A DNA stretch of 64,000 nucleotides from Protonemura montana (lineage: Eukaryota; Arthropoda; Insecta; Plecoptera; Nemouridae), in the NCBI GenBank assembly GCA_947568835.1, contig OX387610.1:14365001-14429000 (forward strand). Direction: 5' to 3'. Numbering within the stretch: the first letter of the stretch is position 1; every line of letters starts with the position of its first letter. Of the stretch, positions 1 to 64,000 are shown piece after piece. The notes under the pieces are model-generated. The model did not search any database. It saw nothing but the letters and a program-made list of their open reading frames with translations, and had not been told where the DNA came from. The position numbers and the translations under genes were made by a program.

Positions 1-61
1 GACATTGACCATTTGCTACCTGTACCACTGTAAGGTCCAGTTTTACCAAAATCTCGCCTCC

Positions 62-255
62 TAGTTGAAGTGTTTGTTGAAACTGTTGCCATGGCGACTT
101 CCAATCACATGCAGTGAAATTCAGATGTTTGTGTGAGCTAGAGATCCAACTTATAGTTGAACATTTTGTTGAAACTGTTGCCATGACGACTTCCAATCAC
201 ATGCAGTGGAATTCAGATGTTTCTGTGAGCTAGAGATCCAACTTATAGTTGAAAA
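62..255 (-). repeat. Two partial units of the 92-bp repeat (MITE family member, cut by window edge)
   Basis: Two direct copies of a block reading (minus strand) from the ATCTCTAGCTCACAGAAACA motif through CATGTGATTGGAAGTCGTC. The same unit is tandemly repeated in the opposite direction inside the MITE at 30298-30797. The outer part of this copy lies off the window. Confidence 0.7.
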
Positions 256-634
256 TTTTGGTAAAATCCTACCTAAGTGCATCACAAAAGTTCTCTTTCC
301 CGAGTGACCTGTTTGGCGATATTCCTTTTGTGCGTCTATGCAATTGGTGTTAATTATCTTAGTGACTTTTTGAAGCTTTTTTAAGAGTAGGTAATTTATA
401 GGTATACCATCTGGCAATTGTCTTCTTCAAATATTTTTATCATGAATTTTTGAAACTTAACTATTGGTAAGCACCGATTTACTTACATCGTGTAAGTTTT
501 CACTTACCAGGTATTCCAGCCTGCGTTAATGTTGCTATGCAAAGCCTTGAGGGATTTTAAGATTTTACGATTTTTCGCCTACGTGGTAAAGTAATTCAGA
601 CCTCTTCCGATAGATGGCGGCATTTGCCATTTAG

Positions 635-832
635 TCATGTCGCACTTTCACTCCTGGTCTTCGACAAAGAAGAAGATCCTGGTCGTTGAGCCGTGAATTG
701 AATAATGCTAAACAGTCACTCGTGAGTGATATTGCCTCTCACTCACAAGCTTCATATAAATTCGCTCGTCGCAATGCTAACTTGCTCCTACAGAAGAGGT
801 CTAAACTTTCCGAAGAGAATTCTTTTGCATAG
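635..832 (+). CDS. Possible terminal exon of an unrecognised plus-strand gene
   Basis: An open stretch of 65 codons follows a TTTAG acceptor at 630-634 and ends in TAG at 830-832. It lacks an ATG, so it would have to be an internal or last exon. The translation is Ser/Arg/Leu-rich and looks helical in the second half. About 370 nt further on is a good polyadenylation signal (1202-1207), which would make 833-1225 the 3' UTR. Inside the stretch, GTGAGT (722) and CTCCTACAG (785-793) would delimit a 72-nt intron that is itself in frame, so the frame is open either way. I recognise no family. An open frame of this length can arise by chance in 64 kb. Confidence 0.25.
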   Translation, partial: SCRTFTPGLRQRRRSWSLSRELNNAKQSLVSDIASHSQASYKFARRNANLLLQKRSKLSEENSFA

Positions 833-1201
833 CCATTGGTGTAGTGAGTTCTTTTTTTACCTGGTTTCTCTGTGAGCAATATGTTTCATATTGATATGTT
901 ATTATTTAAGCGTTAAAGTTCAGACAGGCCAAATGTCATTTAGTGGTTACCAAATTCCTGGTCATGTGATCGGGGAGTGGAAAGAAGGAACGCAACGTAA
1001 CGAAGCTTAGAAAGCTGGTTGCGAGAGCGGGAGAAAGTTCTGCCGTCGTCCACGTTTCCGCTATGTCGTTCCTCGACCCGGCAAAAACTTCACTCAAAGT
1101 TGAAGCTGCTGGTTCAGTACCAAAAACTTGTGCCCTTAATACTATGTTAGTGTGTGTGTGTGTAACGTGTGTGTGTGCTTATGTATATTTTTTGTTTTTC
1201 T

Positions 1202-1225
1202 AATAAAGTTTCAGATTTCGATATG
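1202..1225 (+). terminator. Candidate polyadenylation site, plus strand
   Basis: AATAAA at 1202-1207 is followed about 20 nt later by a GT-rich stretch (GTAGGGGGTGGTGG), the usual order of hexamer and downstream element. A (GT)n run at 1149-1163 lies just before it. It fits a plus-strand transcript ending here, but no exon is proven. Confidence 0.35.
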
Positions 1226-2029
1226 TAGGGGGTGGTGGAAAAGGGGATTCTTGCTACTATGTTACCCGGATTGCTGTGTTGTTATTATTTTTTTTTTTTT
1301 TGATAAGATAGAATTATAATTCATCCATTGACTTTTAGATGAAAAAGTATATCCAAGCTAATTTGTCATTTTTATCAAGTCAGGGATTGCTTGGTTTGTA
1401 AAAGTTTTCCTAAGCAGTTAACAAAAATTTAAAATGGTTTAATTCTAGGTTGTGGTAAATCTAGTTTCCTTGGGACCCAGTTTATATTTTTTTGTTTTGT
1501 TTTTAGTATTACCAATCCGAGCTAACGTTGCGTTGCATGTTAAGTTACCGCCAACATCGTACGGCCTTGTCATTATGCATTATCCTATGTTCCTAAAAAC
1601 ATCACCAGTAATTTTAGTTGCCCACAGAATTTCTCAGCAGTTTTAAGCAAAGATCCAGTCTTTGCTTGCTTGCCCATAGCTTGTGTATCTTGTCAAATTT
1701 GGGCCTGTACCATTATTATTGTAGAAGTGTTTAAGTTACCAATCAAATGAGTTTCCACAGAAACTGTGAAAATGTCATTGCACATAAAGAAATTATTAAA
1801 AAAACTTCATGTCTCGTTTTTTTTCATATCCATTAGGTCGGAGAGTTTTGCTCTTGCGCCGTAGTTGGGCCGAAATGGAAGGGGAGCAAAGTACATCCCA
1901 AATTATTCGAAAATAAAGCTGGCTCAACCCTTCATTTTCACGCAAATAAATGAAAATGAAATTTCTAAATGTAAGCCTTTTTAATCCAGGGCTGGGCCAA
2001 AAATTAGGACAACGATGGATTGAATGCAC

Positions 2030-2628
2030 ATCCCCGTTGTTGTCTCTGGTTAATTTTAAGAGAGTTATTCTAGTTTCAATGTTTAAAATCAAAATATGGG
2101 CTAAAGTATGAGGCTTACGCAAAATCTAAATAGCCCATCGTGTTCGGGGGTGCAAACTACCCCTTAGACCACAGTATGGGCGAATCTTCAAAAATCAAGA
2201 AAAAACGTAAGGGGTTAGTCCAGTGATTTTTTCAATATTTTTTCAGTGTAAAATCAAGTGATGGATTTTGACCCGTGAGGGGTGTCAACAGGGGTAGAAT
2301 TTCAAGGGGAGTTGAATGCACCCCTCTGTTTTTGCCTCAGATAAATATTAAGGGAATTATTCTAGTTTTAATGTTTAAAATCAAGATATCGGCTAAAGTA
2401 TGATGTTTACGCAAAATCTAAATAGCCCATCGTGTTCGGGGGTGCAAACTACCCCTTAGACCACAGTATGGGCGAATCTTCAAAAATCAAGAAAAAACGT
2501 AAGGGGTTAGTCCAGTGATTTTTTCAATCTTTTTTCAGTGTAAAATCAAGTGATGAATTTTGACCCGCAAGGGGTGTCAACAGGGGTAGAATTTCAAGGG
2601 GAGTTGAATGTACCCCTCTGTTTGAACC
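2030..2628. repeat. 292-bp tandem duplication, about two units
   Basis: The segment with TTACGCAAAATCTAAATAGC recurs at 2115 and 2407, and the flanking text (TTCGGGGGTGCAAACTACCC, CAACAGGGGTAGAATTTCAA) is nearly identical in both. A third, diverged partial unit begins before 2100. No coding potential is seen in either unit. Confidence 0.85.
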
Positions 2629-2829
2629 TGCGATGGAAACTTACCTTGTTTTTCTTGATTTTCTTTTGAGAATTCCCCGAGTTCATTGACTCCCAACGCC
2701 TGGGCTATAGACGTGATGTCAGCGCACACGTGTACGATGGGTGGCCTACCCATCAGGATTCACTGCTACATGGGATTTATTTATATCTTGTTTTATTTAC
2801 TTCCTGCAAAAGATACAAGAAAATGAAAC

Positions 2830-3790
2830 GGAGAAGAAACGGGGCCGGGTTCGTATCCCGCTTGGTACACTATATTGAACTAAGAAACAATCACCTACAA
2901 AGATTGTTAAGAGTATTGTCTTGCAACTCTCGCCATCCTCCATAGCGTCCGTTTGGCGGCGAGTGAAGATCGCTCTCGTGCCCAGCGCCAGGATGCAGAG
3001 GGTCGCTGGTTCGAATCAGGTAAGTCACGTGTCTGTATTAAACTGCTGGATATGTTTCAATCTTTACAGAGAAAACTTTCATCTCCTCTCCGTGTTGTGC
3101 TGAGATCTCCACCAGCTGATATCCAAGTACATGTTATTTCCTACTAACAATAGATGGTCTCGATGGCAGATTGAGTAGGTCGCTTCTCTGAATGGTTACT
3201 ACAAGGCTGCCTGAGTTCGATTCCCGCCAGTTCCACTTTTTATTCTTCATCAATTGGCGACTAACATTATTGTTTTCATTACACTGTAGTCGCAGTTCAT
3301 GTAACTAGTATTTCCCTACAGATACCATCAAGTCACGGTGGCTGATTGGAAAAGTCGCCTTTGACGAGACCGGGTTCGAATCCCGTCCACCCCGCTTTTT
3401 GTTCTTCAGAAAGAAGCAACAGTAATTTGTTCTGAGTGAAAGATTGCATCAAGTGTTTGATAACAAATCGATCACATGGTATGGGTCCTCACAGCACAGT
3501 GGGATGGTGGGGAGTTTCAATGCCTGGGGTCCGCAGTTCGCTTCCCGGCGCCTCCAAATTTTGTCTATCAAAGTCCTCCACCTGGAACATGGTTCAAGTG
3601 AAGGCATGGGGAGAAAAGATTCAAATTATAATTTTTAAATTTTTTTTTTCTAATTCCAAAAACAAAGGCATATATACAACTTCCACCACTCAATTGTTAT
3701 CAGAGCAACGTGGCTCAATGGTAACGAGCTAGCTTCAAAGCTGGGACAGGAATCCTATTCGTGGGTTCGAATCCGGACAAAGCTACGTTT
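2830..3790 (+). repeat. Row of six tRNA-like B-box units
   Basis: B-box-like sequences GGTTCGNNTCC (or close variants) occur near 2849, 3007, 3212, 3373, 3536 and 3763, spaced about 160-230 bp. Several have an A-box-like TGGCTGATTGG or TGGCTCAATGG 40-55 nt upstream, and some have a T-run just after. None folds into a convincing complete tRNA by eye because acceptor arms do not pair, so these look like tRNA-derived elements or relics rather than working tRNA genes. Confidence 0.55.
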
Positions 3791-3802
3791 TGGAGACGGC
3801 TA

Positions 3803-3807
<5 letters not shown>

Positions 3808-3852
<45 letters not shown>
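3808..3852. repeat. 45-nt T homopolymer
   Basis: An unbroken run of T directly follows the last tRNA-like unit. It could be the reverse of a poly(A) retroposon tail or an expanded pol III terminator. Its exact length may be an assembly estimate. Confidence 0.8.
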
Positions 3853-3854
<2 letters not shown>

Positions 3855-3984
3855 GGACAGGGTAAGGGGTAAGTGTTTTTCGGAATGCAAATAACTGTTT
3901 AAACATTTTTTTTAATTGTTAGTTGTGGAAATACATTTTATTATCACAGGCAGCAACAAAGATACATTTGAAAAAAAAAAATTT

Positions 3985-4225
3985 TCAACAAAGTTTTTTG
4001 AATGCTAAGTGAAGAACAAATCATTTTCCTAGGGTTCTGCAACTTGTACCTGTTACTTTATCAAGGGTAAAAGCAGTCCTGACATTTCTCCGATAACAAA
4101 AAGAACCACGAAAATATAAACAATTACTGCTGGTAAACGTTGGGAAAATGAGTTGTTCTTTGCTTAGCATTCAAAAACAAGTAGAAAAGAGTTTTCTTAA
4201 AACCGGTGCGAAAGTTTTTATCCGA
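3985..4225. mobile_element. Palindromic copy of the CATGAGTCTAAAAACC element family
   Basis: The left part is the reverse complement of the right part: AACTTGTACCTGTTACTTTATC at left, and GAGTTGTTCTTTGCTTAGCA with CATTCAAAAACAAGTAG at right. Related copies lie at 11205, 13478, 53315, 59237 and 61567. The copy is degraded, and its 3' signature is not intact. Confidence 0.55.
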
Positions 4226-4764
4226 ATCCAAGCCACGATCCAACAAAAACAACCATCTCAAGTTCAAAGCAGAACACAAAACAGATTCCAGACCGTCCTG
4301 GAAACTATTGGGTGGCTTCGTCAAATAAACAAAATCAAAATAAGTTTTACATTCCAGTTGACCGGTGCTTTTGATTGGAGGAAGCTAAAAAACAGCTGAC
4401 AGTTTCCCAAGATCTCTGTCCCAGTGACATTTTGATTCTTATCCTGCGGTTGTTTGATTCCTAACAACAATTATATTGTCGCATATAACTCTGCATGTTT
4501 TTTCTGATGCCGAGAATCAATCACTGTGATGAAATAAAAACCTTGCTTTTCTCCCCGAGGGACGGAAAGTGGACAAAGCTGCTGGTCTTGCGTTGCCGTA
4601 GATCGATGTTTCCCGAGTCAAGTTCTCCTTCCGTTGGGTGTAGCGGGTCGACTTTCACGGCCAAGAGGGGAGGGAATGCCAACCTGCCAAACAAGGGAAA
4701 TATTTAGACATGTCAGGATAGCCAACTGTGCCAGACTGGTAAGCTAGCAGGTGGCAATACTGGT

Positions 4765-4880
4765 TGTTTGATTATTGGGATTCAACATAGCACTTTTTTG
4801 ACAACAATCCATGGGGCACTGGTCTAATGGCGTCGATGAATGAGTGGGTGATGATGAACCTAATCCAGTCTAGAAGGGAA
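4765..4880 (-). mobile_element. 3' tail of the 5S-derived element, fused to the gene at 4.8-6.7 kb
   Basis: The minus strand reads CTTCTAGACTGGATTAGGTTC, CACTCATTC, GACGCCATTAGACCAGTGCC, matching the 3' end of the complete element at 23331-24277. There is no 5S head. The coding frame of the neighbouring gene continues through this tail to a stop at 4772-4774. Confidence 0.75.
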
Positions 4881-4977
4881 AATATAACAAAGATAGCGAT
4901 GAAAAAATGTGTCGCTTGTCTTATATCTGGATCATTTTTCAAAAATCCATTTGCAAATGTCATGACATGCTCATCGT
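4772..4977 (-). CDS. Unrecognised gene, exon 6 (terminal)
   Basis: The acceptor TTTTAACCAG ends at 4978. The first two bases (AC) complete the codon opened by the last base of exon 5. The frame then runs 68 codons to TAA at 4772-4774. Translation begins DEHVMTFANGFLKND and passes a hydrophobic stretch (FFIAIFVIFSLL) that could be a membrane segment. From about 4880 downward the reading frame lies within the tail of a 5S-derived element, so roughly the last 35 residues appear to come from a transposable element. No homologue recognised. Confidence 0.6.
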
Positions 4978-5215
4978 CTGGTTAAAACTGGCTAAAAGCT
5001 GGTTCAAAGATACCTGGAATGCACTCTTATAGGCAGTACAGAAAGATGTGTTTATTAAATTAAGGTCCTACTGTCTTCTGTTTCATTAAAATTTGAAAAT
5101 TCTTTGTCTAGAATTAGCTGTAAAATGTATGCTCAAGAAATCTTCATTTAGCTGAGGTAAAAAATAGTGACAATTGTAAAAATATTGATCTCAAGCATTG
5201 CTCTGAATTGCTCAC

Positions 5216-5314
5216 CTTCAGTAGACATGACAAGCTTTGTCGATGGAAACTTGGAGACAGTTTCTGTTGTTGGTCTATCACAAAGGCAGGTCTCCAGCAG
5301 CCGTTGACAGCTAT
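5216..5314 (-). CDS. Unrecognised gene, exon 5
   Basis: Acceptor TTCTTTCTTCTAG and donor GAAG|GTGAGC bound a 99-nt exon. It takes two bases from the start to finish a codon and leaves one base at the end, matching exons 4 and 6. Translation includes SCQRLLETCLCDRPTTETV: cysteine-bearing and polar, with no domain I can name. Confidence 0.65.
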
Positions 5315-5396
5315 CTAGAAGAAAGAATCCATGACTCAGACATCAACAGCTTCTCATTGGTTTCTCATCAGAGCAATTGTATGAACTTCAACTAAC

Positions 5397-5497
5397 CTTG
5401 TGTTAAGTTGTGTTGAAAGTGAGTCGGTGGTTCTTGAATCTCTAATGCATCCAACAATGTGTTGCTGGGGCTAGAAGCCATCCTTGGGCTGGGTTTG
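5397..5497 (-). CDS. Unrecognised gene, exon 4
   Basis: Acceptor TTTGATTACAG and donor CAAG|GTTAGT bound a 101-nt exon with phases matching both neighbours. Translation includes KPSPRMASSPSNTLLDALE, a Ser/Pro-rich, probably disordered segment. The internal ATG is in frame and could serve an alternative start, but the frame is open upstream of it. Confidence 0.65.
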
Positions 5498-6054
5498 CTG
5501 TAATCAAAGAATCAATTAATACCTAAACCCAAACTGCATTGAGTAAATCCCAGGCCTTACCATCAAACATTAAAAAATAGTTTATTTGGCATACGTGCAG
5601 TAAAATGGACATGAATAAAAGCTAATGGGGAGACTAATGGTAAGACTAATTGGGAAAGGGATTGGAATTTTAGAAAGAAGTTAAGAGTGGAACAAATTTA
5701 AGTGATTGGAAACAGGTGACAGAGAATGCTTATAGTTTTTGGAGTTGTTAAAAGACATATTCTAAGATAAGAAATGCTTCTAGGTTACGAAATTACTGAA
5801 AAAAAAAAACAGTTAAAAATAAACAAATATATGGATTGGAGAAGTGGTTCACAGTCTTGGGTAGATGGGGTTGTGTGAAAAGGTATTGCTATGTTTTAGT
5901 TGACTTGCGGTCCTGAAAAAGCTAAAAATAACCTAAAAAGTTGACATTTCATCGGTGTTGTCGAGATAATACAGAGATTGAAAATAGTTGGAGTTGTTGA
6001 AAATGAATAAAAATACAAAGTTGTAGTAGGTACAGTTAAATATTGAGGACTCAC

Positions 6055-6233
6055 CACAGATAATCAGAGAGAGATTGGGTCTGAGTATTTAGACGGCGAT
6101 TACTAGATGATGTCGTCTCGAGGTGATGTTTGCTTGTTTAACATTTTTGAGTTTTCCCTTATGAACTCATTCTCAGTCTGGATTAGGTTTTCCAAGTCAG
6201 GTTTCACATCAGCTGTTTGACTGGGTTCTGGTG
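6055..6233 (-). CDS. Unrecognised gene, exon 3, with a frame break
   Basis: Acceptor CATTTTTGCAG and donor CTGTG|GTGAGT are both good. Entering in the phase set by exon 2, the frame reads PEPSQTADVKPDLENLIQ and meets TAG at 6103-6105. Leaving in the phase required by exon 4, the frame reads NRRLNTQTQSLSDYL, which is shifted by one. The length of 179 nt is one base more than a whole number of codons between those phases. Either the protein ends here at about 99 residues and the later exons belong to another isoform, or there is a one-base indel between about 6105 and 6140. Confidence 0.6.
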
Positions 6234-6390
6234 CTGCAAAAATGATTGAAACAATATTTGTATTGGGTTCAGTGCCTATAAAACAACAGAGTAACCACCA
6301 ACCACAGTATAGAAGAACACTGCTGGAAAAAAAAGTATTGTAAACAATATTTATACATATTGTTTAAATTGGGCAGAATATGAACAGTAC

Positions 6391-6467
6391 ATCCAGATGA
6401 AGCTGCAATCTGAAGCTTGTTAGCCAGCAACAATGTCCTCCATTCAACCATAGATTCAACATAAAGT
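6391..6467 (-). CDS. Unrecognised gene, exon 2
   Basis: Acceptor TTTTTCCTTAAAG is followed by 77 nt that complete an Arg codon from exon 1 and then read LYVESMVEWRTLLLANKLQ. The likely donor is GGAT|GTACTG, weaker than the others. It leaves one base, exactly what exon 3 needs. A second acceptor-like site (TTTTTTTTCCAG near 6332) lies in the next intron but gives no frame that continues well. Confidence 0.6.
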
Positions 6468-6545
6468 CTTTAAGGAAAAAGTTGAAAACTTCAGCAGATA
6501 GAAATTATAGATAGAATAGTCAGGAATAGCGTCATAAAGATTCAC

Positions 6546-6702
6546 CTGTAGAGGGTTGGAGTTCCATAGTCTAGCGACTGAATTGCAATTGCAAGTATCT
6601 GAAACTGGTTGCCAGTTACATAAATGACTTGCTCCATCACCGAGTTCACGTCTCTTAGCAGCAATCTAGTTAGCTCGCGCTTCAATCGACATCAGCGGTA
6701 TC
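6546..6702 (-). CDS. Unrecognised gene, exon 1 with start codon
   Basis: Acceptor TTTGTTTCTAG (6703-6713) begins an exon that ends at the donor CTACAG|GTGAATC. An in-frame TGA lies early in it, so the first usable start is the ATG at 6635-6637 (context GGTGATGG), giving 6546-6637 as coding and 6638-6702 as 5' UTR. Translation starts MEQVIYVTGNQFQILAIAI. A small upstream noncoding exon at 7163-7181 (TTTATTAG acceptor, CCAG|GTAAGA donor) is possible. The function is unknown. The gene lies 2.7 kb beyond the iRhom stop on the same strand. Confidence 0.6.
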
Positions 6703-7181
6703 CTAGAAACAAAACAAACCCTCCATTAAAACATGAAAAGCTACGCGACGGTTGGTGAAGAGAAATTAAGTGTTCAATTTTATGATCCAGTACCTGTGCT
6801 CCGATGGTTTAACGCCATCGCAGCAGAGGTCTCGATTCTTAAAGAATGCTATAGGACAACCTCGCCTGGCAAGGATTTATTTCTACACGTAAAAGGGCAA
6901 TATAGGCCATGAGCTAGCCATGACCCATCAGGCACAGGCACAACAGAGGCATAACCTAGCCATAACCCTACAAGATTGAATAACGAGAATATCAGGAGAC
7001 TTACCGAAACAAGAACAAAATTATCAATCTCAGAGGCTGAGTAAACTTGCAGAGCCAGTCTAGGAATACTCTCAATGACAAAGTACCGTAATTTAGAAGA
7101 ATATTGGGCTTATTTAAAACCAGAAAACGTGGTCAAAATCCTGGTGTGATTTAAGCTCTTACCTGGCAGCAGGGCTTCCAA

Positions 7182-9364
7182 CTAATAAACAAAAAAAAAC
7201 ATATCAAATTCACGCGGATAATTTTGCGGTAAAGTTCGAAAATATAATAACTGTTTTCGTAAATGTACATGTGTACATTATTTGTAGCGTCCTTCTTCAG
7301 TTAGGTAACAAGATTTTAAGACTGTTTCCCATTGGAATTAAAAAAAAGGGTTGAAAAATGCATTAATGGAGAAACTTGGAGGTAATATACCAAAAAATAT
7401 CCATTTTTTGGTATACTTTGTTCAATATTTTCATCTGGCACGACAGAATCCATAAACTAATTTTGAACTAGAATTTAAAAACTGGTTGCAATTCCAGATA
7501 TCAACAACCTGCTGTGTCGCCGCCGTATCCGTGCACCGCTAGACTAAACCGAATTATTTGGCTGGCAATATCATGTCGAAATTTTATTTCTTTCTTCCAA
7601 ACAAAAATGGTCTATCGATTTTCAACCGATATAATATTTAAATGTTTACAATATATGTGAAGGTTAACAACCATGACTGCACTTCGTTTATGTTCGAGTG
7701 AATGGCTAACGGACAGTTATCAATATTGTGCGACAAATCAGTACCAAATTGTCGCGGTTAAGCCTCAACTGGTATCCAGTCGACGCTTATAAGGTATCAT
7801 TACATTTATCACATGCCCTGCACAAGCAGAGCATTTCCATGGTGGATGAAAAACATAATATCAATATCACAAACTGTACATGATGAATTATAGTTACACA
7901 TTTCTAATATAATATAGATCGTACGTTATCATAATATTATATTACTTAATATAGACACTTGTGTGTGTGTGTGTTTTTTGTTAAAGTTCGTGGTAGTTCA
8001 GTTTTGGAAACGGTGAAAGTGTTATTTTATATAATATATGCTTTTTCTTTGCTTGTTTTTAAATACATATTTAGCAAAACTTCCACGTTTTTTTTTCCAC
8101 TAGAAGTTGACACTACCATTTTTTGGTGAGACAAAAATTTGTTATTATTGAAAAAAGATAATATGAAGCAAATAAAATACATTCTCTAAACAATGAAACA
8201 TATTTTTCCCAGTCAATATTGCCACCCGCTTTATTGTAAAAAAACTGTTCTTCAAAATCATTGTTTGCTACTCGCAAGTCACTGCTGCCCCGAAGCACAC
8301 TTGTACACAGCTGTTTATTTTTTCGAAACGTCATCGCGTTGGCGGGAAATATTTAAATGCAAGATTGGGCGGGAAACGAAAGAAAAAACACATGTTCTGA
8401 GATCGTCCGCGTCTGACACACGCATTCGTCGTCGTTTCGCCGCATATCGGTGATTGTTCCACAAAGCTTGTATCTTATTATTCTATGAGTAAACAGGGCA
8501 TTCATGGAGTTGAGAACAGAAAACGTTAAATAGTTTCAAAGAGAGTGTTAGAGCTGATTGATTATAATGTTCCTTGCTTTATAAGTACTAGGCTGTCTCC
8601 ATTCGAGTGATTTGTTGTGTGTCGAAAAGAAATTCCAATTTTTTTTTTTAGGAGGTTTTTTCACACACATAATAAGTATACGATCTGACACAAATATATT
8701 TTACGGCAATAATCGATTATGTGTTTTAACTGTTTTTCACAGAAATGGGTAGGGAGGAGTTAGAGGTATTTGTAAAATGGGGGAAGGGGTTTCATCCTTC
8801 GAAATGTCTGCAGCATTTATGCCACTCTTTATCCGACCTCTTATGCATACTTTAAATATCTTCACAACGTAACATTGTCGATCTTCCGGTCGCCTTGCTA
8901 GCAGGTTAGGGTTTCAAACAATACAGATAACAGCGGCACTTGTTGACGGTCAAAACTTTGGACACTTCACCGCGCCTTTTTGGACCAAATTGTTGAGAAA
9001 CCGGCAGGAAGAAATGTAAAACTATGGTGTCAATGAAAAAGATTGGGAATGTCAATTGAGTGACAATAAAGATAAAAATCTAATCAATTCAGCCTCAACG
9101 TATCCGTGTAAAAGAGATAAACATACAGTAAAATAAGGCTCTATAAACATTTAAAATTATTGTTAAAAGCTTATGTTATTCTGTTAAAAGGAATCGAAAC
9201 GCCGACAAGGCTTCCTACGAACTAAAGAACGTTTAAAACAAACACCAGTCCAACGTGACGGCAAGCCTCGTGTCCCTGGCACAACCACACCCGGGTTCAA
9301 AACGGCCGACCTCTTCCAAGTGACCGGCCGGCGTAACGGTTGCCGAAAACCGCGGCCACTTTCG
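7182..9364. other. Intergenic or iRhom 3' UTR region
   Basis: AT-rich sequence without coding exons that I can support. The part next to 9364 is presumably iRhom 3' UTR. Reverse-strand AATAAA hexamers occur at 8230-8235 and 8314-8319, but I cannot say which is used. A (GT)n run lies near 7960. Confidence 0.5.
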
Positions 9365-9799
9365 TCATACCACGGGCTCCTCGCGGCGGAAGTTGATGTT
9401 CTGACTCGCGCAAAAGTCCCGCGTCAACGGCAGACACGTGAAATACGCGCAGGCGTCGCAGTCGTAGACGGGGATGACGTAGAAGAGCACGACGAGGGCG
9501 CAGAAGAGGAACAACGCCGACAGGAGACAGACCCAGATCAGCGCTCGCTTCTTGTGTCGGTCGTACGGGCCGAATGAGACGAACGGCATCAGGGCGTAGG
9601 AGAGGAGGAAGCCGAACACGAAGCCGAACAGGTGGGCGTAGTTGTCGACCCACGGTAGCAAGCCGAAGAGGAAGAGCACGAGCGTCACCGCGATCAGTTT
9701 GAACAGCGCGTGTTCAGGACGTTTCAGCATCGGCCAGACGTTCAGGACTTCGACGATCAGGCAGGCGAGCAGGCCGAATTGTGCTCCGGCGGGGCCAAC
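9365..9799 (-). CDS. iRhom: iRhom exon 13 (last): rhomboid core C-terminal half
   Basis: This exon encodes 144 residues plus TAA. It begins, after the acceptor ATCGCCAG, with VGPAG. In active rhomboid proteases this position is GxSG with the catalytic serine. Here Ser is Ala and a Pro precedes it, the hallmark of iRhoms. Next come the transmembrane segments, including ALFKLIAVTLVLFLFGLLPW and AHLFGFVFGFLLS, which keeps the His region. A last hydrophobic segment precedes a short luminal tail with a CDACAYFTCLPLTRDFC cysteine cluster typical of iRhom C-termini. The frame is open upstream of the acceptor, but the family match starts exactly at the splice site. Confidence 0.95.
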   Translation of the reverse strand, partial: VGPAGAQFGLLACLIVEVLNVWPMLKRPEHALFKLIAVTLVLFLFGLLPWVDNYAHLFGFVFGFLLSYALMPFVSFGPYDRHKKRALIWVCLLSALFLFCALVVLFYVIPVYDCDACAYFTCLPLTRDFCASQNINFRREEPVV

Positions 9800-10093
9800 C
9801 TGGCGATGAATTAACAAAACTTGGGTGACGCTATTTGTTTTTTGAAACCTGATCCTCAATACGATTGAGAGCTTTGTATGGCTTTGCCAAACTCGAGGTG
9901 GGAATCCATAACATGAAACAATATTTTCTGATCCTATGTTTTCAGTTGGCATCTACCGCCCCGAGTATGATTGGTATCTACATTTTGTAGGCGCAATTCA
10001 TGACCAATTAAATGACCAATTAAATGACCAATTAACCAAAACAAAGCGGTAGTTCGAGCTGATAATGGACAAAAACTATTTATAAAGTTTTAT

Positions 10094-10534
10094 TGAACAA
10101 ACATAGGATGCCACTCACTGCTTGGCAGAGGAACCAGGCTATGGAACAGCCTGTCATTCAATGAACTTGACAAACATAGGACGCCACTCACTGCTTGGCA
10201 GAGGAACCAGGCTATGGAGCAGCCTGTCATTCAATGAACTTGACAAACATAGGACGCCACTCACTGCTTGGCAGAGGAACCAGGCTATGATCAGCCTGTC
10301 ATTCAATGAACTTGACAAACATAGGATGCCACTCACTGCTTGGTAGAGGAACCAGGCTATGGAACAGCCTGTCATTCAATCAACTTGACAAACATAGGAC
10401 GCCACTCACTGCTTGGCAGAGGAACCAGGCTATGGAACAGCCTGTCATTCAATCAACTTGACAAACATAGGACGCCACTCACTGCTTGGCAGAGGAACCA
10501 GGCTATGGAACAGCCTGTCATTCAATGAACTTGC
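10094..10534. repeat. 73-bp minisatellite, six units, in the last iRhom intron
   Basis: The motif CTTGGCAGAGGAACCAGGCT recurs at 10121, 10194, 10267, 10339, 10412 and 10485, so the period is 73 bp (one unit 72). Units are over 95% alike by eye, implying recent expansion. Open frames crossing it in both directions are artefacts of repetition. Confidence 0.95.
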
Positions 10535-10811
10535 CAAAATGGTAAACTTGTAAAACAGTATAGTAACCACCGGACAGTGCAATTTATTGTGTATAATCCT
10601 AAGTTGCTAATAAATCCATCGTAATAAATGCCTTCAACGATCTAATCCACAACAAAAAAAAACTTATCTGATAAATATATTCTACAAACTTCCACCCAGC
10701 TCGGGAGTAGTAAAGTTTTAAACCTACTCATGTACGTCAGCATTGCCGTCGTATGGTACAGATTTGAATCAAGTTCTACCGTTCAAAGCTTTATGTGGTC
10801 TAGGCGCCTAC

Positions 10812-10965
10812 CTCAGCTCGATACGGCACAAAGATGGCGCTGGCGAGGTTCCCAGCGATGCCTGACCCCATGTAGATGATGCCGATGCGTAGAGGACCCG
10901 TCAACTTCTCGAGATCGCGCATCAAGAACCACTGGATGGCCAGTGTGATCACAAGGTGGCCCACG
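10812..10965 (-). CDS. iRhom: iRhom exon 12: rhomboid core helices
   Basis: The acceptor TGTATCAG and donor GAG|GTAGGC bound 154 nt. One base completes a Gly codon from exon 11. Translation contains [20 protein letters not shown] then [19 protein letters not shown], the highly conserved iRhom and rhomboid segment leading up to the former active-site loop. Ends in phase 0 and joins directly to VGPAG of exon 13. Confidence 0.95.
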
Positions 10966-11204
10966 CTGATACAGAGTAACAAAAAAACCGGTTCAAGAAT
11001 GATGCGTGGTTATAATATCTCACAAAATATCATTGGGGTGGAAATTTTTTTTTTTTCTTTTCGGGATTTTATTTCAGAAAATACAAAATACGTTTGTTTT
11101 TGAGCTATTGACTCTGATTATTTTATTTAGATGCATTTAGGAAGCTTGAACTAGGTAATTGTCATAATTTAATGTGGTTCTTTTGTTATTGGAAAATTGT
11201 CAGG

Positions 11205-11362
11205 ACTGCTCTAACCCTTGATAAAGTAACAGGTACAAGTTACAAAACGTTGGGAAATTTAGTTGTTCTTCACTTGGCATTCAAAACCCAGTTAAAATAG
11301 TTTTTGTTAAAACTAGTGCAAAAGTTAGATAAAGTAGACATGAGTCTAAAAATCATCATGGC
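11205..11362 (+). mobile_element. CATGAGTCTAAAAACC-family element, single orientation
   Basis: Reads GGACTGCTCTAACCCTTGAT, AACAGGTACAAGTTACAAAA, CGTTGGGAAATTTAGTTGTT and ends GACATGAGTCTAAAAATC. It lies in an iRhom intron. This copy lacks the inverted left half seen in other copies. Confidence 0.7.
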
Positions 11363-11475
11363 TTTGATGCAACTAATGGGTACCTAATGGTTTAAAGCCG
11401 TAGAATGAGACAGCTAGCTACTTCGTCAGTATACAACGACGGATTATTTGAAACGACATTTTCAAATGCACGTAC

Positions 11476-11576
11476 CCGGCGTGCAGAAAGAGCGAGGTCC
11501 AGAGCCGATAGAACTGGTCTGGAAATTCCGGTGAGTAAAACGGGATCATTCCGCACACGTCATCCAGACAGGAGAC
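11476..11576 (-). CDS. iRhom: iRhom exon 11: end of luminal domain, start of core
   Basis: Acceptor CTTGTTCCAG and donor GG|GTACGT bound 101 nt. Translation starts [18 protein letters not shown] and ends [13 protein letters not shown]. This corresponds to the last cysteines of the iRhom homology domain and the loop and helix that carry the conserved PDQFYRLW motif. Phase-0 start, two bases left for exon 12. Confidence 0.95.
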
Positions 11577-11750
11577 CTGGAACAAGACATGTGTGTCAAT
11601 TTGTTTGCAGAATACATGTAACACAAGGTATCATCAGAACCTGGCTGTGCAGCGTATCTCTAAAAACCAGTTACAGACGTGAGGGAACTTGGTGGTTAGT
11701 TTCAACCTGGAAAGCTAAATTTTAAAATGAACACTGAAGTCAACTGAGCA

Positions 11751-12262
11751 GTTTGGCGTGTTGGAAAAACTGGTCCTCGTGAAATTACCGAAGTTAAGCA
11801 ACACTGTGCTGGGTCAGGTATTGGATGGGTGACCATCATACACATGACCAGTTCTGTTCGGGAGAGAGGTTGGAGGGATGAAAGTTAAGCAACACTGCGC
11901 TGGGTCAGGTATTGGATGGTCGACCATCATACACATGACCAGTTCTGTTCAGGAGAGAGGTTGGAGGGATGAAAGTTAGTACAGCAACTTCACTCGCCTT
12001 GCTTATCAACCTCTCGACATCAACTTCACTCGCCTTGCTTATCAACCTCTCGACAGCATGGATTTGTGGAGGAATCCTGTTGTTCGCGTTGTACCGTCCT
12101 TCGGAAGGGACGTTAAGCCCTTGGTCTTCGACAGGAGTAGGCTACGTGCCAGCACCAGGTTTCCCCTTCTCTCTTCAAGGCTAGGTTAGGTTCATCATCG
12201 TCCACTCATTCACCGACGCCATTAGACCACTGCCGCATGGCCAGATGTCACAAATCAATCAA
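11751..12262 (+). mobile_element. 5S rRNA-derived composite element
   Basis: Starts GTTTGGCGTGTTGGAAAAAC and continues with 5S-like GAAGTTAAGCAACACTG, GTATTGGATGGGTGACC. One further 91-bp head unit follows, then the body (CTTCGGAAGGGACGTTAAGC) and the 3' tail (GACGCCATTAGACCACTGCC) ending in CAAATCAATCAAT. The body contains a local duplication of CAACTTCACTCGCCTTGC. It sits in an iRhom intron, opposite to the gene's strand. Confidence 0.85.
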
Positions 12263-12269
12263 TGGAATG

Positions 12270-12331
12270 TCAGCGTAGTGTTGCTTAACTTCGGTGATCT
12301 CACGAGACCCGGTGTTTCCAACACGCTAAAC
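12270..12331 (-). mobile_element. Inverted 5S-derived head adjoining the previous element
   Basis: The reverse complement reads GTTTAGCGTGTTGGAAACAC, CGGGTCTCGTGAGATCACCG, AAGTTAAGCAACACTACGC. It matches the 5' end of the element at 11751 but is inverted and placed at that element's 3' end, so the pair is framed by inverted 5S heads. Confidence 0.75.
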
Positions 12332-12371
12332 TGTTCGGTAGTAACATCCCAGCTAGTTACGCTGGACTAAC

Positions 12372-12618
12372 CTGTGAGCACAGAGAGGCCTCTTCGTGGA
12401 AGTATCCCCTGACAAAGTCGCAGTACTCCTTGGTGGTGATGCGACATTGTCCGTGGATGCCGATGCAACAAGGATGTCCGATGACCTCACACACCATGTG
12501 CTCTGCGACCTTGTCGCGTGGCCGGAAGCTCTGCGCCTTGGTCTTGCGACATATCGGCCATTTTGTGATGTCGTCGGGCCATTCGTACGGCGCCACGGAA
12601 GCGGGAGACTCGCAATGC
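12372..12618 (-). CDS. iRhom: iRhom exon 10: iRhom homology domain
   Basis: Acceptor CATTTTCCAG and donor CACAG|GTTAGT bound 247 nt. Translation carries EWPDDITKWPIC, then HPCCIGIHGQCRITTKEYCD and FVRGYFHEEASLCSQ, motifs shared with vertebrate iRhom1 and iRhom2 almost word for word. This is the cysteine-rich luminal domain between the first and second membrane helices. One base completes a Lys codon from exon 9; ends in phase 0. Confidence 0.96.
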
Positions 12619-13477
12619 CTGGAAAATGTATGCGGTTAGGAAAATTCATTGATAGGAAAATTCACTTTTTTCATGTCGCAGGCTGTTGATTATGGCAAAA
12701 AAATCTGTATTACTGTTTTGTATCTAATGTTCACTGGTATTCACTGGTTTTTTTACTGGTTTTGTTGCTCAAGATAACTATTAGTTAGCTTTATCTGATT
12801 TGCTAAATTGTTCACCGTGTTTTTCTTCCAAACAGGAAGGATAAAAAATAAAATACATTTTTGGTGAAAAAGTTATTTGCCTGAGAAAATCTTTGCACTG
12901 CAGCAGAATTTTGGGTGATAACTAAAAATGCATTTTTGTAAGAGCATTATTGGAAAAAAAAAATTTCTTTAGGAACTTTGGCAGTTGGTTCATTTAAAAA
13001 AATGATGAATTGAGAGAAGACCATCTAGATTGTTTGTAGTATTGTAGTGACTTGCTCTGTTATTTCTAATTATAGAGACTGATGGCTGTTCTAAAAAACA
13101 GGGATTGACGATGGTAAAATAAAGATGGCTAGATCGTCCACACACCAACTGTTATTTAGCAAATCTTAACTGGTCCTCAAAGTTCCTAATATGAAATGGG
13201 TTTCATAAAATATGTGACGAACAAGTTAAAACGATATGTGCTTAAAAAAGATACCCTTCAGGTGAAAATCTCCAAAACTTTCAGTAGATTCAGTCTCAAA
13301 ATATAATAGCATATGGTCTACTTATGTAAGTGACTTTCATAAATTTGGTTTAAACGTTTCTAAAAACACTTTCATCTGGTCAGACATAACCTAAAAGCAT
13401 CATTATACACAAGTGAAGAACGGAAAATATCAAATAATCAATTAGTTCATAAGAATCAGTAAAAATATGAATTTTTG

Positions 13478-13537
13478 TAAGAAAAACTAGTGCTAAGGAT
13501 AAATCAAGTAGACATGAGTCTAAAAACCATCATAATG
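13478..13537 (+). mobile_element. 3' fragment of CATGAGTCTAAAAACC-family element
   Basis: Contains AACTAGTGCTAAGGATAAAT, CAAGTAGACATGAGTC, TAAAAACCATCATAA, the shared 3' end of the family. It lies 30 bp downstream of the iRhom exon 9 donor. Confidence 0.75.
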
Positions 13538-13566
13538 AATTGTTGTATTCAATGGTTGTCACTCAC

Positions 13567-13655
13567 TTTGGGTCCAAACCGCAGACGGATCCGGAAATTC
13601 TTCCGCCCGGTCCAGAATCCCCACTTGACCATTTCTTCCACGTGGATATGGTCTT
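13567..13655 (-). CDS. iRhom: iRhom exon 9: iRhom homology domain, short linker exon
   Basis: Acceptor TTCTGGATAG and donor CCCAAA|GTGAGT bound 89 nt. Translation begins KTISTWKKW and ends GSVCGLDPK, aligning with the vertebrate stretch around VKW and the SVCHQDPR motif. It exactly bridges the phases of exons 8 and 10, which would otherwise not join. It is too short to show up as an open frame with a start codon. Confidence 0.9.
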
Positions 13656-14994
13656 CTATCCAGAACAGAAAACCCCATTAGTTGGGGCCGGATACAAAGT
13701 AGGGGACAAAAATACTTCTCATGCGTTGGAAAAAAACTTCAATAGTGATTCATCCTAGTGACTTTAAACATGCACCAGTGACGCACGAAAAACACTGCAA
13801 TATCCACACTGAGCCGTGAATTAACGATCAACAAAGAAATTGGTAGATTTCCTTTTGTTTTAAAAAGCTGGCCAAAGCAGCTGAAATATTTTGCAGCGAT
13901 TTTCAAATGAAAATCCCTTCATTGTTTAATCACTTTTAGACATGGGTTAATCATGCACAAAGGGCACGCATATGATAATTTGTAAAAGATCATAGCCTTG
14001 TAATACGTGTCACTGTAATTAGACCTAATCAAACTAATCAATTTAATTTTTCTTTTTTTTTGGATCGTGCTGTACAAACAAATTTTTACAGAGTGAAACT
14101 TCGACCATTTTGAAGTAATTGCACTTAAAGTGTAGTTTTTTTTCTTATAGAACCCCACCATTAAGTTTCTCCTATAAAAACACTTGTATGAAACACTTTT
14201 AAGAGATTTTTTTTCTCCAAATACTATCGAGGTTCTACTCTGCGATCATGCAAACGAAGGTCATGCGAAACAGAATGACGCGTACCGTAGGTCCACCCAA
14301 GCCCCGCACCTTTGAGTGCACGAAAAGAAAAGACAACGATTAGAAAAGAGAAGAGACCAACACCACGGAGTTTACAGGGGAAATTACAATTACAACGCCA
14401 ATACTGGAAGAAATTTGTGATTAAACTATACAATTTTTTCATCTGTTTTGCCTTTAAATTAAATCAAGTTACTAAATAGAGTAGCATTGGTGTCTAAACC
14501 TCATATAGTTTTATGAATCCATTCTTGCAATTATCGTTCTTCTTATGTAGACGTTGATTGTGAGTGATTGATATCGTAAGCTTAGAGTACCAACAAGATT
14601 ATGATTTTGTAAAGCTATATAGAAAAAGAATGAAGTTCCAAAAAGTTGAATACTAAGCTTAAGACAACATGAAAAGTACCACAAGATAATTAGCATATTT
14701 AATAGTTCATATTCTATTTCAATATTTAGGTAACCATGTAGAAAAGTAATGGGGACATTCGGCTTTTTTGGATGTAGCTTATCAACAATAGAAATAGTAC
14801 TTTTTAGCAATATCATATTGTATAAATGTAAAGTTGGCCAAAAATAATCTGAAATAAATTTGTCAGGTTGAAAATTTGTGATTTTCTATTATTTACTGAT
14901 ATCTGGGAGAGCCTGGAAAGAAATGGCCGTTGACTGTAAAACAATTTCAATATGAAACATATGTGCATTTATTTGTCTATCAACAGCAACTTAC

Positions 14995-15156
14995 TGAACA
15001 GTCGGCCTGCGATGATTGAACGCAGCCCGAATCATCGTTGCGGATGCAACACGCCGTCTCCCGCTCCTTTTCCCGCCCCTTCTCGATCTCCTTGATAATC
15101 TTCTCATCCCGTCTCATGCACGGCGCAAACTTAGCACCCAAGTGTATCAGATCTCC
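14995..15156 (-). CDS. iRhom: iRhom exon 8: iRhom homology domain
   Basis: Acceptor TTTTCCAG and donor TTCA|GTAAGT bound 162 nt (54 codons, phase 0 at both ends). Translation has [19 protein letters not shown], then a charged helix, then [20 protein letters not shown]. The [13 protein letters not shown] and CCxRNDxSGCVQ motifs are diagnostic for iRhoms and absent from active rhomboids. Confidence 0.96.
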
Positions 15157-15364
15157 CTGGAAAACAAAACATGCATCAAAATGTTGTTTATTGTTTGAGT
15201 TGATCATACATAGATGATATAAACATAGTCTGTAAAACATATAAACAAGTCAATGCAACAAAATTAAAATATAATAAATTAAGTTTTTATATAAAAATAC
15301 TCAGCTGTTGAGTAAAAAGGGTTTGTATTCCGTGCCCCTGGGCATTTGTATTGAGATTTGCCAC

Positions 15365-15480
15365 CGTTTTGACAACGTACCCTGTGGCACTGGTATAATG
15401 TCGTCAGTGAATGATGGTGAGGATTTTAACCAAGCCTAGAAGGGAGGAGGGGAAACCCAGCGTTGGTACACAGCGTACTC
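15365..15480 (-). mobile_element. 3' tail fragment of 5S-derived element
   Basis: Minus strand matches the tail: CCTTCTAGGCTTGGTTAAAA, CATTCACTGACGACATTATA, CCAGTGCCACAGGGTACG. Diverged and headless, so an old or 5'-truncated insertion in an iRhom intron. Confidence 0.6.
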
Positions 15481-16318
15481 CTGGTCGTTTGACTCTGTGT
15501 ACGAATTGTAAGATGGGTTTAGGCTTGTTTTTATTCAAAATGAATGATTGACAATGCATGTCAGTCATGTCAATCTTGTGGTGTTTACATTTCTTTAAGA
15601 GCATATTGAGCAACAAGAGTAAATGGGAAACAAAATTTAACTCCCCATAAAAACTGGCTTGATATTTTTTGTGTGTTTTGTGATTTTTTTTGTTCTGTGT
15701 ATATGTTCTAGCCACCAAAAGATCGACTGACCAAACGGTTGGACCTATTTAGATATATATTATAAATCCATTTTGTATTATTATTATGTTTTGAATAAAC
15801 AGTTCATTAATATTCAAAAGTATTGATTTCTATAAAAGTTTGATTTTTTGCTAAATTTGAAAACGACTCTTCACAACAGTGAGAAGCATAAGAGCAGGTG
15901 TCAGAGCACAGGACATTTATCTGAAAAAATAATAAAAAGCTGGCTAATAGCATAATGATTTTACACAATTTTTAGCATTTTCAACTAAGATTTTGTATCG
16001 TATCTTATATTTATAGTTATATTTTATATTAGTATTATTGCATATATGTTAACACATTGTAAAAATTTTAGTATATGTAAATTATATTTAGTATAAAGGG
16101 TTGTATCTGACTTTCACTGTAATGTTCACGATCCTATGGAATAAAAATAAAAAGTAACCCACAATGATTTACAGACATGTTCTTTGCACTGAAATCCAAC
16201 AAGACTGTCAATTTTAGATCTGCAAATCTTCGCATTTCTTTCAATCCCGTTTCTCAATTTTTCCCTCGCTTTTTTTCCCCCGGTTTTCCCCTGTACCTGA
16301 GCAACGTCTTGTACTTAC

Positions 16319-16577
16319 CGCCCGCGGTCCAATCCAAAAGTTGGCCGGCTCCTGGTATTCGACTTGTTGCAATGACAAGCTGGTGACCAGCACCTCACCA
16401 GACCGGTTGGCCAGGTCGAAGCCGACGGGACCCAGTCCGTAGCAGAACAGCGAGATGAACAGGATTAGCACCTGCACCGTTGTAATCCAATACGTGAAGA
16501 ACGGTCGGTAGTCCTCGATATCTTCCAGCTGTTTGTTGACGGTGTCTTCATTGCGGACTGAACGCTTCATAGTTCGC
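16319..16577 (-). CDS. iRhom: iRhom exon 7: first membrane helix
   Basis: Acceptor CATCTCTTCCAG and donor GGGCG|GTAAGT bound 259 nt. Translation carries LEDIEDYRPFFTYWITTVQV, then a hydrophobic helix (LILFISLFCYGLGPVGF) and ends ANFWIGPRA. The DYRPFFTYW and NFWIGP motifs are shared with vertebrate iRhoms. The segment before the helix is cytoplasmic, the segment after it luminal. Confidence 0.96.
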
Positions 16578-16600
16578 CTGGAAGAGATGCTTAAATTAGA

Positions 16601-16628
16601 TAATAATAATAATAATAATAATAATAAT
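16601..16628. repeat. (ATA)n microsatellite
   Basis: Nine perfect ATA units directly upstream of iRhom exon 7. Confidence 0.9.
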
Positions 16629-16814
16629 GTTTTATTCCAGATTGATTACATTATTGGGAATATTGGAGTGTCAGTTTTCCATTTTTCCATTTTAGAATCA
16701 TTAAATTCAGTCAATGAGTAAAAACAATGATGTATTAAGAACTTGTTTAGCTCTTTCGCAAAATCTTTACCATTAGACATTAGGAAGTTAGATATGAAGT
16801 AGTTCTAAAATAGT

Positions 16815-16949
16815 TTATTATTATGAACACTATAACCGTCTCAAAAATTGATGCCCAAAATGTCCCTGTTCAGGCATCAATTTTTGAGACGGTTATAGTG
16901 TTCATAATAATAAAATACCCCGAGCATTGCAAGCGTTTGCAATTTAAAT
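16815..16949. mobile_element. Perfect 41-bp inverted repeat: minimal form of the tRNA-head element
   Basis: Left arm 16815-16855 and right arm 16873-16913 are exact reverse complements, with a 17-nt loop. The arm sequence (GGCATCAATTTTTGAGACGG and onward) is the terminal arm of the elements at 35741 and 40770. The outer module TACCCCGAGCATTGC plus the palindromic AAGCGTTTGCAATTTAAAT follows on the right. No tRNA heads are present in this copy. Confidence 0.9.
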
Positions 16950-17768
16950 GCAGATTTCATCTAAAAAGTTCTAAAATAGTCAATAGTGCATATGTAAACA
17001 GGTAAATATCTGAACTCAAAATTGAGGGAAGATTTAGTAAAATAGACGAGTAGTTACTTTTGAACGATAATTTCGCCGAAATAGTTGTACGATTGCTACA
17101 CAGGGACAAATTTACTTTCGATTTCTAGGTTTTAGCCAATCTGTGACGTTCTATTTCGTAATTTCTAAAAATGGTACAGTTTGTGGCATCTTGGCTGAAA
17201 AAATTACCGGCATTTTCAGAAAAACTACGCCAACTTCTTCTACTAGCCATCAACCTCTGATAACTCTGACAAACATAACATTTTTGTAAAACAAAATTCA
17301 GACCAAAGTCTAGGGATTCTGTAACAACACCTGGCTGTGAGCTAGCAATAGCGGGGCTTAAACCCCGAACCAGGGTTCAATTTTAAGCGTTTTGAAATTA
17401 TGATCATTCCTTGCCTATATATTTGTAATATTTATAATATATATTTAAATAGACGATTTACCAAATTATGATAATGATTTCAACTGTGAGACAAGGACAA
17501 AAGGAACTTTTAAACTAAGAAAATAAAATTAGAACTATCAAAGAAAGAGCCAGATTTTGCCGATGCAAAACTGTTCAATGCTCTACCTAAATATATCAAG
17601 GCAAGAAAGGACAGGCGCTGAGAAATAGTATAAAAGAGTTTTTAATAATAAGGGATGTTTTTTTTCTGTCAAACAATATTGTAATATTTAATTTTAAGAA
17701 CCTGACCATCAAAATAACGTGTATATGTTTCATATGACAATAAACAAATTATTATTATTATTGCTCAC

Positions 17769-17954
17769 CCGAAGAACCGGCCGACGAAGCCCATGCCGTA
17801 CTGCCGGCGATCAGAGTTGTCGAAAGCGCGGTCGAGAACTCGGCTCCAGATCCGCGAGCAGCCGACTTCCGGTCCCGGTTCGGAGGCCGGTGGCTCGGCA
17901 GGCGCCGCTCGCGGGGGCACTCGACGCCATTTTTGCTCGGAACGGCGCTCCAAT
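17769..17954 (-). CDS. iRhom: iRhom exon 6: cytoplasmic region before first helix
   Basis: Acceptor CCCATTCACAG and donor TTCGG|GTGAGC bound 186 nt. The first part is Pro/Ala/Glu-rich and probably disordered. The end reads RAFDNSDRRQYGMGFVGRFF, a conserved membrane-proximal motif of iRhoms. One base completes a codon from exon 5, two remain for exon 7. Confidence 0.93.
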
Positions 17955-18679
17955 CTGTGAATGGGACACAAAGACGAATCAGCACTTGAAGGTTTGGTGA
18001 TTTTCTGCAGTTTGCAGAAAAGAGAATGGATAAGATGACATTTTTCTGCCACTTTATAAGTGCGATTCTGTGACTGCTTTTTTAGTGAGATGAAATGAGA
18101 TATATTTGTTCCATTTTGAGCATTAAAATTGGCTTGCTATGGGCATAGAATGCTACCCCAGTGGATGTCTGGACTTTTCTGGGGCAAACATGATTGGAAC
18201 ACCTAAATTTTCAGAGCAAAAAAATGACCTATATTTTCGGAGATAAAGGCATTGATTTTCAGAATATAAAAAGCATTAATGAATGAATGAATATATTTTA
18301 TTTAGCTATCAAGCTATTAGATCACATAGAGGTTACACAACATAGGTAAGAGCAAGGTTAGCACATGAATTTTGCAGAAAAAGAATGCAATTTTCTGCAG
18401 ATACAAATCAGCAGACATGATTGACATATAAAGGCGAGTACTTTTGGATAGTCAATACTTCAAAGTAGCTTTTCAAAAAGCTATACTCAAGGTTAAGAAG
18501 AAGTCTGACCTCCAGTCGATGTTAGTTACCAAAGGAAGCGATATCAGGGTGCAGGGTAGGGTGTGCAAGGTTTTGAAGGAAAGTGTTGGGAGGAAGGAGT
18601 TGAATTATTAATTTATTTTAGCAGGCAACAAAGCCTCCTTGTCGGTATATTAACAACAGTTCCCAATGGTCGCACTCAC

Positions 18680-18933
18680 CGATGCCGAGAATACGGCTCC
18701 GTGACGATGACAGGTTCGTCCACCTGTACCCGGCTGGTACTGAATCCTCCAGTGTGAGCATCGACGGCGTCCTCCCCGATGCCGACCTCTGTCGCCTCGT
18801 CCAACACCGGCTCTAGGGGAGGCGTTGCAATGCCGGTGCCGCCTGCCACACGCAGGAGGGCGGGGGCGGCAAAAGCGGCGGGGGCGGCGAGGTTCACTGT
18901 CGATGAGTCGGGGTCTTCACGCTCGAAGAAGCC
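18680..18933 (-). CDS. iRhom: iRhom exon 5: cytoplasmic region
   Basis: Acceptor CCCATCTCGCAG and donor CATCG|GTGAGT bound 254 nt. Translation starts GFFEREDPDSSTVNLAAPAA; the FFxRE motif matches vertebrate iRhoms. The rest is Ala/Gly/Pro-rich and low in complexity, and ends VIVTEPYSRHR. Strikingly GC-rich against the introns on both sides. Confidence 0.9.
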
Positions 18934-20931
18934 CTGCGAGATGGGAGAGTACTGGTAAGTCTTAGACAGATACATCTTAAATTGTCATTTATGTATTTCA
19001 TAACGATTTAATTTGTCCGATTGTCAGAAGATGAGTATGATTAGTAGTCGGTGAATGGTCAATGCAGTCTACACAGTTATTATTTACATTTTGGCCATAA
19101 CCCAACCTCCACAGTATAGGGAATGTTTGGGGTTTTAATAATTGAAACCACGTTTCACCATTAAAAGAACATCTGTTCATGACCCAAAGAAAAAAACACG
19201 CACTCAGCATTTTGGGATTGTGAATAATAGCAAAATGTAATATCGCCCTAGAAATTTGTGAAATTTGATTAGTTGCATCCCCCACCCAAGCAGCTGTTGG
19301 TGAAAAAACACCACATTCACCTTTTAGTTCAGCACCGTACCACTGCTTGAATCAGGTCAAACATATCAAAATCATAATTGTGAATAACGAGAAAAACATG
19401 CCAATTAAATCGCGAGTCCTGGCTCACAAATCGATATCTAAATAATTAGAAATGTGTTTTTCGTTGTGGCATAAAAATCTGCAGGTAGCTCGCGGCGTGT
19501 GTGCTTTTCTCTAAAAGTTGTAAATAGTTTGATTGAGAATGAAGTCAGATCTAACCAAACAAAAGGACATTGCGTGCTTGCCCCTGTGGGAAATCTCACC
19601 CGACTTGACGTCCCTTCTGAAGGACCAAACATGTGAAACATAGCGAACCGGTCCGGTAAATAGATCGAGAGACAACAATATGTAACGAAGCGAATAAAGT
19701 TGTTCAAATATCTCTCCCGAAACTTGTGCAGTATTTCCTACCTAAAAAAGGAACAACCCTATTTCCACGCTCTGGCCATCGCACGAAAACTCGCACTAGA
19801 AACGAGGCCACCCAACCAATCACATTCAATTTTCCAAGCTGCTTAACTTCCTGTGTACACTGGCTTTATCTTTTTTACAGTGCGGTTCGACGCAGAAACG
19901 GGACACATGCAGGGTTCGTTCATCGCCGTGCCTTTGTCATGTATGTGACATGATCAATAAGCGATGAGTTCCTCATAATCGCAAGACGGGCAAGGAAAGA
20001 TGTGACGCCAAAGTGCCAGCATTGTCGGTGCGGGTATACAATTGTCGAGGAGGACGACGTGGAAAAGGAGATGCCAGTGACCTAGTTTTAGGTTGGATTT
20101 CAAAGCGAATGGCATGGTTCCCGAGTGCAGTGGCTTTGTCTGGTGGTTGTGATCTCGAAATTAGTGGAGTTATTATCCTCCAAGGAGGGTGGGTGTGAGC
20201 GAGCAGAGAATGGTTTGGTGGTCTGGCATGCTTGTCGCTGTTAGTTATTGAGAAGTGAATGTGGTGTCGATTTGAAATCGAAACGAGATTTGTGAGATAG
20301 TTTTGGTTTAATGCTTGAACTGTTTGATCTTCGCGAAGCGGTGAAATTAGTCTGGTGCATTTAAATACATATTTAAATTAAGTTGAGACATTCTACAATT
20401 TGCATCAGCTCAAAACCAACCAAAAGCTCTCTTAAAGGCCCAAAAAAAGACATTTTTTCCCCATTTCTAGATATATCACAGCGACAAGCTTAGTTTCTAA
20501 ATGATTTCCCGTTAGATTTTGTTGATTTTTAAGTCAAAACTTGAGAGTAAATCGTGGTGAAACGTAAATTAAATTGTTATCTAACTTAAGACCACAACTC
20601 GCATTTGTATTTGAGCTCCAATACGATACAAAATCTTAGAATCAGCCGACAACGCATGCCAGAGGCAGTTCATAATGGCGTAGACAAAGTAGGTACCTAA
20701 TGCAGGCGTAGGCGTAAGATGGCTTCAAAAGTTTAGACCAACAATGTAGCTAGAGTACGTTCAGCACCTGACAGAACTCACTAAAACTTTGCAGATCCTT
20801 TGCAAAACATGCCCGACATGCCCGACATCGGGCAGTCCATCACAATAAAGTAACTAATGGCGAGTAAAACAAGTTTTCTCACGGTAATCGAATACAAGTA
20901 CAGAGAACATGTTTTTATGCCGCGTTCTTAC

Positions 20932-21057
20932 CTCTTCCAGGACGTCGCCGTTGTACTGTCCAACCAGCGAGCTGGTCTCTGGAATCGAGTCCAGCTGAAA
21001 GCTTCTGGTATATTGTCGACTGGCAGGTACCGGCGCTGGTCGGTGCCTCGTCAGGGT
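20932..21057 (-). CDS. iRhom: iRhom exon 4: cytoplasmic region
   Basis: Acceptor CTATTTTGCAG and donor GAAGAG|GTAAGA bound 126 nt, 42 codons, phase 0 at both ends. Translation includes ASRQYTRSFQLDSIPETSSL, comparable to the RRSFxP region of vertebrate iRhoms, and ends GQYNGDVLEE, which runs directly into GFFERED of exon 5. Probably a regulatory, phosphorylatable stretch. Confidence 0.88.
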
Positions 21058-23330
21058 CTGCAAAATAGATCAGTTAAAATATCTTGTTAGTATTTTATTA
21101 CTGAAATTGATAATTTAACGATATGGCGTTACAAAATGAGATGCATGCTAGGAGATTTTGGTGACGGTAATACTTTTTTGAATGGCTACGGCTCATAAAT
21201 AGCAACGTGAGCGAAGTTAAGTACACAAAGGACTTCGTGTGCTCTTCGGAGGAAATGTCAAGTGCAGGCATCGTTGAATTCTGTTTCATAACATTATGAT
21301 AGGAATAAGGAAACGTCTTTGCTGTCTTCATTTCCGCTAAGCTGAACATTGTTGCTTGATTCTCTTTAAATCTGATAATCATGTCAGTAGATTTATTTCA
21401 ATTTGCAAACCTGTCATGACAGTTTCTTATTTTTATTGATCTACAACATGGAAATATTATTTACGTTGTTATTTCGAGGACTTTTGTTGTTATGTAGGTA
21501 ATGGCAAAAGTGCCGTGAAATGGCTAGTTGCTGAATAAATTTGAATCAGCTGCAAATACGTTCGCTCTTACCCTCTTCCCCTCCTTCTCAGCCAACCACT
21601 AATTTTCCAATTCTCAAAATTAAAATTATAAACGAGAAACTGTGTCAGTTCTTATAAATGAGGAACAAAAGTTGTGAGTTTCTCATTTAAATTTCGAGAA
21701 AATTGATCTGTATTTTAACATAAAATAAACACAGAAGACTTCTTAGATTCCTTTTCCCACAAACTTACTTTTCTCTCTAATTAAGCTTACTTATTCGAAA
21801 ATGTTTGCCATCTTCCAGGAAAAATCAAGTTCATGGCTAAACCTATTCATTGTTCCAGGAAAATAAACAGGAACAGGGTCCCGGTTATAAACAATCAACT
21901 TAACTTGACAACAATGGTTACAGAAGGTATGCGAGTTTCATGTCCTCATTTCAACTGATTAATTTCTATATAAAAAAAAACATGCTACTCCAAGAAACGT
22001 CCAACTACACTTGGGTAAATTTGACGTGGCGATAAATACAATTTGGTCTACGCAAGGAAAGCCCAAACAAGATAAAAAATACATCACCAAGATTAAAAAT
22101 AACATAAAAGAAATGGATATTAAATTCGAAGAGTACTTCATCTTTGTTATTCCATACCTTTTAGAGTCAACACATTCACGCTTTCAAATAATTGTTTTTC
22201 TCGCCGTCGCTCGACTTTTGACTTTTCGAAACAAACTTGTTCGGCCCAAGACATGATACCCTTACTCTTCAACTTTTGCAACTTTTCCGTGTTTTCGAAA
22301 ACACATTTCCGAACGTGGCTCGCGGAAAACTTTGGGAAGCGAGTTCTCCGACATGGCTCAATCTCGGTTTCCCAATCCGAGGAAACGTGGACGCAACGAG
22401 ACTTTACAATAAATGTCAACGTCTAGCCGTGTAATTATAGAAAAATTTCTAATACCGAAACTCATAAAGGTAAGACAGAACCAACATCACTTAAATAGGG
22501 TAACCAGATACTACACTAGGATTAATTTGAGTTTGCCACTTTCTGGGGTGCTTGTACCAACCAGGAAAATATGACACCATGATGCTACTGCTAACTATCC
22601 GATTTAAAAGCAACAAAATTATGTTTTTCTTGGGTTGAAACATTTAATAATTTCAGGAAAACAAAATATTTAATGAAAAACAATAAATGTTTATCAACCA
22701 AAGTTAAAATTAATATATTTTGGATTACTTTTAACTTTTATCAGGTTTTGGCAGGAAACCAAGCTCGCAAACTGCTTTATGGCAGCCATTGCTAGAATCC
22801 ACTAGTGTACGGTAGGTATTTAGCAGAAGTCATTAGGACTTTTAGTTTTGCATTTAAGTTCTTATTTTTCAAGAGAATTAATTTAACGTAAATAAACTGA
22901 TAAATCCACAAAGAATTTAAGTGGATAATGCATTGTTTGGTCATAATTTTCTGGTTAATTTCAAACTCCTCGGTGAAGACTGGCTTTATTTTGCATTCTA
23001 AAGTTGGCAATGTGTAGTCAGAGTCCACCAGCTTGTGGCAAGGTAAGGCTAACACAACTGTACAACCCATTGGATCAGGTATTTCTGGAATAAATACTGA
23101 ACGTTGCCAGAATGTAACTTTAATAAAGTCCTCAAACAATCAAAGCAATTAACAAGCTGATCTTAATTCCACCTCTAATTATTACCATACCGTAATTATA
23201 TTTACATCTACACCTACATCTAAATGAACTAACGAATATTCGACTGCTTACAAATTTGCCAAATACTCGCAGGAAATGAAAAAAAGCCATTAATGCGATC
23301 ACCGTCAAACTTCTTCAACAAAAACCGAAC

Positions 23331-24277
23331 GGTTTGCCGTGTTGGAAACACCGGTTCTCATGGGATCACCGAAGTTAAGCAACACTGCGCTGGGTCAAGT
23401 ATTGGATGGGTGACCATCATACACATGACCAGTTCAGTTCGGGAGAGAGGTTGGAGGGATGAAAGTTAAGCAACACTGCGCTGAGTCAAGTATTGGTTGG
23501 GTGACCATCATACACATGAACAGTTCTGTTCAGGAGAGAGGTTGGAGGGATGAAAGTTAAGCAACACTGCGCTGAGTCAAGTATTGGTTGGGTGACCATC
23601 ATACACATGACCAGTTCTGTTCGGGAGAGAGGTTGGAGGGATGAAAGTTAAGCAACACTGCGCTGAGTCAAGTATTGGATGGGTGACCATCATACACATG
23701 ACCAGTTCTCTTCGGGAGAGAGGTTGGAGGGATGAAAGTTAAGCAACACTGCGCTGAGTCAAGTATTGGATGGATGACCATCATACACATGACCAGTTCT
23801 GTTCGGGAGAGAGGTTGGAAGGATGAAAGTTAAGCAACACTGCGCTGGGTCAGGTATTGGATGGGTGACTATCATACACATGACCAGTTCTGTTCGGGAG
23901 AGAGGTTGGAGGGATGAAAGTTAAGCAACACTGCGCTGGGTCAGGTATTGGATGGGTGACCATCATAAACATGACTAGTTCTGTTCGGGAGAGAGGTTGG
24001 AGGGATGAAAGTTAGTACAGCAACTTCACTCGCCTTGCTTATCAACCTCTCGACAACATGGATTTGTGGAGGAATCCTGTTGTTCGCGTTGTACCGTCCT
24101 TCGGAAGGGACGTTAAGCCGGTGGTCCCCTTGGTCTTCGACAGGAGTAGGCTACGTGCCGGCACTGGGTTCCCCCTCCTCCCTTCTAGGCTAGGTTAGGT
24201 TCATCATCATCTTCATCATCATCCACTCATTCACCGACGCCATTAGACCAGTGCCGCATGGCCAGATGTCAAAAAAG
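23331..24277 (+). mobile_element. 5S rRNA-derived element with eight tandem heads
   Basis: The first unit has the full 5S-like start (GTGTTGGAAACACCGGTTCT, CATGGGATCACCGAAGTTAA). GAAAGTTAAGCAACACTGCG then recurs at 23461, 23552, 23643, 23734, 23825 and 23916, a 91-bp period. Each unit keeps A-box-like AAGTTAAGCAACAC and C-box-like TATTGGATGGGTGACC. After the array come the body with CCTTCGGAAGGGACGTTAAG and the tail GACGCCATTAGACCAGTGCC. Longest copy in the window, and the reference for the others. Confidence 0.9.
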
Positions 24278-25263
24278 TCACCACAAATGAATATTAATTA
24301 ATTTTTGAACCAAAATAAAAAAGAAACTCCAATATCCAATCAAAACCTCCAGAAAAATGACTCTCAAACACAAAAACATCCAAAGCGAGACGAAATTGGA
24401 CCCACCAACCATCGGACGAAATCATCAAAGTTGTATTCATTTCCTTTTGAACTGAATACTTGTGCATGTTTGCAGCATTGCCAACAACAAATCGATTGCT
24501 TTGCAGACTCGAGTAATTGAAAGAGTTGCCGGTCGCCGCTCTGAATATTTATGCCTTGCTATATTCTCTTGCGCGAAAAGACGCGTCTGGCCGGGGCTGG
24601 CAAAACCAACTGAATACCAACTAGCGCCAGACAAACGCGCGACCCGCAAAGTTGCTCGGTTATTTTCACGGAATTAACAATAAAATGAGTGAAGAGACGG
24701 TGAAAGAAAGACGAGCACGAAGAGGCATTCTCAAAGTCGTATTAAAGCGCAACACAACTATCTGGGAAAGTCTATTCTCAGCAAAGAGCGAATGTGCGGG
24801 CTTTGCAGATGGTTGAAAAGAGAAGAGATGAAAGGGGGAATTAGAGGGAAGACAAATTGTGAGAGGAAATTAAATAGGAAATCGTTTGCAACAATGGTTT
24901 TGTATCGCTTTGCAGAGTGGGGGCGACACGGAACAAAGATGGCCGAGGAAGAGGAGCAAAGATGGTGTGGCAATGTACCTACATTCCGTTCAGCGGGAGA
25001 GCAAACCTTGCCCATAGAGGCGCCATCAGTAATTTTTAGAATGACAAAGGACGTCTAGCATTTAAAAAAAACACTCCCATTATTTAAGCTGATTTCTGTC
25101 ATTTTTCTTTAGAATTAGAATATGTTTTGTGCCAAGTTCATTTGTTTTTCGAGGTGTTTTCTACAAATTATAACAATCTTGAACATTATTTTGCAGACAT
25201 AATAAGCATTACAAAATCACGCTACAGAAATAATAACTGAAATTTTGTTCATGAGTTAAAAGC

Positions 25264-26283
25264 AATGCAGGGGACAGTCCTTGTGCTGGTATCTTCTCTC
25301 ACGGGCTGGACTGTAGCAATGCAGGGACAGTCCTTGTGCTGGTATCTTCTCTCACGGGCTAGACTGTAGCATTGCAGGGGACAGTCCTTGTGCTGGTATC
25401 TTCTCTCACGGGCTAGACTGTAGCAATGTAGGGGACAGTCCTTGTGCTGGTATCTTCTCTCACGGGCTAGACTGTAGCAATGCAGGGGACAGTCCTTGTG
25501 CCGGTATCTTCTCTCACAGGCTAGACTGTAGCAATGCTGGGGACAGTCCTTGTGCTGGTATCTTCTCTCACAGGCTAGACTGTAGCAATGCAGGGACAGT
25601 CCTTGTGCTGGTATCTTCTCTCACGGGCTAGACTGTAGCAATGCAGGGGACAGTCCTTGTGCTGGTATCTTCTCTCACGGGCAAGACTGTAGCAATGCAG
25701 GGGACAGTCCTTATGCTGGTATCTTCTCTCACGGGCTAGACTGTAGCAATGCAGGGGACAGTCCTTGTGCTGGTATCTTCTCTCACAGGCTAGACTGTAG
25801 CAATGCAGGGGACAGTCATTGTGCTGGTATCTTCTCTCACGGGCTAGACTGTAGCAATGCAGGGGACAGTCCTTGTGCTGGTATCTTCTCTCACGGGCTA
25901 GACTGTAGAAATGCAGGGGACAGTCCTTGTGCTGGTATCTTCTCTCACAGGCTAGACTGTAGCAATGCAGGGGACAGTCCTTGTCCTGGTATCTTCTCTC
26001 ACAGGCTAGACTGTAGCAATGCAGGGACAGTCCTTGTGCTGGTATCTTCTCTCACGGGCTAGACTTTAGCAATGCAGGGGACAGTCCTTGTGCTGGTATC
26101 TTCTCTCACGGGCTAGACTGTAGCAATGCAGGGGACAGTCCTTGTGCTGGTATCTTCTCTCACGGGCTAGACTGTAGCAATGCATGGGACAGTCCTTGTG
26201 CTGGTATCTTCTCTCACAGGCTAGACTGTGGCAATGCAGGGGACAGTCCTTGTGCTGGTATCTTCTCTCACGGGCTAGACTGT
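25264..26283. repeat. 54-bp minisatellite, about 19 units
   Basis: Unit: GTAGCAATGCAGGGGACAGT, CCTTGTGCTGGTATCTTCTC, TCACGGGCTAGACT. Variation is limited to scattered substitutions and a recurrent loss of one G in the GGGG run. The same unit forms a second array at 54386-54842 in the same orientation. Open frames arise because 54 is a multiple of three. Confidence 0.95.
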
Positions 26284-26694
26284 ACTCAGCTCTAATGGGC
26301 ATTCCTTGTCCTAGAATTAACATCGTGCTCGTCCAGCTCTAAGATTTCACCGAGGTGCTCTCAAGACGCCGCCGCTCAAAGTCTCAGCCGGATCTTAGCG
26401 AGGAGTTTCCAGATTCTTCCACCCAACAGAATTGCTAATGGTTGCTCTAACGATGACTTACAGGTGAAAACTAAGTTGCTCGGAACTTTGCTCGGAGGTT
26501 TCTAGCGGTGGACGGTTCTAGGTATTAGGTAATCATTTAAAATCACGCGGTGTTACTTGTGTTAGATTCGGCGAGACGTAATCGAGGTTAATTACCTGGT
26601 GTCGCCAGTGTTGACAATGTAACAATGGAAACATTTCTAACAAATTATTCTTGAATTTCAAATTACACCACTGTCCATTATAGAAGTTTTAATG

Positions 26695-27700
26695 TTAGAT
26701 TCAACGTTTGGTAGCCATGGAGATGCTGAGATCGCCTGACGGAGCTTCTCAATTCTGCTATCTTATGTTACCACGGGTATATCTTGGCCTAGCATAGGAG
26801 GTTCCATGGTAGATTCAACATTTGGTAGCCATGGAGATGCTGAGATCACCTGGCAGAGCTTTTCAATTCTGCTATGTTATGTTACCACGGGTATATCATG
26901 GCCTAGCATAGGAGGTTCAATGGTAGATTCAACGTTTGGTAGCCATGGAGATGCTGAGATCGCCTGACAGAGCTTCTCAATTCTGCTCTCTTATGTTACC
27001 ACGGGTATATCATGGTCTAGCATATGAGGTTCAATGGTAGATTCAACTTTTGGTAGCCATAGAGATGCTGAGATCGCCTGACAGAGCTTCTCAATTCTGC
27101 TATCTTATGTTACCACGGGTATATCATGGCCTAGCATAGGAGGTTCAATGGTAGATTCAACGTTTGGTAGCCATGGAGATGCTGAGATCGCCTGACAGAG
27201 CGTCTCAATTATGCTATCTTATGTTACCACGGGTATATCTTGGCCTAGCATAGGAGGTTCAATGGTAGATTCAACATTTGGTAGCCATGGAGATGCTGAG
27301 ATCACCTGGCAGAGCTTTTCAATTCTGCTATGTTATGTTACCACGGGTATATCATGGCCTAGCATAGGAGGTTCAATGGTAGATTCAACGTTTGGTAGCC
27401 ATGGAGATGCTGAGATCGCCTGACAGAGCTTCTCAATTCTGCTCTCTTATGTTACCACGGGTATATCATGGTCTAGCATATGAGGTTCAATGGTAGATTC
27501 AACTTTTGGTAGCCATGGAGATGCTGAGATCGCCTGACAGAGCTTCTCAATTCTGCTATCTTATGTTACCACGGGTATATCATGGCCTAGCATATGAGGT
27601 TCAATGGTAGATTCAACTTTTGGTAGCCATGGAGATGCAGAGATCACCTGACAGAGCTTCTCAATTCTGCTTTCTTATATTACCACGGGTATATCTAAGC
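26695..27700. repeat. 114-bp tandem repeat, about nine units
   Basis: Unit contains GTAGATTCAACGTTTGGTAG, CCATGGAGATGCTGAGATCG, TTACCACGGGTATATCATGG; copies start 114 bp apart (26811, 26925, 27039 and onward). A higher-order pattern is visible: four-unit blocks share the same variants, for example ATCACCTGGCAGAGCTTTTC at 26846 and 27301. The same unit occurs reversed at 33084-33546. Confidence 0.95.
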
Positions 27701-28185
27701 TTCAACTGGAGAATGGAATCATGCCCCAAAAATGAACCGTGATTTTTCACGCTAGGGAAGAAAGAGAAAGAGGGGAGTAAAGTTGATACCAGTTTTGGAA
27801 CTGATTATCAAACTAACTGAAATAACCACTTAATTTTCACTTTTAATCCATATGGTATTTCAACACTAAGCCCAAGAATCCACTCCTATGACAAATACCA
27901 AACAGGTTAAAGTTGTAAGTGCTTCCCCTAGACGCAGCCCGCAGTGCAGACATCTTCCACACGCTAGTCTGAATACAAGCTCTGGGACTTCCCCTTACAA
28001 GATGTAGATGGCACAGGTGTGATAAACGACTTTCATACGACTTGGGCATTTTTTTTCTGACATTAGCAGAAGTGAAAATTCCAGCTGGGAAGACGAGTCC
28101 CTAAGAAGCAAATGCTATCACTTCAAGAACGTGGGCGATGATGTCATCTTATCGGAAAAATAACCATGGTCGATTGGTTAGTGGA

Positions 28186-28880
28186 GCTTAACGACGCACT
28201 GTTTTGACAACGGGCCATGTGGCGTTGGTGAAATTGCGTTGGTGAATGAGTGGATGATGATGAGGATGATGATGATGATGATGAGGATGATGATGATGAA
28301 ACCGGTGCTAGCACGTAGTCTGTTCATGTCAAAGTGCACCAAAGGGACCATTGGCTTAATGTCCCTTCGGAAGGACGGTACAACGCGAACAACAGGATTC
28401 CTCCACAAATCCATGCTGTCGAGAGGTTGATAAGCAAGGCGAGTGAAGTTGCTGTACTAACTTTCATCCCTCCACATCCCTCCAACCTCTCTCCCGAACA
28501 GAACTGGTCATGTGTATGATGGCCACCCATCCAATACCTGACCCAGCGCAGTGTTGCTTAACTTTCATCCCTCCAACCTCTCTCCCGAACAGAACTGGTC
28601 ATGTGTATGATGGTCACCCATCCAATACCTGACCCAGCGCAGTGTTGCTTAACTTTCATCCCTCCAACCTCTCTCCCGAACAGAACTGGTCATGTGTATG
28701 ATGGCCACTCATCCAATACCTGACCCAGCGCAGTGTTGCTTAACTTTCATCCCTCCAACCTCTCTCCCGAACAGAACTGGTCATGTGTATGATGGTCACC
28801 CATCCAATACGTGACCCAGCGCAGTGTTGCTTAACTTCGGTGATCTCACATGAACCGGTGTTTCCAACACGCCAAACCGT
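28186..28880 (-). mobile_element. 5S-derived element, reversed, four to five heads
   Basis: From left to right: reversed 3' tail (TTAACGACGCACTGTTTTGA), a (GATGAT)n stretch, reversed body (CCTTCGGAAGG), 91-bp head units, and the complete 5S-like start ending CACGCCAAACCG at 28880. Confidence 0.88.
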
Positions 28881-29078
28881 TTAGTCAATTAAATACGATA
28901 AATGTTCCAATTGAAGTTTTAGAAATGAGTGTTATTTGTGTGTTGAAGAAGTGGAGCTAACTAATGTGAAGCTAACTGAACAAACGGGCGAGACTTCAGC
29001 GCTGAACAAAACTATACGTCAATGCCATTCATTTCAAGATCCACGCACAGCCAAGACATAAAGTATCGCAAGGGAACG

Positions 29079-29102
29079 TGACGTCAGAGAGACGTTACGT
29101 CA
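29079..29102. promoter_or_regulatory. Paired CRE/ATF-type sites in iRhom intron
   Basis: A perfect palindromic TGACGTCA at 29079-29086 and a variant TTACGTCA at 29095-29102, 16 bp apart, about 520 bp downstream of the exon 3 donor in the direction of transcription. Such sites bind CREB/ATF/bZIP factors. Whether they act here is inference. Confidence 0.3.
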
Positions 29103-29624
29103 GGGGAATAATTAGTTTGTTTAATTATTTTAAAGCAATTAGAGGGAGATGTGATTGAGAAGCATTGAGAGAGCAGAAGAGACAAAGTGTGAATAACGAA
29201 GAGGATAAAGGAAAGAAAGTGAGAGAGCAATGCACGGAGAGGTATAAAGAAGTCGATTGATTTCGTTCATTGCGTTTAAAAGTTTGCAATTTTGTGTAAA
29301 GTTCATGATGATGGATGGAAAATAGGACAATTTTTATGGGATAAAATTTAATTGCTTGTTTTACAGCCTGTTTTTCCTACCACCTTCCCTCTAGAGCACG
29401 GTAATAATTTCTGATGATAGGCATCAGAATTCATAAAATTAATATAAAAACACAAAAATACTTGCAAGATAATATCGCAAAAAGACCAAATTGGCAAAGT
29501 GTACACCGAAAAAAATGTTTTGAACAATTTTACTCCATTTTGGCTGGAAAATTCCTCATCTTTGTCTGTTTTTTAAGATTTTCGATATCTGAAAACTACT
29601 CGATGGGTCGCGTTGCTTGCTTAC

Positions 29625-29783
29625 CGTGACGAGATACGCGACACCGCCGAAGGTCATCCTAGCGACAGATTCTTTCCGCCGGACAGGAGGCTCCGACCAG
29701 CGAGGGGTGGCCGTCGTAGGGTCCCGCCCGAGGTCGGTAGAGTCCCGTCCCACCGGCAGTACGTCAGGTCGGGCATCTCGCCC
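29625..29783 (-). CDS. iRhom: iRhom exon 3: cytoplasmic region
   Basis: The donor GTCACG|GTAAGC is clear. The acceptor is inferred at GATTCCCTAAG (ending 29784), because an in-frame TGA lies just upstream. Translation includes TPRWSEPPVRRKESVARMTF and ends GGVAYLVT. RRKESVARMTF matches the basic, phosphorylatable motif of vertebrate iRhoms. Length 159 nt, phase 0 at both ends. Confidence 0.88.
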
Positions 29784-29844
29784 CTTAGGGAATCAAACAA
29801 ACCAGCAGAATTAGCACATTACACTCGGAGAGCCTATCTTACCT

Positions 29845-29998
29845 AGACCTAGACCAACAAAATTATCTTGACCTAGAAGACATAACCTAGACCTAGACCA
29901 ACAAAATTATCTTGACCTAGAAGGCATAACCTAGACCTAGAAGACATAACCTAGACCTAGAAGGCATAACCTAGACCTAGAAACTCATTACCTGGACT
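29845..29998. repeat. Degenerate CCTAGA-rich repeat
   Basis: Motifs ACCTAGACCTAGACCAAC and GAAGACATAACCTAG recur irregularly just upstream of exon 3. Confidence 0.7.
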
Positions 29999-30297
29999 TA
30001 CTTTCATTATGCCATGGCTTACAGTATGTCCATCGAGAAGAAAATCTCTGAATTTGATTTAAATCACGTTTGTATCACTAAACTTCAGTTTAGCAATACC
30101 CAGTTAAAAAGATCACCTCTAGTTAAATAATAACCTCCATAGTCACATGGTACAGTGTCTTATTTCCATGGTATTACAAAGTCCGGATTCAATGCTAACC
30201 GGAGGTTAAGATGTGAATACAAGTGTGTGATTGATTGTGCTCAGGGAGATAAGTATTTAACTGAAAGTTAACTTTTTATTCAAAGATTGACCATTTA

Positions 30298-30797
30298 GGC
30301 CCGGTATTACCAGTTGGATCTCTAGCTCATAGAAACATCTGAATTTCACTGCATGTGATTGAAAGTCGTCATGGCAACAGTTTCAACAAAATGTTCAACT
30401 ATAAGTTGGATCTCTAGCTCACAGAAACATCTGAATTTCACTGCATGTGATTGGAAGTCGTCATGGCAACAGTTTCAACAAAATGTCCAACTATAAGTTG
30501 GATCTCTAGCTCACAGAAACATCTGAATTTCACTGCATGTGATTGAAAGTCGTCATGGCAACAGTTTCAACAAAATGTTCAACTATAAGTTGGATCTCTA
30601 GCTCACAGAAACATCTGAATTTCACTGCATGTGATTGGAAGTCGTCATGGCAACAGTTTCAACAAAATGTCCAACTATAAGTTGGATCTCTAGCTCACAG
30701 AAACATCTGAATTTCACTGCATGTGATTGGTTGTTTCCATTGCAATTAATTTAACTTCCACTTAATCTAGGAAAGAAGAAAATTGTAATATTGGGCC
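30298..30797. mobile_element. MITE with 13-bp terminal inverted repeats and 92-bp internal tandem repeats
   Basis: Left end GGCCCGGTATTAC (30298-30310) and right end GTAATATTGGGCC (30785-30797) are inverted repeats (11 of 13 match), flanked by TTA on both sides (30295-30297 and 30798-30800). A 3-bp TTA/TWA duplication is usual for PIF/Harbinger transposons. The interior is 4.6 units of a 92-bp repeat (GGATCTCTAGCTCACAGAAA, CTGCATGTGATTGGAAGTCG). No coding capacity, so non-autonomous. Confidence 0.8.
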
Positions 30798-30888
30798 TTA
30801 GGCAATTAAGACAATGAGGCAATTAGGAATTGTAAGCCAATTTAAGAAAATTTAGGAATTTTACAAAAGTACAACTATGATTGCTTAC

Positions 30889-31105
30889 CTGTTGCATCGC
30901 TTGATAGGCACTGTGTGTCTGTCCACTGCGCTGGGCAGCCGACGCAGCCGCTTGCTGCGCCGCGCAGCTTGGCTGGAACTCCTCGCGCAGCTGGCCGTAC
31001 TTCCGGCAAGCAAGCCGCTTCCGTCGCTCCAGCCACATGGCCTGGTCCTTCTTCTCGCAGTCCTGCTCCAGACCGAAGAAGACGGCAGTCTCTCGGCGGA
31101 TGTAC
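30889..31105 (-). CDS. iRhom: iRhom exon 2: cytoplasmic region
   Basis: Acceptor CCTGTTCAG and donor CAACAG|GTAAGC bound 217 nt. Translation starts YIRRETAVFFGLEQDCEKKD, then a basic stretch (WLERRKRLACRKYGQLREEF) and a Gln/Ala-rich end. The order RRxTAxxFG followed by RxxCxxRYGxL is that of the vertebrate iRhom N-terminal domain. One base completes a Lys codon from exon 1. Confidence 0.92.
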
Positions 31106-31163
31106 CTGAACAGGAACGGTTCAGCGTTAGAAACAAGCTGGTATATGTCATTGATTGATTATT

Positions 31164-31408
31164 AGGGTTTAACGACGCACTGTTTGGCACTAGTCTAATG
31201 GCGTCGGTGAATGAGTGAATGGTGATGAAACTCTCTTCCGAACAGAACTGGTTATGTGTATGATGGTCACCCATCCAATACCGGACTCAACACAGTGTTG
31301 CTTAACTTTCATCCCTCCAACCTCTCTCCCGAACAGAACTAGTCATGTGTATGATGGTCACTCATCCAATACCTGACCCAGCGCAGTGTTGCTTAACGTC
31401 AGTGATCA
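31164..31408 (-). mobile_element. 5S-derived element, reversed, internally deleted
   Basis: Reversed tail (TTAACGACGCACTGTTTGGC) joins directly to two reversed head units (CCAATACCGGACTCAACACA, GTGTTGCTTAAC). The body with GGGACGTTAAG is missing. Confidence 0.8.
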
Positions 31409-31868
31409 AGCTTCTCGACTAGTTCATAATGTCGCCAGGAATATTTGACAGGATCCCTCAAACCTCTCTTCCAAATATAACAAGTTTAACGTTCCATGGC
31501 ATCCCTTACCTACAAAAAAAAGCGATCGTGTCTTCGAGACGGTTTGTATGGAAATAAAACAAAGTGCCGCAAAGATATCATAGCCGTTACGACGGATAAC
31601 CTAGCTTCACTTTTCTCTCAAATATATAAAGGGAAATCCCTGTATCTACATTCTGTCCCATGGGGTGCTAAAAAATGTACCCTTGCTCTTCAACTGTATT
31701 CCGATCAGTTTCCCTCTCACTTCTCTTTCAGCAGCAAAAAGCTCATGCGTCTATACTAGTCATTGTTGTATTTGGAAAAAATGTTAAAATTATAAAAGTT
31801 TGAGACGTCCACGCATTTAGTGCTCTCTAAAGGTAAAATGTTTATGGTATACCTCAAGGTATATTTGT

Positions 31869-32025
31869 GGTGTTTCACAACGCACTGTTTATCTGGTTAT
31901 GCGGCACTGGTCTAATGGCGTCGGTGAATGTGTGGATGATGATGAACCTAACCTAGCCTAGAAGGGAGGAGGGGAAACCCGGTACCGTCACTTGGCTTCT
32001 CCTGTCGAATAGTACCAAGGCGAAA
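31869..32025 (-). mobile_element. 3' tail fragment of 5S-derived element
   Basis: Reversed tail with AACGCACTG, GCGGCACTGGTCTAATGGCG and CCTAGCCTAGAAGGGAGGAG. It abuts the tRNA-head array that follows. Confidence 0.75.
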
Positions 32026-32272
32026 AACACCCGCGATAGGTGGAGATCGGGGTACAAGTAGCTCAATTATTTAGAGCAACACCCGCGACAGGTGGAGATC
32101 AGGGTTTAAGTAGCTCAATGGGTTAGAGCAATACCCGCGACAGGTGGCGATCGGGGTTCAAGTAGCTCAATTAGTTAGAGCAACACCCGCGACAGGTGGA
32201 GATCGGGGTCCGAGTCCTCGTTTAGGCATCAATTTTTGAGACTGTTATAGTGTTCATAATAATCAAATTGCT
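32026..32272 (+). mobile_element. tRNA-head element, truncated, four head units
   Basis: 52-bp units with AAGTAGCTCAATTGGTTAGA-type A boxes, followed by CGGGGTCCGAGTCCTCGTTT and the terminal arm GGCATCAATTTTTGAGACTG. The left inverted arm is absent. Confidence 0.8.
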
Positions 32273-33002
32273 TGCATTAGTTGTCAAAAAGAAATGTCCC
32301 GTGCATTCACATCTGACAAAGCAAATAAAAAGCTGTTCACATCATAAAACGAGGTGATACAAGCAACGAAGCTGTCAACAAACTGAACGCTTGTTCCGTG
32401 AACGTGTCGCAAAGGTCAGCAATGCACAGGGAACTAAAAAAAGGATGTGATTATTTTCAAGCAAAAACTCTTGTAATGATGGAAAACTTCACAATGTTCT
32501 TCTCAATTAAGGTGAAAAGGTCACCGTTGCACATTGTTAAAATGCCATGAACTAATTTCCTAGAGTGACGTTGCAAATGTAAATTTAATTAATTAGACAT
32601 TCCAATTAAATGCGCTGGGTTTGTGCAAAGAAACTGTGCCTGTTTTGTGAAAATCACACTTTGCTTGCAGCTCTCAAAGGTGTCGGTCGAATGAAACTTT
32701 CACAGAGAATATGTATTCCTATGTATATTAATGTACATTATTAGACTTGTCTCTATGCTCCTGCATTATGTGTCATAATATGTACAAAGAGTTTTTTCTT
32801 CAGAAAAATAGAAATAAAGGAACAATTACAATTCATAACTTAGTGAAGACCGTTACAAGCAAAGAACAAAACAAATTACGCTATTTTTTAGCAGTTACCA
32901 TCAGGACAGTGGCTAGATATAAATATTGCCAAAACAGTGCGTCGTTAAACACCACAAATCAAAGATCAATACATATATAAGATATGGATCATGTGAAGTC
33001 TG

Positions 33003-33083
33003 ATTTAAATTGCAAACGCTTGCAATGCGCGGGGTATTTTATCATAAGGAAACACTGCTACCATCTCAAAATTTGATTTTTGG
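33003..33083 (-). mobile_element. Outer module of tRNA-head element next to 114-bp array
   Basis: ATTTAAATTGCAAACGCTTG, CAATGCGCGGGGTATTTTAT and a decayed arm (ACCATCTCAAAATTTGATTT). It directly precedes the 114-bp tandem array, suggesting that array also belongs to a mobile unit. Confidence 0.65.
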
Positions 33084-33546
33084 CACTTTGAACCTCCTAT
33101 GCTAGGTCATGATTTACCCGTGGTAACATAAGATAGCAGAATTGAGAAGCTCTGTCAGGCGATCTCAGCATCTCCATGGCTACCAAACGTTGAATCTACC
33201 ATTGAACCTTCTATGCTAGGCCATGATATACCCGTGGTAACATAAGATAACAGAATTGAGAAGCTCTGTCAGGCGATCTCAGCATCTCCATGGCTACCAA
33301 AAGTTGAATCTACCATTGAACCTCCTATGCTAGGCCATGATATACCCGTGGTAACATAAGATAGCAGAATTGAGAAGCTCTGTCAGGCGATCTCAGCATC
33401 TCCATGGCTACCAAACGTTGAATCTACCATTGAACCTCCTATGCTAGGCTATGATATACCCGTGGTAACATAAGATAGCAGAATTGAGAAGCTCTGTCAG
33501 GCTATCTCAGCATCTCCATGGCTACCACACGTTGAATCTATTATTG
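33084..33546. repeat. 114-bp tandem repeat, four units, reversed
   Basis: Reverse complement of the unit in the array at 26695-27700 (CCGTGGTAACATAAGATAGC, GCGATCTCAGCATCTCCATG). It ends 25 bp from the iRhom exon 1 splice donor. Confidence 0.95.
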
Positions 33547-33571
33547 AACAGAGAAAAAAAAAGAAACTCAC

Positions 33572-33856
33572 TTCTTGACGACCTCCGAGCGTGACATTGA
33601 TCTCTGAAGCGGTGGCCTCGGCGTCGCGACGCTAACCGCGGGCGTCGGTTCCGGCGCCGACGTCGAGCGTTCGAGGCCATGCTGACTGGACGCCGACGGG
33701 GACGCTGTTGAAGGAGTGGCAGTCGAAGCGGCGCTCGAGTCGGCGGGTGGGGACGAGGGGGTGGCTGTCGGCGATGTTCCCACCACTGGGGTACTTCCCG
33801 GCGGTGAGGGTTGCGGCGATTGGTGAGGGGTGCCTTGAGCTTGTCCGACAGCTCGC
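33572..33856 (-). CDS. iRhom: iRhom exon 1 of those visible: Ser/Pro/Thr-rich N-terminal region
   Basis: Acceptor CTTCCTATTGCAG and donor AAGAA|GTGAGT bound 285 nt. It begins with one base that completes a codon from an exon upstream, so it is not the true first exon. Translation is about half Ser, Pro, Thr and Ala, and includes LERSTSAPEPTP and LQRSMSRSEVVKK. RSTSAP fits the RSxSxP 14-3-3 binding consensus and sits where vertebrate iRhoms have RSVSMP. VVKK joins to YIRRETA of the next exon, aligning with the vertebrate TIRRGTA motif. Confidence 0.88.
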
Positions 33857-34840
33857 CTGCAATAGGAAGAAAGAAAATGTGTTATTATTTGGATTGCTTA
33901 CCTTAGATAGGGTAATTCAACTGGAATTTGGCGTGCAAAAATGTAATGAAATATTTTTTTCGATACATAGAATATAAAAAAATATATACATATCATTTTA
34001 AGTATCTCCTGAACGCAGCCCGCAGAGCAAACTACTCGGCACCTCCACCAGCACATACGGTAATAGTAGGTATGTACATAGGTACACAGGTACATAGTAG
34101 GTACGGTAAGTGCCAAATATCTCAGGTCCAGAAAAGTAATGTCCGGATAAAAATATGTCTTGCGCTTAAGATGAAAATTAAAACATTTCATTGGCTGTAA
34201 CCATAGAGATGAGTAATTAAGTGGCAGATATATTTTCATATATTCATTGTAATTTGGCCAATCAGTCGAAAATTCGACAATTATGTGAAACCGTAAAAGT
34301 TTTCATCAAATTTCGTACAACAATAAAGCTAATATTTGACTCAATTACACCTGACTGCTTTCCTCAAAGCTACTGAACCCAACAGCCGCCTTTGATGCAA
34401 TATCCAATCAATAAAACCGTGTATTTTAGGTTATGTATCCAACAAAGTCATTGTCCAGCCCCTGAACGCAGCCCGCAGAGCAAAGTGGCACCTCCACTGT
34501 CAATCACAGCTGAAAGTTCAACGACTCTTGGTTCAAGCCCCACGTAGCTCGGGTTAACGTCTGCTAATGAAACGGGAAGAAATCATATAAAATATCTCTG
34601 AAATTACCTGAGCTCTCAGCACTAACATGTCATTGAACTACTGTTATAAAGAAGTAAATGTAGGTAACTATAGGTAACTTTTTCAACAGCTTCTGTAATT
34701 AATTTCTTAGATCCCAGACGAAGCAGCTGAGTTTAATCACTTTTAGCGAAACGTCTTTCCAGGATAGTGAAATAAGATGGCAATTTCATATCGAATTCGA
34801 GGTCAACTAGGAGAGAGACAGGTACCAGGATTATTATTTT
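33857..34840. other. Upstream intron: tRNA-like relics only
   Basis: Two copies of CTGAACGCAGCCCGCAGAGC occur at 34010 and 34461, the second followed by GGTTCAAGCCCC, a B-box-like motif. No coding exon seen. Confidence 0.4.
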
Positions 34841-35144
34841 TGGTGTTTAACGACGCACTGTTTTGACATCTGGCCATGCGGCACTGGTCTAATGGCGTCG
34901 GGGAATGAGTGGATGATGATGAACCTAACCTAGCCTAAAAGGGAGGAGGGGAAACCCGGTGCCCGGTGGAGGTTGATAAGCAAGGCGAGTGAAGTTGATG
35001 TACTAACTTTCATCCCTCCAACCTCTCTCCCAAACAGAACTGGTCATGTGTATAATGGTCACCCATTCAATACCTGACTCAGCGCAGTGTTGCTTAACTT
35101 AGGTGATCTAACGAGAACCGGTGTTTCCAACATGCCAAACCGTT
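34841..35144 (-). mobile_element. 5S-derived element, reversed, one head
   Basis: Reversed tail, short body remnant and one head unit with a complete 5S-like start (TAACGAGAACCGGTGTTTCC). The central body is deleted. Confidence 0.82.
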
Positions 35145-35740
35145 CAGTAAAGGTATCAGGAATCGCCTGTCGAAACGGCAAATAATCAAACGAGACCGGG
35201 GCTATTTGCAGCAGCTCTTTGAGTCTGATATCCGTGAGAGGGAAATAATTAGATTGTGTTCCCTGTTTTAATATTCGTCGAGAGATGTGAAAGGGGAACG
35301 GCAGAGTAAAGTGCAAGAAAGGCGGCGTTGTACACAATAGAATAATAGCTCTGAGAGAGACAGAGGCGAGGCGAAATATGAGCTAGGGTTAAAGAATTTC
35401 TGGAGGTAATTTCGTCGACTTCTTGGATGCTGGTAAGCAATAATGGTGTTCGCGACTTTTATTATTTTCCGAAACGGTAAAAGAGGAAACGAGACAAGAA
35501 AGGCAGGAAATTCGGCACGAGGAGGAGGAATTTTGTTTGGTTATCAAATATAGTGTCTTCCTATCTCGTCTTGGTTATTCGATGCTTTTATTGGAGCTTC
35601 CAGGTAAATGGGGATGAAGTTACCAGTGCGATACGTGGAGATGGAATTGTAGGTCGAACTGGTGAGAGATTGTTGAACTTGATGTTTTAAATTTCAATTC
35701 TCTGTTGCTGGTTAAATGATGTGTATATTTCCAACAGCTT

Positions 35741-36430
35741 ATTTAAATTGCAAACGCTTGCAATGCGCGGGGTATTTTTATTATTAACAACACTATAACC
35801 GTCTCGAAAATTGATGCCCAAACGCGGTCTCGAACCCCGATCTCCACCTGTCGCGGGTGTTGCTCTAACCAATTGAGCTACTTGGACCCCGATCTCCACC
35901 TATCGCGGGAGTTGCTCTAACAAATTGAGCTACTTGGACCCCGATCTCCACCTGTCGCGGGTGTTGTCTAACCAATTGAGCTACTTGGACCCCGATCTCC
36001 ACCTGTCTCGGGTGTTTCTCTAACCAATTGAGCTACTTGGACCCCGATCTCCACCTGTCGCGGGTGTTTCTCTAACCAATTGAGCTACTTGGACCCCGAT
36101 CTCCACCTGTCGCGGGTGTTTCTCTAACCAATTGAGCTACTTGGACCCCGATCTCCACCTGTCGCGGGTGTTGCTCTGAACCATTGAGCTATTTGGACCC
36201 CGATCTCCACCTGTCGCGGGTGTTGCTCTAACCAATTGAGCTATTTGGACCCCGATCTCCACCTATCGCGTGTGTTTCTCTGAACTATTGAGCTATTTGA
36301 ACAGTGGCTTTTGAGACGATTCTAGTGTCTTTGAGCATCCACCAATGCTCCGCGACAGGTGGAGATCGGGATTCGAGTCCGCGTTTGGGCATCAATTTTT
36401 GAGACGGTTATAGTGTTGATAATAATAAAA
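35741..36430 (-). mobile_element. tRNA-head element with inverted terminal arms, eight to nine heads
   Basis: Left: outer module (ATTTAAATTGCAAACGCTTG), arm (AACACTATAACCGTCTCGAA), then a reversed B box (CTCGAACCCCG) and reversed 52-bp heads (CACCTGTCGCGGGTGTTGCT, CTAACCAATTGAGCTACTTG). Right: a forward partial head with GGGATTCGAGTCC and the forward arm GGCATCAATTTTTGAGACGG. Both outer arms therefore face each other as inverted repeats of about 40 bp. Confidence 0.88.
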
Positions 36431-38655
36431 AGCTCAGAATGGTATTTTGTTTCGGTGGATAACGATTCTTGTGGTATTGTGCAGTACTTTATTTTAAATT
36501 GTTTGGTCATGTGGTCGTAGAGCCGTGGGTAGATCTTGAAGTTAGTGTCGGACTTGATTTGTTGTAATCTGTGATCTTAAAAATGATCCAAAAAATCAAA
36601 CGTCTGTTGTTTGAAAATTTTTAAGCATTTCTGTTAGGGACAGAAAAATCATTTAATATATATATATATTTTTTTTTTTTTTTTGCCCGTTTTGACAACA
36701 ATTTTTGAGACGGTTATAGTGGTTATAATATTAAAACCATATAAAATATTTTCTCATCTGAGAAACACGGTACAATCTTGGAATATTTCCGTTTCGACTT
36801 TCAAAACGACTTGTTAACCCATTTCTTAGCTGTGTACAAGAAAAGTGAATTGCTTTCAGCGCTAAAGTGGACGCTAAAAATAGGTACAATTGTAAGAATT
36901 TGATAAAGATACAAAAAAAAACTTATGTAATGTTAAAGAGCAATATTTGATGAAAGCTGCATTTAATTCCCACATCGAATCACGATTACAACATGGCATA
37001 CGCATAAAGAAAAGTCCCCTCTGCCCTGGGAGACGAGTGACTGGGCACATTTCATTGTTTTCAACACGCAGTGCACGTCAGAATATGAAACAAAAACACA
37101 ATTCCTTTTGTGTAAAACGCGAATAACGCGAATAACGCGAATACATACGCCGCGACCGATTGCCGGCATTTACGCGACGTTGCGTCAAAAACGTTGGCGA
37201 CTAATTAAAAGTTTTCGGCGTCGAGGGAGGCGTCGGTTGGTGGCGTCGGTTGGTGGCAGGCGTCGCTCGGAGTAGCGACCGCCGCTCTCTGGATGGCGGA
37301 ACCAAATTCCTGGGAGCGAAGTACTTTTTCGTATCTTGTACTTTGCTAATATTATGATTGGACGGCGTGAAATGTAGTTTTCTGTTTTATGAATATTGTC
37401 TTGGCTTGTTTTTTTGGGATCAGTTTTTCAAACAAATAATAACTGTCTGTTAAAGATTCGTCTCCATGGTGACAGACAACCGGATACTTTTACTTGCTTA
37501 ACTTCCAGTTAATTTTTTAATTGAAAATTGTAAAAATTGGCCTTGCGGTTTCTATTCGTTTATTGCCCGGTATTACAATTTAAGTGGGAGTTAAATTTAT
37601 TGCCATAGCAAAAACCAATCACAAGCAGTGAAAATCAGCTGTTTCTGAGAGTTAGGAGCTTAACTCAGAGTTAAAAATATTGTTATACAAGTTTAGAAAG
37701 TTGCCATGAAACTAAATAAGCATTGAGATATTTTTTTTTTTTTTTTAAAAGATTTACAAAAGCAAAATAATTGAAAATTCCATAAAATTAGCAATGATGA
37801 TTCTTTAATTTATTCATTCTTAAATGACTCTTCTCAAGTATAAATAACAGTAATTATTTCACGGAGACAATTATAAGATCTCTGTCACTCATCCCTTATG
37901 TTCAATGCTCCCAGCAAATACACTTAAAAACCAGCGCAATTCTAACCGGTTATTATTAACAAACAGCTGTTCGTTAAAACCTAGAAGCAGAAATAATTTC
38001 CCAGCTGAATCGCTCCCACGCATGTCTCTACCTTCAAGATAAACACATAGATATACGCATAATGCGTGAGGTATTCGCATCATATATCAAGCTTGTGCAC
38101 GATAAGGGTGTAGCTCACGGGACTGGCAAAGGGGTGCGTTACGTGAACTGGATTTAGTTTAATTGACAAACAAATAGGATGAACGTGTGCGTCTGAGTCG
38201 AATGATAATGATTATATAATCGCATTGCTATCCAATGTTTACTTTGCAAGTAGGTAAGCTGCTTAAAACTTGGTGGTGACGTGCATTGATTTCAGTAGTG
38301 CTCAACTAAATCTTGTTGAATACGAATATACAGTAAAAAATGTCAAGATATCTTAAGGGAAAAGACCTCAATTTGGAATAAAAAACTATTAATATAAATG
38401 TTATGATTTTTAACTTATTTTATCAGAGAATTTCTGATCGAACGTTCAAGTAATAATTCCTGAATTTCAATAAGTTTTTTTAATAAATAAACTTAGGAAC
38501 AACAGAGTTACTTTTTCGATATATTTTCTCTGCTTGCCAAAATGATCCCGCATTTATTTTCTTATTTTTTTATATAATTTCATGATATCTCTGGAAGATT
38601 TGCTGGATTTCCCGACAATTTCACTCTCATTTTGTGACTTACTCTCCCTGAGAAT
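36431..38655. other. Noncoding region
   Basis: An isolated arm of the tRNA-head element lies near 36700. A GC-rich patch at 37185-37310 repeats GCGTCGGTTGGTGG. A diverged relative of the MITE at 30298 begins at about 37565 (GCCCGGTATTACAATTTAAG). No exon can be supported. Confidence 0.4.
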
Positions 38656-39298
38656 ATCAAATAACCTAGATAGAGCATAGGATCCAGCCAGCTGATCTCA
38701 AATAACATGGATAGAGCATAGGATCCAGCCAGCTGATCTCAAATAACCTGGATAGAGCATAGGATCCAGCCAGCTGATCTCAAATAACCTGGATAGAGCA
38801 TAGGATCCAGCCAGCTGATCTCAAATAACCTGGATAGAGCATAGGATCCAGCCAGCTGATCTCAAATAACCTGGATAGAGCATAGGATCCAGCCAGCTGA
38901 TCTCAAATAAAATGGATAGAGCATAGGATCCAGCCAGCTGATCTCAAATAACCTGGATAGAGCATAGGATCCAGTCAGCTGATCTCAAATAACCTGGATA
39001 GAGCATAGGATCCAGCCAGCTGATCTCGAATAACCTGGATAGAGCATAGGAACCAGTCAGCTGATCTCAAATAACCTGGATAGAGCATAGGATCCAGTCA
39101 GCTGATCTCAAATAACCTGGATAGAGCATAGGATCCAGCCAGCTGATCTCAAATAACCTGGACAGAGCATAGGATCCAGCCAGCTGATCTCAAATAACCT
39201 GGATAGAGCATAGGATCCAGCCAGCTGATCTCAAATAACCTGGATAGAGCATAGGATCCAGCCAGCTGATCTCAAATAACCTGGATAGAGCATAGGAA
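38656..39298. repeat. 41-bp minisatellite, about 16 units
   Basis: Unit: GGATCCAGCCAGCTGATCTC, AAATAACCTGGATAGAGCATA. Most units are identical; variants are mainly C to T at the second CC of CCAGCC. The most homogeneous array in the window. Confidence 0.95.
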
Positions 39299-39720
39299 CT
39301 GCAGTCTGTTGGTCAAAATTCAAGGAAGGCATTCATTGTTGAGCTATACAGAATTCGAGTCAAATAAACAAAAAAAGTTAAAAATAAAATGCAGGGATCC
39401 TTTTCCTTAAAACTAAGTACAGACTTTAATCGATTTTACTAAAAGTGCAGGTCTATTAAATTTGTTGAGTAGTACAGGATATTGAAAAAGGTCAAGAGAT
39501 CTCAAAAGTAATCAATTCGGAGGAAACGGTGCCGCCAGACGAGTTCAATGTGCCACTTGAACGAACTTGATTACTTTTTCTTCGTCTAATGGAACGTGTA
39601 TTCACTTTTACGACCCCGAGCTCACAACGTGCCAGAGTCTCATCGAACCTAAACTAAAATACAACTTAAGAATATCGCGTTGATAACATTTTGACTCGAT
39701 CAAAATTGGAATCAACAACA

Positions 39721-40345
39721 CGGTTTGGCGTCTCATCGGTCCTCGTGAGATCACAGACGTTAAGCAACACTGCGCTGGGACAGGTATTGGATGGGTGACC
39801 ATCATACACATGACCAGTTCTGTTCGGGAGAGAGATTGGAGGGATGTAAGTTAAGCAACACTGCGCTGGGTCAGGTATTGGATGGGTGGCCATCATACAC
39901 ATGACTAGTTCTGTTCGGGAGAGAGATTGGAGGGATGTAAGTTAAGCAACACTGCGCTGGGTCAGGTATTGGATGGGTGACCATCATACACATGACTAGT
40001 TCTGTTCGGGAGAGAGTTTGAAGAGATGAAAGTTAAGCAACACTGCGCTGGGTCAAGTATTGGATGGGTGACCATCATACACATGACCAGTTCTGTTCGG
40101 GAGAGAGGTTGGAGGGATGAAAGTTAGTACAGCAACTTCACTCGCCTTGCTTATCAACCTCTCGACAGCATGGATTTGTGGAGGAATCCTGTTATTCGCG
40201 TTGTACCGTCCTTCGGAAGGGACGTTAAGCCAGTGGTCAGGAGTAGGCTACGTGCCGGCACCGGGTAGCCCTCCTTCCTTCTAAGCTAGGCTAGGTGTAT
40301 CACCAACTCCTTAAAGTGCGTCGTTAAACACAACAAATCAATAAT
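39721..40345 (+). mobile_element. 5S-derived element, full 3' end
   Basis: Complete start (CGGTTTGGCGTCTCATCGGT), five head units, body (CCTTCGGAAGGGACGTTAAG) and the terminal AAAGTGCGTCGTTAAACACA, CAACAAATCAATAAT. A short AATCAAT-type end suggests LINE-style 3' recognition. Confidence 0.85.
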
Positions 40346-40769
40346 ATTGCGTGGTTAAAAATCCCAAAACTGGTACAAGGAGAGATCGTTATCAGAAATC
40401 GTATCGAATACCACTTATTTTCGATCCTATTTAGATGGTAATTCTGATCCAGCATTAACGCGGCTCAATGAAGCCAATTATTTTTTAATTAACCCTCTCG
40501 AACCTAAAGTTTCATGCAAGCATAATCAATATGACGTGTAATACGATTAGCGTTGACCCTGGATGACCCGAAGTTAGTTCAGCACGAAGTTAATTATCGA
40601 AAGTTGGCAACCCTTGCAACGCCATATTGCACGGATAGTCAGTGGCGCACTCTAGGGACGGAATTCTGCAACACTTTGACACCGAAATCTGGGTATCAGT
40701 CACCCGATGGCGCTTGTGATCATCTTTTTATTAACAAACCTTTACAATTAAATGATTATCGATACATTT

Positions 40770-41318
40770 TTATTATTATGAACACTAAAATAGTCTCAAA
40801 AAGCCGGTGTTCAAGTAGCTCAATTGGTTAGAGCAACACCCGCAAAAGGTGGAGATCAGGGTCCAAGTAGCTCAATTGGTTAGAGCAACACCCGCGATAG
40901 GTGGAGATCGGGGTCCAAGTAGCTCAATTGGTTAGAGCAACACCCGCAAAAGGTGGAGATCAGGGTCCAAGTAGCTCAATTGGTTAGAGCAACACCCGCG
41001 ATAGGTGGAGATCGGGGTCCAAGTAGCTCAATTGGTTAGAGCAACACCCGCGACAGGTGGAGATCGGGGTCCAAGTAGCTCAATTGGTTAGAGCAACACC
41101 CGCGACAGGTGGATATCGGGGTCCAAGTAGCTCAATTGGTTAGAGCAACACCCGCGACAGGTGGAGATCGGGGTCCAAGTAGCTTAATTGGTTAGAGCGA
41201 CACCCGCGACAGGTGGAGATCGGGGTTCGAGTCCCCGTTTGGGCATCAATTTTTGAGACGTTTCTAGAGTTCACAATAAGAAAATACCCCGCGCATTGCA
41301 AGCGTTTGCAATTTAAAT
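40770..41318 (+). mobile_element. tRNA-head element with inverted arms, eight heads
   Basis: Left reversed arm (TATTATTATGAACACTAAAA), then 52-bp heads (AAGTAGCTCAATTGGTTAGA, GCAACACCCGCGACAGGTGG), the last followed by GGGGTTCGAGTCCCCGTTTG, the forward arm and the outer module (CCCCGCGCATTGCAAGCG). The last head plus B box folds as a tRNA: GTCCAAG pairs with TTTGGGC, and GGGG with CCCC. Confidence 0.9.
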
Positions 41319-41440
41319 CAAAATATAATCTAAATTATCGCGATACATGTTTATCAATCGTTGAGGTTAGCATTAATAAAGAATAATTGAGTGTAAACCA
41401 GTCTCAAATGCGAGTAATCTGCGAAAATTACTTACTTTTA
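41319..41440 (+). mobile_element. Fragment of family with CAATCGTTGAGGTTAGC
   Basis: TACATGTTTATCAATCGTTG, AGGTTAGCATTAATAAAG, AGTGTAAACCAGTCTCAAAT are shared with 45465-45550 and, reversed, with 58440-58530. Confidence 0.7.
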
Positions 41441-42207
41441 TAATTTCTGTGAGTCTGTTTTATACCAACTAGCATTGTCGCCGGTTAAATTTTAACATCA
41501 GCATCTTTCAACTCAATGCATCTTCAGGTTTATAAGGAACCAGATGGTTGCATGTCCAACACAAAAATGTTTTGTTAAAGCTGCATTCAGAGAAAAGCGA
41601 CTCTAATGGACCGCCACTGCTCCAATCTAGGGGTTGTTTGGGATGGGAAATGGAGGGTGGGTATTTTGAGGGTGGGTATTTTAGGGATGGGTTGCAGAGC
41701 AGGTAACTCGTTTACCCGGCTAGCAGGCTTCATGGCAACGGTGGCAGTAATTCGTGTTAAAACTGTACGGCACGGCACCGAGCTGAACATCTAATCTCAT
41801 TTCATACACAATACGATGGGTGAACGGCTTATTTCTATTCCAAACAAGTGTTTATTTGTGTTTGTTTTGCTATTTCACTTGTCGTTTCGGTTAAATATGT
41901 ATTATTTTCTGTCGGACGGGCGTCAATGCATGTTTTACAAATCGTAAATGCTTAACGGTTTTAGTTTCTGGTATTGATTTGGTGAAGGAAATGTCAATAA
42001 TTTCAGCGATATTTGTTTTGCACTTTGGCCAAACTTTGGCAATCGGCAAACGGTGCCACGAAAAGTGGATGAAAAGTTTAAGGCGAATGAAATATATTTT
42101 CAAAATGATTAAATTCCCGAAACGTCATAAGGTTCTTTTGTATGCGAGAACAGAGTCACAATATCTGCTTTTAAAACTGTCTTTTAGTTCACGTATGTTG
42201 GTATTAG

Positions 42208-42630
42208 CGTTGAGTGTAGGTTCTAGGTAGAGAAACAACGTCAATGTTACAGTCTCTGCGTGAAAGATGGCCGCCAAATGACTACCTTACCGACAAAAAT
42301 GCAGAGTACCGGACAATCACGTAAAGTGGAGCCACTGTCGTTTGAATTTTAATTTCGATATTTCTCGTTGGTTAACTTGCTTTTGAGACTTTTCATGCTC
42401 AAAAAATCTCCATCAATGTTAACCTCAACGATTGATATACACGTAACGATATTAAAAAGCGAGTAACCTACGAGAAATATCGAAATTAAATTTCATACGA
42501 CAGTGGCTCCACTTAACGTGACGTTCCGGTACTCTGCATTTTTGTCGGTAAGGTAGTCATTTGGCGGCCATCTTTCACGTAGAGACTGTAACAATGACGT
42601 TGTTTCTCTACCTAGAACCTACACTCAACG
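42208..42630. mobile_element. 423-bp fold-back element, copy 1
   Basis: Terminal arms of about 175 bp are inverted: left CGTTGAGTGTAGGTTCTAGG, right CCTAGAACCTACACTCAACG. A central loop of about 70 bp separates them. Flanks are GTATTAG (42201-42207) and GTATTAC (42631-42637), a near-perfect 7-bp duplication. Non-coding; could form a long hairpin or cruciform. Confidence 0.88.
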
Positions 42631-43998
42631 GTATTACGGTAATCACTGTGACTTGAATGCGACTGGAGATAAAACAGCTGGTCGGAACCTCACGTCATAC
42701 TGACAGAAGCGAATAATAAAGCTTGTCAAATCGACACAAATTCACAGCTGGCAAAGGTTACGCCAAAGATTATGAGACAAAGGCTGTCAGAATTCACGGC
42801 TCAATCTGAGAGTGCGTGCGAATGAAAGGAAAAACTGCAAACAGATGGGCGTTTTACTTGTAGCGGCTAGGAAGAGAAATTCTCAGACGTTGCAAATTCC
42901 TGAACCCCTAGACTTTGAGATAGAAATCTTAATAAAACCCGGTTTTCCGATTCACGTACGGGAAGAAGAAGAAGAAGAAGAAGAAAAACCAAGAACAACT
43001 TTCTGTGTTTGCAAAATAACACAAAACTTTTACAAAATACCTGCGGGCTGAAATTGTATTGGTAAAAATGCGTTTTTTCCGTTGTTGTCGTCGCTACGGT
43101 AACATCTTGCAGCACGTTGCAAATGTAGAGAAATGAAATATGTATTCCCCCTTTTTTTTCACTCAATTTCCAGTTCACCGGGTTGAAATTTCAATTGCCA
43201 CACGCACGCATGCCATTACTGCATTTGACATACACTGATTACTCGGCTAATTACACGGATTTGATAAATGAATTACCAAAAACGAGATACAATATCGATT
43301 ACAAATTACTGATATTTTACGGTATCTAAAGATTTGCTAGAATAGCGTCGAACGAAACGGCGCACAACCATTTCACCGAGAGAAATTCTATAAAAGCGGT
43401 CAAAAACATCCATTCTCCATATCTCCTTGAAACGTACTTGACCCGTCTGGTCTTATCCTCTAAACGTGAAGACATCTTGAGGTTACCCCTCACCCGACCC
43501 CGCGGCAAAGTGGACACAAACCCTTTCAAGTTACCCGCCCATTCCGGAGCCATTTCCCTTTGTACCAGCAGATGGGGACGAGAACCCTTACCCAGTTTAC
43601 GAGCACAAACCCGTCTTGTCTAGGTTATATTTAGGCTTGAAATCTATCTCCTTTGACCACAAGGGTTGAATAACGTGATTGTTTCACGCTGCTAGGCTTC
43701 GGATCTCTTGAAATTAATGTAACGGTCGATGATCTGGTTGTTTTTAATTGAAATGTCGAGCACAAAGCCTACATTTCTGTGTCGGCCAATTATGTGGCTG
43801 TTGGGAAATAACGTGATATCGCATTAAATTTGGAATGGGATTTTCGTTGATGTCTGAGGGGAATCGAGTCTTGACAGTTTGACCTTAATTGTGTGGCAGT
43901 AGAGTTTAGGTTGTTTTCACATATTAGCGAATCGGATGATCTCCATCGAGAGATTATGGTGTATCCCAAAAACTTCTGTGCGATTAATTGGCAATTAG
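42631..43998. other. Noncoding region
   Basis: A (GAA)n run lies at 42963-42984. I see no exon or repeat element that I can support in the rest. Confidence 0.4.
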
Positions 43999-44905
43999 GA
44001 GGGTCTTTGTTTGATTCATGTCCATCTTGACAGGTGTCAACGTTTCAACCCGTCTCGACTCGACCATCTAAGCTGTGTTGCCAACTCAGGTACCTACCCC
44101 CACCCCTTCCCATCAGGAGGGTCTTTGTTTGATTCATGTCCATCTTGTCAGGTGTCAACATTTCAACCCGTCTCGACCCGACCATCTAAGCTGTGTTGCC
44201 AACTCACGTACCTACCTCCACCCCTTCCCATCAGGAGGGTCTTTGTTCGATTCATGTCCATCTTGACAGGTGTCAACGTTTCAACCCGTCTCGACTCGAC
44301 CATCTAAGCTGTGTTGCCAACTCACGTACCTACCCCCACCCCTTCCCATCAGGAGGGTCTTTGTTCGATTCATGTCCATCTTGTCAGGTGTCAACGTTTC
44401 AACCCGTCTCGACTCGACCATCTAAGCTGTGTTGCCAACTCACGTACCTACCCCCACCCCTTCCCATCAGGAGGGTCTTTGTTCGATTCATGTCCATCTT
44501 ATCAGGTGTCAACGTTTCAACCCGTCTCGACTCGACCATCTAAGCTGTGTTGCCAACTCACGTACCTACCCCCACCCCTTCCCATCAGGAGGGTCTTTGT
44601 TCGATTCATGTCCATCTTGTCAGGTGTCAACATTTCAACCCGTCTCGACTCGACCATCTAAGCTGTGTTGCCAACTCACGTACCTACCCTCACCCCTTCC
44701 CATCAGGAGGGTCTTTGTTCGATTCATGTCCATCTTGTCAGGTGTCAACGTTTCAACCCGTCTCGACTCGACCATCTAAGCTGTGTTGCCAACTCACGTA
44801 CCTACCCCCAACCCTTCCCATCAGGAGGGTCTTTGTTTGATTCATGTCCATCTTGTCAGGTGTCAACGTTTCAACCCGTCTCGACTCGATCATCTAAGCT
44901 CATTT
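43999..44905. repeat. 118-bp tandem repeat, about eight units
   Basis: Unit: GTCTTTGTTCGATTCATGTC, CATCTTGTCAGGTGTCAACG, CCCACCCCTTCCCATCAGGAGG. Because 118 is not a multiple of three, the overlapping 98-116-codon frames shift from unit to unit, so they are not a protein. Confidence 0.95.
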
Positions 44906-45165
44906 ACCAGTCCTCACCCCTTGCCATCAGGAAAACCCCGACAATCTGATTGAAATTCAAAGCAAAACATTTGTTTATGAAGTTCAATCAATCAATTCTG
45001 ACAGCTGACAAGTTTCAGAAGTTAACATTGACTTCAACAAATGCGTGAACAAAAGCTTAACTCGATGTTGGATCTCGACGAACATGAGTTTTGGGAATAC
45101 ACTATATCTCATAATTTTATCACAAAGAAGTGATGCCAAAAATCAACGTAAAATTGAAAGTGTAA

Positions 45166-45680
45166 ACTTTCTGCTGAGCAAACGAGGCCGGCAACACGTG
45201 GTAACGGTAGGTGCCACCCGATGGCACTTTCTGCTGAGTAAACGAGGCCGGCAACACGTGGTAACGGTAGGTGCCACCCGATGGCGCTTGCTGCTGAGCA
45301 AACGAGGCCGGCAACACGTGGTAACGGTAGGTGCCACCCGATGGCGCTTGCTGCTGAGCAAACGAGACCGGCAACACGTGGTAACGGTAGGTGCCACCCG
45401 ATGGCGCTTGCTGCCGTTCTTTTTAACAAATCTCTACAATTAAATAATAACGACTCAAAATATCGTGATACATGTTTATCAATCGTTGAGGTTAGCATTA
45501 ATAAAGATTAATTGAGTGTAAACCAGACTCAAATGCGAGTAATCTGCGAGAAATAACGAAAAGAAATTTCTTAACACTCGAAGCGACGGTGTCTCCACCT
45601 GGCGGCATCTTACATTTTTGTCGCAGTAAAAGCAGTCATTTGGCGGTCATTTTTTATTGCAGACAGTTTAATGTTACATA
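45166..45680 (+). mobile_element. Element with four 60-bp units and a unique right part
   Basis: CTGCTGAGCAAACGAGGCCG, GCAACACGTGGTAACGGTAG, GTGCCACCCGATGGCGCTTG repeats every 60 bp (45181, 45241, 45301, 45361). It then continues with CAATCGTTGAGGTTAGC and CGACGGTGTCTCCACCTGGC. The right part and one 60-bp-unit fragment recur reversed at 58350-58620. Confidence 0.8.
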
Positions 45681-46654
45681 CGTAACTACAATATTTTTTA
45701 AGTCGCTTGCCATCGCGTCTCAAATCTTCTTGTCAACAATTTCTGAAATAATGGTAAAGACGACCCACAGCTGAGCTATGATTAACATCGTGGATTATTT
45801 GAGGGCAAAACTGAACTCTAACCGCAACATTTCGCAAAGCGCTAGAAATTGTCGCCAACCCCGAGCTGGGATTCCCCCTCAGATGCTGGTTTTAATCCAA
45901 GATGTAAGTCAGGGGATCGAGTGCTCTGTTCGCCAGAGCTCGGTCTCGCCAAAGAGAATAAGGTGAGACAGATTGGAGGCTTCTTTGTCCTCTGTAAACC
46001 GCACCCCCTTAAGACAAAGAGAATCGATTTGTACGAGCTTGGCCTCCTTTATGACAAGCAACCCCCAGCCATCGAGACTCGTTTTTCAATTTCAATGGAA
46101 ACAGAAAAGTTCGGTCTTGAAAGATTTATTTTCGTTCGGAAATCTCCGCACCGAGTTTTTGATTTCTGAAAGAGCTGAATTTTTTAAATGTATTCAGAAA
46201 TATTTTTAAGTAGATGTGAAGGAAAAAATGAAAGAGGATGAAATTTAAAAAAATCTGCTTGTGATATTGATTGGAAACTGTTTCGTTCTCGATGCGGTAT
46301 GTTTTTTTAAGACCTGGTATTTAAGTGTGTAAGACGGAAAGTATGGTTCGGTAAAGATTTCTAGGGAAGGAACGGAACGAGTCGGCCGCTTCAGAGGCTG
46401 GGCATTGAATAAGCAATGAAGGGACGGAGCAAGAAGAAGTAATATGAAAAAGAAATGGAGGTGCATCTTTTGTCACGGTACGGCGTTCATAAAGTGTGAA
46501 AAACCTGCGTAGAGCGTAGTGATGGATATAATAATACAGCTACGCAGGGGGGAAAATATGGGCACAAAAAAACTCTTGAGTTTTTTAAGAAGAAAGGAAG
46601 TGGATTTCATTTGGTCTGCATTTAATTGCTGAAATTCGGGAATTGTATGAGTGG

Positions 46655-47009
46655 CTAGTTCTGTTCGGGAGAGAGGTTGGAGGGATGAAAGTTAAGCAAC
46701 ACTGCGCTGGGTCAGGTATTGGATGGGTGACCATCATACACATGACCAGTTCTGTTCGGGTGAGAGGTTGGAGGGATGAAAGTTAGTACAGCAACTTCAC
46801 TCGCCTTGCTTATCAACCTCTCGACAGCATGGATTTGTGGAGGAATCCTGTTGTTCGCGTTGTACCGTCCTTCGGAAGGGACGAGCCGGTGGTCCCCTTG
46901 GTCTTCCACAGGAGTATGGCTACGTGCCGGCACCGGGTTTCCCCTCCTTTCTAAGCTGAGTTAGGTTCATCATCATCCACTCATTCACCGACACCATCAA
47001 ACATGGCCC
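46655..47009 (+). mobile_element. 5S-derived element, 5'-truncated
   Basis: Begins inside a head unit (CTAGTTCTGTTCGGGAGAGA), has one more head, the body with a short deletion of the GTTAA in GGGACGTTAAGCC, and the 3' tail. Confidence 0.85.
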
Positions 47010-50000
47010 ACTTATCAATAATGAAAATGTTGGGCAGACTTTAGTATCACGAGACGTGTTGGTGAAAAAAATGGGTGCAAACTACCGTAGAAAAATCAAG
47101 TTGTTTTTATAAGATCATCGAAAAAAAAACGGATAAGAATGAAACTTTTTTTTCTCGAGCCACTTTGAAAACGTCTTTTAAAAAAGAAGTGTCGTCCTTT
47201 TTTTTTTGTTTCCCCCCGAGACCGTGTCACTAACTCCATTAACAAAGGCACTATGTTAGTGAGAAATACGTCTACGATCCAATACAAGATTTCTCTGTTG
47301 ATTAGCCAAATAATCAGCAACAATATGACTTGCCGGAGAGCTTTTCCTTTCCGCTACATCTCAGAAACACAAGACGTGAAGCTCTACCAAAGTTTGTGTC
47401 GAGTTTTTCCCGAGGAAAATGGATGGCAGCGAACAGATCGACGAGTTTTCCGACGCATGTTTGTTTGCATGTACGTGGTTAGCTCTATGAGATGTGTCAC
47501 AGAACTTGACGGCGACTTCGCGCAAGAAAAGCGTCCATAAAGTAGATTTCCCCAGAGGAAAAACTATCGTCGCTGACGTGGATATGCACTATACAGCGGG
47601 AAAATGAATGAAAATTGATTCAATTTGTTTAGAAAATGCATCTCCATTGTGAAATGATAGAGAAGTTTTTATTGTTTTTATTTTTTGATATTTTATATAT
47701 GTATTTGAAAAATCATCCATGAAAAGTTGATGTAATATTATGATTGAAAGTCATATTGTTTCTAGTAACATGAAATATATAATAAAAAAATGATTATCAC
47801 ATAGCTTACAAAAACAGTAATACTTGCATGTTATGGAAAGCATATGCCAGACCATGCAACATGGAAAACCATGCACATAGCTATAAATTATCGCCGCGAA
47901 GAAGCGTCAGGATGAAAAATAACAAAGTTCTGGACACATAAATCAAGATTGAATATAAGTATATTGTTATCGGCTCATATTGAGGTCGTTCAGGCAAAAC
48001 GAAATAATAGCTAGAAATCCAATTCGTTCTTTTAAACAAATATATCTATTCGAAAACTGACACAACACGCAAAATAAATCTCTGTCATTATTAGAGTGTA
48101 CCTACCATCGAGTGTTACCGATATCTACTAGAATACAATGAATCGAAGTATTATAAAATTAAAACTTGGCGCTTTTGTCGTGAAATCCGCGATAAATTCA
48201 AACTTTTGTAATATGGAAATAGGTCGGTTTGTTCGATGTAACGTCATGCTGGGTAATTAGAATTGCAATTGATGTAATTGGGTCAGTAAACTGGTGGTAA
48301 TTAGTATGGTTCGATGAGGATGCTTTAGTTGAAACCCACCTGCTTGCTTCAGTTTGCTAATTAGCTCGGTGATTATGTAACTACGTTGTACAATGTTCGA
48401 TTACTTACCGTGCCAGTTATATGACAGCCATTTTGGATTTTTAAATTTTGTGGAATTTTTTTTGTCAGCTGATGGCTAGCCTGTTTCCCTTCTGTTTTGT
48501 TTAGTTGTAACGGCTATATCATAGAGCTAATATTAGCTTCGCCGCATTGCCGCTAGTCATCGCTAGTGGGCAAACGATGAAGATTTATTTTGAATTCTCT
48601 TTGACACTCGCAACTTTTATCATACTTTCCCTCAGTGAATATTATTGCTTAATTGACAAAAACGCATTGCTCTGATTGTTATGGCGACCAAGTGCAGTCA
48701 AAATTACATATTTTTAGATCCAATTGCTTGGTTTTATTCGAGTCATATGTAAAAACGAACAAATTTGAGAGCGAATCGATGTACAATTTAAAAAAAATCA
48801 AGAAAATTCTTTATTAAAAAAAAGTATTTTTTTTAATTCACAAGTAATAGGACTTACACCGTAGAAAAAAAGGTAAACAAAAATTAGTAGATGCTATTAG
48901 TAAAAGAAGTAAAAAATTGTTTTTCTTTCCGTTGTGTCCAGTATTTTTTTCATGCTTTCCATTCAAGACACATTACTGCATTTTGTATTTGTATTTTCTG
49001 TTAAAGGACAATGCCTTGATTTATATGACCAACGACCTGTTAAGGGTCACGCCACAAAGCCAATACACAATGTCCAATCAATGTTTCAAAGTTTTAGACA
49101 ATAAACACACATTTGATAAATTAGATAGTTTGCCGTTTACTACTTATTGAACCTGTCTAAATGCTTTTATAGCTTTCCATAAGCCCAATTTAACTGTTAC
49201 CGATATATAATCGATTTCAAAGCTTGAACGCGAGATTAAAACGTCGCGTAATTACCCGAACAAACTCGCACAAAAAGACGATACGTTACAAAAACAACAA
49301 AAAAACAGCAAGTTTTTAAAGTCAAGAGAAAACAAACCAATCCCGATCTAGAGGAAAGCTACAGGACACAAGAAATAAATCAAACAAATCCCCTATTGAC
49401 AAAAACTATTTGAAGTGGATTTCCCATTTAGTTGAAATCATATTTAAATTGCAAAAGCTTGCAATGCGCAGGTTTTTCCCCTTATTTGTTGGTAACTACA
49501 ATGACGTTGTAATAAATACAAACAGATTCGCTCTTTCTACCAATTATCCATTAAGTGTGATTATCCATTACAGAACTCGGCTATATCCTTGTGCAATTTC
49601 TCTAGCAAAAGCCTGGGGAAATCAAGGAAATCCAAGGTAAGGCGTCGTGTGATAGCAATCAAAACGAATGGCTAGTCTGACCGTAATTGTCCCCGGGCAG
49701 GAAATCGACCGATATTTTAACTGGAATTGGCCACTTGTGTATTAATGTTAAACTCGTGCATATTTGAATGCCCCAGACACCATATGATAATGCACTCATA
49801 TTGGACGAATCAATTCGATCAGTTCTTTAATGCAGATATGTAGACCTGCGGAGCATGCATTACTACAAGCAATGGATCTATAGTTGTTTTACCGATTTAA
49901 AATTAGCGGTCGTTTCTGTGCATTGCTGACCTATTTTCGCGGGTAATCTGCGATGATTTCGCGGAGAACTCTGCGAGCTTTGTTCCTGTCTCGAGTGCTA

Positions 50001-51950
50001 TTGGGGATTTTGTTCAAATGCAAACCGTTGAGCTTAGAATATGGTGTATTTTTTTTTGTCGTATGAGATTATCGAAATACTCATCGTATAAAATGGTTGA
50101 TTTTTGTGCACGTTCCGCATTCATATTTACCTGGACAATCGTAACAGATTAGTAGTTTTTCTCACATATTTTCAACCAGTATTCGAAAGTAAAGCCAGAG
50201 AGGAAATAAAAACAGTTAGTTCCATTGCTGTTTTAGAGAATTTCCCCTAATTATTTACAGGAAAACTGGGCTTATTTGACTTGATCTATGCTATGGAAAA
50301 GAAAGAAATCAAATAAGATAGCTGTGAATTTTTTTTAGGTCAGTTAAAAAATATAATTAAAATCTGATTTACAAAATAAAATTATTTGATTGGCCGCGAT
50401 AACTGATAACTGGCAGTGATATTCCCAAGAAGAAATTGCAAAATACCTCAAAGAAATAAATTTAAAATCCTTCTCTGCACCCAAATTTGTCCACACCAGC
50501 AATCGCCTGTACTTTTTCTAAACTCCTATTGCTTCTGTCACCAATCACAGTCCATCATAAAACGACAGACCGTCCGGCAAACCGGATTCGTGACATTTCC
50601 CGAGTAACAACGAGCAACCACACAAAGTTACAAGCAACTCGTCGCCCCTCCCTTGAGAGGGAACCGGAGAGAAGCCAGAAGTTTATTGGCATGTTAGCTT
50701 CGCGGCACGGTGGACTCATTACTTCTGTCTAGCTGGTGTCGTGGGGGACCGAACACAACTCCGGGACAGAGTACCACTTCAACTCCAACTGCACTGTGCA
50801 GATGTCGCCGGCAAGTTACTGTGAGCGCCGCTAGAGGTCGCCGAGCGAGATTAACTCATGCAAAGAACGAGAGATAATCTAGGGTAGATGGCGTTGCAGT
50901 GGCGACCGAGCGCGCCTTTTTGTGTTTTTAAACCGTGATTGTTGTGTAGTGGAATTGTTAAGTTGACCGAGAATAGTTTTTCGGTAGTTTATAAATAGAA
51001 AAATAGTGTGTTTTTTTGTGATTAGATTGCAAATAAATGGCACAATTTATGGTAATGGACGTTTGTGATATCGCTAACCTAACCTTACTTCTGTACCTTC
51101 CTTTCCTGGACTTTCTAACTAGATAATTCCCTAGACAATTCGCTATCTACAAAAGCGCTGTGGGGAGATAGGATTTTGCCATAGATTCTACTTAATTATA
51201 AATGCTAAATTACAATAGATTCACCTCAGTGTTTTCAGCCAATGAAATGCTCTTTAATTTAAAATCTGGTACCAGATCAGGTAAGCAGATGTTAGTTTTA
51301 CCTTAGCAGTTAAAACTTGGTCAGCCAATCGCATTTTGTGTTTCCATATTTTCAGGTGTTGTACCTAAGCATGGTGATAATAATAATAATACCCCACATT
51401 TTTGGTGGTTACTCTTAATCTTTGCTTTTAGGATCCAGCCGCTTGTAATCCCTATTAACATGTCAATGCTCAATACGGTCAGATAAAGTAGAAGTCTTAA
51501 AAACAAAATGTTAAACTGGTTAGATTCTAGAAAAAAAAGGAGTGAAAGCAGATGATTAAGGAGGGCTGTTTTTTCACTCAACAAGGCTTTCCGCTCAAGA
51601 CGTTCCGGGGAAAACGGATTCTTGGACATTCGCAAGGCATTCGCACGCGCTAAAGAAAACATTTGAGAACTTGTACACTTTCCCGTATTTTCCAGGAGCA
51701 AACAATTCGATACCGTGCGCGTTTCAAATATTTGGTAAAGACATCGTGCAAAAAGTCTTGAAATATCTTACAAACTCTTATTTGGAGAAAAGTTTCTTCG
51801 AGTCTTAGTCAATTTACTAATGACCTGTCAAATCTTGTTAGCTTTTAAAAAAGCTCCAGCTAGGAAAATTACCTTTTGATGCGTCAAAAGTTGAAATTAC
51901 AGAAAAATTAATTATCAATGTCGCACTTGAATTCAAGCTGGTAACCAAAG
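47010..51950. other. Noncoding region with possible promoter sequence
   Basis: No repeat element of the families above is found, apart from the outer-module fragment at 49441-49475 (ATTTAAATTGCAAAAGCTTG). A good minus-strand donor, GGCACG|GTAAGT, ends a possible noncoding first exon at 48419. A GC-rich, CpG-rich patch at 50640-50930 could be a promoter. A 126-codon minus-strand open frame (51321-51701) is unassigned and may be chance. Confidence 0.3.
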
Positions 51951-52373
51951 CGTTGAGTGTAGGTTCTAGGTAGAGTTTCAACGTCAATGTTACAGTCTCT
52001 GCGTGAAAGATGGCCGCCAAATGACTACCTTACCGACAAAAATGCAGAGTACCGGAACATCACGTTAAGTGGAGCCACTGTCGTATGAAATTTAATTTCG
52101 ATATTTCTCGTAGGTTAACTCGCTTTAGAGACTTTTCATGCTCAAAAAATCACCAACAATGTTTACCTCAACGATTGATATACACGTAACGATATTCATA
52201 AGCGAGTAACCTACTATAAATATCGAAATTAAATTCCATACGACAGTGGCTCCACTTAACGTGATGTTCCGGTACTCTGCATTTTTGTCGGTAAGGTAGT
52301 CATTTGGCGGCCATCTTTCACGCAGAGACTGTAACATTGACGTTGTTTCTCTACCTAGAACCTACACTCAACG
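51951..52373. mobile_element. 423-bp fold-back element, copy 2
   Basis: Same length and ends as copy 1. Flanked by perfect ACCAAAG duplications at 51944-51950 and 52374-52380. Loop region includes TTTACCTCAACGATTGATAT, a sequence also found in the 41319 and 45465 elements, which suggests shared origin. Confidence 0.92.
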
Positions 52374-52380
52374 ACCAAAG

Positions 52381-53301
52381 TAATGAGTGGACCATGCAAC
52401 TACGCCACTGGCGGGTATCTTTAAGCGACGTAGTCTTTGGGGAAATGCAACAGAGTGCATGAAAATCAAGGATAATCTTCTCAAGTCGCCGCCAATTAAT
52501 GCAGAGAAATGCAACGAACGCGAAGCATCCAGTCGTAGCATCGTACATCTCACGTTACGTTGCACCACAGAACGACTTAACGTTGTTGTTTTCATGCAAA
52601 TATGCCTTGATTTGGAATGAAAAACGAACAAAACTTAAATAGGGAATCGTTTCTTTTTTTTCTTGTGATGAACATGCTTGAGTTTTGCAAAGAGATCTGA
52701 TATTCTACAGTGACACATCGTTCTCATGTCGAAATCAAAGTACGATTTAGATGTAAAACTATTCATATGATAAATTCAGGTTATGTCAATCTGCCAAATG
52801 GTTCACAACTGTAACCAAGCTTTGATGTAATACTCATTCTCAGCGGCAACTTTTAAAGCAGAAGCCACTCAGACATCAAACGTAGACCATGGGAGCAATG
52901 ATTGAACATTTCCATGATCACAAAAAGTACTGTGTTTCTGTGCTGAGTTAATTTTAAATTTTTGGGAGCGAAACGTGGGGGATATCTTCGATGTGGTACA
53001 CATATTATTTGATAACATCTGTGTATAATGAACATCTAATCATCCAGGGAGGTATCCACATAGATTAACTCCCATTCATTTGGGGATAAAATTGTGATAA
53101 CATTAGTAAAAACCTGTGAAAGCAACTTTTAAGTGGGGTTTTTGATCGGCGGATCATCTTTAAACTTTAAGGGCTAAGCTTTAGCTTTGAACATTAGATA
53201 TTTGAACATTTTAAATGCCACAGATGGTATAATTGGCCAGTAGAGATGGTTTTGATGTGCCATGAATGAAAGATGAAGTCAAATGGAAATTAAACAAAAG
53301 C
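52381..53301. other. Noncoding region
   Basis: Only short open frames and no repeat family recognised. I see nothing that I can name here. Confidence 0.4.
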
Positions 53302-53314
53302 TAACCTAAGGACT

Positions 53315-53480
53315 AAGAAAAACTATTTGAACTGGGTTTTGAATGCTGAGTAAAGGGCTACTAAATTTCCCAAAGTTTCGCAACACATACTAGTTACTTC
53401 ATTCAAAACCCACTTCAAATAGTTTTTCTTAAAACTAGTGCTAAGGATAAATCAAGTAGACATGAGTCTAAAAACCATCG
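53315..53480. mobile_element. Palindromic CATGAGTCTAAAAACC-family copy with 13-bp duplication
   Basis: TAACCTAAGGACT occurs at 53302-53314 and 53481-53493. Inside, AAAACTATTTGAACTGGGTT at left mirrors CCCACTTCAAATAGTTTTTC at right, and the 3' end GACATGAGTCTAAAAACCAT is intact. A 13-bp target duplication indicates retrotransposition. Confidence 0.85.
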
Positions 53481-53659
53481 TAACCTAAGGACTCGTTGGT
53501 ATAAGAAATACCACCTAGTATCATCTTAAGAATAGCAAAAAAAAAGACTGTATCTAGTTCTAATTTGCTAAAATCTTCAATGCAAGCCTTCATATATTAA
53601 AGAATTCATCAAGTTATAGTTAGTAAATCTACCCAGAGCTAGTTCAATGATATTTAAGT

Positions 53660-53950
53660 GCGTTCACTCCACAATTTTAAGCGCCACCGTCGCCGACTTA
53701 GCATTCATCGGTTCGCGTCGTGCACCGTTAGTCAGTCGCAGCGTTTGATCAGCTGTAAAACGACTCGAGTTACCACTTGAATACGTAAACAAGTTTCCCC
53801 GGGAAACTCGGGCCGGACGCGCGGCAAAATCGACGATGGAAAGCTACAGAGCGTGGCGACGGGAACTCAAACGTCAGCTGTTGGGAAAGCGGATTTGGTT
53901 CGTGGCTCTGAGCTAAAACCTTGCGGGGGTCGGAGGGATGCAATGAATAT
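53660..53950. promoter_or_regulatory. CpG-rich patch, possible promoter
   Basis: GC-rich stretch with GTTAGTCAGTCGCAGCG (arthropod initiator-like TCAGT) on the plus strand, followed by a 26-codon open frame starting at the ATG at 53836. The orientation would not suit iRhom. Evidence is weak. Confidence 0.2.
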
Positions 53951-54385
53951 TACATCGATATGTTGTTGTTTTTTTGTGTCGGATTTTTTTTTCACCAGAA
54001 AGAGGGATGAGAAGTCGAAAGTTTGTAGTCGTTTTTATGGAAATATGTTCAGTAAAAAGATTTGATAGTTCCGCGCATTTGATGTCGGGGGTAGAAGTTA
54101 ACATGTTTAGCGTCTCGTAGCGTGGCGGCAGCTTAAAAGCATCGTGTATTCTATGTCTGGCATGTAGATTTTATAGTAAAACATCAAACGTATTTAGAAT
54201 ATTGTGAAAAGTGGTGTTCTGTCTGGTCTAATTTTACTGCTATAAAGCGAGCTTGCAGTTACATAAGCAATTCAGCGAGGGAACATAATTTACTGGAAGA
54301 GGCGCCACCGGTCGTTATGGGGTGACATGCTGGCCAACTGTCATTTAAACAAATACTGTACATCGTTTCCGCTGTTGTCCGTCGG

Positions 54386-54842
54386 GGTCTCTCACGGGCT
54401 AGACTGTAGCAATGCAGGGGACAGTCCTTGTGCTGGTATCTTCTCTCACGGGCTAGACTGTAGCAATGCAGGGGACAGTCCTTGTGCTGGTGGTATCTTC
54501 TCTCACAGGCTGGACTGTAGCAATGCAGGGGATAGTCCTTGTGCTGGTATCTTCTCTCACAGGCTAGACTGTAGCAATGCAGGGGACAGTCCTTGTGCTG
54601 GTATCTTCTCTCACGGGCTAGACTGTAGCAATGCAGGGGACAGTCCTTGTGATGGTATCTTCTCTCACGAGCTAGACTGTAGCAATGCTGGGGACAGTCC
54701 TTGTGCTGGTATCTTCTCTCACGGGCTAGACTGTAGCAATGCAGGGACAGTCCTTGTGCTGGTATATTCTCTCACGGGCTAGACTGTAGCAATGCTGGGG
54801 ATGGTCCTTGTGCTGGTATCTTCTCTCACGGGCTAGACTGTA
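54386..54842. repeat. 54-bp minisatellite, about eight units (second array)
   Basis: Same unit and orientation as 25264-26283. Both arrays stop at the same point in the unit (CTAGACTGTA), after which flanks differ. The 151-codon open frame across it is an artefact. Confidence 0.95.
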
Positions 54843-55519
54843 CCACATAGCATTCTGTGACCCGAAACTGACTTCTTTTATTTCCACGCGGGAGATCCCA
54901 AAAGGGTGAGACGAGAGAGAAAAAAACTAGTTCCCAGATTGGAGCAGAGTTTGAACTTTGGGTACATGTCTGGAATCCGTTATGAGTTCGGGTTTGAAGC
55001 GGGATATGACTGAACAAGACTAGCGCTGATATTAATAAAAGGAAGACATGACAGCGGGGAGTTAATTATTTGTTTTTTATCAGATTTACAGCCAAAGCTC
55101 ATTTCCTTAGAAATAATTAAGTCGAAAAATTGCCGTCAAAGTAACTTTGAAGTGCAATCTTTCGCTAGGATATAGTTGGGCAATTAAATTCTTCTATGAA
55201 AGCTGGATACATGTGATTGGGTTAACATACTTGTAGGTGAAGAAGGGGTATATTTTAATGAGATTTGTACTTCCATCTCTTTTATAACGGGTAACAGCAT
55301 TAAGACTCAAATCATAAGAAGAATATTTCGCAATTTTTCTCATCATAACGACGTACACTCCTTCTGGCTATTATAATTTTATTGTCATTTTAATGCATTT
55401 TAAATTGAATTTCCAAGCAATTTCCATTTCTCGACGAAAGGAAAGACCATGTCCAGGCAAGTCATCCGAACAAGTCACCGTGCTCAGCGTAAGATGGCTT
55501 TCATAAAACAGAACCGAGC

Positions 55520-56325
55520 ACCGGTTCTCATAATACTGCGCTGAGTCGGGTATTGGATGTGTGACCATCATACACATGACCAGTTCTGTTCGGGAGAGAG
55601 GTTGGAGGGATGAAAGTTAAGCAACACTGCGCTGGGTCAGGTATTGGATGTGTGACCATCATACACATGACCAGTTCTGTTCGGGAGAGAGGTTGGAGGG
55701 ATGAAAGTTAAGCAACACTGCGCTGGGTCAGGTATTATATGGGTGACCATCATACACATGACCAGTTCTGTTCGGGAGAGAGGTTGGAGGGATGAAAGTT
55801 AATCAACACTGCGCTGGGTCAGGTATTGGATGGGTGACCATCATACACATGACCAGTTCTGTTCGGGAGAGAGGTTGGAGGGATGAAAGTTAAGCAACAC
55901 TGCGCTGGGGCAGGTATTGGATGGGTGACCATCATACACATGACCAGTTCTGTTCGGGAGAGAGGTTGGAGGGATGAAAGTTAAGCAACACTGCGCTGGG
56001 CAGGTATTGGATGGGTGACCATCATACACATGACCAGTTCTGTTCGGGAGAGATGTTGGAGGGATGAAAGTTAGTACATCAACTTCACTCGCCTTGCTTA
56101 TCAACCTCTCGACAGCATAGATTTGTGGAGGAATCCTGTTGTTCGCGTTGTACCGCCCTTCGGAAGGGACGTTAAGCCGGTGGTCCTCTTGGTCTACGAC
56201 AGGAGTAGGCTACATTTCTTCACCTTTTCTTCTCCCTTCTAGGCTAGGTTAGGTTCATCATCACCTACTTCTTCACCGACGCCATTAGACCAGTGCCACA
56301 TGGCCAGATGTCAAAACAGTGCTAT
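55520..56325 (+). mobile_element. 5S-derived element, six to seven heads
   Basis: Starts at CACCGGTTCTCATAATACTG, continues with 91-bp heads, then body (CCTTCGGAAGGGACGTTAAG) and tail (GACGCCATTAGACCAGTGCC), ending ATGTCAAAACAGTGC. Confidence 0.88.
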
Positions 56326-58164
56326 GTTAAAGTAAAGTAATCAATCAAGCTAAGTGTAATGCGGCGCAGTGGCGCTCTCTCCATGTGGATTGTCAAAGCT
56401 AGAGTTGGAAGCTTGGGGTTTATTTTAGGTGAACTCAATACGTTAAGCTCACTACGCATTAGCCCATTGGTTTGCATGTTCAAGTAGCCCGGGGTTAATA
56501 TCTGTTTGCAATGCTTTTGTATTGTGCATTGAATTGTCAAGCGATTCTGCAATCGGGCTTGCGGTTTAGTCAACTGGATAATAATCCGTGGCTTGATTTC
56601 ATCGAAAATCACCAAAAAGAACTAATTTTTTGGCTTGGATCACCATGGTTTAAATTAAATTCGTGCAAAATTCGTAAAAAACTGAATAAATACCCAAATA
56701 TAAATGTACCAATTGTTCCTAATTTAAAAGATTGCTTGGTGGGGTTCAACGACGCACTCTTTCCCAACAATTCGTGACACGCTCTGCCACAATCCACAAT
56801 TAAACAAAAGTGAAACAAAAAATATATCCCATAAAAGTTTTGAACCATATATGTAGAAACGAGCGATTTTTTCGCTTTATTTATCTCTCTGTTTTTCCTC
56901 AGGGAACCCGACTTTTTTCCCCTCTCCATTGCAAGAATTTGAATTAGAATTTCCTGCATCAATGCCCTAGCGTGCGATTCTATGGCATGAAAGTACAGGT
57001 AGGTATAGTGCATTTACCTGTAAACTGAACAAACTCATATTATTGCTACTCAAAGAGCGACCCAGCGCTTTCAAAATATCTTTTATACCCAGGAACTGCA
57101 AGGTTTAGACAATCTAAGATTTGTCACATCAAAGTTCTACCATTTTGATACTAGCAGGGGTTCAAATTCATAAAAGTTTACTATTATATTACAAAAAAAT
57201 TGCAAAAATGTATTTTATTTTAGAAAAACTATCAAAATGCGTTTAATTTAAATAAATTTAAGGTTCAAAGCACCCGTTTTCTAGTCTAGCATTTAAATGA
57301 ACCGTCAAATATGTAATATAAACGATTTGAAAAACAATAGTTTTGTATCGCTTTCCATCCAGATACTTTTTCACCACTAAACACCGTAACAGAATATGAA
57401 ATCAAACACCCGTGGGTTGGGGCAGGAGTGGGTGCAGGGGTAGGTGCAGGGGTGGGTCTATAAAGGGGCCCCGATGCTCTCTCTCTCAGCATGATTCCGA
57501 TTGGTTTATACCAGCGATATTATGTGACTCGCTGATGCAAGAATATACCGTCATAAGTCAATAAATTGGAAAATTCCGCTCGCAGGCAAAATAAAAACAG
57601 GGATTTTCCAGCCATTTCCCGATCGTCGCCGAGTCCCGGTCTGCGCCGGGTTCGTGGTACGGGTTCATACTTAGTACCGTTGGGAAGTAGATCTCGTTTC
57701 CCGGGAAGTAGCACGGAAAGAATTTGTCGCAAAAAGTTGCCAAGTGAAAATCTAGGTACAAAGTAATGCAGGTTTTGCTGCGCTTGGGACGCAAAACAGA
57801 AATGAAAAACGAGCGAAAAGATTGTTATTTTTTTTTTAGTCATGGTTCGGTATTTTATTATTCGTCGCGAGCTCGATTTGGAACGAAACTGTTAAAAAGG
57901 TACGCGATTTAGATGTCAAGAAATATTCTTGGAAACTTGAAAATGTTCCTGGATTTTAGTCTGAGGTATAAATGTATATATTTTTTTATTTCAAAGCATA
58001 CCAAAGCAAGTATAAACGTGGAGATCCGCTTAATTTATCGGCAACTTTACTCCGAGTTATTGAATATTGATTTATTGCTCGGGTTATGAATCTTGCAAGT
58101 CACAAATCAAACCGACCTTCTTATTTGGTTAGCTCGTGGCAGACACTAGCGCTACTCACTTACA
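56326..58164. other. Noncoding region
   Basis: Contains a short GGGTGGGTGCAGGGGTAGG tract at 57425-57455. No exon or repeat family recognised. Confidence 0.35.
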
Positions 58165-58195
58165 AACTCTACCAGCGTCTTCACTTAGAGCCATT
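58165..58195 (-). CDS. Candidate first coding exon of a minus-strand gene
   Basis: ATG at 58193-58195 in a good context (GAAATGG) opens MALSEDAGRV and meets the strong donor GTTT|GTAAGTGAG at 58164. It leaves one base, whereas the first visible iRhom exon needs two, so another exon would have to lie between. Location and strand allow it to be the iRhom start, but nothing in the ten residues proves it. Confidence 0.2.
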
Positions 58196-58349
58196 TCATT
58201 CATTTCACCTCAAACCACTAAAGTATTAAAATTATAGTTTACCAAAATAACGTTGCAATTCTTCTGGTTTCAGGGGTTTCAGGGAATTTTATTTATTTCT
58301 GTAAGAGCATTTCTAGCTTTGAATTAGTTAAAAGTCTAAGCGCTAATGT

Positions 58350-58620
58350 TTAACTGTCTTTAAAATGGCCGCCAAAAGACTGCTTTTACCGCGAAAAAAA
58401 ATATGGGATGCCGCCAGGTGGAGACACCGTCGCTTCGAATGTTAGGTTAGGTTTTGTTTTGAGACTGGTTTACACTCAATTGGTTTGTATTAATGCTAAC
58501 CTCAACAATTGATAAACATGTTTAGTTATTTTGATTTGTTATTGTATAAATGTTGAGGTTTATTCAAAAGAGCGACAGCAAGCGCCATCGGGTGGTCACA
58601 GCGGTTACTACGTATAGAAA
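58350..58620 (-). mobile_element. Reversed copy of the 45166-45680 family
   Basis: Reads AAATGGCCGCCAAAAGACTG, GCCGCCAGGTGGAGACACCG, TTACACTCAATTGG, CTAACCTCAACAATTG and one unit fragment CAAGCGCCATCGGGTGG. The order is reversed with respect to 45166-45680. Confidence 0.7.
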
Positions 58621-59236
58621 GACAGTCAAACTTTGACTTATCGGAAATCAAAGCTTCAAAGCACATTTGCGATAATGGGAAATCATTAGCTTCGTTTATT
58701 TTTTGCATAAAATATTTGAAAACTTAGCAGTTTCGGATCGCGTGCACGCAAAAGCACCGAAATGATTCGACACAAAACATTGCAAATCGTCAAATCACGA
58801 CACGTGTTTCTCTTTAGAAAAGTGGCCGTCAAAACGTCGCGACTTTTATGTGTTTGCGGTGCAAATAAAGCAAGAATATGTCGACTGTGTTTGTCTTTTG
58901 AGTTTTGTTCGGTTATTTCAAAGTGTATATGGAGTTTAGTTGAGAGCGACACTCGAACAAAACTTTGCCGAGTCTGTTTGTGTTCACTAAAAGGTTGGCA
59001 ACAATTTGTGTGAACATGTCTAGAACTGCACGAAAAGGAAAGGTGCACTCGGCAGCGAAATTCTTCTTTAAAGCTACTCGCAGAAAATGGAAGCTCTGCG
59101 AAATGGTTTACCTGTTAAACCACAAGAGAACACCTGGGGTATGATCTACTAAACAGAGATTAAGTTTACACCTGGAGATAAAATATTCTCAGTCAATCAC
59201 GGAAAGTGTTTGCAGATTTTTATGTGTTTTTTTACC

Positions 59237-59393
59237 ATTGCTCTAACCCTTGAAGAAGTAGCTAGTACATGTTACGAAACGTTGGGAAATTCAGTTGTTC
59301 TTTACTTAGCATTCAAAGCCCAGTTGAAATAGTTTTTGTTAAAACTAGTGCTAAGGATAAATCAAGTAGACATGAGTCTAAAAACCATCATAA
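59237..59393 (+). mobile_element. CATGAGTCTAAAAACC-family element, single orientation
   Basis: Runs from TGCTCTAACCCTTGAAGAAG through CGTTGGGAAATTCAGTTGTT to GACATGAGTCTAAAAACCAT, CATAAAA. A complete non-palindromic copy. Confidence 0.82.
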
Positions 59394-61566
59394 AATCCTT
59401 ATATTTATCATTATCCCGGACATCTGCTTCGAGGATCCAACTTTTCATGTTTCACTGTCCTATTATCACCGTGTGCAGAATTAGCTTATCCTACCAACAG
59501 ATTAAATAGTTTACATTTCTGTGATTTACTCCAAATTTGTATGAAATCAAACAAAAATCTTATGCCCATTCTATCCGAAATCAATTGACCTGAATGACTG
59601 CCAACATTACTTCACTATTTCGACGTCAATACTTAAAAATGTAATTGAACACAATGACTTAGCGAATTACATCCAATTTGATAAGTATTATTTGAGTGAA
59701 CTAAAAACAAGTGAAGAAAACTTGACAATTTGACACTTCATTTAAAACTGTCACTCCAAACTTTCAACAAGGCCATGAGCTTATAGTAACTCTGATTTTT
59801 TTTATTTCAAAAATATACTTGAACAGACAAAATGTGTTTCAACCTCAAATCAACTCAAACAACTCCTGTGATTTCTAGGTTAGAACGTGTAAGTTACTGT
59901 AATATTCATTTCATTAACGTCATCGTCACTACTTCTAAAATACTAACTCAAAGATCCTTTATAAAGTCTCTTAGAGAAGGCAAACTACACAAAAAGAATG
60001 CCACATATTTGTTTAGTTTCGTATGAGTCAAGGCTGATAGAGAAGTGTCTTAAAACCTTTATACTAACGTACACTAGCAGTAGCTTATCTAAAGCTAATT
60101 TAAATAGTTTCGTAAGTCGCAGAAAGTTTAATGGAGTCTAAATTTAATTAATCAACTCCTTGGATCGGTCCAGGGATCAAAAAACCCCCGTTATTTTGGG
60201 TATACCGTGTTTTGCGGGCAAAAAAGTTCGAAAGACGTTCTTCGATTTGCATTAAATTATCGCATGTCTCTGCCCTATTAGCCCTCGAGACCGTCTGCAT
60301 TCCTCATTTCCCGGCCAATTTTCTTCCCCAACAAAACTCGGATAGGTAAACGTGATTAATACTAAATGTTTCATCATTTCTTATCTCAAAAAGATTTAAT
60401 CTCGTTGAAAAGTTGAATTCAATTGCGATTTCCGTGCTGCGATTTCTAGCTTCCACGTCCAGTATCGATCGTCACGGTTCAATTATATTACATTACAGTA
60501 TTGAACATTTCCGCAAATAGGAAACGATTCAATATTTAAATGTATTCAAATAGGACACTTCTAAATAAATTATACGTCGTCTATCGATACACAAAATAAG
60601 TAGATAGCTTATGGTAACGCCAATAATGACGGCTCAAAAGACCGAACAAGAGTAAAAAAGGTTTACACCTTGAAAAGTAAATTGTGGAATACCTCAATAC
60701 CATTATATGTAGATAGCGTGTCAAAGCTCCAATCATAGCCTGATATTCTAAATGTAAAAGAGCATAAAAGTCACATTACAGACATAAAAAAAAAAAAAAA
60801 AAAAACACTCATACAATAGTTGTGTACGTGGCATGACCTGACCCCATTTGACCTGATAGAGTATGCACCAAAACTTTGCTGACCTGACGTAACCCTAAAC
60901 ACGAGCCAAGATGCAAAGTATGCAATGAGATGCAATAAGATGCACTTTGCATTCTCTAAAGCTCCATGCAGCATGAAGTTAGCGTCAAAGCTGCAAGAGT
61001 ATCCATAGAAATAAAGCTATATGCTGTGACACTGTGAAAGCTACCGTGCTATTGCGAGACCGCTGAATGCGTTTTATAAAATATCTTATTTTATATACCG
61101 TGACGAAATTGCTTGCATAAATACGGTCGGTAATCTGTCATCGCATGTGGAAAGAACGAGCGCCTTAATACTTTTAGAAGTTATGTGTGTTAAGTTATGC
61201 GGGTATTTTTTTTTATGAAATCAATATAGTAAAACACATTGTTTGAACAGTTTCGGTATGTTTGACATAAAAATTTTTGTACGGTCGCGTTTAACGGTCG
61301 TTTTCTTTGAAGCAAACAACTAGAAATAGGAAATTTACTGGAAAATCGACGTAGAAGCACATTGTAGAATGCAATTTGATATCGCTCATGCATCTACGCG
61401 CGGTTTACTTCCATTTTGGTAAATTCTATGAGCAAGTACAAGAATTGAGCAGCCAAACTAGGGACTTTTATCCTTGCTGATTTAGATTGGCCATATGAAG
61501 ATAGGAACTTAAGAGATGTATTAGATTACAGAAGGAATTTCATGCGTGAAGCGATATACATATGTT

Positions 61567-61815
61567 ACTAACAAAAACTATTTCAACTGGGTTTTGAATG
61601 CTAAGTGAAGAACAACTGAATTTCCCAACGTTTTGTAACTTGTACCTGTTACTTTATCAAGGGTAAGCAGCAGTCCTTGAAGAAGTAACAGGTACAAGTT
61701 ACAAAACGTCGAGAATTCTAGTTGTCCTTTGGTTAGCATTCAAAACCCAGTTGAAATAGTTTTTGTTAAAACTAGTGCTAAGTTTACATCAAGTAGACAT
61801 GAGTCTAAAAACCAT
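61567..61815. mobile_element. Palindromic CATGAGTCTAAAAACC-family copy with 10-bp duplication
   Basis: TACATATGTT at 61557-61566 and again at 61816-61825. The left half (AACAAAAACTATTTCAACTG, AACTTGTACCTGTTACTTTA) is the reverse complement of the right half. The only single-copy part is the 3' end CAAGTAGACATGAGTCTAAA. Confidence 0.88.
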
Positions 61816-64000
61816 TACATATGTTTCTCTTCATCAATTTTTGACATAGAATAAGTACCTACATAAAAAAAAGGTTTCAATAATTTGTACTTTATTTTTT
61901 TTTACTATTTTTTTAGCTAGGTGTTGACCTAGCTATAGAACCGTTTCGGATCTAACAACTTAGATCCAGCAGCTGAAATCTAAGATACTAAAACTATTTG
62001 TAACTCATTAATAAAATATGTTTATTGGAAATAAAATCGCAATTCGCAGTCAGCAAAACTCTCACGAGACACAAAGTAAGCACTAAAAACTTGGCTGAGG
62101 TCGTAATGGTATATCTGAGCGTTACAAAATCAATCAAGTACATCTATAATAGCAAGATACTTATCACTGCAAGGAAACCTGCAATTTTCCTTGACTGACT
62201 CCTATCATTTCCCACCACCATTTCCCGACAGCAATCGAGCTTTTCCGTGAAACTTAATACCAGTGAACAGCTTCCACCTGCTCCAACATAGAAAGTAGGT
62301 ACAACGTATTACTGATATAACTAACTCAGCTCTGAAACTACTACTATTTCAATTTCAACATAGCGAGCGTGTAGTCGAATGAATTGAATAAAAGCTAGCA
62401 ATCATTTCCTAGTCCTTCTCACCGGCACTTGCTCTACAAGGTGATCAATATCACAGACATATCTGACCCGTTTCACGAACCAGAACTTCACAGGTGCTAA
62501 TCGAGTAATTAAAGTTTTACTTTTCTTGCTTGAGAAAGATTGAGTCGTTGCCTGGCTCGTGTATGTTCAGCTAAGTGTGCAAAATGGTTCCGCATCTAAT
62601 TTACACTAAAGAATAGGAAGAAATAAAAGCGGTCTCTCAAAGTGCGAATGCTAGCTTCTTCATGACGGTCACATCTGTCGGCATTTCCCGAATGTTTAGC
62701 AAGGAAGGTACACTGGATGGAAATTACGATTTCAAATTAAAAGATACTTTCCAATGTCTTTGTTTTTCACTCAGTTTCTTTATAAAAACAGAGACAGTTT
62801 AAGTATTACGAGTTACGCAAGAGTGTTAGTTGTTGGGTAGTCGCAAAAAGCAACTCGCCGAAAATGTCTGTCTTTTACTCAGGAAAATTGAGCGCTGTGA
62901 CAAAGATTTAGATTTTATAAATATCTCTGATACTTTGCTGAAGGAGCCGGGCGAATGGTTGGAGGCGAATAAAGACGAGAATTTGTACCAATTCTAAACG
63001 GCATGCCCCGCAATTCGGCAAGATGTCCAATTAATTTGCTCGAGACAGTATCTAGCTTGTCAAGCTTAGAAATTAAAGCGTGCAAAATGAATAAAACCAT
63101 GGCGCAGCTCTAGAGAGAGGCAAATTATCAGAATAATTAACTTCGTTTTGTGATGGCGTTCTCGGTATGGTAAGGACGAGGTGGGGGTGAAAGTCAAGGC
63201 ACTGTTTGAGTTGAAACTTCGCCGAAAGAGTCGTTTGAATATTTACGAGGCGCGTTGGCAAATATCAATTCGTTGGATGGATGAGACTTTTGGGTGAAAA
63301 GAAAAAAATTTCATAGGCTTGCTGCATGGAGATGAAAATTAGTTCCTTTTATTATAATTGTGACTTGGTTTGTAAAGAGGCATATGCAAAAACGCCTTTA
63401 TGGGACGGTTTGGTCGGGACGAGACTAGTTGATTGAGTCGCATTGATGTTCCCTACAAACAGTCGCCGCATTTCGTCGGTGAGTTTCAGTGAAAAGTCGG
63501 CCCCCGCTTTGACGAGATACGTATATCATAATGTTTCAATCAAATCGAATCCCGACGGGTGAAAATACGCGGCGTCCCAAGAGGTGGCCATTGGGTCAAC
63601 AGTGATCGAAATCTGTCACGTTTGACGGAAAACTAACACGACTTTTCCGCGCCAAAAAATGGCAATTACTTGACGTCACATAATTGGGTCAAAGGGGAAA
63701 AAAAGCTGTCAATTTTAAAACAACAGCCGCGACAGCATCGATAATTTCTAACAAGCGAAATCAAATCGTGACATTCACGCAAAGCGAAACGGAAACAAGT
63801 GGCGCGATGTTAAAAATGTCAAAGTCAAATCATGTTTTTATTATAAAACACATCAGAAATAACACAATTAAAATTGCCACAAATTAGGGGAACCAATTAT
63901 AATTCCATTTCCTAAAAACTACCTTCAAAATAACATAAAACGTGCACAAATCAAACATCTACCCTCTCAAATAATTTCCAAATTCTGTTATCATCTCGGC

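Follow-up and report, generated by a model that had tools for sequence, protein, structure and literature searches.

Multiplied tRNA-derived heads, inverted arms and a common 3′ module in a repeated element of Protonemura montana

The window, i.e., the whole stretch of 64 kb that was analyzed, contains two copies of a tRNA-derived element, copy A at 35741-36431 on the minus strand and copy B at 40768-41334 on the plus strand. Both were noted in a preliminary description of this DNA, and five further loci of the same element (C to G) could be detected in the window. Copies A and B share the left joint, consisting of arm, GCC, TGTTCAA and tRNA, as well as the order of parts on the right, which is tRNA, arm and 3′ module.

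The array of copy A (35834-36299) contains 9.0 units of 52 bp with a match of 94%, that of copy B (40805-41226) 8.1 units of 52 bp with a match of 95%. Counting by an anchor results in nine units for A and eight for B, in agreement with the eight or nine repeats of a tRNA 5′ segment described previously, and chance is excluded as the source of the arrays. The A boxes reported for the heads are indeed present, with the exact sequence TAGCTCAATTGG in seven of the eight units of B and in six of the nine of A. In copy B, seven 52-bp head units with an A box and without a B box (40812-41175, plus strand) are followed by a last unit that is a complete tRNA-like sequence with both boxes (41173-41245, plus strand; anticodon CGA according to ARAGORN). 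The last unit of copy A is likewise a complete tRNA-like sequence (35815-35887, minus strand) and is joined by eight more head units, seven of 52 bp and one of 51 bp (35885-36299, minus strand). That only the end unit has a B box and a complete tRNA was verified by three methods: a B-box-like site with at most one mismatch occurs in the last unit only (GGTTCGAGTCC in B, GGTTCGAGACC in A), only this unit receives an Rfam tRNA score (47 bits in B and 37.2 bits in A, at a gathering score of 29), and ARAGORN picks the identical two tRNAs. A head of tRNA origin with both boxes, as is expected of a SINE, is therefore found in B, in A and also in C, whose tRNA-like part (32156-32228, plus strand) reaches 31.3 bits. 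The fold of the last tRNA unit is barely more stable than that of shuffled sequences (z -1.35).

The unit joint, which had been described as a fusion of the T stem to the acceptor strand, was corrected: the sequences that bound it, GTTCAAGT at the tRNA start and GTTCGAGT in the T loop, form a microhomology. The amplification by slippage proposed along with it was retained. The mean distance between units is 0.060 within loci and 0.076 between loci (label-shuffle P 0.018), and in the array of B the first unit equals the third and the second equals the fourth, which corresponds to a 104-bp duplication. Judged from the unit sequences, locus-specific units with microhomology at their bounds would be the pattern expected of local slippage. 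A part of a SINE in tandem with an extended terminal unit, as in SINE-derived satellites, is present here, and the features of a SINE itself are found only in part.

Inverted arms of about 40 bp had been reported around both copies. In copy B, the left arm (40768-40802, plus strand) is 83% complementary over 35 nt to the right arm (41250-41284, plus strand). In copy A, the right arm together with the tRNA 3′ half (35775-35856, minus strand) is 95% complementary over 82 nt to the outer left arm (36350-36431, minus strand). This outer left arm repeats, in inverted orientation, A's own 3′ part including the tRNA 3′ half, and in this respect the earlier reading of the arms had to be revised. Inside of it lies the remnant of a B-like left arm, truncated, at 36297-36328 (minus strand; 85% over 33 columns against the left arm of B). 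Two bases are common to the outer left arm and the right arm of A and occur in no other row of the alignment, and three bases are common to the inner left arm of A and the left arm of B alone. Copy F (16815-16966, plus strand) is a head-less fold-back with a perfect stem of 41 bp and a 3′ module; its fold has a z-score of -14.1, which excludes chance. Other fold-backs are also present in the window.

The 3′ module of copy B (41284-41334, plus strand) has the structure ATACCCCGCGC-hairpin-TTTAAAT...ATCTAAA, with a 7-bp hairpin stem at 41295-41312 and the last 20 bases as the least certain part. Its counterpart in copy A (35741-35776, minus strand) contains the palindrome at 35748-35763, and the module is common to A, B, D, E and F. 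The sequence TTGCAAGCGTTTGCAA is exact in A and B and was additionally found at 16927 and 33010. The palindrome module does not frame the copies on both sides, as had been assumed, and is located at the 3′ end only. Folded with its hairpin, the module is no more stable than shuffled sequences (z -0.47), and the stem is identical in all five copies, which makes a covariation test impossible.

The remaining loci are incomplete in different ways. Copy C (32026-32267, plus strand) is a truncated third copy with three full units, a partial one and the right arm, and it lacks the 3′ module, as does the solo right arm G (36686-36736, plus strand). E is a fragment carrying the 3′ module (49427-49486, minus strand). 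D consists of a divergent arm and 3′ module (33001-33077, minus strand; 83% over 77 columns) adjoined by an array of a 114-bp unit (33088-33549), which is unrelated to the 52-bp arrays. Array and 3′ module are therefore separable, since F shows the arms in the absence of heads and, at D, the 3′ module adjoins a different array; the independence of arms and satellite, named beforehand as an argument against a single element, thus holds in part. No plain single-headed SINE of the family was found among the copies in the window, and no LTR-like direct repeat of the element ends was seen. Five ORFs tested against Pfam contain no reverse transcriptase. Exact-pattern scans of viral, bacterial and archaeal contigs gave no match, which is uninformative with regard to copy number because these collections do not comprise animal genomes.

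Direct repeats that are putative target duplications were found at the junctions of F and B. In F, the sequence AGTTCTAAAATAGT at 16801-16814 (plus strand) recurs at 16967-16980 (plus strand) with 14 of 14 matches. In B, TTATCGATACAT at 40756-40767 (plus strand) is paired with TTATCGCGATACAT at 41335-41348 (plus strand) by 12 matches with a 2-base gap. From a null of 60000 random pairs, for which the listed repeats (24% of the window) were masked, 3 pairs score as high as the repeat of F and 107 as high as that of B. A second check, in which 1.2 kb upstream were scanned and the score was compared with the mean null maximum, resulted in 14.0 against 8.2 (sd 1.1) for F and in 8.0 against 7.0 (sd 1.0) for B, making B the weaker positive. 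The scores of C (7.0 against 8.4), D (8.5 against 8.4) and E (8.5 against 8.2) are at chance level, no repeat was found for A with either of its two possible left ends (8.0 against 9.1), and that of G (9.5 against 7.7) is weak and AT-rich. A target-site duplication as in SINEs is accordingly present at two of the seven loci, strong in F and weaker in B. These are the only two copies of which both ends are readable, and both have junction repeats of 12-14 bp. At 45.45 kb, a related repeat of the host spans the site of B with one target copy, compared with which the left flank of B is about 12 bp short. The BLAST match of the right flank of B to this paralogue extends back, weakly, to TTAAAT (41313), so that the exact 3′ end of B is uncertain. 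Beyond TTTAAAT, the sequence GATTTCAWCTAAA is common to E and F, with B more diverged, and this sharing places the 3′ end beside the direct repeat.

Two features of A and B deviate from an ordinary SINE. The first head lies behind an inverted arm, so the 5′ end is not at the pol III start, and a candidate terminator, a run of four to five T, is located between head and tail, 4 nt after the end of the tRNA, in A, B and also C. In B this candidate pol III terminator is the T5 run at 41250-41254 (plus strand). An ordinary pol III transcript would consequently contain neither the left arm, which lies upstream of the tRNA start, nor the 3′ module, and pol III RNA alone does not explain the mobility of the element.

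The explanation that we favor by a modest degree of confidence is a non-autonomous SINE-like retroposon with target-primed insertion, whose head array arose by slippage and whose inverted arm was derived from its own tail. The 3′ module, consisting of the arm, the 7-bp hairpin and a stretch ending in ATTTCATCTAAA, would serve as the tail recognized by a LINE-type reverse transcriptase supplied by a partner element, and upstream of it would lie the tRNA-derived unit that has both an A and a B box. Tails of mollusc SINEs carry names such as the Meta-domain type, and tails of this type are mentioned only in passing in the literature searched. The mobile RNA would be a pol II or a read-through transcript, and insertion would occur by target-primed reverse transcription. 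Slippage, on DNA or on cDNA, or unequal exchange between the near-identical 8-mers GTTCAAGT at the tRNA start and GTTCGAGT in the T loop may have expanded the head into the 52-bp array, so that a single complete tRNA would remain at the 3′ end, preceded by heads with only an A box in any number; the arrays would later have been altered locus by locus. For the left arm, a twin-priming-like or snap-back event from the internal AATAATAAAAA run may have copied the tail back-to-front. A and B probably inherited this inverted arm, which would have been made anew in A and perhaps in F too. Of the preliminary description, the tRNA-derived heads, their multiplication, the inverted arms and an amplification of the slippage type are supported. 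The mixture of SINE and DNA-transposon features proposed there is weakened by the junction repeats of B and F, which are as in retroposition, and by the derivation of the arm, which repeats the tail of the element itself in inverted orientation. The element resembles known elements of the SINE type that turn into small satellites, and seems to be a variant of these, not a new transposon class.

A Helentron-associated element of the HINE or pearl type would be a rolling-circle DNA transposon with a captured tRNA as its array unit, and since it needs no RNA, the pol III problem would disappear. According to the HINE and Helentron descriptions (PMC7492417, PMC4067079), such elements have subterminal inverted repeats at the 5′ and 3′ sides, a palindrome near the 3′ end, a central, satellite-like tandem array and a T-rich left boundary, and the element in the window likewise has a left end with a T-run, arms in inverted orientation, a palindrome and an array. 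Its distances, about 50 nt from the right arm to the 3′ end and about 22 nt from the hairpin to the 3′ end, also largely fit these descriptions, as does the combination of one right end with different arrays (units of 52 bp in A and B, of 114 bp in D). Five of the seven loci are without a convincing junction repeat and are compatible with the absence of target duplications stated for HINEs, yet F has a strong duplication (14 bp) and B a weaker, gapped one (12/14). Moreover, the arms described for HINEs measure 11-13 bp compared with 35-82 nt here, and the array unit in the window is a tRNA head. A HINE is therefore regarded as rather unlikely. More speculative, and distinctly doubtful, is a retroposon superfamily of its own that is convergent on Helentron anatomy, in which a hairpin 3′ module is combined with varied tandem bodies (tRNA heads, 114-bp unit), the RNA does not originate from the element's own pol III promoter, and both heads and inverted 5′ arm are generated by jumping of the reverse transcriptase at insertion.

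Tandem units and inverted 5′ pieces might also be produced via circular RNA or by a reverse transcriptase of the Penelope type, i.e., in a Penelope-related or retrozyme-like retroposon. According to PMC7229834, animal non-LTR retrozymes form short tandem arrays, with target duplications, if any, of more than 4 bp, and Penelope-like elements are proposed to mobilize them. The 11 Rfam matches that the window gives up to E=1 include no hammerhead, and the single match of a loose regular expression for the hammerhead core lies outside the element (41443-41528, minus strand); a retrozyme with a type I hammerhead was rejected for this reason, and the wider reading is considered improbable. Still less credence is given to independent pieces, meaning a simple tRNA-derived satellite beside unrelated inverted-repeat fragments: the incomplete loci C, E and G, the arms of F without heads and the other array at D would fit, but A and B are identical in their left joint and right order. 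The junction repeat of B lies outside array, arms and 3′ module alike, for which reason a simple satellite was rejected. Copy F folds back, like other sequences in the window, as would be expected of a MITE or fold-back type of DNA transposon, bounded by terminal inverted repeats, into which a tRNA gene has been incorporated. We regard this as the least probable reading, given that the 3′ module is one-sided and that the duplications of 12-14 bp exceed those known for the cut-and-paste superfamilies.

Among known systems, the SINE-derived satellites sSat1-3 of squamates (Vassetzky et al., 2023; PMC10702118), in which parts of SINEs were tandemized, resemble the element in the few to many repeats of a tRNA-type SINE part, in a longer terminal unit reaching the SINE end, and in alternating unit variants and homogenization. 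They differ in element and genome. In the window, the element has in addition a 5′ arm that folds back and a 3′ module with a hairpin, and what is repeated is the 5′ head as far as the T loop. Dimeric or multimeric SINEs like Alu and Dip also have several units in tandem, up to eight as cited in PMC10702118, but there whole units are repeated instead of a 52-bp part. The TRIMs Helenus and Ajax share the promoter of a small RNA (tRNA or 5S) in a non-SINE frame, whereas PMC10886601 describes LTRs and 4-5-bp duplications for them and the element in the window lacks LTR-like ends. Non-LTR retrozymes (PMC7229834) share short tandem arrays and, in some cases, target duplications, and differ in the hammerhead ribozyme, of which none was found here. 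A multi-headed tRNA SINE with inverted arms is not among the open-access literature matches listed, which is weak evidence of novelty.

If the reading as a SINE-like retroposon holds, the conversion of SINEs to satellites would reach beyond squamates (PMC10702118). Helentron-like anatomy is by itself no proof of rolling-circle transposition, and target duplications need to be checked. The arrays combine numerous A boxes with a single B box and offer a natural test of pol III start choice. The window additionally contains a parallel case that speaks for the favored explanation, a 5S-derived repeat, of which a 91-bp part is present in one to seven copies at eight loci. Since tRNA and 5S are unrelated pol III heads and both are tandemized within 64 kb, head multiplication as a habit of this genome becomes testable. 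Of five copies of the 5S repeat whose junctions were tried, four have no direct repeat and the copy at 35 kb has a weak one of 10/11 (null fraction 0.019).

Copies A (35741-36431, minus strand) and B (40768-41334, plus strand) of the tRNA-derived element have in common the order left arm, tandem 52-bp tRNA 5′ units (heads), complete tRNA-like sequence, right arm and 3′ module, the latter being a hairpin-bearing tail. Nine units were counted in A, of which one comprises 51 bp, and eight in B, in agreement with the eight or nine repeats of the preliminary description. The perfect A box described for these repeats is present in 7 of 8 units of B and 6 of 9 units of A and does not hold for the remaining ones. 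A B-box-like site is confined to the last unit of both arrays and only this unit obtained an Rfam tRNA score (47 bits in B, 37.2 bits in A), which confirms that the B box is limited to the end unit. In the third, incomplete head copy C (32026-32267), three units are full and one further unit is partial; its tRNA score is 31.3 bits.

The 3′ module, ...ATACCCCGCGC-ATTGCAAGCGTTTGCAAT-TTAAAT, is common to five places, namely A, B, the head-less fold-back F (16815-16966), the arm-bearing locus D (33001-33077) and the fragment E (49427-49486), in which the loop and the sequence ahead of the hairpin are changed. Beyond the module core, E and F are still similar (GATTTCAWCTAAA), B is more diverged, only the first part is found in D and nothing in A. 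Due to the likeness of E and F past TTTAAAT, the end of the element was placed near ATCTAAA and not at TTTAAAT. The module adjoins a 114-bp array in D, F has no array, and C as well as the solo right arm G (36686-36736) have the arm and lack the module; for this reason, arm, heads and 3′ module are regarded as separable. The window contains two arrays of this 114-bp unit (26680-27695 and 33088-33549), one of which adjoins the 3′ module whereas the other does not.

The outer palindrome module, described as framing the copies, is never part of the left arm in A, B and F. These left arms start in one common T run, two to five bases long, of which one base in B and F is possibly part of the duplication; the T run is complementary to the AATAATAAAAA run in the right arm. 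We infer a twin-priming-like event, in which a T-rich target end primes on the internal A-run, as this would give the observed start point. The B left arm and the inner one of A have three bases in common that occur in none of the 9 other alignment rows, a count that depends on the alignment, two of them being adjacent columns beside an indel; this arm looks inherited. Two bases, both G, were found only in the outer left arm and the right arm of A, compared with six and nine other lettered rows, and the outer left arm was therefore probably copied from A itself. The arms of F are identical across 41 nt, yet its arm is near most other rows and identity alone gives no date.

F is flanked on both ends by AGTTCTAAAATAGT with 14 of 14 matching positions, 13 of which fall inside the scored 20-mers. 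Among 60000 random AT-matched 20-mer pairs from outside the masked repeats (24% of the window), three reach the score of F and 107 that of the B flanks, TTATCG--ATACAT and TTATCGCGATACAT. In a 1-kb upstream scan against the null maximum, F lies at +5 standard deviations and B only at +1. B is located within another repeat (40690-41430; related at 45150-45640, with a 60-bp array, and at 58344-58613). The copy at 45.45 kb spans the site with the target present once; the more diverged one at 58.5 kb likewise spans the site, and there the target is barely recognisable. This related empty site is inexact, because the left flank of B is about 12 bp shorter than in the 45-kb copy and the right-flank similarity extends weakly back to TTAAAT. 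A target duplication was sought at the junctions of A and is absent, and the junction-repeat scan of C, D, E and G gave nothing convincing. Thus, F is a strong case, B is supporting, 5 of the 7 loci are silent, and on balance the insertion is target-primed.

A run of four to five T starts four bases past the tRNA in A, B and C. Transcription by pol III would be prone to end at this run, ahead of the 3′ module, having begun past the left arm. The mobile RNA, if any, must therefore have been a read-through or pol II transcript, which counts against a plain SINE. The expected loss of the left arm and the 3′ module from a pol III transcript is also the main reason to consider a HINE, i.e., a Helentron-associated element (rolling-circle DNA transposon). 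HINEs are described as having subterminal inverted repeats 11-13 bp long, a palindrome at the 3′ end, arrays in the centre and T-rich insertion sites (PMC7492417, PMC4067079), to which the anatomy of the element is similar, and they are reported to lack target duplications (PMC7492417). Since the insertion is retroposon-like in F and probably also in B, a HINE is considered rather unlikely. The element combines HINE-like anatomy with retroposon-like insertion in F, and probably in B; the junction repeats weaken the previously proposed mixture of SINE and DNA-transposon features. Other systems in the literature are the SINE parts of squamates, which are tandemised and end in an extended terminal unit (PMC10702118), bivalve elements of the pearl family that contain short arrays (PMC5139131), retrozymes (PMC7229834) and TRIMs with pol III promoters (PMC10886601).

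Multiplied heads were also found in a 5S-rRNA-derived SINE-like repeat with eight loci (11743-12254, 23324-24278, 28198-28884, 31151-31407, 34835-35148, 39712-40330, 46652-47002 and 55532-56357), four of which are above the Rfam 5S cut-off (near 11.7, 23.3, 28.8 and 35.1 kb), while loci beyond the Rfam matches were recognised by similarity. Here, a 91-bp unit runs from within the 5S part into the body and is present in 2, 7, 4, 2, 1, 4, 1 and 6 copies, so that tandemised pol III heads are not unique to the tRNA element. At most loci the 91-bp part is followed by a common tail, which we take to be Meta-domain-like; from such SINE tails alone, our guess for the source of the DNA is a mollusc. 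Among five copies analysed, a single one shows a junction repeat, which is weak, and the 5S-derived repeat is not proven to be a SINE. A fifth, sub-cut-off Rfam 5S match is an inverted head (12231-12339) at the opposite end of the copy 11743-12339, a second fold-back beside a pol III-type head (arms of 69 nt, 84% complementary).

In A and B, the arrays start at GTTCAA(G/A) and end at GTTCGAG of the T loop; an exchange between both motifs would lead to the observed unit joint and the single B box. For the 52-bp units (20 units, three loci), the mean distance is 0.060 within and 0.076 between loci (P 0.018, label shuffling), and in B the units one and three as well as two and four are identical. 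The locus effect is weaker for the 91-bp units (27 units, eight loci; 0.056 versus 0.070, P 0.073), and grouping by first, middle or last position resulted in P 0.090. In arrays of at least four units, neighbouring units are more alike than in shuffled order, with P 0.063 for the 52-bp set (2 of 3 loci) and P 0.005 for the 91-bp set (4 of 8 loci). Due to this likeness within loci and between neighbours, the changes in the arrays appear to be local, arising either in DNA or in cDNA.

The ORF 9368-9952 (minus strand) is similar to inactive rhomboid (iRhom) proteins (E 1.6e-38 to PDB chain 9o58_B; Pfam Rhomboid, 1.4e-13), which identifies the window as animal DNA, and was annotated as an iRhom exon. 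Two minus-strand ORFs, near 31 kb and 33.6 kb, resemble additional exons; a Pfam search with both gave no match. Our guess is that the arrays are situated within iRhom introns. Two arrays of one 54-bp unit (25261-26284, 19 copies; 54388-54842, 8.4 copies) have no common flanks noticeable by eye. A sub-threshold Rfam match to MIR7504 (42346-42492) falls inside a fold-back palindrome and is probably spurious; this palindrome (42201-42637) and a second one of the same family (51951-52373) have arms of 167-174 nt and a loop of 89 nt. Short dispersed tandem arrays are abundant in the window, with 36 rows in the tandem-repeat listing, some of which overlap.
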